Origin: Siphonodentalium dalli
Lineage: Eukaryota; Mollusca; Scaphopoda; Gadilida; Siphonodentaliidae
Reading direction: 5' to 3'
DNA: 64,000 bases
Assembly: GCA_032622095.1 (NCBI GenBank)
Contig: CP136068.1
Location: forward strand, 12,567,729 to 12,631,728
Shown: piece by piece, positions 1 through 64,000 of the stretch
How positions within the stretch are numbered: position 1 is the first letter of the stretch
Layout of the letters: every line of letters begins with the position of its first letter
The notes under the pieces: model-generated
Database searches by the model: none
Told to the model about the DNA's origin: nothing
The model's input: only the letters and a program-made list of their open reading frames with translations
Translations under genes and position numbers: made by a program

Positions 1-752
1 CCAGAAGCCTTCTTTGATGTCACGTTTGAATCCATCGGCACACCCTGCAGTCCACATTTATTGCAGAAATGTTTGAAATGAAAAAATTTCATCGACACAA
101 TACAATTCATTTACTGAAACTTTTTGACTTTCCTTATTCTCTAGAATTCGATTGACATCTCAGCATAAAATTGGAGCCTCCTCAAGTTGAACTACAGTAC
201 CATTGACACTTTCGTTTAGATTGTTCTGGTTAATTTGAATAAATAATGCTGACATCGTGTCAAACACATGTGTAGCTGCTGTCCGCGTACACGTGTGGTT
301 TCTGAAAGACATCGATTAAGATTATCGAGAAATAACCTTAATGGCTAAATAAGTGGCAGAATTGGTTTACAGTATTCTCTTAATTGACAACTTAGTATGA
401 TTAAATTATTTTAATTTGTTTTTCAATTCAGTATTTGTCACTAAAAACAAGCATTCTGATTGGCCGAGAGCGGCTAACTTTAGTTTTCGATTCACCGACA
501 TCGGCCGCTTCAGCGTGCATCAAATCTGAATGTAGCACGGTAAAATTTCATCGGCGCAGAACGGAGTAGCGAAACAGGCCAACCCGCCCCACAGGAAATT
601 GTTACGGAGCAGTGTTCCAAGTAACGCAATGAACAAACCCAACGATTTGTGCACAGTGACAAAGTCAAAATGAAAGTCTCGATTCGTGTCATGAAAATGA
701 CTAAATGATACTTTTGTTTTCCAAATTCCTTGTTAGATTGAATTACAATGGA
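1..752. other. No gene seen; AT-rich left edge
   Basis: Only short open frames without codon bias or recognisable motifs occur here. Nothing repeated inside the window was recognised in it. Confidence 0.4.
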
Positions 753-892
753 GATAAACGTACCCTGTTTCGTTGTACATTCTGGGATTCGAGCATGAAA
801 ACAGTTTGTGAACTCGGCGGCAAGCCGGCTCGTTCACAAACTGTTTTCATGCTCGAATCCCAGAATGTACAACGAAACAGGGTACGTTTATC
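753..892. repeat. Perfect foldback, 61-bp arms
   Basis: Bases 753-813 and 832-892 are exact reverse complements with an 18-nt GC-rich loop (814-831). The left arm begins GATAAACGTACCCTG and the right arm ends CAGGGTACGTTTATC. No target-site duplication is obvious on the two sides. A transcript would form an uninterrupted long hairpin. It could be a small foldback element, a recent inverted duplication or a small-RNA precursor. The lack of mismatches means it is young or actively homogenised. Confidence 0.9.
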
Positions 893-968
893 CCCTAAAT
901 AATATGAAAGATGATTCCATGATCTGGACGACTCGATAATATCATGGCAACTAATTATGTGTGACATA

Positions 969-2066
969 CAGGGTTCGCGCTGCCTATTGCCAATTTAGCA
1001 AATTGCTATAAATAAAATGAAATGGCTCCAAAAAAAATCCCGATTGGCTACAAAAAGTGGCACCTAGCTTTTTGGCATTTGGCAATTGGTACCCATCGGG
1101 CATATAATAAAGCTTGCAGTCAATCGGTCGGAAACAAAACACACATCGATATCCGGTCGCGACATAGCTAATTGGTTTCCAATTGAAAGCGTATAATAGA
1201 TTCGCGGCTTATGTCAGATCGACTTATTTTTTCGCTGTGGTGGAAGGGTTTCGAATTTCTACTCGATACTAACACTAAGTATGGCTATTGACTCCAATTT
1301 GACAAACATTAGCCAAACAAAGGTCTTCCTGAAGTCTACATCGTTAGGAAGCTGTGTATTGATAGCAGGTGTTAGATGAATTATCCTAAATATGTCATTC
1401 GTAACTCAGCTTTCACAAATTGTGAAATACGGCAAATATGAATCGTAAGCGCAAGTTAGATTTCAGCAACAATGCATCAGACACGCAACATCCTTCTAAA
1501 ATGAAGAAAATTACTGATTTCTTCGGACATTCAGACATTACCGATAGTCCAAATACAGTGGTTGATTTAACATCGATGTGTGCTACACCACCTAAACCGA
1601 GCAACATACTAGTGTCCAATGTCACGAGAACGCCACAAAAAGTTGCAAGTTCGCCAAAACGAAAATTCCGAAATGAGTGGAAAATATCTCGCGAATGGCT
1701 ATCATTCGATGGAGACAACAATGTTATGTTCTGTTCTACATGCCGTGCTGCGAATGTATACAACATGTTCGTATCTGGTTGTAGTATCATGAAGAAAGAT
1801 ATTATTCTGAAACACGAGCTAACCAAAGGTATGTGTACTATGTTTAAAAAATTAGATTTAAATATCACGCTATGTACAACGGGGAGTAAATAAATAAATA
1901 TATACATATAATAGGTAATTTGCTTGTTTGTTGAACCAAATTCAAAAGTGGCACCAAAAAGTATTGGTCGGAAAAAAGTGGCAACAGAAAGTATAAAGTG
2001 GTTCTAACAATAATGCAATTGGCAACAGCGTTGGCACCTGGACATTTTGGGCCAGCGCGAACCCTG
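969..2066. mobile_element. Non-autonomous hAT-type DNA transposon
   Basis: The 14-bp terminal inverted repeat CAGGGTTCGCGCTG (969-982) is matched exactly by its complement at 2053-2066. The element is flanked by a perfect 8-bp duplication, GTGACATA, at 961-968 and 2067-2074. CAGGG-type ends with an 8-bp duplication are diagnostic of the hAT superfamily. Subterminal TTGCCAATT-like words lie near both ends. The 1,098-bp body has no room for a transposase catalytic domain but retains one zinc-finger exon (1438-1828). It is most likely an internally deleted copy, mobilised in trans. Confidence 0.9.
1438..1828 (+). CDS. TTF/BED-like zinc-finger exon inside the hAT element (partial gene)
   Basis: The frame opens at ATG 1438 and encodes a basic N-terminus (MNRKRKLDF). 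A Ser/Pro-rich linker follows. From about residue 75 there is a block with EWKISREWLSFD, then MFCSTCRAANVYN and a later KHE. In sequence style this matches the TTF-type zinc finger (C-x2-C and a distal His) at the front of hAT-related and ZNF862-like proteins. After ...HELTK the sequence reads AAG|GTATGTG, a strong 5' splice site at 1828/1829, so the last residues of the 151-codon open frame are probably intron. No catalytic DDE or hAT dimerisation region follows before the right TIR at 2066. The domain would bind DNA, presumably transposon ends. It is either the leftover first exon of the transposase or a DNA-binding domain retained for its own reasons. Domain recognition is by eye. Confidence 0.6.
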
Positions 2067-2074
2067 GTGACATA

Positions 2075-2713
2075 TACCCACTAACTCAGCAGACTGGACA
2101 CTCGTGTGGCAAAGTAAGAAACCCGGACATTGTGTTTGGTTTAAACAATATTTTATTTGAACACTAAACAGAACAGAAATACAAACAAAAAATACATAAC
2201 ATATAATCTCAAATTGTTCAAAAGAGGATTGAGCAACAAGCTTGGAGGCTTTTGTTAAGTCCTATCCTCAGAAAATAAATGTTACCCCAATTGATACCAT
2301 TGGGGTATAGACCCCAATTGATACCGTTGGGGTATAGCAGACGGGTTTTGTTCTGTATGGTCCGAATAATAAAGTTTATAGATGAAGGGATAGGAAAGAG
2401 AAAGGGAAAGGGAGTGCAGATAGTAGTTGAAAAGAGGTAGATAAACTTACCATAAACATCAGAATAATATATGTCAAGGAGAGTATTGTATCATGTTAAA
2501 TTGATCACCATTTATTGTCACAAGCCAATGAAGAATCTAAATTCCAAACAAATTTGATCACGCTACGACCCAATTGGAGAGAATTCGAAAAATAGCGGGT
2601 TATCAGAATTATTTCCATTCCATTAATGAGCTGTTTAGTTAATGTATTTAATAAGTATTTAATAAGTGACGAAGTGTGTATGTACCATAACTAATTATTC
2701 AATTATAGAGGGC
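2075..2713. other. No gene; short hairpin repeats
   Basis: At 2284-2337 a ~26-bp unit occurs twice in tandem. Each copy is a small hairpin with CCCCAA and TTGGGG arms around TTGATACC. The rest is AT-rich non-coding sequence. Confidence 0.5.
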
Positions 2714-2805
2714 GAGGTGGTAGGGCTAAAACACGCGCAGTGACTATAATTTAAGACATTTACATATAGTTTATTAGTAACGCGCGTGTTTGGGCTTAAA
2801 CCACC

Positions 2806-5226
2806 TTACCCGTTAGTCAGAAAACGCCCAGTACAGATAATGAACTTCTGTACAACATCGAAATTTTTTATGTTCAAATCATCAGCGAGTTCAGACGACC
2901 CATACAGAAGTACATCAGGTGATATTCTAATTGGTGGCAAATCAGCTAACATTTCAGTTCTTGCTTGAGTATATAATGGACATTTCAAGAGAAAATGATA
3001 TGCAGATTCAATTTCAAAGCCACCACAAGGACACATTGGGGACTCTTTAAGGTGATTTGTGACAAGGTCTTTGTTCAGGTTACTGCATCCCAATCTGATT
3101 CTAGTATGATAAACTTGAGCTTTACGAGAATAACTATGATAATAAAATTTAGCAATCTTTGAATGACCAGTGTTAATGTTTCGTTTAAATTCTGTTAACG
3201 TTTCTGAAGACCTCACTGAGTCCGATAGGCTGTTCCAAGCACGTGTGGCAGATGGTAGAAATGTATACATGTAGTAATTATTATTACTATCAGGCGGGTG
3301 GATGCTAGGGTGTCTAAAGTTGTAGCCAGTTGAGGAAGAATCGGTGGAATCATATTAGATAAGTAGGATGGAGCTCTGTGTTTTGTCATATTGTAAAACT
3401 GAACTAATTTATGCTTATGCCTGCGTTGTGCAAGCGGTTCCCAACCTGTTTCAAGTAATAATTTCCTATCGCTAGCACTTCTGGTTCCCCCCGTGACTAT
3501 TCTTGCCATTTCATAGTGGATATCCTCAATTCTATCACTCGTATACTTGGGGATATTATCCCATACAGGTGATGAATACTCTAGGATAGGGCGAATAAAT
3601 GAAAAATATATTGTTTCAAGAGACTTTCTGCTTAATCTAAATTTATGTCTTTTTACAAGGTTAACTCTCTTCCATGCTTTATCGATTATGCTACAGACGT
3701 GACTTTCCCATGACCCAGAACTATCGAATGTGACACCAACATGTTTGTGACTACTTACTTCAGTTATTTCAGATCCATTCATGAAGAGGGGCGGATGGTC
3801 TATGTCTGTTGCTTTCCTTGATACTACTATGGCTTCGGTCTTTAGGGGGTTCAACTTTACTAACCACTTTTGTGACCATTCAAAAATAGTACTAATATCT
3901 TTGTTGATTATTTCAGCAGCGAGAGTTGGGTTTTCAACACATAAGTATATCGATGTGTCATCTGCAAAAAGACGGATGTTACACACTATTTTGTCAGTTA
4001 TGTCATTTATGTAAATAAGAAATAATAGCGGTCCGAGGATAGACCCCTGGGGCACGCCCGCAGATATGCATTTCCAATCTGAACTAACATTATCTATAAA
4101 TACTCTATGTTGTCGACATTCTAAGTATGATTCTAAAAGTTTAAGTAAGTTATCTCCGAATCCCATTTGCCTAATTTTAAATAGGAGACCCTTATGCCAG
4201 ACCGTATCAAAGGCTTCACTAATGTCACAACATATACAGCGCACCTCCTTACCATCATCTAGGGATCTAATAATATAATCATACACATCAGTAATTTGGT
4301 ACACTGCGGAATCACCTGTTGTAAAGCCAGACTGATTGACAGAGATGAGGTTATGTTCATTAATGTATGCGGACATATATTTATAAATACACTTTTCGTA
4401 CGTTTTGGATAAACAACTTAAAGGTACTCAACCCGTAAAGAGGGTCCCCATCTCAACAGATTCCAACAACAACAATCCGATCAGAGGGTCCTATATTACT
4501 ATTTCTTTGGCTTTGGGGGTAACAAATATTTGATTCGAGTCGAGGAACCCATCAAACAAAGCTCAGAGTCATTAGATATTGATTTTTGAAAATTCTTATG
4601 TTCTCGAGATGAGTACTTATAACTGCCGTCAATTTGGTAACATGCTCGAGATTTTACGCCAAAATTCTATTCAAACAGACAAGGATGGATAACTCTATAA
4701 TCAAGTGGGTAATAATAACGAATGTTTTACTATCTTCTGGGCCAGAAAGAATTCCCGATAATGAAAAATAATAGATTTCTAAAATCGATATCTAACAAAT
4801 CTGAGCTTTGATGGGTGACTTCCTCGACTCGAATCAAATATTTTTGACCCCCGAAGCCATTGAAATAGTAATTGAGAGGAGTTTTATCGGGTTGAGTACC
4901 TTTAATAGTGAGATAGGACGATAGTTCGATATGATGCTAGGATCACCGGTTTTAAAAACGGGAGTAATGTTTGCTTTTTTCCATTCGCATGGGTAATACA
5001 TCTTTTTGGTGAATATATTAAAGACGTGCGCAAGGGGTTTACTAAGAGATGAAGCACAGTTTTTCAGTATACGGGGACATTGTGTTTCTGTGGCGCACGT
5101 CGCCAATTTGATTGTTACGGGTGATATCGTCATGGCTGACTGTCTTCCCATCACCCCTGAATGTGGTGACAGATTATATGATGAAGATGGCCGGATTAAG
5201 TTGATTGTTTTTTGGGTAACGTTCAT
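2806..5226 (-). pseudogene. Reverse transcriptase ORF2, frameshifted and split
   Basis: Three blocks are readable. Block 1 (5226-4906) contains KKANITPVFKTGDPSII and ends at NYRPISLL. Block 2 (4419-about 3325) resumes exactly with SCLSKTYEKC and holds RT motif A (CDISEAFDTVWH), motif B (AGVPQGSILGPLLFLIYIND), motif C (FADDTSIY), motif D (LNPLKTE) and the HVGVTFD thumb block. Block 3 (about 3330-2809) is in another frame: a YNFRHPS...FLPSATRAWN segment, then CPCGG...HFLLKCP, a Cys/His knuckle usual at the C-terminus of these enzymes. The function would be cDNA synthesis by target-primed reverse transcription. The breaks are a single frameshift near 3320-3335 and the 480-bp insertion between block 1 and block 2. 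The catalytic Asp residues of motifs A and C are still present. It is not expressible as one protein. Confidence 0.85.
4422..4901. mobile_element. TTAA-flanked foldback MITE inserted in the RT gene
   Basis: The ends read TTAA-AGGTACTCAACCC and GGGTTGAGTACCT-TTAA (TTAA at 4418-4421 and 4902-4905). Joining the flanks at one TTAA gives the uninterrupted RT reading frame, which fixes the insertion borders. Both halves are near reverse complements over about 200 bp, sharing for example a GATTCGAGTCGAGGAA block. The element therefore folds back along most of its 480 bp. TTAA duplication is typical of piggyBac. A TA duplication with AAGG ends is an equivalent parse. Related copies are at 25895, 60038 and 60540. 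Confidence 0.88.
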
Positions 5227-5499
5227 AGTGTGCAGACTGGTTTTTTTTAATACGCTGTGTTACGGCGATGGTACGAAAAGCGGTTCATATGTATATAGGC
5301 ACCTACTTGGTCGATATAATGAGTAAATACTATGAATATACATGTGTGAGTGGAACAGAGTAGGAATAATGCGAGTGAGGTTTTGGGAATTTTTTAATTA
5401 ACTTGAGTGAATTTTTTGTTTGTTTGTTTTATATTTGTTTGCAGAAAAGTATGTATCGTTTATGCAATCCCGGCATTACACACTAAATAAAAAGTTGCT
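5227..5499. other. No gene; flank of the LINE fragment
   Basis: No motif or repeat was recognised. The 5' truncation point of the reverse transcriptase lies at the left edge. Confidence 0.35.
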
Positions 5500-5870
5500 A
5501 AATTAACCCCAAAAGTAGTTAATTTTTACTACTTTTGGTAGTTCGTATTCATGCCGCTACCTTGGGGGGTTAATTTTACTACCTGGCGGGTAGCTAAAAA
5601 ATTAAATACCTTTGGTAGTTAAAATAACTACCTTCAGTGGTTGAAATAACTACCTCTTGGGGCTATTTTAACTACCCAAAGGTAGGCTAAATTTTAACTA
5701 CTTTAGGTAGTGGGATGAATATGAACTACCCAGTATTTAAATTTACTACCAAATTTGGAATTTTTGCTACCTGCGGGTAGTTAATCTGATAACTACTATT
5801 GGTGGGAAATTATTCTACCTCGAGTGGTTGTTCTAGCTATTTTAATAGGTATTCAAAGGGGTCCAATCTA
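5500..5870. repeat. Degenerate ACTACC/GGTAGT array
   Basis: ACTACC and its complement GGTAGT recur about every 15-40 bp in both orientations, often as TTAACTACC or GGTAGTTAA. The whole stretch can pair with itself in many registers. It has no coding frame. It may be a decayed minisatellite or a foldback element. Confidence 0.65.
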
Positions 5871-5944
5871 ATCACTCAAAGTAGCCATTTAATCAACTTT
5901 TAGTGGATAATATTGCCTGTTGAAATCACTCTTAAAGAAGCAAA

Positions 5945-6378
5945 ATGAGCAATAAAGAGCGTTCCTTATCAAATTAGAAAATATGTAGAAAAATTGCGGG
6001 TAACAATGCCTTTGACCCCCAGATGACTTAGGGGTGGGGGATTTCCAAAAATTATATAACCAATAAAGAGCGCTTCTTATCAGTTCAAAAGATATCTGTG
6101 GAAAATTGCACAAATGTAAAATAATGCATGGTTAATGTCATAATGTTAATTGCGGGTACAGGCGCCCTCTTTGCCCCCCCCCCCCATGAAGTGGGGGGGG
6201 GTGGGCAAAACAAATAACGTGACAAATAAAGAGCTTTTTTTATCAGTTCAGAAGAAGTGGGGAAAATTGCACAAAAGTAAAATAATGCATGGTTAATATC
6301 ATGTGATTGATGCTGTGGGCATCAAATATTTAAATATGCACTACTAATCAGCAATAAAGAGCATTTATTATCCACTTA
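5945..6378. repeat. Tandem repeat, AATAAAGAGC-headed units
   Basis: AATAAAGAGC recurs at about 5951, 6063, 6226 and 6353, each followed by TTATCA, a GGAAAATTGCAC segment and AATAATGCATGGTTAAT. Units are roughly 110-160 bp and diverged. One unit holds a run of C (about 6174-6186) facing a run of G (about 6195-6202). Confidence 0.65.
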
Positions 6379-7089
6379 ATAGATGTAACTTTATCCGGAG
6401 TTATATTGCAGCTGCTGTTTATCCCAGATACTGGGTCTTTATTCTATTCCAAAAAATGTCGTATTGGGACATTTTGATCTATTTTAGAGATATTTATTTG
6501 TTCAAAGATATTTATATATAAACAGAAAAGTTCACTTTGTTGGCTTTGCAATACTAATGGGAGTGCATGAACTAATGGTTGTGTCGTTTATATGGGGTTG
6601 TGGACTACACAAGACTCTATAAACAATTCCAAAGAACCTACATGTACATCTTCAAAATATTGTTTTATAACTTTAACCGACAATAAAAAATACGTAAGCA
6701 CCATTCGGACATGATATCAGTCTTCAACCCAGAGAACATTGCGGGCATGGATTAGTATCCCTTGTCACCACTGGGCGGAGACACTCTCCCGTATCATTCA
6801 TTAAGAGCATCGAAACACCAGGTGCTTGGCATCCGAAATAGTATTATAGTCTATTTCATACCATTTCAGTTGAGTAGAGTCACAACAGCCCTCGCACCTC
6901 GCATAGCCATTAGCCAAAAGATAATTTTATAATTTTGTGTAGTCCACTTGAGGTAAAACACACCACTCTAGTTGTTATATGCAGTGAAAAACATGTTATT
7001 TACCAAATTGCCTTAATGTTTACAAGGAAAACATACTTTTTTGCCAACAATTGCACAGAGGCTGACATAATTTCATTATGATATTTAAA

Positions 7090-7287
7090 ATTTGGCAATG
7101 GATAAAAATAATACCCATATAGTTTAACGAGATACAAGGCTTATTTTCACTTGTATATATAATTCACCAAATGGGGACCTTGCTAAAGCTTGGTTCCCCA
7201 TTTGGCATTTGCTGAATCATACTCGCGAAAACAAACCTTGTATCTCATAAAACTGTATGGATATTCTATATTTAACCATTCAACCAA
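7090..7287. repeat. Imperfect foldback centred on AAGCTT
   Basis: The left side (GAGATACAAGG ... CCAAATGGGGACC) and right side (GGTTCCCCATTTGG ... CCTTGTATCTC) are complementary around AAGCTT near 7187. Weaker pairing extends to both edges. The size and shape fit a hairpin MITE, but no target duplication was identified. Confidence 0.65.
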
Positions 7288-9763
7288 CTCACCGATGCGC
7301 TGCCCGGGAGTGACAACAGTCGTACCTCTCTCCCCTTGTGTCGCTATTCTCTCGGGATGAATTACGCAGGGTACAGATTCGCCAACAAGTAAATGTATAA
7401 GGGCAATTGAACATCATCACCAATCACCATTATCAAAAAAAAAACTGTTTCCACATAAATGGGGCCGACCTAACCAGCAAGCGACTCAATTGTGGTCAGT
7501 GATCTGATAGTAGAGCGAGATCTCTTGGAGATCCCAGAATTGTGGACAACAACTGCAAACGAGGTAATTAGTCCAGGTAGAGGATAACTTTAGTACAATA
7601 TTGGTCAATGACATGGTACCACACGTCATTCCGAAAATTTAACAATGACTGGCAGTCTAAATATATGACTAGATGTGTTTTAATTCATGCTAGGAACAAT
7701 GATGACATAGCCATGTCGTTTTCACTAGCCATGTATATTTCACTCAAACCAATTAACCAAGCTTGTGTGGGTATCGTGCTTTGCTTTTCCAGTATATACC
7801 AAAATCATCAAATAAAATCATAAATGTGACATCAGATTTCTCCCCTGATGTACCGTTATGAAACTACTGAAATGTGCCAAAATTGGGTATAAGTCAAAAC
7901 ATTGAGTATGTGGCTCTTGGGTTTGGGAGAAAATAATCCATGACCTGGGATGTGGGCATAGAAAAATCTCATCTTCGGGACCAGCTATTGGGTCCGGACA
8001 ATCGGCCAAAATATCTTGCCTCTCGGGGTGAGATCTTTCCATCCCTACACCTCAGGTCAGGATGAATAATATTATTTTTATCTCAATCTAACTTCAGCTG
8101 AACATGCACTGCGCCCATAATGTTTAGCATTCAGAATTTTTTATTTCTGGTATAGTTACAAAGAGCTTATAAAGTCAATGAAAATGTCCCTGATTCTAAT
8201 CAGATGTTCATGACATGCATGTGCTATCAACTGATACAGATGACAATCAGCCATGACATGTGGATACACCTGTTGCGTCTTGTCAATACAAAAGAACAAT
8301 CAAGTTTTACATGTGTATATCATCTGGATTCACATGTGTATAATCAGTTCTCATTAAAATTAGGCTCTCAGGCTGGAATAAGCTACACATAACAGTCCTA
8401 ATGAATATACACATGTAACTATAAGTCACATAACCGCCACTATAAATAGTTTATGCATGCAATTCCTGTTGTATAACATCAAAGCGCAGTTTTACGATTG
8501 ACAGAATATTGTCTCCTGTTACTTGAATTTTGGCGAATAAGAAAAACGGGTGCTAACTGTTGAAATTCTTGGAAATACTTAATTCTATTCTCCTTGATGG
8601 CTATTATTGATAATTTCTGGACTCTTCAAATGGACACACATTAGTGTTAAATTAGTTGTAATCACAAATTTGTGAACACTGAAATAAGCATTGTGACCAG
8701 ATATGACAGGAAACTTATTATGCTATTTTAGCTATGTGTCGACAAACTCTGGAGCCGATGAAAATCGTCAATATACTGATTGGCTTCATCACTTTACTGT
8801 TAAATGTTGTGATTGACTGACATTGATGTAAAGATTCTTGGGGATAATGGAAATACCAGATATTTTCTTCATGAATCTTTAATGCATATATAGCTTGTTC
8901 AAGAGTGTAATTTAGTTAGAACTGTTGTATTTATGTAATACACACGCTTCACACATCTCGATGATACTGAAATTAATATATGAAATAATAGAAAAAAACT
9001 CTTCAAGGTGACATGCAACAGTTTTAGAGTGATCTGGGCCCCCACATCTGATCCCAAAAAGTGGAAAAGTGTAGGTTGTGTTTGTGTAACTACCACACTT
9101 TTCAGTTAGATGAGAATCCATCCCATATTTTATGAGTTCAAGGAATACTATTTCACATGCGGAATATCCGTGTCGCACATTAGGCCCATAGCCCCATAGG
9201 GGATAGCCCCAAAATTGTCTATTTGATCATATCAGATTTTGAAAACAATTTTGAGACAGTCCGTAAACTCTTCCTTTCTGGTCAAATCGTATCATTGGCT
9301 CTGTATTCAATTAAAATTATAAGATATACTTTGTAAAAGAATGAATACATGTTTCACTTGACTTTTCATTTTGCAGAAATATGCTATGTGTTGGTAGAAA
9401 TCAACAGCGAAGGCTTTATCCTCAATCGGGTATGTGACAAAATATGGGGAGATAGCGAGGTCATGAAGTTTTCGCTCAAAATGCGAAACATATCTCAAAA
9501 CATTGAAATGTTACGCCAAACATCACTAGATAGGAGCATTTCTAAAATATCGCATCTGACCGAAGTGGCAACCAATTAAATTCATTATTTAGCCAAATGA
9601 TGAAACCGGTTGCATATGTCACCTTTAACTGTAGATTAAAGATCCAAACATTTTCAACGTATTGTTCAGGTTTCTAAATCTGAGATAAAATGAACACATT
9701 GTATGCATTCAATATGTGATTACATGTTATTTAGAAAACTTTCCTGTATTAATATAAGTTTAG
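7288..9763. other. No confident gene; unexplained AT-rich stretch
   Basis: The only exon-like item is an open frame entered through TTCATTTTGCAG (acceptor near 9375), ending at TAA 9577. Its product resembles nothing I recognise. The rest shows neither long frames nor repeats shared with the window. Confidence 0.3.
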
Positions 9764-9898
9764 TTGTGGTGTATTGCTGGTAACATGGCGTGACATTGAC
9801 AACTTCGGGTTTATGTTCAACCGATTCACAAAGCGACAAGGTTGAACACAGGCTAAAAGTGGTCAATGTCATGACATGTTACCATCAATCCACCACAA
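9764..9898. repeat. Imperfect inverted repeat, 59-bp arms
   Basis: The arms 9764-9822 and 9840-9898 match as reverse complements at roughly four of five positions. They share TTGTGGTG, GGTAACATG, TGACATTGAC and GTTCAACC in order, with a 17-nt loop. Confidence 0.75.
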
Positions 9899-10035
9899 TG
9901 GCGTACATGTTTTTGTTCTGCCAACAGTCCTGGTCATTCACATTAATTTGGCACTTATTCCGCATAATGATCAGCAGAAAATGTCAAAATCTCCTAAACC
10001 TGAAACGGCCATCGAGAGACGATGAAACGGTCTTG

Positions 10036-10555
10036 GTTTCCGTTATGCTAATGGCTCCAGACGTAAACATGGGATATGTTGCGCGACTGTCTGACCAATC
10101 AAAGATGCGGTTTCTTACTGGAAGCAGAACATTGTATGATTTTCATCCTGGTCAGCACATTAGAAAATTTCCTTCAGTATATACACATGTACATACTAGT
10201 AGATGCAACCTGTGGGTACGATGCTGAACATTTTATTCTTAGTACGAACATCAAACTCAAGCTCAGGATCATATTAGGTGTTTGCGCTGAATTTCTTCTC
10301 TGTAGTTCCAAACATGTTTCCGTTATTTTGATGGCTCCAGGCGTAAACATGGGATATGCTGCGCGACTCTCCGATCAATAAAAGATGCGGTTTCTTACTG
10401 GAAGCGGAACATTGTATGAATTTCATCCTGGTCACCACGTTAGAGAATTTCCTGCTGTACATACACAGGTACATGTACATACATTGTAGATGCAACCTGT
10501 GGGTATGATGCTGAACTTTTAATTCTTAGTACGAACATCGAACTACACTCCCTGA
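10036..10555 (+). repeat. Two-unit tandem duplication, 280-bp period
   Basis: TTTCCGTTAT ... ATGGCTCCAG ... AAGATGCGGTTTCTTACTGG recurs with a 280-bp offset (ATGGCTCCAG at 10051 and 10331). Both units carry TTCATCCTGGTCA, a TACATGTACAT word, GATGCAACCTGTGGGTA and TTCTTAGTACGAACATC. A shorter third piece lies at about 11455-11515. Open frames across it are not conserved between the units, so it is treated as non-coding. Confidence 0.8.
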
Positions 10556-11667
10556 AGTAGAGCCCGAAGCCGCCATCGCACGCCGCCGCCGCCAGCCATA
10601 TTGGCCACAAGCCGCCGCCAGCCATATTATCTCTAACGCCAGCCGCATGAAAAAATCTCCGCCGCCGGAATTGTAAAATGGCTGAGCCGTGTGCATGGAC
10701 TTATATGTTAAGGACAACTGTACTGCGAATCGCAAATAACTAAACCGCATTGCCTAATATTGGCATACTCGTATGGGCACGGTATGGTTGTTACACTATC
10801 AGAACACCCGGGGCCTCTCATTTTTTGGAATAGACTATTCCAATGCATGCTTTCATATAACGAAGTGGGAGCATCCATTCAGTATTGAAAGGGTTTAAAG
10901 TATAAATTGTTTATTTCGACACGACTCAGTGTTAGACATCGCTGACAGTTGTCAATATATGCACATAACCTGTAGAAGAGAATAGAAAATAGTTTGAAAT
11001 ATTATATATCAATTCTATCGGATTCAGCATTCAATGATGCATGCATACATCGCAAGATGCCAGTGATGATAGCCGTCTGAAGTCGACAGAAGTTCCAATG
11101 CAACTTATACCGATTATATAGATGGGAAACTACATAGTACATCCCTGTCAGTCCTTTACTGAGTCCTTCGTGTATTTCGCCATAATGGAAAAGCCCAACA
11201 CCAATAGAATACGCGTGGTCTGGAATTATACGGGTTCACAACAAACGCCAAAAACAAGCGGGTGTCTATAACCGGGGATTGGGAAAATTTCGGAAACGAA
11301 ATACGCTGAATGATAACGTCTCAGCCGGCTGAGCCGCCATATTTCATCAGCCACGAACGTCGCGACTGAGCCGGCTTAGCTAGATAACCAGCCACGAAAA
11401 TTGGTTGAGCCAGCCGTGAAAACTAGTTGCCGTGGCTTCGGGGTCTACCCTGAAGCTCAGATCGGGATCATATTATGAATTATTCTCTGTAGTTCCAATG
11501 TAGTTCCAAACATGTTCCTGCACTGTACCTGCAAATAACGGGCCAAAAGAGATGATATAGATTAATAAAAGTGTTAAGGCCAGCGAAAAAATTAGGGTAG
11601 GTAGGTAGGTAAGGAATTGTTATTTCGATATTTTTTATCCAACTGCAGAAATACCTCGACTGATGTT
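10556..11667. other. No gene; CCGCCGCCAGCC-rich patch and GTAG microsatellite
   Basis: 10565-10675 has repeated GCCGCCGCC and CAGCCATATT words. AGCCGGCT palindromes and CAGCCACGAA words occur at 11320-11430. A short (GTAG)n run lies at about 11596-11611. Confidence 0.4.
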
Positions 11668-11820
11668 GCCCAGTTGATGGTCAGCAAGATATGGATATAT
11701 GACGATCCACATCATGCTGACTCCCAAATGGGGTGCACTCAGCCTGGTGTAGGCATAACCTCGTACGTGGCTGTCTTCCTGCTGACCCCGTCATAATATG
11801 TATTTTGTCAACTCCGGTTA
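11668..11820 (+). repeat. Dispersed repeat, left copy
   Basis: Starts GCCCAGTTGATGGTCAGCAA and ends GTCAACTCCGGTTA. A copy of about 90% identity lies at 15568-15726 in the same orientation. Together the two bracket the 12.8-15.5 kb satellite-bearing block. Confidence 0.85.
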
Positions 11821-12849
11821 CATAAAATGCTAACCCATGCTGTGGGGAAAGTATTACTTGATTAACAGTGGAAATATACATTAAGATTAAACTTACTTCA
11901 TGCTTAAGTAAGTTTTTTATTATTCACATACCACATTTTTTTTTATAAATTTTGCTATAAACTTGGTACAAAATTCATGTCACTAAGTTTTTATAAGAAT
12001 TTTACCAATAATACCGCCATTATACCGTACTTGTATTGTGACAACGACATCCCATTTTCTGGGGGTAGCCAGTACGCCCACCGAGCATGCCTGGTTTGTT
12101 AAAACAGTAGCTATACCCCTAACATATGTGGTGATACCCTATATACATGTATATATACAGATACACACCCACCATGTATGTTGATAGTGTTCCAGAAGTC
12201 CCAAAAACAAGACATAAAGCAGGCAGGAGATCAACTCTCAGGAAATTAAAATTGCAAAATGTATGCCCATTAATCCACAACCCAACACACACCTGGGGCT
12301 TTTGAGACAGCTGTCACTTCGTTGTCACTTCGTTGTCATTTTTCACAAGGATATGTTAGAAAACATGTGTTTTGCACACTAAAGATCATCAATATTTTTG
12401 AGCATTAAATTTTGACTTTTTCTTAAAATATCAATAAAAAGTTTAGGGTCGGCGGGTTATTTTTAGGTTCGGTCGATGTACGGAAACATAGTATCTCTTT
12501 TTTTGCCTAATGTAGCTCAGCTTGGACATGAGATATAATTTTCACAGAAGTTCACGGATTGATGGAGGAAAGATGGAAAGTTCCAGTGATGGATTGAAGA
12601 GTATATAGACCCTCTGTTAAGCGGATTCATGATATATCACACACGGTTCTAGGCCTTATGCCGACCCGTTATAATAAGTTTGGGTGCCCGAAGCCTGGGT
12701 TCCCAAAATTAAGTATAACCGAACCGTAATATTCAGAATTTGTCATGCTTTTGTACATTAATTTTATTTGGGAAAACGCTGAAAGATCTAATTAAATGCG
12801 AAAAAAGCATTGGACGTAACAATAAACAGTGCCATTGTAGCTATATATA
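11821..12849. other. No gene; AT-rich spacer
   Basis: No long frame or clear repeat. TGTCACTTCGT occurs twice in a row near 12312-12336. Confidence 0.35.
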
Positions 12850-13480
12850 ACACTAGCAGGTGGACTCGACTTCGTCCGGGCTGTTTCCCCTCTGCTTTTT
12901 GGCGAATTGCGCGATTTGACCTTGAATTGTCCATTTGAAGGTCAAGGTCAGGTGGGGTCACGATTTGACCCGTCCAAAACACTGGCCGGACAAAAGTACC
13001 CCACAAAAGTACCCGTCGAAATCCATCTGGATTTACCCGATTTGACATTGAATTGATCATTTTGAAGGTCAAGGTTAGGGTCACAATTTGACCCATCCAA
13101 AACACTCAGTGGACAAAAGTAACCCTATGTGTAAAATTTCGTCGAAATCCCATCAATATTCGCGATTTGACATTGAATTGACCCGATTTCAAGGCCAAGG
13201 TCATGTCGCATGGGCAAACGAATAGGCTTACGACACTCCCCATACTAAAGTATCCCCAGACACTAATTTTCATCGAAATCCCGTGATAATCGGGCGATTG
13301 ACCTTAAAATGACCCGATTTCAAGGTCAAGGTCATTTCGCACGGGCAAATTAATAGGCCCATGCCACTCCCCGGCCGAAAGTACCCCCACATACCAAATT
13401 TCATCGAAATCGGTTCGGTCGTTTTCGAGTCCATCGCGAACACACAGACAGACAGACAGATTTCCCAAAATATATAATAG
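12850..13480 (+). repeat. Diverged interspersed repeat with tandem GGTCAAGGTCA core
   Basis: The head has CTTCGTCCGGGCTG. It is followed by four loose core units sharing CGATTTGAC, AAGGTCAAGGTCA, AAAGTACCCC and TCGTCGAAATCC. The tail is CCAAATTTCATCGAAATCGG followed by (ACAG)n at about 13441-13460 and AAAATATATAATA. The layout of head hairpin, tandem core, tetranucleotide tail and AT end is the same as in the three better-preserved copies directly downstream. Confidence 0.75.
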
Positions 13481-13909
13481 ACTAGCCGATGAGCCCGACG
13501 TTGCCCGGGCTATTCAAAAACCAAATTTCAAGTCGATAGCTCCACCCGTTTACGAGATCTGGTAACCAAATTTCAAGTCGATAGCTCCACCCGTTTCCGA
13601 GATCTGGTCTGCGCATGCGCGAAGCTTGCTTTGCACGGGCTCGGCGACCCGATAAAATTCGTATCCGGGGCAAGATACATTCACATAGCAAATTTCAAGT
13701 CGATAGCTCCACCCGTTTCCGAGATCTCGTCTGCGCATGCGCTGCACGGGCGTCGCACGGGCTCGCCAATACGACAACGACGCCCGTCTGGTCAATCTAC
13801 ACACACGTACCAAGTTTCGTCCCGATCGGTCGAGAATCGTAGATTTGTATAAATGACATACAGACATACAGACAAACAAACAAACAGAGGTCTTCAAAAT
13901 ATATATGAG
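13481..13909 (+). mobile_element. Interspersed repeat copy 1 (pearl/HINE-like architecture)
   Basis: The head GATGAGCCCGACGTTG...CGGGC forms a short stem. Core units of the 122-bp type follow (CAAATTTCAAGTCGATAG at about 13522, 13567 and 13689). The tail is CAAGTTTCGTCCCGATCGG, ATAAATGACATACAGA, (ACAA)n and CTTCAAAATATAT. Bivalve 'pearl' elements, interpreted in the literature as Helentron-associated, have this layout. Membership of that group is inference. Confidence 0.7.
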
Positions 13910-15134
13910 ACTAGCCGATGAGCCCGACGTTGTCCGGGCTATTCAAAAACCAAATTTCAAGTCGATAGCTCCACCCGTCTCCGAGATCTGGTCTGCGCGA
14001 AGTTGGCGTCGCACAGGCTCGGCGACCCGATAAAATTCGTATCCGGGGCAAGATACATTCACATACCAAATTTCAAGTCGATAGCTCCACCCGTTTCCGA
14101 GATCGCGTCTGCGCATAAGCGAAGCTGGCGTCGCACGGGCTCCGCGACCCGATAAAATTCGTATCCGGGACAAGATACATTCACATACCAAATTTCAAGT
14201 CGATAGCTCCACCCGTTTCCGAGATCGCGTCTGCGCATAAGCGAAGCTGGCGTCGAACGGGCTCCGCGACCCGATAAAATTCGTATCCGGGACAAGATAC
14301 ATTCACATACCAAATTTCAAGTCGATAGCTCCACCCGTTTCCGAGATCTGGTCTGCGCATGCGCGAAGCTGGTGTCGCACGGGGTCGGCGACCCGATAAA
14401 ATTCGTATCCGGGACAAGATACATTCAAATAGCAAATTTCAAGTCGATAGCTCCACCCGTTTCCGAGATCGCGTCTGCGCATAAGCGAAGCTGGCGTCGC
14501 ACGGGCTCCGCGACCCGATAAAATTCGTATCCGGGACAAGATACATTCACATACCAAATTTCAAGTCGATAGCTCCACCCGTTTCCGAGATCTGGTCTGC
14601 GCATGCGCGAAGCTGGTGTCGCACGGGGTCGGCGACCCGATAAAATTCGTATCCGGGACAAGATACATTCAAATAGCAAATTTCAAGTCGATAGCTCCAC
14701 CCGTTTCCGAGATCTCGTCTGCGCATAAGCGAAGCTGGCGTCGCACGGGCTCCGCGACCCGATAAAATTCGTATCCGGGACAAGATACATTCACATACCA
14801 AATTTCAAGTCGATAGCTCCACCCGTTTCCGAGAACTGGTCTGCGCATGCGCGAAGCTGGTGTCGCACGGGCTCGGCGACCCGATAAAATTCGTATCCGG
14901 GACAAGATACATTCAAATAGCAAATTTCAAGTCGATAGCTCCACCCGTTTCCGAGATCTCGTCTGCGCATGCGCGAAGCGGGCGCCGCACGGGCTCGCCA
15001 ATACGACAACGACGACCGCCTGGTCCAACTACACACACGTACCAAGTTTCGTCCCGATCGGTCGAGAATCGTAGATTTGTATAAATGACATACAGACATA
15101 CAGACAAACAAACAAACAGAGGTCTTCAAAATAT
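13910..15134 (+). mobile_element. Interspersed repeat copy 2, core expanded to eight units
   Basis: It has the same head (CTAGCCGATGAGCCCG) and tail as copy 1. Its core starts at about 13951 and runs as perfectly spaced 122-bp units from 14067 to 14921. It directly abuts copy 1 and copy 3, so the three form a head-to-tail series. Confidence 0.75.
14067..15000 (+). repeat. 122-bp satellite with 244-bp higher-order period
   Basis: CAAATTTCAAGTCGATAGC starts at 14067, 14189, 14311, 14433, 14555, 14677, 14799 and 14921, always 122 bp apart. From 14189 units alternate. One type has GCGCATAAGCGAAGC, CTCCGCGACC and CACATAC. The other has GCGCATGCGCGAAGC, a TCGGCGACC variant and CAAATAG. This makes three 244-bp dimers. 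Long minus-strand frames across it come from repetition, not from a gene. Confidence 0.95.
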
Positions 15135-15498
15135 CCGATGAGTCCGACGTTGTCAGGGCTATTCAAAAACCAAATTTCAAGTCGATAGCTCCACCCGTTT
15201 CCGAGATCTCGTCTGCGCATGCGCGAAGCTGGCGTCGCACAGGCTCGGCGACCCGATAAAATTCGTATCCGGGACAAGATACATTCACATAGCAAATTTC
15301 AAGTCGATAGCTCCACCCGTTTCCGAGATCTCGTCTGCGCATGCGCGAAGCGGGCGCCGCACGGGCTCGCCAATACGACAACGACGACCGCCTGGTCAAA
15401 CTACACACACGTACCAAGTTTCGTCCCGATCGGTCGAGAATCGTAGATTTGTATAAATCATTAAATGACATACATACAGACAGAGGTCTTCAAAATAC
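15135..15498 (+). mobile_element. Interspersed repeat copy 3 (two core units)
   Basis: Head TCCGATGAGTCCGACGTTG, core units at 15171 and 15293, then the GTTTCGTCCCGATCGG tail and CAGAGGTCTTCAAAATA end. This is the short form of the same element. Confidence 0.75.
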
Positions 15499-15567
15499 AA
15501 GAATACAGGATATAGAAAAATAATCATAAATAGGATTGAATCATCAAGTGCATAAGATCAGTTACTT

Positions 15568-15726
15568 GCCCAGTTGAGGGTCAGCAAGATATGGATACCG
15601 GTATATGACGATCCACATCATGTTGACTCCCAAATGGGGTGCACTCAGTCTGGTGTTGGCATAATCTCGTCCGTGGCCGTCTTCCTGCTGACCCCATCAT
15701 AATGTGTATTGTGTCAACTCCGGTTA
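15568..15726 (+). repeat. Dispersed repeat, right copy
   Basis: Partner of 11668-11820. It shares GACGATCCACATCATG, CTCCCAAATGGGGTGCACTC and CTTCCTGCTGACCCC, with small indels such as CCGGTA. Confidence 0.85.
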
Positions 15727-17494
15727 TGTCAACGATTAAATGTGATACTTATTATATAGCAGACATACGGTATGTGTATGTTCTTCTTAATTTGACGGAC
15801 CCGAGGGAGTGTGGCATGTGGTCCCGCGGGTTTCTTAAATAGACATTTATGTAAACCAAGGTTACCCTCATTTTTGAAGAAAGCCGCCAGGCCAGTTAGA
15901 TGAGATCCAAATAGAACGCTAAAACAGTATATTGTTGAATGTGATGGAAGGGGGTGGAGTCACTGCAGGGTGCATACGGGTTTGAAGTGTCACGCATATA
16001 CTAAGTAGCAAATCGGGATCAACAAATCTAAAACGAACTGTGCTTGCATTCAGAATTTAAGAGTTATAGTGCCATCGTTAACATGTGCAATCTGGGCAGT
16101 ATGGGTTATTACAAGTCACTGACGTGGGATATGAATCGATGAATTTACTGATAAAATTTTTTTTAAATTGCATCTTGTCGTGTCTTAATCACGAGGAGAT
16201 ATATATTAGCCACGAGAAGATATTTGCAAATAGTGGATAAATATGCCCAAAGTCGAGGTAGAACAAAGGAGCTAGATTTTAACAATTGAATAATTATTAA
16301 TCAATAATTATATTTATATCTGTTTGGTTTATAAAGCACAATTGGTTGAGCATTCACATACTAATATAATAGAAGTAATGTGCCACACACATATGTAAAA
16401 TGATCAAGAACTTTTGACATAAAACATAGTAAATAACTCATTAAACATTGCCATTAGCAATTATTTTATGTTCTGCCCTGCCAGTGTGAACCAATTTACA
16501 TCAGCGTGAATTAAATAAAATAAATTAATCAAATAAAAATGAAATTTAGAGACATTATATATCGGAAATTTGAGTATATATATATACTCCTTAATATTAC
16601 CAACTTAACTGTGAAGTTATTTTTTTGTAAGTATCATTGTTAATTGATACATTTAAAGCCATTGATAATAAATCAAATTTTGGGAAAATGAACAATTTGA
16701 TGACACAACTTGAATATAATATTATGACATACTGAAAAGAATAATAAAAGATACTTTAGTAAATATGTGACAGAATTGTTTGGGTCTAGTTAATTGAGAG
16801 TACCACTTATCATAATTACGCAATGACTTACAATGCGCATCAATGACATTGCAAATCAAATGGTGTTATTTCTTTGTGTGTCAAAATGACGCTGCAAGAA
16901 ATTATGGCTAAATGTTGGCTGGAGGGAATAAATTTGGTCATATGTGCATTGGGTTTTGGGTTAAGAATTTGCTATCTAAAATATGACAATCTACCAACAT
17001 AATAGCACAATATACTTTTAAGGCTTTTGAACATACTCAGATTCACCCCCCTCCCCCAACCACAAGCCATCACCATTTCTGGCCATAGGACTGTGGCCAT
17101 CTGGACAGTACCTAAATGGTGCCCAAACATGAAACCTGGATCATTGCCTATATATCCAAAAATGTTTTTCAATTTTAATGACGATATATTCTTCGAGAAT
17201 AAGTTGTATATAGTTTCCAGGGCATAAAATAATAAACATTGAATCAAAAACATGACAACATATCCGACCACTAAGCATCTGTAACTTATAATATGGGTAG
17301 AATAATACATCAATAATTATGTTTTTTTGTAGTTACTAATTATATTGTTGAACATCATTATTCGGACAAAGTGATAGCTACACAGATATCTGTTGTCGAC
17401 ATAAATTCAATAGCTATTCTGACAGTACAATGTGACCACACACACTCTGAATATAAGGGAACTTAACCCTTTCATGACGGGAGCTGCGGTGGTA
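15727..17494. other. No gene; AT-rich spacer
   Basis: Non-coding AT-rich sequence with short palindromes such as GAGTATATATATATACTC (16571-16588). No transposon end or conserved frame was recognised. Confidence 0.4.
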
Positions 17495-17600
17495 CAGTAA
17501 TGCTCTAATTAATCGACTCCTTAAACACAGCAGAATTATGGGTAACGTTTCAGGATTTAGTCGGAAATATGGCTTGTTGCCATTCATCGGAAAGCTCTCA
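17495..17600 (+). mobile_element. Half copy of the CAGTAATGCCC hairpin MITE
   Basis: CAGTAATGCTCTAATTAATC through GATTTAGTCGGAAATATGGC and CATTCATCGGAAAGCTCTC matches the left arm of the full hairpins at 20913 and 27790. The right arm is absent. Confidence 0.8.
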
Positions 17601-19654
17601 GGCATATATTTGCTCCATTGCTAGTAGACCAATAATTTGTTGATAATTTTGGGATTTGACATGAAAGTCAGTTGTTAGTTGTTACTCAGTATTATTTGCA
17701 GAGCATTAACCCTTTCTATACTAATGTCTTTTCCCTAATCAGTTATGAAAGTATACATTGGAATTCCTTGTTATTAATCTGGAGGGGTGTTCATGAATAA
17801 TCATCACATAATAACAGATAATATCAGTGCCAAAATAGTTATTTAATAGAAGGAAATGTTCAGATAATAAGTTCCAACAAACCAGATGTTGTTTATTGAC
17901 CTTATTATCTGTATATTTTCTAAGGGAACTATTCATCAATGAGTATTTAGTATAAAAAGAGGTAAAGCTACCGGTGGTGTGCCTGTCCCAATGGTAAAGT
18001 ATAAATGTATACTTACTGTATGAAAACTCAAAAACAAGTCTACAGTCCTTTGATCACATTCTTTAAAATGCATGCAGCTTCAATTTTGGAACAACTAGGG
18101 ATATAGCACGTGTCCTTTCTCCTGGAAATAACAAAGGTCAAACATTCAAACATTTCGCACTCTTCAAATTCCCCCTTCAATTCAGCACCATAGAAACTAC
18201 TCTATTTTTTTCATTTTCACTTCCTACTATTTCTCACTATAAATTGAAAATACTCAAACCTGATTGAATGAGGGTATGTGTTTGCCATCTTGACACAAAT
18301 TCATGCCATATAATTTGATTCTTGACTGGGAGGTAAGCATGTACCATTTGGCACCCAACTCATCTACTTCTTTGTAATTTTAAAAACTCCAAATTGTTGA
18401 AATTTTGTTGAAACATAATATGAGGAAACTACTACTAGTAGCTAGTGAATATTTAGTATAGAAAGGGCTGAATTAAAATGGTTTCAAGTATGTCTATGAG
18501 GAGAATAATTATGTGTGTTGTAGTTAATGAGTGATGAGGGATGTGGCTTGTTGTGTGTGCCAATGAATTTAGTCATGAAAAGAGTAAAATCCAAGATGGC
18601 CACTGGCGACCATATTCTTTAACAAATTTCGGAAGCTATCATTCGCTCCCAACTAGAGATAATGCCCAGGAGATCCTTATGATGTTGGTGAAAAATATCT
18701 CAGATCGAAGTACTTAATACATGTGCCGATCAGTCATCATCTATATTATTTACTCTGACAGTCAGTGTTTTAATTACAGTGGTGCCATACTGATAGGCCT
18801 GGTTCAATCTGAGGTTGATGTCGCAATCATTTTTGATTAAAAATAATAGGTTTCATTTATTCCTCCCAATACATGTGCGATATGCCCATTCAGCCCAATT
18901 GTGTCCCGTTATATACTTTGTGCTGCCATGGGCATATTTTTCAGAATGAATATATTCCACAATCCACATATGATCTTATTGTGGTCGTTTCCAAAAAACA
19001 ATGAAACAATTGAATTCCACCTGCCCTACTTTTCTACCATATGTTACCGGAAACAACAAAATTTTGTTTTAGGCCTATGTAGCTATACTTACAGCACATG
19101 TGGTGTCAAAATAACTTTGGCAACTTTTCGCAATTTGGGCCATGATTGTCATTTTCTTGTCATATTTTATGCTCTCAAGTCAATATTCCACCTTCTCTCT
19201 TAGAATCTTACTCAGCCCCAAAACTTCAACTTAATCCTTTGAAGATACTTGTACCTTGATGGAATGAAAGAATTATATAAAAAAAATTATGCAAACGACC
19301 TGTGGTCAGATGCCCGTAGCCTGTTTATATATAACTATGGGTATATGCCAGATTTTACCGTTAAAAAAAAATGCTGTGCTTTTGACAGTGTATATATCCA
19401 TGGTGTATGTTGCTGTGCAATGGTTGGCCGTGTTATCTTATATTTTGAAGGGTTATCTTGTTTGACTGGTAATTCGTTTAGCGGTTTCTATGTTTTGTCT
19501 GGTCAGATGTTACCGGTATGTTTGAGCTTTGTCTGAAATAGAAAACACTTTTTATATTAGAATTTGCGTAACAGGAGCGCAAGGACATCGCATGTCCAGT
19601 GTGTTTAAAGACATATTATGTACTTGTTCGGGTGCGTGAAACTGATAAGTTAGT
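17601..19654. other. No gene; AT-rich spacer
   Basis: No exon-like frame with both splice signals. CCAAGATGGCCACTGGCGACC (18591-18611, here one base longer than the shared core) resembles a motif near 53477. Confidence 0.35.
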
Positions 19655-19975
19655 ATGCAGGTGCTACACCAACTGGAGGAATGTAACATTCTACTAACAT
19701 CGAAATTCTAAAGCAAATCTACCGTACCACTCCATTGAAAACATCGTCTGAACTGGGCTAAATTGTAAATATTTACTACTAGAATCGGGACGCATCTATC
19801 GGCGGTAAACTAACGAAATGATTTCGCCATCGACAGTCACTGCATTGAATTAGTATATAAGAATGACAGTGTTTGTTGTCAATTTAGATATAACATTTGT
19901 AAAAATAACTACTTTGAACAAGATTATTCTCCACTTCTATTTGACCACCCTACCGGAGTGTTTCACATTACTTTA
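19655..19975 (+). repeat. Dispersed ~320-bp repeat, copy 1
   Basis: It shares ATTCTACTAACAT, CGTACCACTCCATTG-like, AATTGTAAATATTTAC, GTATATAAGAATGAC and GGAGTGTTTCACAT blocks, in the same order and spacing, with 50755-51072. Identity is around three quarters. There is no coding frame. Confidence 0.75.
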
Positions 19976-20912
19976 AGGGCTTTTAGAGACCGAATATATA
20001 TTATATAGAGATAATGAAATTATATATGTACCGGTATATAGTATTTGAGTTGATTGTGATGACTTTCGTGTAGTTTTGTGGTTATGAGAGCACATTCTTA
20101 TTGTCTCCCTGATTTCTGTATGTTGTCTACTTTAAAAATATATCTTTTCCAATATGGGTGGCACCAGGATATCTCCCAATTATATCTACCGGGTAGACTA
20201 CTGCAGATCTCCCCGATGGGGATGGGGCCAACCCTCATGGACAAGCTAGGGGTTGTGGTCCCATCCTGTTTTCCAACAAAATCTAATATTGATGATTTCT
20301 CATCATCAGTGAATGCAAGACCACACCTTTGTCATGGGGTGCCAGACAGGGGCGTGATGACATGGGCTGGTTATGCAGGGGTCTTACCCCCCCCCCCATA
20401 TAGCCAAACCTCACACAACATTTAGTTGGAAATTATACCAAAATTAGGTTTGATTTTCCAATGTTCAATTTATTAGTGACATATTTGTTTATTTTAGAAC
20501 ATTTGCATATATTCCTTTCATTTGCAAAACTTTGGACTCAAATGGCCATTAGTTGGCAATTTTCCAACATTTGGGTGGGTATCAGGTTGGAAATTTCCCC
20601 CAATTTGAACATCTTGAGGCCAGTCTAGATGCTAAGAATGAACAATTTTCATATTCAGAACCACCGGGCCGTCCGATCTATTTGTCTTGGATGTTCTCAG
20701 TGGCCAGTTAAAGCTGTTAATTAATTTTTTAAAACACAATAAATTGGGGTGCGAATTTTCCTGGCATTCATCAATATCACAGACAATTAGGTGTTGTAAT
20801 TTTCAGGTTCAGATCTAAATAAATTCGCATACTGGGCCGAACCATCCTTTTCATCCCCTGCATGGATAGTGGCCACAAGACTACTGATCCATTTAGAATA
20901 TGCTACCATTTA
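19976..20912. other. No gene seen
   Basis: An open frame at 20078-20425 has no recognisable domain and ends in a CCCCCCCC tract (about 20390). It is probably chance. Confidence 0.35.
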
Positions 20913-21102
20913 CAGCAATGCCCTAATTAATCGACTCCGTAACCACAGCATAATTATTGGTAACTTTCAGGATTTAGTCGGAAATGTGGCTTGTTGCCAT
21001 TCACCAGCAAGCTCTCCAAGAGCTTTCCAATGAATGACAACAAGCCATATTTCCGACTAAATCCTGCTGTGGTTATGGAGTCCATTAATTAGGGCATTAC
21101 TG
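20913..21102. mobile_element. Hairpin MITE, CAGTAATGCCC family, full copy
   Basis: The left arm CAGCAATGCCCTAATTAATC and right arm GATTAATTAGGGCATTACTG-like pair through GATTTAGTCGGAAAT and AGCTTTCC words. The element sits between TA dinucleotides, fitting a TA target duplication of Tc1/mariner type. Arms are about 90 bp with indels. Confidence 0.85.
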
Positions 21103-24100
21103 TAGTAGTCTGTGATGGGGTTTTGCAAATTGAATTACGCAAACTTAGTTTGTGTCGTTCAAGGGGTTGGGGGGGGGCTTCAGTTGGAAGTACCAAGATG
21201 TCGACCCTCCCCACCAAACCATCTAGCCACGTTCTAAGTGCCAAATATCCCAGACTCAACCATTAGGTGCCCCTCGCTTAGTTTTGCTTTGGGTATATTT
21301 ATTCTATCCGAGAATACTCTACACCCACAGCAAAATATGGACATATATATATGTACTCTTAAAAAAAATGTTCTGTGGCGATCACACATTAAAATTGTGT
21401 AGCCAAGTAAATATAAGGTGATAATTGTGTTGTAGAAATGATACGGACAACCGATCATCAAAAAACGAAATTGTCTCAATGACTTTACTGTACAACCCTT
21501 CCATGAATGGAGCTTCTTGAAATTTTACAAAAAACCCTGTGCCAATGCATTATCTTATATATGCGAGTCTCCCATAGGGAGCAATGACAAACATTTTCCA
21601 GACTTGTTTTTGATAATGGCAAAAATTCAAATGAAGCGACATTTAGAAGAAAGTTAGAAAATCAAATTAGATAATTTACTCACTCCATGTACTGGATTTA
21701 CCACATACATGTATGTTCAAAATGTTAACCCAATCGGGCACATATCGTAGGAGATACAGGGTATTATTACTTTTATATGAGATGTACTAATGGTTATATG
21801 GACTTTTATATTATTGGCAAATTTATTCATCATTTGTTTCTCGAGCCCCTTTGAGCATTGACTGAAATCTAGAAGGGGCTAATTAGTAATATGTGCCATG
21901 TGGATACATTTTGAATGGCTGACCACATAAACTCACTGTGCAATGTTATGTGATAGTTGAACTTTTTTTTCAAAAGTGTTGCTCAAGTTATCTCAGGCGA
22001 TTTAGACTTGGTCGTGGCAATTCCAACAAATGGCACATCCCTGGTGAAAATTGGTGGTCAAAACCCAAATATTTAAACTTGACTTGTATTTTTGGGCTAG
22101 AGAGATGAAAATTTATTGCGAATTTGAACAAAAAGGGACTTACCTGCGTTAAAATTTGTGGACACAACCCACATACCAAATTTCATTCCCTTCAGTTGAG
22201 ACTATCTAATGTTATCAACCAAAAGCGAACATATGGACAGATGAACCAACATTTGGTATTTATGGGTTAATTTAACTGAGCTAATTCCACATGGTAGTAC
22301 CACACCTACCATTCGATTTGCTGCCTCTCTGGCTGACAAGACCAGTCTCTGGCACACAAGGCCACCTCTATGGCCAGAACGTTTTGTTTCATAAGGCTGT
22401 GGGCATTTAAATCAATAAAAACAGAATGGACAGGTACTGGTACTAGTATGTGTCAAATTTAACACAATCACCCCAGGGCATATATTTCATCTGATCTTCA
22501 TGAGAATCCAGGGTAATTTGTGAGAATATTTACGAGAATCTAGAATTGGATTCTCGCCGAAATATAAGACCTGCACCCTTTATACTGTGAGTATAGCCTG
22601 GCCACACATGGTGGTATGCTCCTAACAACAGATAGCAATACAACTCAGAAAAATAGGCTTCAAAAAGCGAGTGGGTATGACTTTTCTACACCTGCCAAAT
22701 TGAATGTCAGATGTCTTTCAAGCCACTGACATATTCAAAGACACGGACAATCGTAGCTGCACTGTTGATGCAATTGCAATGTTGCAGTGACCAACCTCAT
22801 ACATATACATTTATACTGAATGAACAATGTACATGTATTAACTGAATTACTAGGTGTTTAGTTAACATGAAAATAAAGACACCCTGATATGGTATTTGTG
22901 AACTAAATACTTTGCGATTGAACATGGCATACTAGTAGGTCAAATGTGGATGAGTTTAAAAATTTCTAGATTGAATTTACCGTTATTGCAGTCACAAACG
23001 AGAGGCCGATCACGATCGGCAGATGTTTAACCCATACCTTGGCGATAGCGATTAGCTATTTTTATAAATTTTATAAATCCTTACATCAACCTTTTCATGA
23101 GTGCTAAAGTTTCAACAATTCACACTTAATATAGTGATCATGTGAAAAATATTTAGTTATCACATTGTGTCAACAGGATTGGCGGAGGATGTTAATATTT
23201 TTAAGCAAATAAACCAAATGACCCTCACTATGCAGGTTAGGGGTGTGTTCTTGTCAACTATGCCAAGAACTACATGTATAAACATAGTCAATGGAAATAT
23301 TTGAGTTATCAAATCGGATAGAATAGGGTTAATCTTACCCAAACTAATGAACTGATAAACACAAAATAGTCTATACAAAGCATGTCATTGGATTTAGAAA
23401 CCCATACAATAAGTCAGTCTCAAGAATACCAGCACCATTAATATTACCCTGGAGCCCAAATGCAACTGAGGGAATTTCAAAATAAGACATTTCCTCTAAT
23501 GATGAATATATAATTGGTGATTTATTGAAACCCTTACTGAACCTGGATCAAAGTGAAAGGGATAATATTATATCTGTCAATCGCATAATATGTGTCTATG
23601 GAATGGTTTAATTTTAATCCCAAATCCATGCAAATCAAAAGTGGATCACCATCAACCTGGACATAATATAGGAGAATGATCAAACGAAAAGCTTCAAAAC
23701 CATATGATGTGTGGAGAGGGTTAATCATTTGCAATGACATCACATCATGGAACTGAGGAATGTGTGGATTAATTTTTGTCTAAGATAAGACAACAGTGTA
23801 TGTAGACAACAATGTCTGTAAAACATCCCTACAAATTAAGTAACAATGGACTATTCCAATTTAATATTTTAGAATAGGTGTCCTATAGTGTTTACATAAA
23901 CTTTTAGTAATGAACCTGTTTCAGCAAAGGGGTTAACTTAATATTGCACAGAAAACAGCACTCCACCAGATAGCCATCAATCAATTTGACATTAATATGA
24001 TAACAAATCCTGCCAGCCAGGAGTACCACTATCAGGCTTTATAGCATGTCCATAGACATAGTGATAATTAACTCATTTCAATAACACATGGTCTGCCAGA

Positions 24101-24140
24101 TATGTTCTCTTAAAATTCCCACCAGTAATTATTTGAATTA
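21103..24140. other. No gene; decayed repeat fragments
   Basis: GTGCCAATGCATTATCTTAT and TATGCGAGTCTCCCATAGGG (21540-21587) is half of the palindromic element seen intact at 40.2 kb. Fragments such as CATACCAAATTTCATTCCC (22172) resemble the cores of the repeat at 24.1 kb. No exon was recognised. Confidence 0.4.
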
Positions 24141-24985
24141 TAAAGGGTCATAACTCTGTTAAAATATATCGGATCAAACCCATATTCGAACTCGATCTGT
24201 ATTTAGGGGTGATAAATTCATATACCAAATTTGGTGCTGATCAGATGAAAAATGTTTTGAGTCATAGCAGCTTGGGTGAATTCTAAGTAAACATAAGAGT
24301 GAAAAGGGTTAATTAAACAATACCAAAAACCATACAGACTAAGAACGTGCTAAGAAAAACCTAGGTAAGAAATATGAGGGAGATCAGAAGAAATATGTTC
24401 AACTTATTGCATTGGATAGCATGTGTGTAAAGGGTTAATTATTTTCTAAACCGATCAACCAATCAATACCAAAAACTATACAGATGAGGGGCATGTCATC
24501 ATAAACCTACATATCAAATATGAACACAATCGGACAAAATATACTTTGGTCATAGCATGGGATTTTTGTTTTTTTAATTTTATTTTCGAAAAAGGGTCAT
24601 AACTCCTTTAAAATAAATCGGATCAAACCCATATTCGAACTCGATCTGTATTTTGGGCTCTGAAACTCGCATACCAAATTAGGGTCCAATCAGATACAAA
24701 ATGTTTGAGTTATGGCAGAATGCGTTAATTCTAAGTTGAAAAAGGGCCATAACTCTGTAACAAAATCTCGGATCAAACACAAATTCGAACTCGATCTGTA
24801 TTTTAGGTTGAGAAACCCATATACAAAATTTGGTTTCGATCGGATAGAAAATGATTGAGTTATCGCATTACTCGTAAAGTGTCTACGGACAGACAGACGG
24901 ACAGACGGACAGACGGACCAACGACGAGTGGTCAATCCGGGCAACGACACTATGTTTACCATACTATGGTATGGGTAAACATAAA
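24141..24985 (+). mobile_element. Interspersed repeat with ~150-bp tandem cores, GACAGACG tail and terminal hairpin
   Basis: Core units begin AAAGGGTCATAACTC at about 24143, 24591 and (GGCCATAACTCTG) 24741. Each contains CGGATCAAAC, ATTCGAACTCGATCTGTATT and a CAAATTTGGT-like box. A degenerate unit fills 24310-24590. The end holds GGACAGACAGACGG repeats (24886-24920) and a GTTTACCATAC/GTATGGGTAAAC hairpin (24954-24980). This is the pearl/HINE-like design again, with sequence unrelated to the 13-kb family. Confidence 0.75.
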
Positions 24986-25894
24986 AATGTATTTGGCGTT
25001 TATTTACTGGGTTATCGCAGTTAAAAATCATTACAGTGGTAAGACTACCGATGGACACCACATGTCAGTCGCTATTATTCGACGTAATACCAATTGATTG
25101 TGGTTTACTGGTGGTACGAACGGTAATTACCGGCCTACATCCACGTTAAAGGGGTCAATTATTTTGCGCATACATGTAGCTGTATATATTCGAATTGAGA
25201 TTTGATTCGCGAACCTCATCCCCAATTGAATTCAAAATTTGATTTGACTGTAAACTCAGATTCGCAGGGCCCTAGTAGAGCTAAGCTTAAAAATAAAAAA
25301 AACAATGACGGGCTGGACAAAATACCATAATTACCCCATAGTTGCCAAATGTTAGCATGCATGAACAAATGGACTGACAGACAAATAACATAATACAACT
25401 GCAGCCTTCATAATTGGCTACGGCAATCAGCATTGCTGAAGCAAACTGGGCCACGGCATATTGTTGCTGTAGCAGATTGCCGAAGCCAAAAAATCTGAAT
25501 TAAGAGGGCTGCAACTGGCATATAAAAAATTTGGTTAACAATTTTATCCGGTGTGAACAAGCAATGGGTTAACCAAAAACACACCTTGTGACCCAATTAT
25601 GGGTCAGGCGCATGTTTTGCCAAAATTATATTTCAAAATGGAATTTCTCAAAATCTATCTGGTAGTTTTTTTTTTAATTTGGTACAAGCGACTATTGTCA
25701 CACAATATATGTACGAACTTCCAACTAGTTTGAAATTATAATCAAATTTACTATACTTTTATGGCATGAAATACATGTAAAAATTGACATAACTCTGTCA
25801 AATATCATTGGACCCTGACCAAATTCGACTTGGCCTGAAACACAGCACTATTCATCGGTTTGCGTATCCTTCCCCCACATAGAATGTAAGTTAA
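24986..25894. other. No gene seen
   Basis: AT-rich; no domain or repeat of the window recognised. The last four bases are TTAA, next to the following MITE fragment. Confidence 0.35.
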
Positions 25895-26100
25895 AGGTAC
25901 TCCATACAATCAAATACCATTTCTTGGCTTCGGGGGTAAAAATACTTTAATCCAGTCTAGGAACACACCCATCAAAGCTCCGATTGAACTGATATCAATT
26001 TTTGAAGTTTGTTATTTCTCGAGAGGTGTAATAATGTGTCCCAGACACACGTCATCAAACGGAGGGTCTTGGACAAAATTGTGGATGTAGATGGATAACT
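25895..26100 (+). mobile_element. TTAA MITE, left half only
   Basis: After TTAA (25891-25894) it reads AGGTACTCCATACAATC, then TTGGCTTCGGGGGTAAAAAT, AGGAACACACCCATCAAAGC and TTTCTCGAGAGG. These match the left half of the elements at 4422 and 60540. The complementary right half was not found. Confidence 0.75.
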
Positions 26101-26173
26101 CTAAATCAAATGGTAATGCGGTTAAATGTCATGATACTTTAGTGATACATGTAGGCCATATTGGGGACATTCT

Positions 26174-26303
26174 TTATTCCAAGGTTTGCTATTCTGAAAG
26201 TTCACTATTTCAAAGGTTCTCTAGCTATTATGAATGTTCGCTATTCCAAAGGTTCACTATTCTGAAGGCTCACTGTTCCGAAGATTCGCTATTCCGAAGG
26301 TTT
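26174..26303 (+). repeat. Short tandem repeat, ~17-bp TTCGCTATTCCGAAGG-like unit
   Basis: Degenerate units with CTATTCCAAAGGTTCA, CTATTCTGAAGGCTCA and CTATTCCGAAGG follow each other about seven times. Confidence 0.8.
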
Positions 26304-26637
26304 TTGTTATTTTAAAAGTTAATTCTATATTCTAAACTAGTATTGAGAGGATTCTTTATCACAAAGTCCTTTTATGAAGGAAATAACTTAATACATTAAA
26401 ACAAAAAATTTGATTTTTATTGGTTTTCGCAATTACATTATGATGTTATTTCTCAATAGATATTCACGTCACGCAGCCCATAAATTACTGTTTCCATGCA
26501 ATTTAATGTCATTATGGGTTATAACAGTTGTGATATATAATGAATACTGGAGTGCCATAACATCCTGATTAGCAGAATATACCGTAGCTGGATAGACCGG
26601 TATGAGATGAACAGCAATTGTGACATTGTGACTTTAA

Positions 26638-27229
26638 AGGGGTACTGTACACCATTTTCAATAAATTCCCGGTGATAACAACGATCTATTATCGATACTA
26701 TATAGAAATATAAGTAATTTGAGTCGAAGATGTATTCTGTAAACGCTCAGGTTAATAGGCTATCTTAAAATTTAATAATTTAAAAGTTAATAATTTAATA
26801 TAAATTGATTTTATGGCTCCAGCCATAAAATGGCGTCTCTTAAAATTGGAATTTCCGTGTACAAAACGTAATCAAATTATAATTGAGGGATACTGGATTA
26901 ATAAAACAATTGCACACACGATCGTTTGAAACATTATGCTTATACGGGGAGAAAACCCAAGCCACTCATTGACTAGTGACCATACACTAACTTAAATGAG
27001 TATATGGGACTGCTAAGCATATAATATAATGTTTATTTGATTCATTTGGTTGAAAACTGTACAAAAATTACTCGACAACGACAATTTGTATTTTTGCATT
27101 CCGGTAAATTTGCCATCCGTAACAATACTTCGTACTCAACAGACTTTCAAAAAATGGAAAAGTTGTTACCTTATTCTCCGACTCGGGGATTATAGAAACC
27201 AACAACAACATCTTGGGTACAGTACCCCT
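26638..27229. mobile_element. TTAA-flanked TIR element, AGGGGTACTGTAC family
   Basis: The ends AGGGGTACTGTAC (26638-26650) and GTACAGTACCCCT (27217-27229) are perfect 13-bp inverted repeats, each bordered by TTAA (26634-26637, 27230-27233). The 592-bp body has no transposase. The TTAA duplication suggests mobilisation by a piggyBac-like enzyme. Its interior differs from the AGGTACTCAA family. Confidence 0.85.
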
Positions 27230-27233
27230 TTAA

Positions 27234-27789
27234 AGGCCCATCTAATTTTGGAGGCACTAATTATTTGTTTTTTTTTTATAGAGCCTTCATATACGGTTAA
27301 TAACAATCTATGCCATAACATATGATTAAAACACTATAATATCACCATTTGAAAAAATCTATGTCTCAGAAGATGCCAACAGAGAAATAGAAAACAACTG
27401 AAATCATAGATAGGTGGTATTTTACCTCAAAAACAATTATAGTGATGGTGCCTTATAATAGTGATGGCATGGGGTGATAGTCTGAGGGTACAATTTAGAT
27501 AATCTCATGCAACAGAATGTTCGTATTCTTAGTACCATAAAATAGAACCAGATATAAGTATACAGTGTGTTAAATGCACCACAACCCTGAATATTATATA
27601 CATACTACTATCATTACTATATGGAATGGTAGTGATGAATCGATTTGAGGTAGGCCCATTACCAGTTATGACTACTAAGTAATATGTGACAACACAATAT
27701 TCGAAGACATGAATGCAATTATAATTTATGTCGCAACAAGTGAAAAGAAAAAGATGTATTTGTAGGGCTGAAATTGTTAGGGCCTGCAG
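27234..27789. other. No gene seen
   Basis: Non-coding AT-rich spacer between two MITEs. It contains a poly-T run near 27270. Confidence 0.35.
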
Positions 27790-28005
27790 TACTTAATGCC
27801 CTAATTAATCGACTCCATAACCACAGCAGAATTATGGGTAACTTTTCAGGATTTAGTCGGAAATATGGCTTGCGGCCATTCATCGGAAAGCTCTCGGCGA
27901 AAGCTTTCCGATGAATGGCAGCAAGCCATATTTCCGACTAAATCCTGAAAAGTTACCCATAATTCTGCTGTGATTATGGAGTCGATTAATTAGGGCATTA
28001 CTGTA
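27790..28005. mobile_element. Hairpin MITE, nearly perfect copy
   Basis: The left arm AATGCCCTAATTAATCGACT ... GGAAAGCTCTC and right arm pair over about 100 bp with only a handful of mismatches, closed at GGCGAAAGC. The right end reads GGGCATTACTGTA. The near-perfect arms mark it as the youngest of the four family members in this window. Confidence 0.9.
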
Positions 28006-28070
28006 CGGTACGTACGGGATATTCATGACCGGTTATATGGGAGGCCAAATTCACATTTATTATTAATTGG

Positions 28071-28376
28071 TCTGAAGCGCAATTCAATTGCGCTAAGTTT
28101 AGTCGGTGCGACTCTCGATAGCATTACTAATACCTTATGTTTTAGTTGGGCCGATTGCTGAAGCGCAATTCAATTGCGCTGAAGTGCAATCCAATTGCAC
28201 TGAAGCACAATCCAATTGCGCTTAAGTGCAATTCAATTGCGCTTCAGCGCAATCCAGCTTGATTCATGTCAATTGCGCTTCAGCGCAATTCTTTTACAAG
28301 CTTACACCCCTGAATAGATAGGTTATTCCATTATCAATTCATATGGGATAACCACCAATTGCGCTTCAGCGCAATT
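28071..28376. repeat. Array of AAGCGCAATTCAATTGCGCTT palindromes
   Basis: CTGAAGCGCAATTCAATTGC and variants (AAGTGCAATCCAATTGCAC, TTGCGCTTCAGCGCAATT) recur about eight times. Each is self-complementary, and neighbours are also complementary to one another. A GATAGCATTAC unit of the following minisatellite lies inside (28100-28150), so the two repeats are interleaved. Confidence 0.85.
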
Positions 28377-28619
28377 ATTATTATTATTATTAAAGTTAGG
28401 TTGAATAGGTGCATGAAGAAAATTAACTGGTATCGCATCGCAATTTGCTACCCAAATTTAGATAATAGCTATGCAATTTGGTATGAATTTTATATGATTT
28501 CAGAACAATGCTATCTAATTATGTTATTATGAGGTTATTTGCTAATCAAAATTTCAAATGTAATATTTGCTCCCTGAATAGGTGGGTTATTCCATTATCA
28601 TAAATTCACCACATAATAG
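28377..28619. other. Spacer between two arrays
   Basis: Starts with a (TTA)n run and is otherwise AT-rich. GAATAGGTGGGTTATTCCATTA (28573-28592 core) repeats a phrase at 28313-28335. Confidence 0.4.
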
Positions 28620-29225
28620 CATTCCCTTCAGGGCGACTCACAAAACATTTCCTTCTGGTTTAGTCAGTGCGACTCTCGATATAGCATTACCTTATGTATT
28701 ATTCGGGGGCGAAACCAGTACCTTCTGTTTTAGTCGGGGCTTCTCACGATAGGATTAATTTTTATAATCTGTATGAATCGGGCCGACTCAGTATGGCATT
28801 GCCTTCTGTAATAATCAGGAGGACTCACAATAGCATATTTCCTTCTGTTTTAGTCTGTGCTACTCGTGATAGCATTACATTCTCTATTAATCGTGAAGAC
28901 TCGCATTATAATTTAATAGCTTCTGTTTTAGTCAGGGCTACTCATAATACCATTATCTTCTGTTTTAGTTGGGCCGACTCGCGATAGCATTATCTTCTGT
29001 ATTATATGGGGCGATTCACTTTTGGATTATCTTCTTTATTTGTTTGTGCTACTGTCGATGGGATTGATTAGTCATGGCGACTTGCAATAGTATTATGTTC
29101 TGTTTTAATCAGGGCCCCTCGCGATAGCATTACCTTCTGTATTAGTCCGGTGGCTTGCGATACCAATTCAGGGGGAGGGGGTGATACCTTCGTATTAGTC
29201 GGGGTGACTTGCAATACCTGTACCT
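28620..29225 (+). repeat. Minisatellite, ~37-bp GACTCGCGATAGCATTACC unit
   Basis: About fifteen diverged units follow one another, each with GACTC(G/A)CGATAGCATTA, CCTTCTGT and TTTTAGTCGGGGC elements. The open frame at 28694-28987 results from the array and shows no protein motif. Confidence 0.8.
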
Positions 29226-30844
29226 TCTCATGTACTTCTGTTTTGTCCTGGACGGAAATTGCATTGGCTATTAAGCACCTGAGCGCTGACACTGTATATT
29301 CAATATTGCCATTATTATTTCCCCGACGCAATACACTGGTCGTGATGCTCATCTGTTATATTTGAACAGTTTTTATATGTGGTTGTTTGGGTAGACTTTA
29401 TTGTCGCGTTGAGCCACTTCTTTTTGCAAGAATACCGGCACTATAAATCGAAATTATTTTTCTGTGTGGGTGCTGCGTTTCCCGGCGATAAAAATAATAT
29501 CTGGAAAAAACAGTTGTTTTAAAAACCGGAATATGGCGGAAGGTAAACGATATTTTTTCGATCGGGGGTTAATGTCGTGGCATTGTCTGAAAATCTTATC
29601 AAATTAATTTTGTTGCGTAAAACTTGTGTTTATCAGCCATAGGTGTAGTAATTTTCTTTATTCCTCACAGTGGATCGTGAGACTAATAACAGGCAGTGTT
29701 GTACGATGTAGGTTTTGGAAATTCCGGTAATGCTGTCAGATGTCAGCATTGTGCTTGTTGTCATGTCGAAATAATTGACAGATTTCTTCAGTTCTGTTCA
29801 CACAAAAATTACAGAAGATAGCACTGATAATACAGACGTACCAAACAAGATTTTATCCATGTAAATCGGATGATATTGGGTGCGCAAAAAATAGTACTCT
29901 TGGGTATCAAATAAACGTGCTGGCACGCTTATTAATTTTGGAAGAATATGCTGGCCATCACAATTATTTGGTCATGATATATATAAAAGTGAAAATGCCA
30001 GCACTATTAATAATTTTAGGGGTAAATGTAAACCAGCAATTTTATTCAGCCATCACGTTTATCTGGCACCTGAGGGTACTGATCGAATTTAAATACGAGT
30101 AAGGTATAGATAATTCTATATAGTTTTAGAGGATATGTAATGAGTCAAAAATTTATACAAAATCTACTAACCGAGTGCTTTATCAAAAGTAGAAACAAAT
30201 TTAGTGGAAAAGGTCAATAATTTCATATAGAGATCCTTTTGATCACATAATCACATTTTAGCAAGGAAAAAACAATGTGGAAACAACTTTGGTTAAAAAC
30301 AATAAATATTGAGTTCCTTAAGTGAACGTTCAGACGACCACGATTCATTCGTAAGTGGAAGAATCAGGTCCGACGAGATCATGCAGTTTGTTCAGACGAT
30401 TGTGATGTCGTTGTACATTATGATATCGATATCATTGCAATGAAGCAGGCCATAAAGATATTAGTCATGTAACTTCTGTTTTTATCACTTACATGTACGG
30501 TAGAGTAATTACTACCACCACAAATGATCGAATGTATGATCTGGTTGTTTATTATCTCATGAATGTAGTGGGTTATTATTAACCAAGCCTGAGTATAATT
30601 TGTCTGGCATTTTCAGAATGAGATTCTCATAGGGTGAATTTAGTAATGATCCTTTTAAGACTGTTATACATGTAAATGTTTTCTACAGTCAATGCAATGG
30701 TTGTATTGTGTATACGCTTTATTAAAGCGTGCATATTGCGCTTTGATACAACATCTTTTTTATTTTGGCAATCGATTTTGTATTGTATTTATTTCAGGCA
30801 AGATATGCCCATATATAGTCATACATACAACATATAATTACAAA
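29226..30844. other. No confident gene
   Basis: A possible first exon, ATGGCGGAAG|GTAAACG (29532), has a good start context and a plausible donor, but no partner exon can be shown. The rest is AT-rich. Confidence 0.3.
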
Positions 30845-31309
30845 TTAAATATAAAGAAGTTGATTCCAATGATTGAATAGATTTGACCGATAGATCAGAT
30901 CTGAGTTACAAATAGCATTCAAAATACTGTTTAAAGATTTATAAATTCTCACACGAAATCCATACACACCCTTTCGAATCAGCACTGTCAGAGAACACAT
31001 TCTGTCACCTACAAACATCCCACTCGCACTACATGATCTCTCATAACCCATAAATTTTCTATATGCATTATTATAACAAACTGTAAGTTTTCTATAACAA
31101 CGTTTGGTATAGTTAATCCAAAGATGAGCACAATATAATGGAGATACGAACATTTTAAATAAATACATTTTCACATTAGGCGAACATTTGTAAAACTTTC
31201 TAATAAGCATATTTGAGCGTGAGCATATAGACCGATATTGGCGCATAATATCATTATCATTGTTTGACTGCGAGCAACGATTAATATTCGATGGGCTATT
31301 ATCGACCAT
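30845..31309 (-). pseudogene. C-terminal fragment of a non-LTR reverse transcriptase
   Basis: The 154-residue frame contains RKFYKCSPNVKMYLFKMFVS, then LTVCYNNAYRKFMGYERSCS and ASGMFV...LIRKGVYGF. This is the post-thumb region common in non-LTR retrotransposons of marine invertebrates. The palm motifs A-E are missing upstream, so the copy is 5'-truncated just right of 31309. The frame ends normally at ...NHWNQLLYI near 30845. It differs from the 2.8-5.2 kb element and represents another lineage. It has no likely function on its own. Confidence 0.65.
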
Positions 31310-31595
31310 TGGCAGCTAGCCGATTCCAATTATCGGAACATGGCTTGACAGATTGAGAATCTTGTGCAATTTTTGACCACACGACTCACAAACGGTACCC
31401 CATATGTTTAAAGTCGAAAAAGGGGGATAACTCCACCAAAAAAGTCTGACAGACGCCATAATCGCAGGTTCTCAGGTTCCCATGGTGGTTGATGTCTCGG
31501 GACATGACAATCTGCGGGATGGGATGGGATATGGGACAAAACGACAATCTGCGAGACAGAATTTCAAATTGCATGGGACGGCCGATATCTCGAGG
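31310..31595. repeat. Repeat flank shared with 57.95 kb
   Basis: CATGACAATCTGCGGGA, AATTTCAAATTGC and GGGACGGCCGATATCTCGAG (31503-31597) recur in the same orientation at about 57958-58020. The left part has no recognised content. Confidence 0.65.
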
Positions 31596-32175
31596 AATAC
31601 AGGGCGTAGGGGGCTCATTTTGGGGGACACACTATAAAGTGTATGCCGAGGCCGAGGCCGGCTCCAAATAAAAGGTGTAAACGGGGTGTTATATGGCGTT
31701 TGGTTCGTTGTTTCTCAATGGATATTAATGAAATTGGGTGTATATGTCCGGGTTGGGACATGGAATACAATAACGTTTGAATTGTTTTTAAATTCACAAA
31801 TTTATTGATTTTATTCAACTTTTTCGTTCTGAAACACACTATAAAGTGTAAACGGCCGGCTCCAATTAAAAGGTGTAAGCGGACGTGATGTCGCATTATC
31901 TTCTTTGTTTATAAATGGATATGACTGAAATTTAGTACATATGTCCGGGTTATGACATGGTATACATTAACTTTTGAATTGTTTTTAAAATAAAAATATT
32001 CTTGATTTTATTGAACTTTTCGTTCTTTCGTTCTATAAAGTGTAGCGGCCGGCTCCAATTAAAAGGTGTAAGCGGCTGATGTGCTTAGCGTTATAGGTAT
32101 AATCGGATTAACTAATTGGCGACTCTAGACTATTGTGTTTTGGGGCATTTGAGGTTTTGGCGAAATAATAATTTA
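31596..32175 (+). repeat. Tandem ~205-bp repeat, left partner of a 26-kb inverted pair
   Basis: Three units carry CACTATAAAGTGTA (about 31629, 31836 and 32035, the last degenerate) and GGCCGGCTCCAATTAAAAGG. Between them run phrases such as ATGTCCGGGTTGGGACATGG and TTCACAAATTTATTGATTTT. The reverse complement of the block, with one unit fewer, is at 57466-57853. Confidence 0.85.
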
Positions 32176-33099
32176 AATACATTTATTTTAAATGATAACT
32201 TTATTTAATCATTATGCATATATAATATAATAAACACATAAAATATAATAACATACATGAGACATACAAACATGATTAGGCCTAAAACAAAATTATCCGT
32301 GTTTCTGCTAACGGGACCTGTCTTGGGTAGGGTAGGTATGTAGGGATTTAAAACAAAAATATTTTTAATTTTATTTTTTTCACAACCCACTCGGAGGTGC
32401 TCCAAGCTGTATTTATGATATTTTGACAACCGAGTGGTCATAAACAGTCTTAAATTTTATTCCAAAATAGAGGGAAGGAAGATTGGATAGATAATTAGAT
32501 ATACACAGGTGCCTGAGTATTACACAATAATATATAGTGGGCCCATGTATCACAGTGGCTCTTCGCCGTTGGAAACATTGTAAATTCATTTTTCTCCAAA
32601 CATTCTACAAGATGGCCCCTAAGTTTCTTTTGATCAAAATATTTCATCCCTATTTTACCGGTGATGCAAAATTCTACTAAGAACCGGCGCTATTGCAAAT
32701 AAGCCACAATAAACGGAATTGGTTTGCTGAACATTTGCACTTGGGGGACATGAATTGTCGTATTGAAATACAATTGTCCAAGTTGTATTTCCAAAGATGC
32801 AGACAACTTGTCTGCGAATAGACTATCTAAAAGGACTGGTGTGTGCCTACGTGATTGTTATTGTCCATCACAGAAAGCACCCAGTGTCCAGTGCCGGTGT
32901 TCTGCTTAATAAGTACGTCCTGCCAGATAAGTCAATATTTCTAATAATAGTAACGTGGATGTATAGCCCCGCCCTCGGAGAAATATCGCTGCAATTACGC
33001 TGCAATGTTGAAGGCATATATCTGCCACAGTTCCATTATTGGACAACGTTCTTAACGATCGCATACCCGTACAGAAACTTCACGTATGATTTGGGTAGA
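32176..33099. other. No confident gene
   Basis: A 119-codon open frame at 32797-33156 runs into the repeat array to its right and resembles nothing known. The rest is AT-rich. Confidence 0.3.
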
Positions 33100-33530
33100 A
33101 ACACGTTAGAGCACCTTAGAATTATGTTAGTTTTATGTCCTAATTGGCTGGGCTAACTTAGATCGTGTATGAAAGCAGATCGCTCATTTCAATGCAGCAA
33201 CTTTGAACCGGCTGTCGACGTAAACCACGTTAGAATTATGTTAGAAATCTGTCCTTTATTCTTTTCACCAACTCCTACTTATAAGATTTAGCGGAATTCT
33301 CTAAGTCCGGCTTTCTAACGTCAGTGCACGTTAGAATTATGTTAGAAATCTGTCCTTTATACTTTTGATCAAGTCCTGTTTTATCAAATTTAGCGGAATT
33401 TTCTAAGTCAGACTTCTAACATCAGTGCACGTTAGAATTATGTTAGAAATCTGTCCTTATACTATTTACAGATCTACTTCTCCTTTTTTTTAATTAGCGG
33501 AATTTTCTAAGTCCAACTAAGAAAATTTAC
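33100..33530 (+). repeat. Tandem repeat, 101-bp period
   Basis: CACGTTAGAATTATGTTAGA recurs at 33226, 33327 and 33428, exactly 101 bp apart. A weaker first copy lies at about 33100. Units continue with AATCTGTCCTTTAT and TAGCGGAATTTTCTAAGTC. Similar words (TCTAACGTAGAAC, CACGTGAAATATGTTAG) occur at 55.8-56.0 kb. Confidence 0.85.
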
Positions 33531-33541
33531 TTATAAATGAG

Positions 33542-33868
33542 TAAAAAAAAATTACTCTATTTTTACTCACGAATAAATTATTTTATTGAAGAATATAAAT
33601 CACAAATAATTTAAAGTACAGATTGCTAAGTATCATAATTATATATAGAACCTGCAGTTGTGAACCCATTCTGTTATTCAATAGTTTTATTTTAGTATCA
33701 AATTAAAATTTCTTCTTGAATCATGAATTTTGAAATCTTGAATCCTTATATTATATTATATCCGCAAAAACTGGTTCTATGGTGAACTAAAAAAAAAAAT
33801 ACTCTATTTTTACTCACGAATAAATATTTTATTGAAGAATATAAATCACAAATAATTTAAAGTACAGT
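33542..33868 (+). repeat. Pair of ~80-bp direct repeats
   Basis: ACTCTATTTTTACTCACGAA through TTTAAAGTACAG occurs at 33542-33623 and again at 33789-33868, nearly identical. The 165 bp between them are unrelated. Confidence 0.85.
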
Positions 33869-34922
33869 TGTTAATCTTTCTCTTTGCAGGACTCTAACGG
33901 TGTATTCGGAAAACACGAATATACATGAAGATAATTGTGTACTCTCTCAAACACCATGGTACAAAAATGTTCTTAAATTATATCTATCTCAAATGACAGT
34001 GCAAACATAAATGCGAATTTCGTCTAACGAACAACCACTCACTTCATAAATTCATATTATAAATTACATGAATATTGCTATCTTAGTGCGGTGTCGGAAG
34101 AGCGTATTTTCGGACGAGATTGTTTTCCTCACAGTATAGAATTATCCCTCTTTGGTGTCAATCTTCTCTAACAGACGTCGACGTTAAATTGCCACCAGTC
34201 CAGTCTCTACCGGCGCGGGAACAAATCAGTACCATTCATTTAAATACTCATAAGTTAACAAGAGAATATATATATATCTCTCTTTTTTAAACTGTTTCTT
34301 GAACTGATCTGCACTGAATGAAATAAACTACTAGCTGGTGTCGGGGCGAAACAAACAAGCGCGGCGAATTGAAACCCAAATCGTCCTTGCAGTTGCATGG
34401 TGCCGTCGAATTGTCGGACAGCATATTAACTCGACAAGACCCCCCCCCCCCCCGCTGTACGAATAATCCAAATATCCCACCCACCCCATCCACGGTCTCG
34501 AAGTTTAAAATACCGGGCATTTTATATTATGCAGCGACACGATTGTGGAACTTAACAAAAGTAGTACCACATTTTTTCCTCAGATGCGAAATGAGCAGTT
34601 TTCTAACAGTATAGAATTATCTCTCTTTGTCGACATTATAAATCTGCCAGTTCACCTAAGAAATGTTCAATATATTTTCACGGGTTACTGGAACTGCTCC
34701 GCGAATTCCGAAGTCTAGATTACCTCTTCCGAGTTTTGCCTGAGTTCACTTCCTATCTGCGCACGGTCACTGGGGATTTTCACAACGTTAATAACGCAAG
34801 TTTTCCACAACGACGAAATATATACATGTGTTAATTCGAAATAAAACTCCAAATTAGACTCAGTTTTGTTTGGAATTAATCTCTAAAAATTGTTGAAAAC
34901 TGTTGACAGGGAATAATTCACC
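33869..34922. other. No gene; possible upstream region of a LINE
   Basis: CAGTATAGAATTAT(C)TCTCTTTG occurs at about 34133 and 34609. A C-tract lies at 34441-34453. No confident frame. Confidence 0.35.
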
Positions 34923-35611
34923 ATGCTCAGAAGTGCGGTGGAGCAACATAGCGTTCAATCTGCAGTTGAGTTTGACAGTACAGCTTCTCAAAGGAACAAC
35001 ACTGTGTCGGTAGATGATTTGGTGACCATGTCACACCTTCCTAAAGACAAATTCACCAGTGAGCTACTACGTAGCACAAATTCAAACGCATCGTGGTTGA
35101 AAACAATCAGGCCCAAGATATTCGCAGAAGCTCAACATCTGAGCACTGAATTAACCACATGTGACTTAAAACAGCACCACCAACGCTCAGGTGGCGGCCC
35201 TCTGGCCTCTGGAAAACAATCAACGACATAAAAGACATTCTGACCCCAATGCCCCCTGACGAACTGATATATATCGCTCAACCACCCCGCACACCAACAA
35301 ATCACTGCCCATGTGGATCAACTTGCATGCAAGACAAAGTTAATATAGAAATCCACAGCACGAGCACACTGATGAAAGCGGATATTACATCCGCAGTCGA
35401 ACAGTCAGATGACTTACTTGCTAAATATAAGTCACTTGATTCTGATATTGTGCAAATCAGGCATGAAATTTTCAACTCTTTTCCTAAAAATGTCGCGAAC
35501 TGCGTAACAATCGTAATGTGGGCTTATTCTGTTAAGAAACCATGCGTTGTGTTGGGACAACCAATGTTCACTTATTCCAACAAAGTCGAATTTTTTATTC
35601 GACAGCATTGA
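34923..35611 (+). pseudogene. Probable ORF1 N-terminal part of a non-LTR retrotransposon
   Basis: The frame from ATG 34923 (after a good AATTCACC context) includes SVDDLVTMSHLPKDKFTSEL and ELLRSTNSNASWLKT. Around 35165-35200 the reading continues in another frame as GLWKTINDIKDIL, then NHCPCGSTC, then SAVEQSDDLLAKYKSLDSD, a likely coiled coil. It ends with KKPCVVLGQPMFTY, which could be a damaged SGNH-esterase block I (normally G-D-S). Taken with the esterase C-terminus at 37701-38111, it reads as the front half of an ORF1 separated from its back half by about 2 kb of later insertion. The link is inference. Neither half alone proves the family. Confidence 0.45.
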
Positions 35612-36058
35612 AGTAGCCCCCGGTGCTTTTCACACCCGAAACGTTCCAGGTAGCGATATGTATCATTGTGTTGTGAGCTATGGGGCACTTCTCAATATGT
35701 AGTGCCATATGAATGTGAACAATTAATAAGCATGATAAGTTCTTGAGAAGAAATTGTTTTTAAAATTACTATGGCGGGAAACAGTTATGGTCCTGGCTTT
35801 GCACCTATTTGATCTGATGAACTTATTTGAACAAATCTGAGTGTGAGTCACCTAGGGAACATGCACACCAAAATATATAAACACATCTGGTCTTTAATAT
35901 GGAGAAGAAAACAATTGTTGAAAGACAGATGGATAGACATCCCAGCAGATATATGGATAGAAGGACTGCCTGACAGAAGAAGACAAATTCAATCCAATAT
36001 ACCCCCCAATTTTCTTCACCTGGATAAGTGGTGGTTAAGATAATAATATGAAACAGCC
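35612..36058. other. No gene seen
   Basis: A short frame at 35843-36043 shows no motif. It is probably sequence between the broken ORF1 and the next inserted repeat. Confidence 0.35.
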
Positions 36059-36999
36059 AAGCCTGAATTTAGTGTCTGACATTTGCAGAATGAGGTCCCC
36101 AAAATGTGAATTGAATAAAAGGTCAGCAGACTACAGTGTCCCCCGACAACATGGCAAGAAATTTTACAAAAAAATGTTGAAATTTTCTAAGTCGAAAAGG
36201 GTTAATAACTCCATAAAAAATATTAGCTATATAGATGTTGCAAATCACCAACATGTTAGGAACAATATCCCAAAGTTTCAAATCTCTACATTTCAAACTG
36301 TAGGAGGAGTTGATTACACTATGAAGGTACCCAATCTCATCCAAAAGGCAAAAATGTTCCAAATTTTCTAAGTCGAAAACCCCCCAAAAATATGGAAAAA
36401 ATGATATTTTTTATTAGCTATATAGATGTTGCAAATCACCAACATGTTAGGAACAATATCCCGGAGTTTCAAATCTCTACATTTAAAACTGTAGGAGTTG
36501 ATTACTCCATGAAGGTACCCAATCTCATCCAAAAGGCAAAAATGTTCCAAATTTTCTAAGTCGAAAACCCCCCAAAAATATGGAAAAAATAATATTTTTG
36601 ATTAGCTATATAGATGTTGCAAATCACCAACATGTTAGGAACAATATCCCAGAGTTTCAAATATCTACGTTTAAAACTGTAGGAGGAGTTGATTACACCA
36701 CGAAGGTACCCGATCTCGGACGCACGGACGGACGGACACACGGACGGACGGACGAGGGTCATTTTTATAGTCCTCCGACGGAAACGTCGGGGGACAATGA
36801 CACTATTCCGCAACGCAGTCTAGCATCACTGAATTAACACTCAGTCTGATTAGGCGTCAACTGCCATGGGAAACCTAGAAACAGATTGAAGTTCTACCGT
36901 TGAAGTTGGTGGTTCTAGCCTGCTGTACAGGGTAGCAACACTAAATTCACCCCCTGGGGACCACATTCTGCAAATGTCAGACACACTAAATTCAGGCTT
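36059..36999. mobile_element. Element bounded by ~45-bp inverted repeats, with HINE-like interior
   Basis: The left end AAGCCTGAATTTAGTGTCTG ... TTTGCAGAATGAGGTCCCC (36059-36100) is complemented at the right end by GGGGACCACATTCTGCAAATG ... AATTCAGGCTT (36957-36999; split phrase). Related hairpin arms occur at 61895-61986. The interior holds the 185-bp tandem repeats with ACGG tail. No clear target duplication was found. Confidence 0.65.
36182..36796 (+). repeat. ~185-bp tandem cores, ACGG microsatellite, terminal hairpin
   Basis: ATTTTCTAAGTCGAAAA starts units at about 36182, 36363 and 36552. Each unit has TTAGCTATATAGATGTTGC, CACCAACATGTTAGGAACAA and TTTCAAATCTCTAC. The series ends with (GGACGGAC)n at about 36719-36755 and a hairpin CTCCGACG-GAAA-CGTCGGGG (36773-36793). 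It is the third repeat family in this window with the same modular layout. Confidence 0.85.
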
Positions 37000-37700
37000 G
37001 AGAAAATAATTTTGTTTTAATTTGATAATAACAACAAGCACCATTGCTAGTGCAGTGTTTACACAAACCTGTCCAATAACATTCTAATCTCTAATCTGTC
37101 ATTCTGATCTCAATTAATGACCTGACTGTGTCTCTCTGAAACTGAGTCCTCTTGTAGATATAATATTGGCAGATATAATAACTGCTTCTGGAGAGAGGTA
37201 GATACCCTTTTGGTGACCGTATTATAAGCCATCGAATAATTATCTCCTCCAAACCAAAGTAACTAACTGCCTATCTTGTAACATTTACAGAAACTAGCGC
37301 TCGTGTCTAACACATTACACTCACGCGACAACACCTATCGAGCGGGACCCGGCACTAAGCTCGGGGTGGGGTGCAAGGAAACTTCAGACCCATAAGTGGT
37401 CATCTAAGCTCTCATCGAGTTAAGGCCGGACATATACCCTCATATGTTCGGCCGCTTGCTGCTCTGCGACTTTCTTCGGGAGGCACAGGAACGGCCCATC
37501 AAGAACACATTGTAATTATCAACTTGTGCATTCATCATTTTATCAAAATAAAATAACCCAAAAAATCATATAAAATGTAAAAAAAAATTGTTCACTGTAC
37601 AATACTTATATATATATATATATATATAGATGTATATCATGTCCTGTTCATTATCGTTCAAAATTACTTCAGCGAATAAAAATCTGAAATAACACTGTAT
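37000..37700. other. No gene; hairpin and TA microsatellite
   Basis: GGCCGGACATAT-ACCCTC-ATATGTTCGGCC forms a 12-bp stem (37424-37453) inside a GC-richer 200-bp patch that could be a SINE or LINE tail. A (TA)n run lies at about 37609-37629. Confidence 0.4.
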
Positions 37701-38111
37701 ATGATTGTTAATAATATGATTTCACCTACGTCCGTGCACGACATGGGGAAGAAGGGTGGGATAGAAAAATATACAAATTTGCAGTATCAAAACATGTGCA
37801 GAAAGAATGGATTTATATTTGTTGACAACTGTTTAACATTCCTTTCACACGGCAGGATTAGAGTAGATTTGTTCAGAGACAATTGGCACCCAAATAGAGA
37901 TGGTTATAAAGTTCTGGCATTGAATATCAAATACCCCCAGGAGGAAATGAATGAAATCGCAGTGGACATATGTGATGATCATGATGATACAGTGATGGAT
38001 CGGCGTGCAAACTTTTCAGGGGAACACCGGCAGATGTATCGGGAAATGCGTCCCAAGACATCATCTGTGGCGACCAGATCAACTGAACGAGACACGCGGT
38101 ACTGGCAATGA
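37701..38111 (+). pseudogene. ORF1 C-terminal SGNH esterase-like fragment of a non-LTR retrotransposon
   Basis: The 136-residue frame contains KNGFIFVDNCLTFLS and then DNWHPNRDGYKVLALNI. The D-x2-H-P block with GYKVLA is the last catalytic block of SGNH/GDSL hydrolases, as found in ORF1 proteins of several non-LTR families, where the esterase domain helps bind nucleic acid or membranes. An acidic region and a polar tail follow. The first catalytic block is missing here; a damaged candidate is at about 35550. An overlapping frame reaching 38280 (MGLAFGHWNINSYRHENV) may be the true ORF1 end after a frameshift. The endonuclease begins 400-600 bp downstream, as expected for ORF1 followed by ORF2. 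Confidence 0.6.
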
Positions 38112-38677
38112 GATGGGACTTGCCTTCGGACATTGGAATATCAATTCCTATCGACACGAGAATGTTCGTCAGAATGAAGAACAGTGTTTTCAAAGTGTTA
38201 GAACAGATGAGCTATCTTTTTGGTCACAGCAACTAGCACAAATTCTGAAATACATTAATAACCAACATAAACCTCAGTAGGTAACTTTTTTAAATACATA
38301 TATATCATATATCTAGATTGTTTTATTTATTTACAATATTACCGTACTAACAAATAAATTGCGTAGCAGTATAGTCGCATAAATCTATTATGCGTGTTAA
38401 CACGATTTATAATATAAGTTTATGATTCGTTTACGATAATAATTGCGCGGCTATATATTGGCCCAATTATATACGCAAAATGGTATAATTGTTTTGTTGA
38501 AACAGCGTCTGGATACTTAAAATTAACGAGGTAGACTAGTGTTGAAACGATGGTCTAAAGAGTTTAAAGATATATACAATGTGACTGGAATATATGCCTA
38601 TTTCAATTTTGACGTTCATATATAGACTATTCCCGACAGTCCTTTTCGAATATCGTTACCTATATATATATATACAT

Positions 38678-39440
38678 ATGAGCTCTCTTTCGCAAAACCA
38701 TAGCCGTGACCGGCGGAAAATTGCATATACTGCCTGGAATGCGCAAGGCTTTGTGAATAAAATTACCGATGAAGATTGCCTAAAGCATTTAGAAAAATAT
38801 GATTTTATAACGATATCAGAAACCTGGCACCACTCTGTGGATGATATAGAAATGCCAGGGTACTGCTGCTTCGATCTTAGTAGAGGCTCAAATAGTACAA
38901 TCAGGGGAGGAATTGCCTTTTATTGTAAGAATAAGTATAAGTCTTCTAGAGTATTGTAATTAAATCAATACGCAATATGGGTTGAATTTTGTGGCAGTAT
39001 CTTCAATATGCAATCGAATGTAGTATTTATATCCATGTATATTCCTCCTGCGAACTCGACTTTCTGGGCTCATAGTAGCAATTACGATTCCGTGTACGAC
39101 AGCATTGAAACACTTTTAAAAGATTGAAAGTCGGACGACTTTGTTATCTTGGGAGGGGATTTTAACTCGAGAACAGCGAAACGGTCCGATTATGTTAGAG
39201 ACGATTGCGATAGGTATGGCCCCCTTCCCAATACGTATACAGTTGATGAAATCGCTGCACGAGAAAGTTTAGATGATACAGTAAACCATTTTGGGCGACA
39301 ACTCCTCTAATTATGTAAAGCTGCGTCACTGCATATACTCAATGGAAGAACACCCGGCGATTCTTTTGGGAACTTTACGAGTTGTCAACATAATGGGTGC
39401 AGTGTAGTCGATTATATTATAGTGGGCATCGCATATTAAT
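38678..39440 (+). pseudogene. AP-endonuclease domain of non-LTR ORF2, three in-frame stops
   Basis: The frame shows AWNAQGFVNKITDED, DFITISETWHHSVDD, GGIAFYCKNKY, FISMYIPPANS, VILGGDFNSRTAKRSD and VVDYIIV. These are the ordered motifs of the exonuclease-endonuclease-phosphatase fold (the SETW glutamate, the GDFN block and the terminal D of VDY). It nicks genomic DNA to prime reverse transcription. Stops occur at 38957 (TAA), about 39125 (TGA) and about 39308 (TAA) without loss of frame. Each is one C-to-T change away from a sense codon (CAA, CGA, CAA). The usual His-containing end motif (SDH) and all RT core motifs are missing. At about 39440 it jumps to the RT C-terminus. Confidence 0.8.
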
Positions 39441-39843
39441 ATTAACAAGCTCGAATCTATTCCATGTGAAATTACACATGTTAAATTGTGTAAATCAGTG
39501 TTGGGTTTAAATAGAATGGCGTCTAATCACGCGACAAGAGCAGAATTGGGCAGATTTCCGATAGCACATGCATGATGCGATAATGAATGCTGTAAGATAT
39601 ATGCTTAAACCGTCTGAAAGAAAACCGAATATGTTACTTCGGAATTCTGCCCAAATATGCGAGGAATATATAATTCTTGATTCAATGACAATTATGACGG
39701 GCATTAATCATTCCGAGAAGCCCATATATAACCTGTATGAATTGTTCCACAAGGCCGTTATGTGCATGTATTTGGCGTTTGAGATAAGTCTGCACAGCTG
39801 CTATAATCTACTAAATATACGACCATCCCCTGTGCCATTTTAG
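39441..39843 (+). pseudogene. RT C-terminal remnant joined to the endonuclease
   Basis: HVKLCKSVLGLNRMASNHAT and RAELGRFPIAHA (39478-39571) are followed, one frame over, by AIMNAVRYMLKPSER and NLYELFHKAVMCMYL. The 'LGLNR-ASN-A-RAELGRFP' pattern is characteristic of the region after the RT thumb in many invertebrate non-LTR elements. Because palm motifs A-E are absent between 39440 and here, the copy carries an internal deletion of most of RT. It also has a frameshift near 39570. Confidence 0.6.
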
Positions 39844-40141
39844 TGAGAATGTACACGAAAACGGCTAACAAAAACATGTTTTTCTCGCGAATGTGCAACC
39901 ACCGAAACCAGAACACTTTACAATATGTTAGAAGAAAACAATCTTGCTATGAAAATGTAAAGTTCATGTAGTACCCCATGGTCTATATAACGTTAACTCC
40001 CAGCTGTAAATCCCACACAATTTCTCACGCAGCCCTCCCGGACCCTCCCCCAATTGAATGTATAGTATATTATGCCAGAGCACTGAGGTGAAAGGGGTGC
40101 AAATGGAATTATGCAAAAACATGTATTTTGTTTGATCGTGA
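39844..40141. other. No gene; flank with direct-repeat phrase
   Basis: GGGGTGCAAATGGAATTATGC (40095-40114 core) and CATGTATTTTGT recur just beyond the next element at 40367-40405 as GGCGCAAATGAATTATGC. Confidence 0.5.
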
Positions 40142-40366
40142 TTAACCCTTTGAGTGCCAGTTCCGATTTTTGTATCAATCCATATACCCTGTGCCAATGC
40201 ATTATCTTATATTGCGAGTCGACCATAGGCCTCGCATATATAAGAGAATGCATTGGCCTAACAATTTTTTTTTTTAATTTTAATAATTCATTCTTATATT
40301 CTTTAACATACTTATTTTGTAGGTTTATGGCCGATGAGATCGGCCCCTGGCACTCAAATGGTTAAA
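40142..40366. mobile_element. Palindromic MITE with nested inverted repeats
   Basis: The outer ends TTAACCCTTTGAGTGCCAG and CTGGCACTCAAATGGTTAA are complementary. The inner arms GTGCCAATGCATTATCTTAT and ATAAGAGAATGCATTGGCC pair around GCGAGTC...GCCTCGC. Partial relatives are at 21540 and 62151-62460. Flanking sequence on both sides is similar, which hints at a duplication or an older nested copy. Confidence 0.75.
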
Positions 40367-42599
40367 GCGGCGCAAATGAATTATGCAAATACATGTATTT
40401 GGTCCGATTCTGATAGGAAGGTGGTGCAGACCTGTGCAGTTGGAATGTCCCCAAGGTGGACCCTCCAACCAAACAGATGGGTCGATATTAGACTCCATAT
40501 TCTTGTCCTTGGACGGTTTTTGGCCCAGTCCGCCTCTTTTCAGAAGTAACCCCAGTCACCAAACTGTACCCAGGCGCGAGTTTGGTATTTTGAGGCCTAT
40601 CGTATTCTATACCCCATGCTGGTTTTATCAGGATTAGTTTGGTACATCTGATGGCTCACCATTATTCGACCCAGTGGAAGAACTTCATATACACATTTAT
40701 TTTATACACATTTGCAATGCGCAAAATCTTTCATTTCATATATTACAACCTATTTGAAGACTTCATTGGCCATGTAAGAATTAAAAGAGACCACTACGAT
40801 TTGTCGATCTCTCAAATGTAATGTACAATTTCCGCCTCTCACTATAATCGCACTATAAATACAAGTGTCCTTCGTCTGCGAAGAAAATGCGTACACGATC
40901 CGCGCTACAGTCATGTCATTTTATTCCTCATTATTGGATAATGAACTTGTCGCTTGACACCTCTTGCCCCCCAACAACCCGGTTCTACCTGGCAGTCAAA
41001 ATTGGGCTCGTCTATTAATAATTTACGCAGTAACTTTTTTAACCACGTCGTTTTAAGAAAACTGTTTATAGAAGAGTCGACACAGTCGGTATAGTGAAAA
41101 ATGTAAGTAAGATTTATTTGTTGATTATATATATATATCGTTTTTCGTTTCCAGCTAACATGCAACATATATCATGATAATAATAATATATAGCATTTGT
41201 ATAGCGCTTCATCCCTGGTGTAGCTCGAAGAAAAAACTCAGAAAAAGGTCCAGTATTATCTACATGTTCGAGAACAGAATCCCATATACGACTTAATATG
41301 ATGTGCTTTCGTTTCCATCCAACAAGGATAGCCTCCCTCCTAATATATTCCGTAACATGTTCCCATAGGTTACACGGATTTTTATGAAATTTTCCACATA
41401 TGTTTACTGGTACTATGGACGCAATATGTGAGATTCATATTTCTGTGAGTGGCGTTTAGTGGCCACAGTAAATGTGTTTTTCCGTTGACATGTGTATTCG
41501 TGTAAGATGCTGTGAGCCATATTGGGATGTCATGCATCGCATGTTAACCAAATTTAGGGATGGACCTCCTGCACGCTGGCTGTAGCCCATTTAATTTCCT
41601 CAAATCAACGATCCATCTTGGGATTATTTAAGTCCGATTATCTGCGATATGGACATCACATCAAAAGGCAGTAAAAGTGAAAGAAACAACGTAATGACTG
41701 TGACACAAGTTTGATTTTTCCAATAATAACATTCAACTCTGACATATGGTTCCTAGATCTAATGGATATAATACACAACTCATTAACGGTACGCGCCACC
41801 AATAAGGCCTGGGGTCAATACTATGAACAATTTTATACCTGTAAATACAAATTGTATTTATTAATTTGTAATTACAAATTTGTGTTAACTATCACAGTGG
41901 TTTCATAGTACAGGGAAATTTTAGCCGTATTATTGTAATACCTTAGACTGGACGAGAGGTGAAACCCTAAAAGGCAGCTGTAAAACTTAGAAAAAACTAA
42001 CTCCCCACTCTGCTCCCATGCACATGTTATCAGTGTTATCTGAATACCAGTTCAAATTAGACGGACATGCATATAGAGCTAAAATAACTGACAACAATTT
42101 ATATGGGGAAGTTACAATGCGTGCTATCATATTGTGATTATCACTAACGCCAGTACTATGAAACGATGAGCTAACAAAATCTCGCAAATTTCACAAAGAT
42201 CTACTGCTGATTATTGTAGATTGCTTACGGACAAACCTTTGCTTGTGAGTGATTCACAATATATTGAATCACGGCGGGCCAAAGTTACAAAAGAAATAAC
42301 CAATCATAAGTTGAGAGGTGATCGCTTCTCAGAGCTATCCAATCGGTTCACGGATTGCTAAGTTGATGACCACTTGTCTGCGCAAGTTAACAATTAAACG
42401 GTTGGTTTGTAGTGTGTGTTTGTAAGTACAAGTCAGTGTAATAATAATGAGTACTACAAACAATTTGGTATCATTGTTTTTACAAATTACAAATTTACAA
42501 TCATTCAGTTTGTGAAAATAAAATATTATTTTGATGGTATAGCATTATATATATTGTGACCATCCTATTATTTCAAACTGATCCGCTACTCTTATCATA
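40367..42599. other. No gene seen
   Basis: AT-rich, with a palindromic ATTTGTAATTACAAAT word near 41868. TAGCATTTGTATAGCGCTTC (41191) resembles a widespread invertebrate repeat tail. No exon or element boundary could be fixed. Confidence 0.35.
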
Positions 42600-42992
42600 A
42601 CACATCGAGGCAGTAACGGGGCTCCATTTTATCGGGAGGGGGTGTATCGAAACAGGGACGTGCTAATGGTGTCGGTTATAGGAGTGGTGCGGGGGCCCCG
42701 GGGTCCAGTCGGTAGTGCCAGGTGCATTACACCGTCACAGGCCGTCCATCGCTGACGAAGCTGGTCCAACCCCGTCATATGGAGGGTGACCGGAATCGTG
42801 TATCTGGGCAAGTTTGTCAGTTGCTTTCCGGGGGTCGGTGGTTTCTACACGCAGTGGGACGATTTCTCGGTGAAATCAAGCCTCTGCATGGTCTTTCCTC
42901 CACCCGTAAAATTCACAACGTCGTGTGTGGCCTAGCGATAAACGATAGTGAACGACGATAAACCCTAATAATAAACCAAACCAAACCAATAG
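42600..42992 (-). repeat. Probable SINE-like dispersed repeat
   Basis: Read on the minus strand it starts TTGGTTTGGTTTATTATTAG and passes a GGTGGAGGAAAGACC block, ACCGAGAAATC, a GTAGAAACCACCGACC block and a GC-rich end. The order recalls a common molluscan interspersed repeat (GGAGGAAACCGGAGTACCCG type), recognised from memory only. The GC content exceeds that of its surroundings. Confidence 0.4.
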
Positions 42993-43851
42993 GAGTGTCA
43001 TTTTATAATTTCAAACTGCTCCGATATCTTATAATATATCTAGATATGGACGTGGCTATAGGGGCTCAGTTTGGCGACGGGGTGTCCATCCTATAATTTC
43101 CATATGCACCCTTTGAACAAAAAAATGCCTATAAATTCCACATAACGATGGAATCCTATATCAAGAGGAAAGTATTTTTATTTTTCTACGCTGATAACAA
43201 AAGTTAGTCAAACGTTTTTCCTCAGGCTGACTGACTTAGTTCAGCCAACATGACTGAGGCATAACATTAATCAAAATTACTAGGGTGATGTTAGTCATAA
43301 CGACTAAGAAATGGGGACTTTTCTTAGTCAATTGGAAGGCGTAAATTAAAGTTGCTGAATTATGTGCAAATAATTCCAATAATTGACCAAAGTTACTAAA
43401 AATATTTGTGACTAACACTAAGTTAGTCATATTTAGTCAATATGTCCAATCCAAGGGGCGGGGGTGCACAACTTACTGTTACAGCTTGAAAATCAGAAAC
43501 CAACCGGGTAAACAATTACATTTCACAGAAATAGAAGTTTCTAATTGAGGGGTGGGGAAAAAGTTGGATATCGACGTTGGCGCATCGAAGAGAGCATCTT
43601 GCTACGTCACTGCATTTATGGTCTAGTCATTTATGAAAACTGTGCTTGCATCTTCGTATTCATGTCCTTTACCGTGACCAAATGCATTCGCGTCAACGAT
43701 TGGAACTCAAAGGATAATCCGCCCATGAACATGAGTATCATTTACCTCGCAATGCATTCTTGAGCGAAAAATCATACTCACATTGGGAACAGGCGTCATT
43801 TTTATCCATTTGTCATTTATAAACTATACTTGATAAGACAACAACAACGAA
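42993..43851. other. No confident gene; upstream of the Myb/SANT ORF
   Basis: TTAGTCA and its complement TGACTAA recur about ten times between 43200 and 43445 (for example TTAGTCATATTTAGTCAAT), a loose short repeat. No promoter element stands out. Confidence 0.45.
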
Positions 43852-44310
43852 ATGCCTCTAACAAAATACCAAAAGGCAGTATTTCTGGAGGAAGTGAATA
43901 CAAGAAAAGACATACTATTTGGAAAGTTTTCTCCATCGGTCACCAGAACAACAAAAAACGACGGTTGGAAAGAAATACACAGGAAACTGACTAATTTGGG
44001 TGCCGAAATCACGGACTTTAAATATTTGAGAGATGTGACATGGGCGAATTTAAAAAGAGCTACAACAAAAAAGAACGATGACTGTAAAAATCAATCTGGG
44101 AGTGCTGGATCTGATTTGAGCACTGAGAACAATGCAGTTCTGGATATTATCGGAAGGGAGTCAGCTGTTATTTCCCCCGTTGACGTGCCCGATACACCTG
44201 TCGTGTTCGAGCAAGAGGATTCTGAAGAGACTGTGGCAACAACATCAGAACAACAAACTGTTATTCAGGGGGATCAGGGGGATCCTTTAGTGACTGAGAT
44301 TCAGATTTGA
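43852..44310 (+). CDS. Myb/SANT-like DNA-binding domain protein
   Basis: An intact 152-codon frame from ATG 43852 (context ACGAAATGC) to TGA 44308. Residues 2-75 (LTKYQKAVFLEEV, then KFSPSVTRTTKNDGWKEIH, then YLRDVTWANLKRATTKK) match the pattern of the Myb/SANT-like (Pfam Myb_DNA-bind_5) domain: three helices with spaced Trp/aromatic residues and a basic third helix ending in NLKR. Residues 95-120 (NNAVLDIIGRESAVIS) resemble the short motif after this domain in NAIF1-like and Harbinger-associated proteins. The tail is acidic and Gln/Glu-rich. The role is probably DNA binding, either as a nuclear regulator or as a domesticated transposon-derived factor. It is shorter than typical family members, which are usually above 200 residues. 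It lies 428 bp upstream of the duplicated-exon gene on the same strand. No good phase-0 donor was seen that would splice it to those exons, so it is probably separate. Confidence 0.7.
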   Translation: MPLTKYQKAVFLEEVNTRKDILFGKFSPSVTRTTKNDGWKEIHRKLTNLGAEITDFKYLRDVTWANLKRATTKKNDDCKNQSGSAGSDLSTENNAVLDIIGRESAVISPVDVPDTPVVFEQEDSEETVATTSEQQTVIQGDQGDPLVTEIQI

Positions 44311-44370
44311 TAAAATGAGGTCAACCTGTCAAGAAATGGCAGGCTATGGGGAGTTAACACTTTTGTGTCC

Positions 44371-44376
44371 AATAAA
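44371..44376 (+). terminator. Candidate poly(A) signal AATAAA
   Basis: A canonical AATAAA 61 bp after the stop of the Myb/SANT ORF. It supports an end of transcription there, but such hexamers are common in AT-rich DNA. Confidence 0.35.
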
Positions 44377-44737
44377 ATCATCGAAATACCAAATTCATTA
44401 AAACATCTACCTTGGAACCACCTGACTGATTGGTCTGGAGCCCGTCGGGAGGGGACTTGTTGAGCTGGAGGAGGGGTTGATCAGTAGTGTACAGTTGGCA
44501 ATTTCAAGGTGGATTTTCACCAAGCTACATACTTGAAGTCTCTCTAGCCACATATCCTGTTTAAATCTACTTCTTTTAAAGTGATTATGAAAAGTGCTGA
44601 CTGTTTTGTCTCCAGAGTCCCTGTCTTATCACTCTTTGCAGTCTGGTGAGCGACCCCACACCGAAAATTGGTAGATAAATAATAATAGAAAATTGCGTGA
44701 CCGTGTTTATTAATTGTTTTTATTCTTTGCAATTTAG

Positions 44738-44824
44738 GTATCAAAAGAAACCGACGAAAATGGAGTAGTGCCTCTCAGGACAAAGACAGTGCCAGAGCGG
44801 TCGGTGTCCAACTCAGTTCGTCGT
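44738..44824 (+). CDS. Duplicated mini-exon a (29 codons)
   Basis: Bounded by TTTGCAATTTAG and GTAAGTTATAA. The exon is 87 nt, phase 0 at both ends, and encodes VSKETDENGVVPLRTKTVPE followed by nine more residues, a polar Ser/Arg-rich stretch ending RR. It is identical to mini-exon b except for the third base of the first codon (GTA/GTC, both Val). No fold or domain was recognised, and the low-complexity charged character suggests a linker. Phase 0 fits the downstream exons at 49220 and beyond. The upstream partner exon is unknown. Confidence 0.7.
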
Positions 44825-45262
44825 GTAAGTTATAATATTATCGTCGGTAATCGAGCAACTAAAAACACATTAAAACCATATTAAGGTGCTGGGATCGTTT
44901 TACTTCATGTTATTGATGATTTTGTGACGATTAAATTGGTAATCACTTCTCACAACTCAGAAATGATATCAATGTCTAATATATAGACCAGGGCCATGAT
45001 GACTAAATTTTAGTAAAACCAACTCAATGGTAAATCAACACAGAAAAAATATGCCAGTTACTGACATTATTATTCTTACCTCATGCTCGTAACAGAAATA
45101 TGTTAGAGAAATAAGTCTTATAAATGGAAGCTCAATTCATCATTGTAATTAAATGAATATTATTATAGTTTTCAAATGCTCGTAACAGAAAATAGGTAGA
45201 GAAATAATAATAGAAAATTGCGTGACCGTGTTTATTAATTGTTTTTATTCTTTGCAATTTAG

Positions 45263-45349
45263 GTCTCAAAAGAAACCGACGAAAATGGAGTAGTGCCTCT
45301 CAGGACAAAGACAGTGCCAGAGCGGTCGGTGTCCAACTCAGTTCGTCGT
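45263..45349 (+). CDS. Duplicated mini-exon b (29 codons)
   Basis: The same 87-nt exon as a, with identical protein, acceptor (TTTGCAATTTAG) and donor (GTAAGTTATAA). Downstream intron sequence differs from that of exon a at about 9 of 135 positions, while the exon has one silent change. That contrast is what constraint on the protein sequence would look like, though the numbers are small. Because it is a whole-codon cassette, including or skipping it would not shift the frame. Confidence 0.7.
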
Positions 45350-45705
45350 GTAAGTTATAATATTATCATCGGTAATAGAGCAACTAAAAAACACATTAAA
45401 ACCATATTACGGTGCTGGGATCGTTTTACTTCCTGGTATTGATGGTTTTGTGACAATTAAATTGGTAATCACTTCCCACAACTCATTAATAATTTGCAAA
45501 CATCCATATATATATTCAATATTACAATGCATTATTGTAATTAAATGAATATTATTATAGTTTTCGAATGCTTACGACCGAAATTTGGTAGAGAAATAAT
45601 AATAAATGGACACGTTTGTATTGTCGATGCTCAGAGAGTCATGGTATATATATATATACAATTGCGGATCGTGTTTAGTAAGTGTTTTTATTCTTTGCAA
45701 TTTAG

Positions 45706-45759
45706 GTCTCAAAAGAAATGGACGCTAATAGAGTACCTGTCGAGACTTGTTTGAACCAG
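45706..45759 (+). CDS. Duplicated mini-exon c (18 codons)
   Basis: 54 nt between the same acceptor and GTAAGTTGTG. It encodes VSKEMDANRVPVETCLNQ. The first half matches exons a and b; the second half differs (ETCLN against LRTKT), and the exon is shorter. It is phase 0 at both ends. This is an older or divergent branch of the same exon family, paired with d. Confidence 0.7.
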
Positions 45760-46080
45760 GTAAGTTGTGCATATATTGTGAAATGATATCAATGGCTAAT
45801 ATATAGACCAGGGCCACGACTAAATTTTAGTAAATTGAACTCACTGGTAAATCAACACAGAAAAGAGTATGCCAGTTACTGACATTATTATTCTTACCTC
45901 ATGCTTGTAACAAAAATTTGTTAGAGAAATAAGTCTTATAAATGGAAGCTCAATTCATTGTTGTAATTAAATGAATATTATTATAGTCTTCAAATGCTCG
46001 TAACCGAAAATTGGTAGAGAAATAATAATAGAAAATTGCGTGACCGTGTTTATTAAGTGTTTTTATTCTTTGCAATTTAG

Positions 46081-46134
46081 GTCTCCATGGAAACGGACGA
46101 TAATAGAGTACCTTTCGAGACTTGTTTGAACCCG
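46081..46134 (+). CDS. Duplicated mini-exon d (18 codons)
   Basis: 54 nt between TTTGCAATTTAG and GTAAGTTGTG. It encodes VSMETDDNRVPFETCLNP, differing from exon c at five of eighteen residues. Its upstream intron is closest to that of exon b, showing unequal exchange among units. The following intron is interrupted after 46187 by a TIR element. Confidence 0.7.
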
Positions 46135-46187
46135 GTAAGTTGTGCGTTTATTATGAAATGATCTTAATGGCTAATATATAGACCAGG

Positions 46188-48295
46188 GGCCTGTTTCATG
46201 AAGCAAGGTCATAAGATTATCTTAAGATGGACTTAATCTAAGATCTAAGGTGGATCTTATGATGTAACTTTTCCGTTTCAAGAACGCGTTTCGCAAAACA
46301 AGATTAAGTCCTACTTAAGTAGTAAGTTAAGTTCCCGCTCATTTAGACTGGTTATCGACAATTTTCTACAGTCCGGAACAAAAAAATGTGGGCTTGTGCA
46401 ATCTTTATGTACGACATTGAGAGGTTGTCGAGAAAGAGCCGAGTCCGAGTTGACATTATTGTGTGACAGGGATGCTGGATAACGGCTGGGGTTGGTGTGG
46501 GCGAATCAGCGCATGTATCTTAGTGTCTATAGTCAGTGGCCTTATATTCGCATATGGATCTTAGACTTGTATGAGTTCCACGATGTGAATTCGAACATGA
46601 GTACATCGCAGGCTCTTAAAATGACGAGCTTTGCGTTTACTGACGAGTGGCGGCGTCAGAAATAAGACAATATAATTATATGGATCGATGCATGACTGCG
46701 ACCATGCATTCACGCCGAGTTAATCCACTGAGAGCAAAGATCAGGCGGCGATTATTTTTATGTGAGCCGACATAACTCGGCGATGTCATCAGGACACGCA
46801 TATGTCATTTTTCGATTCAAAGGGAAATGGAAAATATTTGTTAGAGTAACTTTTTTATTATTTGTATGCAGATGTTTTATGCGGTTGTCATACCATGGAT
46901 ATATATATAACTACGTTTTCATTAGCACACTCGTATTAAGGGGTGTCATCGTTACGGGTGTGTATATCATATATACAGTATGCTGTACAACGGTCATCCC
47001 ACCCCTGCAAAAAAAAACATGAAAAAAATTTGGACAGCCTTGAAAATCACGACATATGGGCGTGGGCATAAACTCAATAAATATAATATTCTCTATAGAA
47101 AATTGTCACTATTTCTAAAACATATTTTGATAAAGAGCGTTTTTGTTACCTTTCCTATATGACATATCTGCTTTGTAAACAGCCGACAGAAAGTATGAAA
47201 GAGGAAAGAATCAATACATTAATTGATCTCATTTTACCCCATCTCCCCACACACATATGGAATAACATAGAATAGATTGTGAGCTTTGAACTAGGCCATA
47301 ATTCTTATCAAAAGTTTAATTCGTGGGTAATACAATTTTATAATATATATTATCTATAGGTCACATACACAGCTGATAATTGACTATATCCTACATTCGA
47401 CGAGGCTCGGGGTGGCTAGTTGGTCTCTGTTGGGGGGGGGGGCGGGGGTACATCGTGCAATTTCCAACTGCACCGCCCCTTAATTGAAGCGGGCCAAACT
47501 TCCATGTTCGCGAAATGCCATGGCCACCCCACCCGTTGGATTTAAACTTTCCAATTGGTATCTCAAGTATTCCAACAGTTCGAAATTTCTAACCTGACTC
47601 CCCTAAAGTTGGTGATTTTCGGTTGCTGCTGTTTGTCTAAAACAACACATTCCTTTACTAGTTAGAAATTCAAACAATTGAAACCTATATATAGTGTACG
47701 ATTAATGTTGTTCTCAGGCATGAAATTTCCAATTGCTAAACATTTTGACCAAAGTGTGTGTGGGGGGGGGGGGGGGGGGGGTAGACAACACACAAACCCC
47801 ATTCGCCACGTCCCTGCTCTGAATTGTTTTTACCAAACTAACCCTATGGTTATACGGTGGGGGGGGGGGGGGTTGCCCTCTCCAAACTTTGGTTTTGGAA
47901 AGTTTGAGGTACCAGTTGGAATGTTTAAACCCAAAGATAATTTGGTGTTGTTTAAGGGGTGTAGTTGGACATTTCGAGGCGAACACCACCTCTCACTCTG
48001 TAGCCACGACCCTGTATACCAGACGACGAATTGCCCACCCAGACAATGTACAGATATCTCCGTAATTTGCAAAATAACATAGGCCGCCATACTTGTGATC
48101 GATATGCCACTTATCACGTTGGTCTTAACTTTAAGATTATCTTATGACACCTCACAGCAGTCTTAAAGTTAAGACCAAAGTTAAGACCATCTTAAGTTAA
48201 GACCTTGTTCGTGAAACTCACTTATGACTGAAGTTTGAACTTATGACCATCTTAAGTCCCAACTATGTCATAAGTTGCTTTCATGAAACAGGGCC
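46188..48295. mobile_element. 2.1-kb TIR element inside the exon array
   Basis: Left end GGCCTGTTTCATGAAGC and right end CTTTCATGAAACAGGGCC are inverted repeats. Further inside, AAGATTATCTTAAGATGG and CATCTTAAGTTAAGACC words occur in both orientations. Sister introns read GACCAGGGCCA-GACTAAATT without interruption at 44990 and 45808, giving the empty site. A CAGGG/CCAGGG duplication of 5-6 bp flanks it. GGGCC-GTTTCA ends recall PIF/Harbinger-type MITEs, but those usually duplicate TWA, so the superfamily is left open. No transposase was seen. G-runs lie at 47432-47442, 47762-47781 and 47859-47872. Confidence 0.8.
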
Positions 48296-48560
48296 CAGGG
48301 CCATGACTAAGTTATATTAAAATCAAATAAATGGTAAATCAACACAGAAAAAGAGTATGCAAGTTATTGACAGTATTACTCATATCTCATGATAGTGTAA
48401 ACGCTCGTAACATAAATTTATTAGAGAAATGAGTCTTATAAATAGAAGCTCAATTCATTACTAAATTCATGACTAAATTTTATTAAAATCAAATCAATGG
48501 TAAATCCACACAGAAAGGAGTATGCCAGTCACTGACATTATTATTCTTACCTCCGGATAG
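48296..48560 (+). repeat. Remainder of the interrupted array, exon-less units
   Basis: After the element the intron unit continues (AGGGCCATGACTAAG, GGTAAATCAACACAG, AGTCTTATAAATAGAAGC) and a further partial unit follows. No mini-exon is present before 48560. Confidence 0.8.
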
Positions 48561-49219
48561 TGATCCTGTGTAGAATATGACAACCTCTTCATGATGATAT
48601 CTTCGTTGCGCATTGTGTAACATGTTTTATGTTCTACAGATCCCACTGTCACCTTCTAGTATATATATATAGTCATGAAGGTGGAGGGCAAAAAACGCCA
48701 TATCCACCAAGGAAAAATAAAATTATCAATATATATTGACATAACATAAAATTATCAATATATAATGGCATAACAATTATAAAATGTAACGGAAACAATT
48801 TCCAAAATGCTCCCCCGGTCCTCACGGGGTGAGCAGTGATAGACAAAGGAGATAGACTTAAAGGGGTGGGTGGGTTGGGTGTAAATAAAATCTTCTACAT
48901 TTATGAGTTCTTAAATTATTTCAAGAGAAGATTTTTTCCCAACCTTGGAATTGTAGAAATGGCGTTTCAAAGATTTGTGTGCGCATGCGCAAAACTGGAA
49001 ATCGACACGTCTTGTTTCAATATTGTCATACCCAAAACCAATGGTGTATTTGACTACTGTAGAGACGGATCGCTTGGAAATAAATGCGATTATTTCGTAA
49101 TCGTGTATTTATATATTATATTGTCTTTATTTATTCAACTAAATATTGAGTAATTTCATTTCAACTATACAAGTCTGTTCTGCTTTCAGAATAATTCACA
49201 CCCTTTTATTATTTGTTAG
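48561..49219. other. Intron sequence, no repeat recognised
   Basis: Open frames here (for example 48836-49153) lack splice logic linking them to the neighbours. The acceptor TTATTTGTTAG ends at 49219. Confidence 0.4.
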
Positions 49220-49301
49220 AATTACGCAAGATATGCAGAATATGATCAAGGATGTGCGGACTACTATAATTGGGAGCAAGGCAGTGGTGGGCAGTCAGTG
49301 T
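49220..49301 (+). CDS. Exon e of the multi-exon gene
   Basis: Acceptor ATTTGTTAG, donor GTAAGTTG, 82 nt. It starts in phase 0, matching mini-exons a-d, and ends with one base left over. It encodes NYARYAEYDQGCADYYNWEQ and then GSGGQSV, a Tyr/Gly/Gln-rich stretch. No domain was recognised. The tyrosine-rich composition suggests a disordered segment. Confidence 0.65.
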
Positions 49302-49720
49302 GTAAGTTGTTAAATAATTGTTTTATGACATTCCAGTGTCGTGGATTTACAAACAGCAATATTCCCGCCTTTTTTTTATCAATGATATAAATCATAATGA
49401 CCATGTAGAATTTCATCGTTTTAAAAGCATATGATTGGCTTATAAGCGACTCGAGGGGTAACAATTTCTCTCAGTCGTCACGAGGAGTACACTAACAATC
49501 ATATAACAGATGTGCATGAGCATATAAATAATAACTTTTGTAGACCCTAACTTGGTTTATTTATGTCGGTTTGTTTCAAATGCGACTTCAATTTCCTATT
49601 TTATTAATGAAAACAATTCGTTACATTTGGTAATTTATGAACAAGTACATGTGCTCAGATTTCTTTATGTTAAAATGCCCATACACTGCCTAACACAAGT
49701 TTATTGCTTTATTATTCCAG

Positions 49721-49876
49721 CGTCTGCAGTGGGCAATGGCTATGGCGCAATTTATGGGCCCATTGAAAACAATATAAATTATTGCCAGGCATGTGTTGCA
49801 TACCAAGACAAAATATCGTCGTTGGAAAAGGAATTGGCTGACCTGAAGAAGACCACATCAGCACCTGGTGTCAGTG
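49721..49876 (+). CDS. Exon f, C-x2-C plus coiled coil
   Basis: Acceptor TTTATTATTCCAG and donor G|GTGTGTATC, 156 nt. It begins with two bases that complete the Ser codon left by exon e, and ends with one base over. It encodes SAVGNGYGAIYGPIENNINY, CQACVAYQD and KISSLEKELADLKKTTS. The last part has Leu/Ile heptad spacing typical of a short coiled coil, and the CQAC pair just before it could bind metal or form a bridge. This layout is seen in front of several invertebrate chromatin or DNA-binding domains (BEN-type proteins among them). No BEN domain itself was found, so the product is left unnamed. Confidence 0.75.
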
Positions 49877-50304
49877 GTGTGTATCTGTCTAGTTGGCAGT
49901 TATTTTCGTTGATCTACATTTGAGTAGTAATCCGGAAAGAAAATTATATATTTATTTTGTGAACTAGTTAAAACTGTAATGTAGTCTGGGCAATTTGTGT
50001 CAATTCCATAGAACTATAGTGCCGCCGTTTGCACTCAACAATTCACAATCGACACTGAACGTCATAATGCTACAAACAGGCAATGGTTTGTGCGAGTGAT
50101 ACGATTGTCAAATTCATTGCTAGTATGTATAAAATAATTTACCAAACGCAATAATCATGATTTATTACACGCACTATCAATAATAGAACCACAATAATTT
50201 AAGTTCATTTCAGTCAGTAATATTTTGCAATTATTATGAGGCATATAAAGAACTCATATTATTTAAATCCATTAAATAAACTGACAATATCTATACAAAT
50301 TCAG

Positions 50305-50513
50305 GTACGCATCTCCTCAATGACATGAAAGATCTGATAAGGAAGTATGACAGGGTGCAGACTGATATTCAATTACCATCTTATACCACAACACCACCAC
50401 GCCAGATTCGTCTTGGGATGCAGCATAAAACTCCACCCACACCTGCAACAGGAGTCGATGTGATAGAGTCTGTGACTGAGTATCAACAGTACTTTCAACC
50501 CGGGGAAGATAAG
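50305..50513 (+). CDS. Exon g of the multi-exon gene
   Basis: Acceptor TACAAATTCAG and donor AAG|GTGGGC, 209 nt. It starts with two bases completing the Gly codon from exon f and ends in phase 0. It encodes THLLNDMKDLIRKYDRVQTD, a second helical stretch, then PSYTTTPPRQIRLGMQ, HKTPPTPATGVDVIESVTEY and QQYFQPGEDK. The proline/threonine-rich linker and the phases across e, f and g make a real gene likely. The next exon was not found before 64 kb. Read-through stops within 20 codons. Confidence 0.75.
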
Positions 50514-50754
50514 GTGGGCACAATATGCAGATACGAATACAGGAAATGGCCAATATAATAATGAATGCATAATTCATAGTGATGGTACTTTGCAGACGAT
50601 AAATCTATTTTTATATATCGTGGCGGAACTGTATTTAGTCACCTATTATCTTGTTTTGACCACCATTTTTTTTTACAGTGTGCAATAATGCTAATTCTTT
50701 CGGTATTGATAAGAACAATATGAAATGAGCCAGACTGTGAAATTGATAATTTAG

Positions 50755-51072
50755 TACTCAGACGCTATGCCAACTTGGGAAATGTAGCATTCTACTAACA
50801 TTATCGAAATTTTCAAAGAAATCGACCATACCACTCCATCGTCTGAACTTCGCCCAATTGTAAATATTTACATCTCGATTCGGGACGCAACTATCACCGA
50901 TAATCTAACACAATGATTTCTCCATCGAGTGTCATTGCATTTATTTGATATATAAGAATGACGGTGTGTATCGTCAATTTGGATTAATATTCGTAACAAA
51001 TAACTACTTTGAGCAAGAATACATATCAATTTCTAATCGATCACCATACCAGAGTGTTTCACATAACTTTAA
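50755..51072 (+). repeat. Dispersed ~320-bp repeat, copy 2
   Basis: Partner of 19655-19975 in the same orientation. The shared blocks include ATTCTACTAACAT, ACCACTCCAT and GATATATAAGAATGACGG. It lies in the putative intron after exon g. Confidence 0.75.
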
Positions 51073-51104
51073 TATTTCACATCCCCTCTCTACCATTTCA
51101 GGCA

Positions 51105-51299
51105 CCACAACACCAGATGCATCCGCCGCTTTAACCTTCCACCTCATCCTCTCAGAGACGCCAAATACACCTATTGGAAACAGCAAAATACCAAGACAAT
51201 AAAGCAGACCAAGACACTGCCATCAACCCCTACCATATCAACGACATCACCAACACCCATACAGATTATCCATGTTACAGACGACGGGATGTAAGCTAT
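51105..51299 (+). other. Exon-like open fragment of unknown identity
   Basis: After CTCTACCATTTCAG a 64-codon frame reads RRFNLPPHPLRDAKYTYWKQ, then a Thr/Pro-rich run and IIHVTDDGM before TAA. Composition is coding-like, but the acceptor phase does not fit the phase-0 end of exon g. It could be an exon of another gene, a terminal exon joined through an unseen exon, or a retroelement ORF1 piece. Confidence 0.25.
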
Positions 51300-51509
51300 C
51301 TGAGAGACGCCCAGATAGCCCATCCCGTCCCCACACAGCACTGACCCCTCCCAATGACAACAACAAGACACAAGACAAAGAACAAAGAACAAAGAACAAA
51401 CCACCTACCACCAACAGCTTCGGACCTGCTTCCTGCTTCGGGGACATGATAACCAACAACGCTCTTCAGCGACAAACCAGAATCCAACAAGAAGGTTGTG
51501 CCCTACCAA

Positions 51510-52089
51510 GGGATCTACTAAAAGACGGGACGGGACGATTTTCCGGGACGGGACGGAGCGATTTGTCTAAAAGACATGAAAATGTGAACATAATGCTAGT
51601 TTTTCTGTTAAGATTTTCGACCGATTTTCGTTCGATGGAATGGAGATTTTTCAAGAATGGAGGTGTCATCATCCCGTCGATAAAAACACTACTTTTACCA
51701 CCAGAAACAAGTTCAAACTTCTATTTTACTATTTAGTATATATTAGACAAACATTTTCTGCAATAATCCGTCACCCAAACATGAAAATGTAAACGAAATA
51801 TGACTTTTAGTGTTTAGATTATCGTCCCAGAAGTGATAAATTTCCTTAAGTTCGACGCTTCGTTATTCGAACGGCCACCGTTCAGCATACGCTTAATTTT
51901 ATCGGGAAAACACCATATTCGTATAGAGTAGATACCAATAAACAAGTTGAGACCATGTTTGTGCCTCTAAACTCTTTCATTTCCGAATAAAATGACTTTT
52001 AAATATTCGTTCCGTCCCGTCCCGTCTTTTAGACAAATCGTTCCGTCCCGTCCCGGAAAATCGTCCCGTCCCGTCTTTTAGTAGATCCC
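51510..52089. mobile_element. MULE-like (Mutator-type) MITE with 9-bp target duplication
   Basis: The ends GGGATCTACTAAAAGACGGG and its complement (to 52089) form terminal inverted repeats of about 66 bp with one mismatch, built from GGGACGGGACG blocks. CCCTACCAA occurs at 51501-51509 and 52090-52098, a perfect 9-bp duplication. Long TIRs with a 9-bp duplication are characteristic of the Mutator superfamily. The 580-bp body is AT-rich and has no transposase. Confidence 0.9.
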
Positions 52090-52098
52090 CCCTACCAA

Positions 52099-52657
52099 AT
52101 CTTCCCGGGAATCATCCCAAACTCCAAACTCTTTTTCTCCTCTGTTGTTAACGTACGCGTTAAGAGGTATGGCCGATCACAGGACTTATATATCTTTATT
52201 CCTTCCAGTTTAGAAGATAACAGGATTATATACATTAAATCGGAACATGGAACATATATACATACTGGTAAAAATAAATAAATAAAATAGATTAAACAAA
52301 GACCCTAATCAATCCATAAGACAATGACACAGAAGAATGTGAATGTCTATTATTTCTGATTAGCATGGTGAATTACTATATCGTGAGCAGTAGTATACTC
52401 TGCATCTTGTTTTCACATCGCATCCGAATGGTCTCACATAAAAATGGACTAGGCTCAAGGAGAACCAAAAAAATAATTTACTTTAAATGACTATATCATA
52501 ATCATTTATGACACAGCATTTGTTTACCCGATCTCCCATCCGGATGAGCTCGCATAAATAAATGCACACATTTATTTTTTATAATCATAACATGCAATAT
52601 GTCTATTTCGTTATAAGTTTTGAAATATATAACACTTGCGACATATTGCATGTTATT
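52099..52657. other. No confident gene
   Basis: If the element above is skipped, an open frame spans its insertion site and continues to about 52270 (YGRSQDLYIFIPSS), but no domain is recognised. Then AT-rich spacer. Confidence 0.3.
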
Positions 52658-53195
52658 CCAAAAACTCTGTCAACAATCATAGGTACATATATACATCAAA
52701 TTACTTTTATTATTGGGCCCAAATATATAATGTTCCAAAATTCCGTTAATCCTCATGCATGTACATCAGACCGGATCATGTATATAAACCTTCAAGTTTT
52801 AGGATGATTTTTTTTTAAAACATTCATTAATGTCGAAAGAAAAACTATTATTAATTCATATGCTATAAAATACAAAAGTTACACATACACGTAAAGACAT
52901 ATATATGTGGGCAATTTCACGAAGTTGTACTATATTGAGTCCCTCGGTGATATCGGAACAAAATATAAACCCAATTTTAAATTTAGCATTTCCAAAAACT
53001 CTGTCAACAATCATAGGTACATATATACATCAAATTACTTTTATTATAGGGCCCAAATATATGTTCCAAAATTCCGTTAATCCTCATGCATGTACATCAT
53101 ACCGGATCATGTATATAAACCTTCAAGTTTTAGGATGATGTTTTTTTTAAACATTCATTAATGTCGAAAGAAAAACTATTATTAATTCATATGCT
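52658..53195 (+). repeat. Direct duplication of a ~205-bp segment
   Basis: CCAAAAACTCTGTCAACAAT through CTATTATTAATTCATATGCT occurs at 52658-52865 and 52992-53195, differing by a few short indels. Confidence 0.9.
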
Positions 53196-53829
53196 AAATT
53201 TAAAATTGGGTTTATATTTTGTTCCGATATCACCGAGGGACGCAACATAGTACAACTTCGTGAAATTGCCCACATATACAGGGGGGGGGGGTGAAAAAAA
53301 AATTCCGGCACGTGTGGGTGGGTTGTCAAAGCCACCAACAAGCAATTTTTTTTAGTGTTTTGGCAATGAGTTGGGCTTCAAAACCACTTTGAATGAGATA
53401 AATAATGTAATTCTAACTGTAAACTGACTGCAGGCAGTTATCGTGCTGTATTTTGTTGATAATTTTGAAATCAAAGATGGCCGCTGGCAGCCATGTTTTT
53501 TTGGCCGAATGACCTCAAAATGACTCATTCCTATTTACATGTCCATGTTAACAACCATGATAAATAGTATGCACAGAAATTCATATACAGCTGTTTACAG
53601 TGAATCCCCCCCGCAAATCTCTGTATTAGTGTTAAAAGGGGGGGGGTGGGTGTCAAAAAATTGTCGGAAAAAACTGCCGAAAACGGAAAAAAAATTGGCG
53701 GTGGGGGTGGGTGAATACAATAAATGATCGAAAGGGTTAAAATGCCATACGTGCCTGAAAAAAAATTCCGACCCCGCCCCTGACATATATATGTCTTTAC
53801 GTGTATGTGTAACTTTTGTATTTTATAGT
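52866..53829. repeat. Inverted repeat split by a transposon
   Basis: Left arm 52866-52988 (ATAAAATACAAAAGTTACAC, CATATATATGTGGGCAATTT, CCTCGGTGATATCGGAAC, TTTAAATTTAGCA). Its complement is in two pieces: 53192-53273 and 53783-53829. The gap is exactly the element at 53279-53782. Confidence 0.85.
53279..53782. mobile_element. hAT-like MITE nested in the inverted repeat
   Basis: Ends CAGGGGGGGGGGTGAAAAA and TTCCGACCCCGCCCCTG are imperfect inverted repeats. ACATATA flanks both sides (53272-53278, 53783-53789). CAGGGG ends with a 7-8 bp duplication fit hAT. The interior repeats G-rich GGGGGGTGGGTG tracts near 53637-53650 and holds no transposase. Confidence 0.7.
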
Positions 53830-53999
53830 ATTTTATGATTATTGATGTATTATTATGATGTAATTTACGTATTTATTTATTGATATATATCATTTCATTC
53901 AATTTGGAAAAGCCCGCCCAATAAAGTCCAAAAAGCCCACATAAAGTAATACAAAGTTGGCAAATTGGTCTCCTAGGTGGGTGACTAGTTGAAAAGTTC

Positions 54000-54165
54000 C
54001 GAAATATCTGGAATATCCTGTTGAAAATTTTATAATAGTAGATGTAGATTTGGAAAATTTGGACACCAACGGGGAGGGGGTGCATATGGAATTTCCGAAA
54101 TTTGGAATTTTTAGGCCAGTTGATTTGGAAAATTTGGATCCAAGGGGAGGGGGTGCACCAAACTT
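54000..54165. repeat. Two-unit imperfect repeat, GGAAAATTTGGA type
   Basis: TTGGAAAATTTGGACACCAA with GGGGAGGGGGTGCA, and TTGGAAAATTTGGATCCAAG with GGGAGGGGGTGCA, occur about 85 bp apart. Confidence 0.6.
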
Positions 54166-55779
54166 TAAATTGAGAAGGTAGTTTTTCTCCTTGAATAAGG
54201 CGACAGATTATATATGAAGTATAACTCGCAAGCCAGCATGTCGACCAAATGGACTGTCTTCTTTCTTCACATTGAACATGCACGTATAACAAAACTCCCT
54301 CCATATCAGTTGATAACTGTATATTGTATGCCCCAGTCGTCACAATATTTGTGTCCACTGAGCTCATCTGCTTCCACATTCTCCTCTCAATGTATCACAC
54401 ACTATGATGCTGCCGCATAATCGATGGAATTGTGCATTATTGGTGGAACGTGGCCCTTTTGGTAGACCAAGTGTGGTAACTCTACTGTTATAATGACACC
54501 AATCGCAAATCATTTGGTCCAAGAGCATGCAAGATTGATAACTCTAAAGTTGTTGGACCACGAATACATGAATTATGTGTCTACGCATTGCTAAATGGTA
54601 CAATCAGGGGATGTGCACTGCATTATAATCGGCAATGATTTTCTACATAGTGTGATGCTATTTATTAATTTAGAAACATGTTTCAATTAAGTACGGTACG
54701 GTAGTGTTAATATTTAGAAAATGATGAGGTATTTTGTCATAAATATATATAATTCACTAGTATACTCGTCACGTGTGTATAAAACTGGCTGCAAAATAAC
54801 ATGCATGCACTGTGTAGATAATTTGCAAAATAAAATGTCTAATGCAGTACACATCGCTGGATAGCACCATTTAGCGAAGCGAAGCGTAGAAAAACAAGTG
54901 TATGTGAGGCCGCACTCCCGATTAATGTACATAATTATATCTCAGATGGATACATCATACATGCATATAATATGCATGCATAGTTGCATACACACGAATA
55001 TTGCAGAAATCACGCAGGCCTATAAGAATTGCCCATGACTGCAGGCGTTGGAATTTCTGACAAGATTGTTTCTAAAACAATATAACACAACAAAAAATAA
55101 ATTTTTATTTGTTTTGTGCGATATTTTCTTTAGAAATGATCTTTTCAGAAATACCTGTGATAAAATATAGCGGAGCGCGTTACAAGCTCCTGTGCATGAT
55201 TCAAGCCATACAATGTCTCTAATGAAAATTTCAAAGTAGTTTTATTAACATAATGTATAGTGTACGTATATACACATAAATACAACATATCGGATTTCTA
55301 TTAACTTAAATATGCATAATTCGGTCATAAATGGGAAAACTTATATAAATTGCCTAAATTTTGGCAACAAATACAATCCAATTTCAGGAAGAAAAAACAA
55401 ACCGAAATGCCAACATTTAAGGAAACTATGTCGAATTTGTCGGGAAAATTTCCCGAATTTTGAGGCTTACCTATTTTGGTGAGGGCATTGATCAATCAAC
55501 TGTGGAGGAAGCAAAATATTTAAAGTTTCTCCGCTATATATAAATTAAATCATATTAAGTGCAATATTGTGTTGTTGATATTGATTTGTTATGAATATTC
55601 CATGTATTTATTATATTATTTATTATATAGTCTTGAAAAGCAATATATTATAGTATTATATGTGAAATTGTTTTGTTACTTAAGCCAGCTGCATGGTATT
55701 TAATATATTTAACCTGTCGAAAGTTAATTAATCTGTACTGTTCTGCATCACTCGACACCTTCGGACACATGTGCGATTT
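54166..55779. other. No gene seen
   Basis: AT-rich spacer with CATGCAT/TGCATAT words near 54960-54985. No exon or element ends were recognised. Confidence 0.4.
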
Positions 55780-56030
55780 TGTCTAACGTAGAACTAAGGT
55801 AGACATTTTCTAACATAAAGCATACGTGAAATTTTATAGTTCTTTTAATGGGGATTTTCTAAGGTAGAACTACTGTGCAGTCTTCTAAGCTGAGCACACG
55901 TGAAATATGTTAGTTTTATAGCTCCGCCCATCTCACTTTTGACAGTTAAATTTCGACATTAGATCGTCGGTGACCGTCTTATAAGAATTCAGGTTAGATC
56001 TAACTTAGTTTTATGTTAGCCGTTTTTGGT
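55780..56030 (+). repeat. Degenerate copies of the 33.1-kb repeat words
   Basis: GTCTAACGTAGAACTAAGG, TTTTCTAAGGTAGAACTAC, CACGTGAAATATGTTAG and TTAGATCTAACTTAGTTTTA echo the 101-bp units at 33.1-33.5 kb. The relationship is tentative. Confidence 0.4.
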
Positions 56031-57465
56031 GAGGGTAGTTTCCCCTTTTCTGTTGAATACGACACAAATATATTGTTTGACTGAATTTGCGGGCGCGGCC
56101 ATGTTTATGTACCAAAAGCGGAAGTTCTAACAGGGGAATTCCCTATGTAGTCGCTATAGTGTAAAAATAGGAATAACAGAAACTGACGATTTATGCAGTT
56201 TATATTTCCTATTTTCGTCAACATCACGATCAACGATCAATGATCAATATTTTTTTTTTTATGTCATCAGGTGGGCTTGTAAAGGATCGGCAGCAAAAAA
56301 ATAACATGAAATTTCAATTTTTTTTTTTTTTTTAAACGAAAATTTGCGGTCGGTCGGATCCGCAAACCATCTTATAAAAAAAAAAGGCCTAATCGTCGTT
56401 TCCATGGCCACATAGTGACTCGGCGACCTAGTCGCTATATGGCCTTGAGTAGATCTGGGAGTGGGACGAGCTGGCCCGCCAACACACCAAAATGTGGCAA
56501 CAATATCAATGACCCCTGAATCTGAATAATTTCAACGCATGGCCTTTTAGTTTTATGCATTTCAGCGTTTAATTGTATCGAGGAGGTCAGTTGTACTAAC
56601 TTACTAAGTAACCTAATTTCGCATCAATGACAATGAATTATATTGAATAGAATTAATTGAATGTTTTCACGCGGAAAACACTTAAATATTATAATATATA
56701 AATTATAATACAGCCTATTACTGTATTAGTATTACAGTAAATTATACTCACTTTGTGATCATCTTGTTTCAAGTTCGATCTGTATCTGTATGTTGGTCGG
56801 TGTAGGAGCCTTGATTTGGCTGTAGCCTGTAGGATCACCGTTGGACGACTTACGCTGTTAATGTTGTTGTTGATGTTAAATCACATGCGCTGGCCGTGTC
56901 CTCCATGCAGATCATGCAGGTGGTTCCATTCAATGATTGTTTTGACAAAGAATGAGTTTTTTTTACTGTTTGTCCTTATTGTTTCATAGGAAAGCTTCAA
57001 CTAGTTATAAGAGGACGAAAGTCTTGTAAATATTCTTAGATCTATCTTCTATTCAGGTTGAAATGAAACTCAGTGAAATTTGCCCGCGTGAATTAGAGTT
57101 TGGCATCCGCAGGACACCTGATTCTCAAAGAACACAGAATCTTGAGTGACAGCAAAATAAAAATTTGGCAAAATGTATTATCCCCGACACGGAGTATGAC
57201 CTTTACCTTTATGTGCAGAGCCAATCAGAGCACGTCCATAGCACATGTGCCCACCGGGGCCTATGCTTAAGCCATTCTATTTTTAGATACTGAGTTATTT
57301 GGCAACGTACTTATTAAGCAGAACACCGGTATGGTGGATTTGTGCAGAAGGCTTCTTGGCAGGATCAAATCGTGATAAATATTGCCAGGAATTGTTTGGT
57401 CCATCGCAATAGGGCGTCAGAGCTCTGTTTGTTGCAAGCCGTTTATTTGTAGATATTTCTAAATT
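56031..57465. other. No gene seen
   Basis: Contains poly-T/poly-A tracts (about 56249-56260, 56318-56333 and 56377-56386) but no recognised exon or transposon boundary. Confidence 0.4.
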
Positions 57466-57853
57466 AGTATTTCCCCAAAAACCTCAAATGATACAAAACA
57501 CCCAAGACTAATAGTCTAGAGTCGTCAGTTAGTTAATCCGATTACCTATACCGCTTATATAAGCACATAAGCCGCTTACACCTTTTAATTAGAGCCCGCC
57601 GTTTACACTTTATAGTGTGTTTCAGAACGAAAAAGTTGAATAAAATCAATAAATTTGTGAATTTAAAAACAATTCAAACGTTATTGTATGCCATGTCCCA
57701 GCCCGGACATATACATCAAATTTCATTAATATCCATTGAGAAACAACGGACAAAACGCCATATAACACCCCGTTTACACCTTTTATTTGGAGCCGGCCTC
57801 GGCCTCGGCATACACTTTATAGTGTGTCCCCATTTTGGTGCCTAACGAAAGGC
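57466..57853 (-). repeat. Inverted partner of the 31.6-kb repeat
   Basis: The reverse complement of 31596-32170 with two instead of three units. It shares CCTTTTAATTAGAGCCCGCC-type, CACTTTATAGTGTG, TTATTGTATGCCATGTCCCA and ACTAATAGTCTAGAGTCG phrases. Distance between partners is about 26 kb. Confidence 0.85.
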
Positions 57854-58143
57854 CCACATTCGCCCTATCCACACATATTAACCCCACCACTGACCGGACA
57901 CCAGAAGTTGCATTATTTGATCGACAACTGACCTAACATGGGGTGGAATTTGGGATAGCATGACAATCTGCGGGACGGGATTTTCAAATTGCGTGGGACG
58001 GCCGATATCTCGAGGAATACAGCGCGTAGAGGGCTCCTTTTGGTGTCTCACGAAAGGTCCACATTCGCCCTATCCACACATATTAACCCCGTCACTGACC
58101 GGATACCGGAAGTTACATTATTCGGTCGACAACTGACCTAACA
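57840..58143 (+). repeat. Tandem duplication, ~203-bp period
   Basis: ACGAAAGGCCCACATTCGCC ... CGACAACTGACCTAACAT occurs at about 57846-57940 and 58049-58143. Between them lies the GACGGCCGATATCTCGAGG phrase also found at 31580. Confidence 0.85.
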
Positions 58144-58624
58144 TAAAATGCCACAAACATGAAAAACTGCGTTCGACATTAATGTTTAGAATTTAGATTT
58201 CTCGATGAATACACTAGCAAACTGTTTTATTGCGAATATTGTAATGGCGAACACGCAAACACGCAAACACGCTCCGATAAAACAGCTAAAAATAGACTCG
58301 ATGTTTACAATTACAGGATCGATTTCAGCCGGTATAGTCAATATAATGGGGCGTATAGTATATCAAAATGTAGAATTAGACACAGGGAATGTATTTTTTC
58401 CAAATGGGTCCAACAGGCGGTGAAATTGTTGCAGAAAATCGCTCCAAGATATTCGCACTTATTTTTATTTCAGTTGTGACTAAAAGCCCAGATACCGGAG
58501 CCCAGCGACTAAAAGCCAAGTTACAAAATAGATCAACTGGTTTGAACGAATGAATATGTCAATGGTAAGACTATTCAAAAGAATATTCAAATCAAATAGT
58601 GTTTATAGACTTAAAAACTTATGT
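58144..58624. other. No confident gene
   Basis: The open frame 58205-58423 has no recognised domain and no splice sites tying it to others. Confidence 0.3.
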
Positions 58625-58876
58625 GTCTGCCATTCATATATGCGGTGAAGTTCTCATATTATCTCCCTGTAATACGCGGTGGAGGTTCTCATATGAACAT
58701 ATTATCTGCCGGTCATACATGGTGGAGGTTCATATTATCCGCCGGTCATACGCGAGGGAAGTTTTCTTATTATCCTCCAGTCATACGCGGGGGAGGTTCT
58801 GATATGAACATATTATCTGCCGGTCATATGCGGTGGAGGTTCATATTATCCACCGGTCATACGCGAGGGAGGTATT
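58625..58876 (+). repeat. Minisatellite with 111-bp higher-order unit
   Basis: About seven 33-43-bp units of GCCGGTCATACGCGGTGGAG and TTCATATTATC occur. TGAACATATTATCTGCCGG repeats at 58693 and 58804, 111 bp apart, so three subunits form a higher-order repeat. 111 is divisible by three, which explains the overlapping open frames. Confidence 0.85.
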
Positions 58877-59226
58877 AAGTTAAGGCTATATACCGATATC
58901 ACATCTCTGATTGTCATCAGATTTCTATGAAAAATTTCTTTTGATTCAATGTCACCCAGTTGGGTAATCAAATATTTTAACAAATTGTTAGATTGGATGT
59001 GGCAAAACAGTTAGATACCAATTTTTTGAGTTCCAGCTGGAACCTCCAGGTTGCATTGGTACTAGCAGAGCCTGGCTAATAGCCCACACGATTGTACCAG
59101 TCGTCGTGTCTTGAAATTATATTGTCCAGAACCAGCTGGCATCATCACAGAGGACAGTTAAGGGCTAAGAGGTACATAAACTCAGAAAGTTTCCAGCATT
59201 ACTTTAAAAATGGATGTTGATTGTAT

Positions 59227-59337
59227 GGCATTCCATGGAGTATGGATGCAAGTTGAACATAAAAGTGCTCAACACCAGTAACGTTGTCAACACATGAAAA
59301 TGTCAGACCAATTTGCATCCATACTCCATGGAATGCA
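59227..59337. repeat. Hairpin 1 (GCATTCCATGGAGTATGGATG)
   Basis: The arms 59227-59251 and 59313-59337 pair at 24 of 25 positions. It is a relative of the hairpin 330 bp downstream. Confidence 0.8.
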
Positions 59338-59558
59338 ATGAAATAAACATTCATTCCTCATGTGTACACTCAACTGTCAAACTGAATGAGTATTTACAGC
59401 CTAAAATTAATAATATTCTCTACTTTTCAATCATATGTTAAAGATTGCTTCCACACAATATGGACACAATTTTGGGTTTATATAATAGTGCCCAATGTCA
59501 AAAGTTATCATTTGATTGTTCATCATCTATTTACACAACATTTAAGAAATGGATGATC

Positions 59559-59660
59559 GATTTTGTTGTGTTCCATAGAGTATGGATGCAAGTTGGTCTG
59601 ACATGAAAATGAAAATGTCAGACCAAGTTGCATCCATACTCTATGGAACGCAACAAAATC
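59559..59660. repeat. Hairpin 2, 46-bp arms, 10-nt loop
   Basis: The arms 59559-59604 and 59615-59660 pair at 44 of 46 positions, closed by GAAAATGAAA. They share TCCATAGAGTATGGATGCAA with hairpin 1 in diverged form. The shape resembles a long miRNA or siRNA precursor or a miniature foldback element. Confidence 0.85.
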
Positions 59661-60037
59661 AACATTCATCACTTATATTTACACTCAATCGAGTCAACTG
59701 GCAGATTAAGAGTTTTAAGCGTCTATTTCCAACATTATTATCGTGGCTCGGAGCAAGTTGAGTCTACACTAAAATGGATGAAAGTTGGGGTCAGCGCGCG
59801 ACGTCATGTGAAGTAATTTCGACCAACCAACGTCCTGCATTCATGTTCCACAACGCGATTGCATGTTTGAGTGTAAATATGATGCATAATACGATGTCAA
59901 ATTTACAACTATGAACTATAAACTTTACAGGTACATAAAACAAATTAAGGTTAAGTTTTGAAAGCTAATAAAAATGAATGAGACATATGTGTCAAATTTA
60001 ATTTTGAATATCAAACACCTAAAATAAATATTTTTAA

Positions 60038-60065
60038 GGTACTCAATCCGATTAAGCGCCCCTAA
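60038..60065 (+). mobile_element. Isolated end of the AGGTACTCAATCCG MITE family
   Basis: AGGTACTCAATCCGATTAAG follows TTTTTA, like the start of the element at 60540. The rest has been replaced by the GATATC array. Confidence 0.6.
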
Positions 60066-60462
60066 ATTATGGGCAGCTAAATTAACATATACTCAAATAT
60101 TTGGAGATATCTCTAAATATTTGGAGATAACTCTAAATATTTGGAGATATCTCTAAATATTTGGAGATATCTTCAAATGATTTAGAGATATCTCTAAATG
60201 ATTTGAAGATATCCCTAAATGATTTGGAGATATCTCTAAATATTTGTAGATATCTCTAAATATTTGGAGATATCTCCAAATCATTTGGAGATATCTCTAA
60301 ATCAGCACATATCCATAATTGATATGAATTGAAAATCTCTCCAAATCGATTTGGAGATAACTGCGATTTATTTGGAGATATCTACAAATATTTAGAGATA
60401 TCTCCAAATATTTAGAGATATCTCAAAATATTTGAGTATATGTTAATTTGGCTGCCCATAAT
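60066..60462. repeat. GATATC palindrome array within terminal inverted repeats
   Basis: Outer arms ATTATGGGCAGCTAAATTAA-CATATACTCAAATATTT (60066-60102) and their complement (60425-60462) have one or two differences. Between them, AAATATTTGGAGATATCTCT units of 20 bp repeat about fifteen times. Each is nearly self-complementary and some are inverted relative to others. Confidence 0.9.
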
Positions 60463-60539
60463 GAATTTAGTAAATTACTATTTACTTAGATTCAACGTAC
60501 AGCATGTATCAACATTCAGTGTTCGGTTTCCCACATTAA

Positions 60540-60987
60540 AGGTACTCAATCCGAATTAACGCTCACGAATTACAAATACAATATCATTGGCTTCGGGGGT
60601 ACAAAATATTTAACTTGAGTTGAGGAACCCACCCATCAAGGTACGGTACAGTAGGAGTAATCAGATATCGATATTTTAAATCTAGTATTTTAATTATAAG
60701 TGGCCCAGTAAACTGTCGGTGAGAAGAACTTATCTGACAAGATAGCAGATGAAGATCGATCACTCTCAAATCGAGTGGCTTTTTGTGTCAGATATTTGAC
60801 AACCAATAAAATTTTGTTGAAAAAAACTTTGATAAATAACAGGTTTTGGGCAATTTTATAGTTGACTGTGGTTCTAAAGCATTGTTTTGGGCAATTAATC
60901 TTTTCTGATAACTGAAATGGCATTTAAAAAATGGTGTTGTTGTTGGAATCTGATGATATGGGGACCGTCGAATCGGATTGAGTACCT
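60540..60987. mobile_element. TTAA-flanked foldback MITE, intact copy
   Basis: AGGTACTCAATCCGA ... TCGGATTGAGTACCT is bounded by TTAA at 60536-60539 and 60988-60991. The interior (TTGGCTTCGGGGGTAC, GTTGAGGAACCCACCCATCA) matches the elements at 4422 and 25895. 448 bp, no coding capacity. Confidence 0.88.
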
Positions 60988-60991
60988 TTAA

Positions 60992-61565
60992 TTCAACATT
61001 AGATAACATCTCGATATTCAACATTAGATTTCCAACTTTATTTCAACATTGATTCATTGTTGAACGATTGTCCAAATTTAAACTGTTAGATTTCTAACAT
61101 TATTTCAATGTTGATCGAACATCACAAAACTTGACAAAAGTGAACATTAGCTTTCAAACGTAATCCCAATGTCGATTCAACGCTAAATTAATGTCCAGAA
61201 ATTAAACATTAGGCTTCCAGCGTTATTTCAACGCTGAGCGAACATAAAACAAAATCAACATTAGATTCCAATGCTATTTCAAAATCGAGTGATCGTCCCA
61301 ATATTCAACATTAGTTTTCCAAAATTATCCCATTTTCAATTCAATGTTGTTGATCATATCAGGCGAACATAACAAAAAAAATACTTTTTTTATTCCAATA
61401 TTATTTTAACGTGAGCGAATGTCAAAAAATTCAACGTTAGCTTCCCAATATTATTCCAATGTTCAAAGTTAGTTTTTCAATGTTGTCTCAAATGTATATT
61501 CTAATATTTCTATGTTCACTTCAACGAGCAAACTGGACCAATCGCCAACGTTATTTAAAATTCAA
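60992..61565 (+). repeat. Degenerate tandem repeat, CAACATTAGATTTCCAACRTT type
   Basis: CAACATTAG, TTCCAA(C/T)(A/G)TTATTTCAA and GTTGATCGAACAT-like words recur every 60-120 bp about eight times. Words such as CAACGTT are palindromic. Confidence 0.7.
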
Positions 61566-61894
61566 GGTTGAAACAAAATTTGAGACAACCGTTTACTTTA
61601 GTCTTTACATTGGACCAACATAGGGATGCTATATGTCCTGGTGAGGCCATTTGGCATGATTTTGGGAAACATTGGGACATAAATATTATACAGACTGGAA
61701 TCAGTAGGCCCTATACTATAGCTGATTTCACCTATTGTCGCGGATTTTTTTTACAACTAGTGGAATTAGGTTTATATGATTACAGTTACCAGTTTGCTAC
61801 AATGTGAACACAGAATATATAGATATAACCATGTGACTCCCCACCGTGAGAAGGCGAGATTCATGCAAGTCTGCTGATAGTATGTCTGTCATTT
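61566..61894. other. No confident gene
   Basis: An 80-codon open frame at 61568-61807 has no recognised domain. Confidence 0.3.
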
Positions 61895-61986
61895 GCAGAA
61901 TGAGGTCCCTGGAGGGTGAATTTAGCGACGCTATATGGCATGGTGGGCTAGCATCACCAAATTCACTCTCTGGAACCTCATTCTGC
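61895..61986. repeat. Hairpin related to the 36-kb inverted repeats
   Basis: GCAGAATGAGGTCCCTGGAG (61895) and its complement CTCTGGAACCTCATTCTGC (61968-61986) enclose GGTGAATTTAGCG/CACCAAATTCAC arms. The same words bound the element at 36059-36999. Confidence 0.75.
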
Positions 61987-62150
61987 TTAGGGCTTTACTA
62001 TGTGGAGACCTGGGATCAGATTGATGTTCCCCAGTTGTATCATGTCCTATCATGTTATAGCAGGAAAACCCTATAGATGCATTACAATGGTGTGCTGAGA
62101 CACTAACGTTAACGTTTCCATGACTGAAGCTTAATATTGATTTTGCGAAA

Positions 62151-62460
62151 ATTCCTGTGCTAATACATTCTCCAATATATGCGAGTCTCTCATAGCGGGC
62201 CTTGCATATAGAAGAGAATACATTGGCCTAACAATATTTACTATGGGAGACTCGCATATATAAGAGAATGCACTCACATAGGATAATTAATGCTGCACCA
62301 GCGCTGGTCCTGTCACGATAGGGTTAAAGAAATATATAACTGTATAACCCTTGGGGCCTCGCATATATTAGGAAATACATTGGCCTGACAATATTTACCT
62401 TGACCGTGTAAGCCAGTGTATTATGTGAGGCTCCCTGACACATGATATTTAATGCTGCAC
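62151..62460. repeat. Relatives of the palindromic 40.2-kb MITE
   Basis: Three partial arms are present: CTCCAATATATGCGAGTCTC (62171), GAGAATACATTGGCCTAACA (62214) and GACTCGCATATATAAGAGAA (62251). Another diverged copy follows at 62355-62445. Complete termini are not clear. Confidence 0.65.
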
Positions 62461-62576
62461 CAGCGCAGCTACTGTCATGAAAGGGTAAAAGAAATATATG
62501 CCTGTATGTCTTTATATTAACTTCAGCTAGGAACAGTAACCCTAGACACTAGTACCAGAGACTGATGTCATGAACG

Positions 62577-62770
62577 ACAGGGTAAACCTCAAAGGACATT
62601 AAATTAATGATACAATAATGCCCTAAATAATCGACTCCTTAACCACAGCAGAATTATGGGTAACTTTTCAGGATTTATTCGGAAATATGGCTTGTTGCTG
62701 TGGTTAAGGAGTCAATTATTTAGGGCATTACTGTACAGGGTAAACCTCATAGGACATTAAATTATTGATA
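62577..62770. repeat. 36-bp direct repeats flanking a MITE
   Basis: ACAGGGTAAACCTCAAAGGA ... AATGATA (62577-62612) and ACAGGGTAAACCTCATAGGA ... TTGATA (62735-62770) enclose the hairpin MITE. This suggests insertion at the junction of an existing tandem duplication. Confidence 0.75.
62613..62733. mobile_element. Hairpin MITE, CAGTAATGCCC family, internally deleted
   Basis: Starts CAATAATGCCCTAAATAATC and ends TTATTTAGGGCATTACTG between TA dinucleotides. The left arm keeps GGATTTATTCGGAAATATGG; most of the right arm is missing. 121 bp. Confidence 0.85.
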
Positions 62771-62914
62771 GGTATGTGACACAGGTTTATTCCCAATATG
62801 TCCGGTATCACTCAGCCCTAGATCATTCATAGATAAAATCTGTCATTCTGTCTGTAACTAATCAATAGTATGATAGATACATGTACGGTATGATGTACCT
62901 TTACAGAACATAAT

Positions 62915-63480
62915 TGATGACTGTCTACCTTGGTAATCTGTACCTCCACAGACAAAAATAAATACTTATATACCCTGGTAATCTGTACCTCCACAGACAG
63001 AAATAAATACTTATATACCCTGATATACACTGGCAATCTGTACCTCCACAGACAGAAATAAATACTTATATACCCTGGTAATCTGTACCTCCACAGACAG
63101 AAATTAAAACTTATATACCCTGGCAATCTGTACCTCCACAGACAGAAATAAATACTTATATACCTTGGTAATCTGTACCTCCACAGACAGAAATTAAAAC
63201 TTATATACCCTGGCAATCTGTACCTCCACAGACAGAAATAAATACTTATATACCTTGGTAATCTGTACCTCCACAGACAGAAATTAAAACTTATATACCC
63301 TGGCAATCTGTACCTCCACAGACAGAAATAAATACTTATATACCCTGGCAATATGTACCTCCACAGACAGAAATAAATACTTATATACCCTGATATACCC
63401 TGGCAATCTGTACCTCCAGACAGAAATTAATACTTATATACCCTGGCAATCTGTACCTCCACAGACAGAAATAAATACTT
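62915..63480. repeat. 45-bp satellite, type A
   Basis: CTGTACCTCCACAGACAGAA and ATAAATACTTATATACCCTGG units follow at 45-bp spacing about a dozen times (second phrase split at 20 in the sequence). ATAAAT and ATTAAAAC versions alternate at 63090-63300, a 90-bp higher-order unit. As 45 is divisible by three, the minus strand is open with a 15-residue period (LPGYISIYFCLWRYR). There is no start context or domain to suggest a real protein. Confidence 0.95.
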
Positions 63481-64000
63481 ATATACCCTGATATACCCTG
63501 GCAATATAAACATCTACAGAACAGAAATTAATACTTATATACCCCGATATACCCTGGCAATATAAACATGTACAGAACAGAAATCAATATTTATATACCC
63601 CGATATACCCTGGCAATATAAACATGTACAGAACAGAAATTAATACTTATATACCCTGATATACCCTGGCAATATAAACATCTACAGAACAGAAATTAAT
63701 ACTTATATACCCTGATATACCCTGGCAATATAAACATCTACAGAACAGAAATTAGTACTTATATACCCTGATATACCCTGGCAATATAAACATGTACAGA
63801 ACAGAAATTAATACTTATATACCCTGGCAATATAAACATGTACAGAACAGAAATTAGTACTTATATACCCCGATATACCCTGGCAATATAAACATCTACA
63901 GAACAGAAATTAGTACTTATATACCCCGATATACCCTGGCAATATAAACATGTACAGAACAGAAATCAATATTTATATACCCCGATATACCCTGGCAATA
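63481..64000. repeat. 56-bp satellite, type B, runs off the window
   Basis: The related unit has GGCAATATAAACATCTACAG, AACAGAAATTAATACTTAT and an added CTGATATACCC, giving a 56-bp spacing. CATCTACAG and CATGTACAG versions and CTGATA/CCGATA versions are mixed. The array is cut by the right edge. Confidence 0.95.

Follow-up and report, generated by a model that had tools for sequence, protein, structure and literature searches.

An array of whole-codon mini-exons, variable in number, within a large CACTA/EnSpm transposon of the scaphopod Siphonodentalium dalli

What kind of gene carries the four mini-exons that stand in tandem within the window (the whole stretch of 64,000 nucleotides analysed here), how did they multiply, and are they spliced in together or chosen among? 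The acceptor TTTGCAATTTAG occurs exactly four times in these 64 kb, always on the forward strand (44726, 45251, 45694 and 46069). Allowing up to one mismatch raises the count to six, against 1.17 expected, a number reached in one of 100 shuffles of the window. Mini-exons of 87, 87, 54 and 54 nt had been predicted behind this acceptor and before GTAAGTT donors, and they were confirmed to the base: GTAAGTT follows each exon directly, all four translate without a stop, and all are in phase 0 on both sides (lengths modulo 3 of 0, 0, 0 and 0). The gene model, with a terminal exon newly added, is as follows.

44738..44824, forward strand: mini-exon a, 87 nt, phase 0-0, peptide VSKETDENGVVPLRTKTVPERSVSNSVRR
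45263..45349, forward strand: mini-exon b, 87 nt, phase 0-0, peptide identical to that of a
45706..45759, forward strand: mini-exon c, 54 nt, phase 0-0, peptide VSKEMDANRVPVETCLNQ
46081..46134, forward strand: mini-exon d, 54 nt, phase 0-0, peptide VSMETDDNRVPFETCLNP
49220..49301, forward strand: exon e, 82 nt, phase 0-1
49721..49876, forward strand: exon f, 156 nt, phase 1-1, judged by eye to resemble a coiled coil
50305..50513, forward strand: exon g, 209 nt, phase 1-0; both splice sites are retained in a diverged paralogue (C3:200321037)
51102..51344, forward strand: terminal exon h, in phase 0 up to the TGA at 51342-51344

The lengths of exons a to g modulo 3 are 0, 0, 0, 0, 1, 0 and 2, and the phases therefore join as originally proposed (0-1, 1-1 and 1-0 for e, f and g); e, f and g joined translate without a stop. 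The phase check found the cassettes and exon f symmetrical, and e and g not. Cassettes a and b are 94.8% identical across 309 bp, intron included. The 87- and 54-nt forms differ by 33 nt, a multiple of three; the peptides of c and d, which also differ in sequence, fall 11 residues short of those of a and b. Introns of 321-438 bases separate the cassettes; at 48302-48562 the intron-like sequence is repeated again without an exon. We infer that the transcript would join these exons, in the simplest case all of them, although such introns and 0-0 phases would allow a choice among cassettes as easily as inclusion of every exon.

Upstream of the cassettes, six sister copies supplied a further exon, which has a basic stretch, ends in phase 0 and is open in five of the six. 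Among the element copies compared, no first exon for the gene was found. A Myb-domain open reading frame at 43837-44310 was tried in this role and rejected, as it is part of another repeat ending at 44267, whereas the match to the C1 and C4 copies starts at 44270.

A single-copy host gene was ruled out as the setting of these exons, since the region forms part of a sharply bounded repeat. The array sits instead in a large animal CACTA/EnSpm element with CCC termini and 2-bp target duplications. The parts of the copy in the window are listed below, with the strand where one is assigned.

33066..56035: whole CCC-type CACTA/EnSpm copy, 22,970 bp, with TA on both sides, an internal deletion and nested inserts
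33066..41811: left arm, 99.3% identical to the copy at C3:51.23-51.26M, with a nested LINE-like fragment inside (by copy number)
41802..44267, forward strand: foreign repeat piece with a Myb_DNA-bind_5 open reading frame, filling the place of the missing element middle
46189..48294: insert of some 2.1 kb nested in the d-e intron, with inverted ends GGGCCTGTTTCATGAA; edges uncertain by a few bases
54400..56035: right arm, common to many copies (at least 49 matches, 40 candidates scored), with a sharp end at 56035

Exact copies of the left end CCCGTACAGAAAC (as a 24-mer) number 32 in the genome and those of the right end GGTGAGGG (as a 25-mer) 37, while control words made by reading both ends backwards gave no genome matches; sister copies diverge at the 33066 and 56035 ends. 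The foreign piece is 99% identical to a repeat at C3:102.34M, and its reading frame matches Pfam PF13873 (E 2.2e-9; 37.5 bits, cut-off 21.7). The nested insert, whose inverted ends were read by eye and whose left end matches many other places in the genome, is absent from the C1 and C4 copies, in which position 46188 of the window joins 48295. Two leading cassettes of the C1 copy are missing from the window copy, and exon h carries a premature TAA at codon 11. The window copy is thus a damaged derivative, with its middle replaced by another repeat, its upstream exon gone and a stop in exon h; the lost exon and this stop make it an unlikely source of the full protein.

Beyond the window, 15 pairs of element ends, matched up by hand, delimit copies of 1.9 to 96 kb, and 14 of these pairs are flanked by 2-bp target duplications (TA/TA in the window; one pair lacked a match). 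Read inwards, the left terminus CCCGTACAGAAAC and the right terminus CCCTCACCAAAAAC share CCC and the remainder only loosely, so that the inverted repeat is short and imperfect. The C3:51 copy encodes Transposase_21 (43.9 bits, cut-off 28.6; L025:4036-5022) and DUF1258 (48.2 bits, cut-off 33.1). There the transposase and the array gene run in opposite directions, leftwards and rightwards respectively; in that copy an insert of some 3.4 kb interrupts the Transposase_21 region, which is missing from the window copy. The subterminal motif CTAACATA occurs four and three times in the outer 400 bp of the two ends versus twice in the inner 31 kb, and none of 937 random pairs was equally extreme. Three of the left-hand copies of the motif belong to a tandem repeat, at intervals of some 101 bases, and so are not independent.

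A pattern built on the cassette start matched the genome 36 times. Two matches, on C6 and C9, have two mismatches each and look like chance, while the other 34 fall in nine places holding 2, 2, 2, 4, 4, 6, 6 and 7 cassettes and, in one case, a single cassette. As to copy number, then, the array is not a satellite, and of the non-transcribed satellite that had been named as grounds for refutation the satellite part was ruled out on this basis. The d-type mini-exon is the final cassette in all eight places, among the nine, that have at least two. All but one of the 34 cassette exons are complete (open frame, acceptor, donor and a length divisible by three), the exception being cut short. Since the cassettes are duplicates of each other, the four acceptors in the window are not independent evidence, and the universal length in whole codons and phase 0 are due largely to a single ancestral exon. 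More independent support is given by the 33-nt difference in length and by the retention of the whole pattern in 33 of 34 cassettes over nine places.

Both element ends were found around the array in four of the nine places (the window, C1, C3:51 and C3:61), and for the array at C4:2.77M the right end only. No element end was found in the sequence examined around the arrays C3:36.9, C3:200.7, C3:13.8 and C8:188.75; a candidate left end for C3:200.7, at C3:200702766, was rejected as lying on the wrong side of the array.

How cassette number changes is indicated by the two-cassette arrays at C3:51 and C3:61, which contain the same hybrid intron. Of its 11 markers, the first seven agree with the intron that precedes cassette 2 in another copy, and the next four with the one that precedes the last cassette there. 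Judged by these markers, the hybrid intron marks unequal homologous recombination that joined introns from different cassettes, and its joint implies that cassette number changes by whole cassettes. All such comparisons are between copies within one genome. The original prediction of a gene that grows by copying an exon-intron cassette therefore stands in part: cassette numbers do differ among paralogous places and one recombination footprint is present, but the gene belongs to a transposable element, and its copy in the window is without the upstream exon and is interrupted in the last.

The pN/pS ratio is about 0.65 both for the 87-nt mini-exons (0.052/0.080; 10 distinct exons) and for the 54-nt mini-exons (0.066/0.103; four distinct exons), and mini-exon divergence is 0.036 versus 0.054-0.057 in the aligned adjoining intron. 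A larger contrast, 0.045 in exons versus 0.13 in flanks, was discarded as inflated by non-homologous flank. Selection on the mini-exons thus appears weak, and these values are compatible with neutral copying of the array. Exon g, compared with its 44%-identical paralogue, has a pS of 0.644 and a pN of 0.324 with the same splice sites; indels within exons e and g measure 3, 12, 6 and 3 nt. Exon h is open in seven of the ten copies that cover it, and its indels of lengths not divisible by three lie after the stop. Several copies, like that of the window, are broken: C1 has gained 1 nt in the upstream exon and lost 2 nt in exon h, C3_63 has lost 1 nt in exon f, C3_63b has a stop in exon h, and the upstream exon of C3_51 and C3_61 has CACTG at its acceptor in place of the CACAG of four others.

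In our assessment the mini-exons form, with high probability, the repetitive central part of the second gene in a large animal CACTA/EnSpm transposon with CCC termini and a 2-bp duplication. That gene would run from the upstream exon with its basic stretch through one to seven cassettes, each an 87- or 54-nt exon plus intron, to exons e, f, g and h. Unequal exchange between introns would add or remove linker units of 18 or 29 residues, leaving the frame unchanged because every cassette exon is a multiple of three long and in phase 0-0. The product is probably a TnpA-like accessory protein for the subterminal repeats of the element, a role proposed by analogy because the joined array protein stays below every Pfam, NCBIfam and PDB threshold and gives weak matches only.

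Competing explanations concern both the origin of the gene and the use of its cassettes. Large plant CACTA elements carry host exons and gene pieces, and the array protein has no known family, so the gene might be a host gene or captured fragment for which the element is only the carrier. We regard this as improbable: a genome search with exons f and g, in which each of 35 candidates was scored, yielded 16 matches, which lie in element-matching stretches except for the diverged C3:200321037, and no intact host version was found by an exon-by-exon six-frame search that may miss distant paralogues. Somewhat less improbable, though still not favoured, is that the cassettes are neutral intronic repeats spread by recombination, skipped in the mature mRNA or harmless either way. 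The weak constraint on the mini-exons, the wide range of copy number and the exon-less intron-like repeat at 48302-48562 would all suit such repeats. Against them stand the open frame, donor, acceptor and whole-codon length kept in 33 of 34 exons, and the 33-nt step between the two size classes; moreover, the cassettes fit between the upstream exon, which ends in phase 0, and exon e, which starts in that phase.

If the cassettes are used, protein variants might arise by mutually exclusive or combinatorial alternative splicing, as in micro-exon genes. Symmetrical exons in whole codons permit any combination, and c and d differ from a and b in sequence and by 11 residues in length. However, the size of the array varies between copies, which a regulated choice would have to tolerate, and choosing between a and b would change nothing because both encode the same peptide; we consider such splicing unlikely. 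Under the transposon-gene interpretation, a more speculative extension, to which we give little credence, is that the element tunes its DNA-binding accessory protein by recombination, array size setting the spacing or valency of the basic N-terminal part relative to the coiled-coil part and corresponding to how far apart the subterminal repeats lie. If true, a selfish element would possess a frame-safe, recombination-driven dial for protein length.

The value of the system lies in its natural replicates. Copies of the transposon provide closely related versions of one gene in one genome with 2, 4, 6 or 7 copies of one exon plus intron. With them the way in which exon number changes can be tested directly, one recombination joint being narrowed to part of one intron, and so can the question whether the number of repeated linkers matters for a transposase partner.

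A search of the open-access literature on exon copy number in transposons gave nothing, and no description of a comparable cassette array in a transposon gene was found there, which is not proof of absence. Among known elements, the animal TRC group, which includes relatives in Aedes and Tribolium, is placed in the CACTA superfamily, and spliced transcripts are reported for it (PMC1636069). The present element resembles that group in its Transposase_21, in CCC at both ends, in its 2-bp duplication (seven of 14 copies in that account) and in copies truncated to several sizes (PMC1636069). It is unlike SmTRC1 of Schistosoma mansoni, with a copy of about 4.7 kb and 54-bp inverted ends, in its range of 1.9-96 kb, its very short inverted ends and its opposite-strand multi-exon gene with a mini-exon array (PMC1636069). 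Plant CACTA elements with a second product include Spm/En (TnpA), Tam1 (TNP1) and the 20.5-kb soybean Tgmt*, and they too combine a transposase with a second, poorly conserved multi-exon product, subterminal motifs and large size (PMC2613891, PMC4158355). They differ in their 3-bp duplication and CACTA ends, and a single alternatively spliced unit yields both products of Spm and of Tgmt*; a cassette array is not described for these second products in the parts of the accounts available (PMC2613891, PMC4158355). Schistosome micro-exon genes likewise have runs of small symmetrical exons that keep the frame whether used or omitted, but they belong to the worm itself and encode secreted proteins, their exons being given as 3-81 bp (PMC4350168, PMC10526429). 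Here the gene is that of a transposon, its 54- and 87-nt exons are near-identical, and their number varies between paralogues. Tandem exon duplication, for which a figure of about 10% of animal genes is cited, shares with the array the tandem copying of exons within a gene (PMC9013439); the arrays described here differ from that general phenomenon in being recent, repeated and variable in size, and in belonging to the gene of a mobile element.

The mini-exon array lies inside a mobile element. A genome search with 44700-46300 returned at least 69 matches (40 candidates scored), with near-identical stretches on contigs C1, C3 and C4, and the window shares 99.6-99.7% identity with the C1 and C4 copies across 44270-46188. 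Relative to these the window carries a 2.1-kb insert, so that 46188 joins 48295, beyond which identity is 99-100%, in C1 up to 56035. The right end is sharp: GGTGAGGG is the last common sequence, after which flanks differ, at 11 of the 14 loci scanned, the fetched stretch being short of the end or off target at the other three. Comparison with the copy at C3:51 (contig:Mb) places the left end at 33066. The genome contains the right-end word 37 times and the left-end word 32 times; the control words, the two read backwards, are absent from it. Fifteen left/right pairs were matched by hand, using strand and distance, and the two bases outside the ends are equal in 14 (TA/TA in the window, AG/AG in the 96-kb C1 copy), C3_63 being the sole mismatch (TT/TC); by chance, two bases would agree in roughly one pair of 16.

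The distribution of the ends is uneven. C3, which makes up 13.5% of the assembly, holds 21 of the 37 right-end and 17 of the 32 left-end words, many of its ends lying at 10-64 Mb and 136-141 Mb; the binomial values of 8e-10 (right) and 1e-7 (left) are nominal, as ends are possibly not independent and some are close together. Two C3 copies 50 kb apart in opposite orientation (25419174-25438949 and 25489045-25508820) both measure exactly 19,776 bp end-to-end and have different target duplications, AT and TT. In the window, inverted copies (31519-32175 and 57460-58043; 97% over 260 bp) flank the element on either side.

The element belongs to an already known kind of transposon. In the C3:51 copy, an open reading frame antisense to the array matches Transposase_21 (43.9 bits, cut-off 28.6) and DUF1258 (48.2 bits, cut-off 33.1); a second, beyond an insert, scores 20.2 for DUF4218, below the cut-off of 27. 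The two transposase parts adjoin without insert in the C1 copy, whose likeness to C3:51 ends soon after, and neither of these two copies, the ones examined, holds an uninterrupted transposase. The motif CTAACATA occurs four times in the left 400 bp, where the copies belong in part to a tandem repeat with a period of about 101 bases, three times in the right 400 bp and twice in the inner 31 kb; in 937 randomly drawn pairs of inner stretches, no word reached this end-to-inner ratio. For the CACTA-superfamily TRC elements of animals, DeMarco and colleagues (PMC1636069) report Transposase_21, a suggested CCC core at the ends and, in 7 of 14 copies, a 2-bp repeat. The present element shares Transposase_21, the CCC ends and the 2-bp duplication with them and is TRC-like.

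The original prediction had placed four phase-0 mini-exons (a-d) ahead of exons e, f and g in consistent phases, and the borders, lengths and phases of all seven were confirmed by script. Each mini-exon (87, 87, 54 and 54 nt) stands behind TTTGCAATTTAG, with GTAAGTT directly after it; TTTGCAATTTAG has four exact copies in the window and, with at most one mismatch, six matches against 1.17 expected. An additional exon, h, starts in phase 0 at 51102 behind TACCATTTCAG, matching the phase in which exon g closes, and ends with TGA at 51344. The intron between g and h contains a highly abundant repeat about 340 bp long (50737-51072; 7678 candidates at first look), with a relative at 19636-19976. 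Cassette intron sequence lies at 44988-45140, 45808-45959, 48295-48459 and 48468-48553, and the exon-less repeats 3' of the array are perhaps cassettes (mini-exon plus intron) whose exon was lost. Downstream of h lies an insert with inverted ends (51574-52089). Part of it is found again at C1:27.73-27.75M, C1:270.05M, C7:40.88M, C9:136.84M and further places, repeated in either orientation with a period of about 205 bases, as though a small transposon had given rise to satellite-like arrays.

Cassette number varies among copies. A pattern of acceptor plus exon start (at most two mismatches, which more diverged cassettes would escape) has 36 genome matches, 34 of them in nine places; the two on C6 and C9 resemble chance hits.

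Cassettes per place
Window: 4
C1:168.07M: 6
C4:2.77M: 6 (one cut off)
C3:51: 2
C3:61: 2
C3:36.9: 7
C3:200.7: 4
C3:13.8: 2
C8:188.75: 1

A complete open exon with GTAAGTT is present in 33 of the 34. Element sequence outside the array is common to eight places, C8:188.75 matching near the cassette only; both ends around the array are known in four (window, C1, C3:51, C3:61) and the right end only in C4:2.77M. The last cassette is of the VSMETDDNRVP type (named by encoded peptide) in all eight places with at least two, and in six of them (C1, C4, C3:51, C3:61, C3:200, C3:13) the VLKE type comes first. At C3:36.9 the foremost cassette detected has a 54-nt exon and is not of the VLKE type; nor is the window's first, the 5' part of its array being lost.

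C3:51 and C3:61 have a hybrid intron before the last cassette. The C1 introns before cassette 2 and before the last cassette differ at 11 aligned positions; C3:51 and C3:61 both carry the former's state at the first seven and the latter's at the next four, the switch falling inside about 60 alignment columns without differences. Such a switch is the signature of homologous recombination that joined the introns of different cassettes; on the C1 layout, a single event of this kind deletes four cassettes. The alternative, with C1 as the expanded form, is a less simple reading. The flanks of C3:51 and C3:61 differ, so the recombination joint predates at least one of the two insertions. Three C3:36.9 cassettes spaced 526 bp apart (4035, 4561, 5087) have two replacement changes in common, which points to recent local copying or conversion.

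The window copy itself is damaged, its middle, transposase included, being missing.

Parts of the window copy
33066-41811: left arm, retained, as is the right part, relative to C3:51
41802-44267: segment from another repeat, carrying a Myb_DNA-bind_5 open reading frame, 99% identity to C3:102.34M, between left arm and right part

The window array begins at the counterpart of C1 cassette 3, exons a-d being identical in sequence to those of C1 cassettes 3-6. The exon found upstream of the array in sister copies is not in the window: the first collinear piece of the C1-window alignment is at 44270, and a 20-base word from that exon occurs on neither strand. The left arm holds a nested LINE-like fragment (37680-38956) whose matches to GDSL-lipase and endonuclease/exonuclease are weak and fall short of the Pfam cut-offs, and 37771-38600 matches many genome places. 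Outside the element, on the minus strand of the window, 62827-63426 is a 199-codon open frame of repeated YISIYFCLWRYRLPG-like units, presumably a tandem repeat.

Comparison among copies gives fair indication that the upstream exon and e-h are coding. The upstream exon is open in five of six copies, with phase 0 at its end (C1 has one extra base); its acceptor reads CACTG in C3:51 and C3:61 and CACAG in C1, C3:36.9, C3:200 and C3:13.8. Exon g has a paralogue at C3:200321037 that is 44% identical and agrees with it around acceptor and donor (pS 0.644, pN 0.324). Adjoining this paralogue, open frames that recur at intervals of about 3.6 kb (L051:1-6500; C3:200313000-200319500) resemble a portion of an LTR retroelement. 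Copies differ by indels of 3, 12, 6 and 3 nt within e and g and by one of 5 nt in an intron adjoining f, and exon f of C3_63 has lost 1 nt. Exon h is open in 7 of 11 aligned copies (C4a, C3_51, C3_61, C4_122, C3_60, C3_57, C3_138), C1_163 including only the exon's end, and its translation is identical in C3_57 and C3_60. It is broken by a stop in the window (TAA at codon 11) and C3_63b and by loss of 2 nt in C1; C1 apart, indels not divisible by three all fall after the stop. Coding by the mini-exons is weakly indicated: pN/pS is 0.052/0.080 for the 87-nt type (10 distinct exons) and 0.066/0.103 for the 54-nt type (4 distinct exons), and among 13 distinct 87-type cassettes, C8:188.75 left out, divergence is 0.036 in exons versus 0.054 and 0.057 in aligned flanks.

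We infer that the mini-exons are spliced, probably with every cassette of a copy included in the product. The protein of this second gene of the element would then run from a basic stretch (KKRTPKRR) through 29- and 18-residue units to e (an aromatic, acidic piece), f (coiled-coil-like by eye) and a polar end, and full inclusion would make linker length differ between element copies. The plant proteins TNPA and TNP1 are described as having little sequence in common and yet binding subterminal repeats (PMC2613891); by analogy, the array protein may bind those of its own element. Tandem exon duplication is common (PMC9013439), and small symmetrical exons are known from schistosome MEGs (PMC4350168). 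The literature searched, so far as its accessible text extends, yielded no description of a transposon gene with an exon-intron cassette array of variable size.
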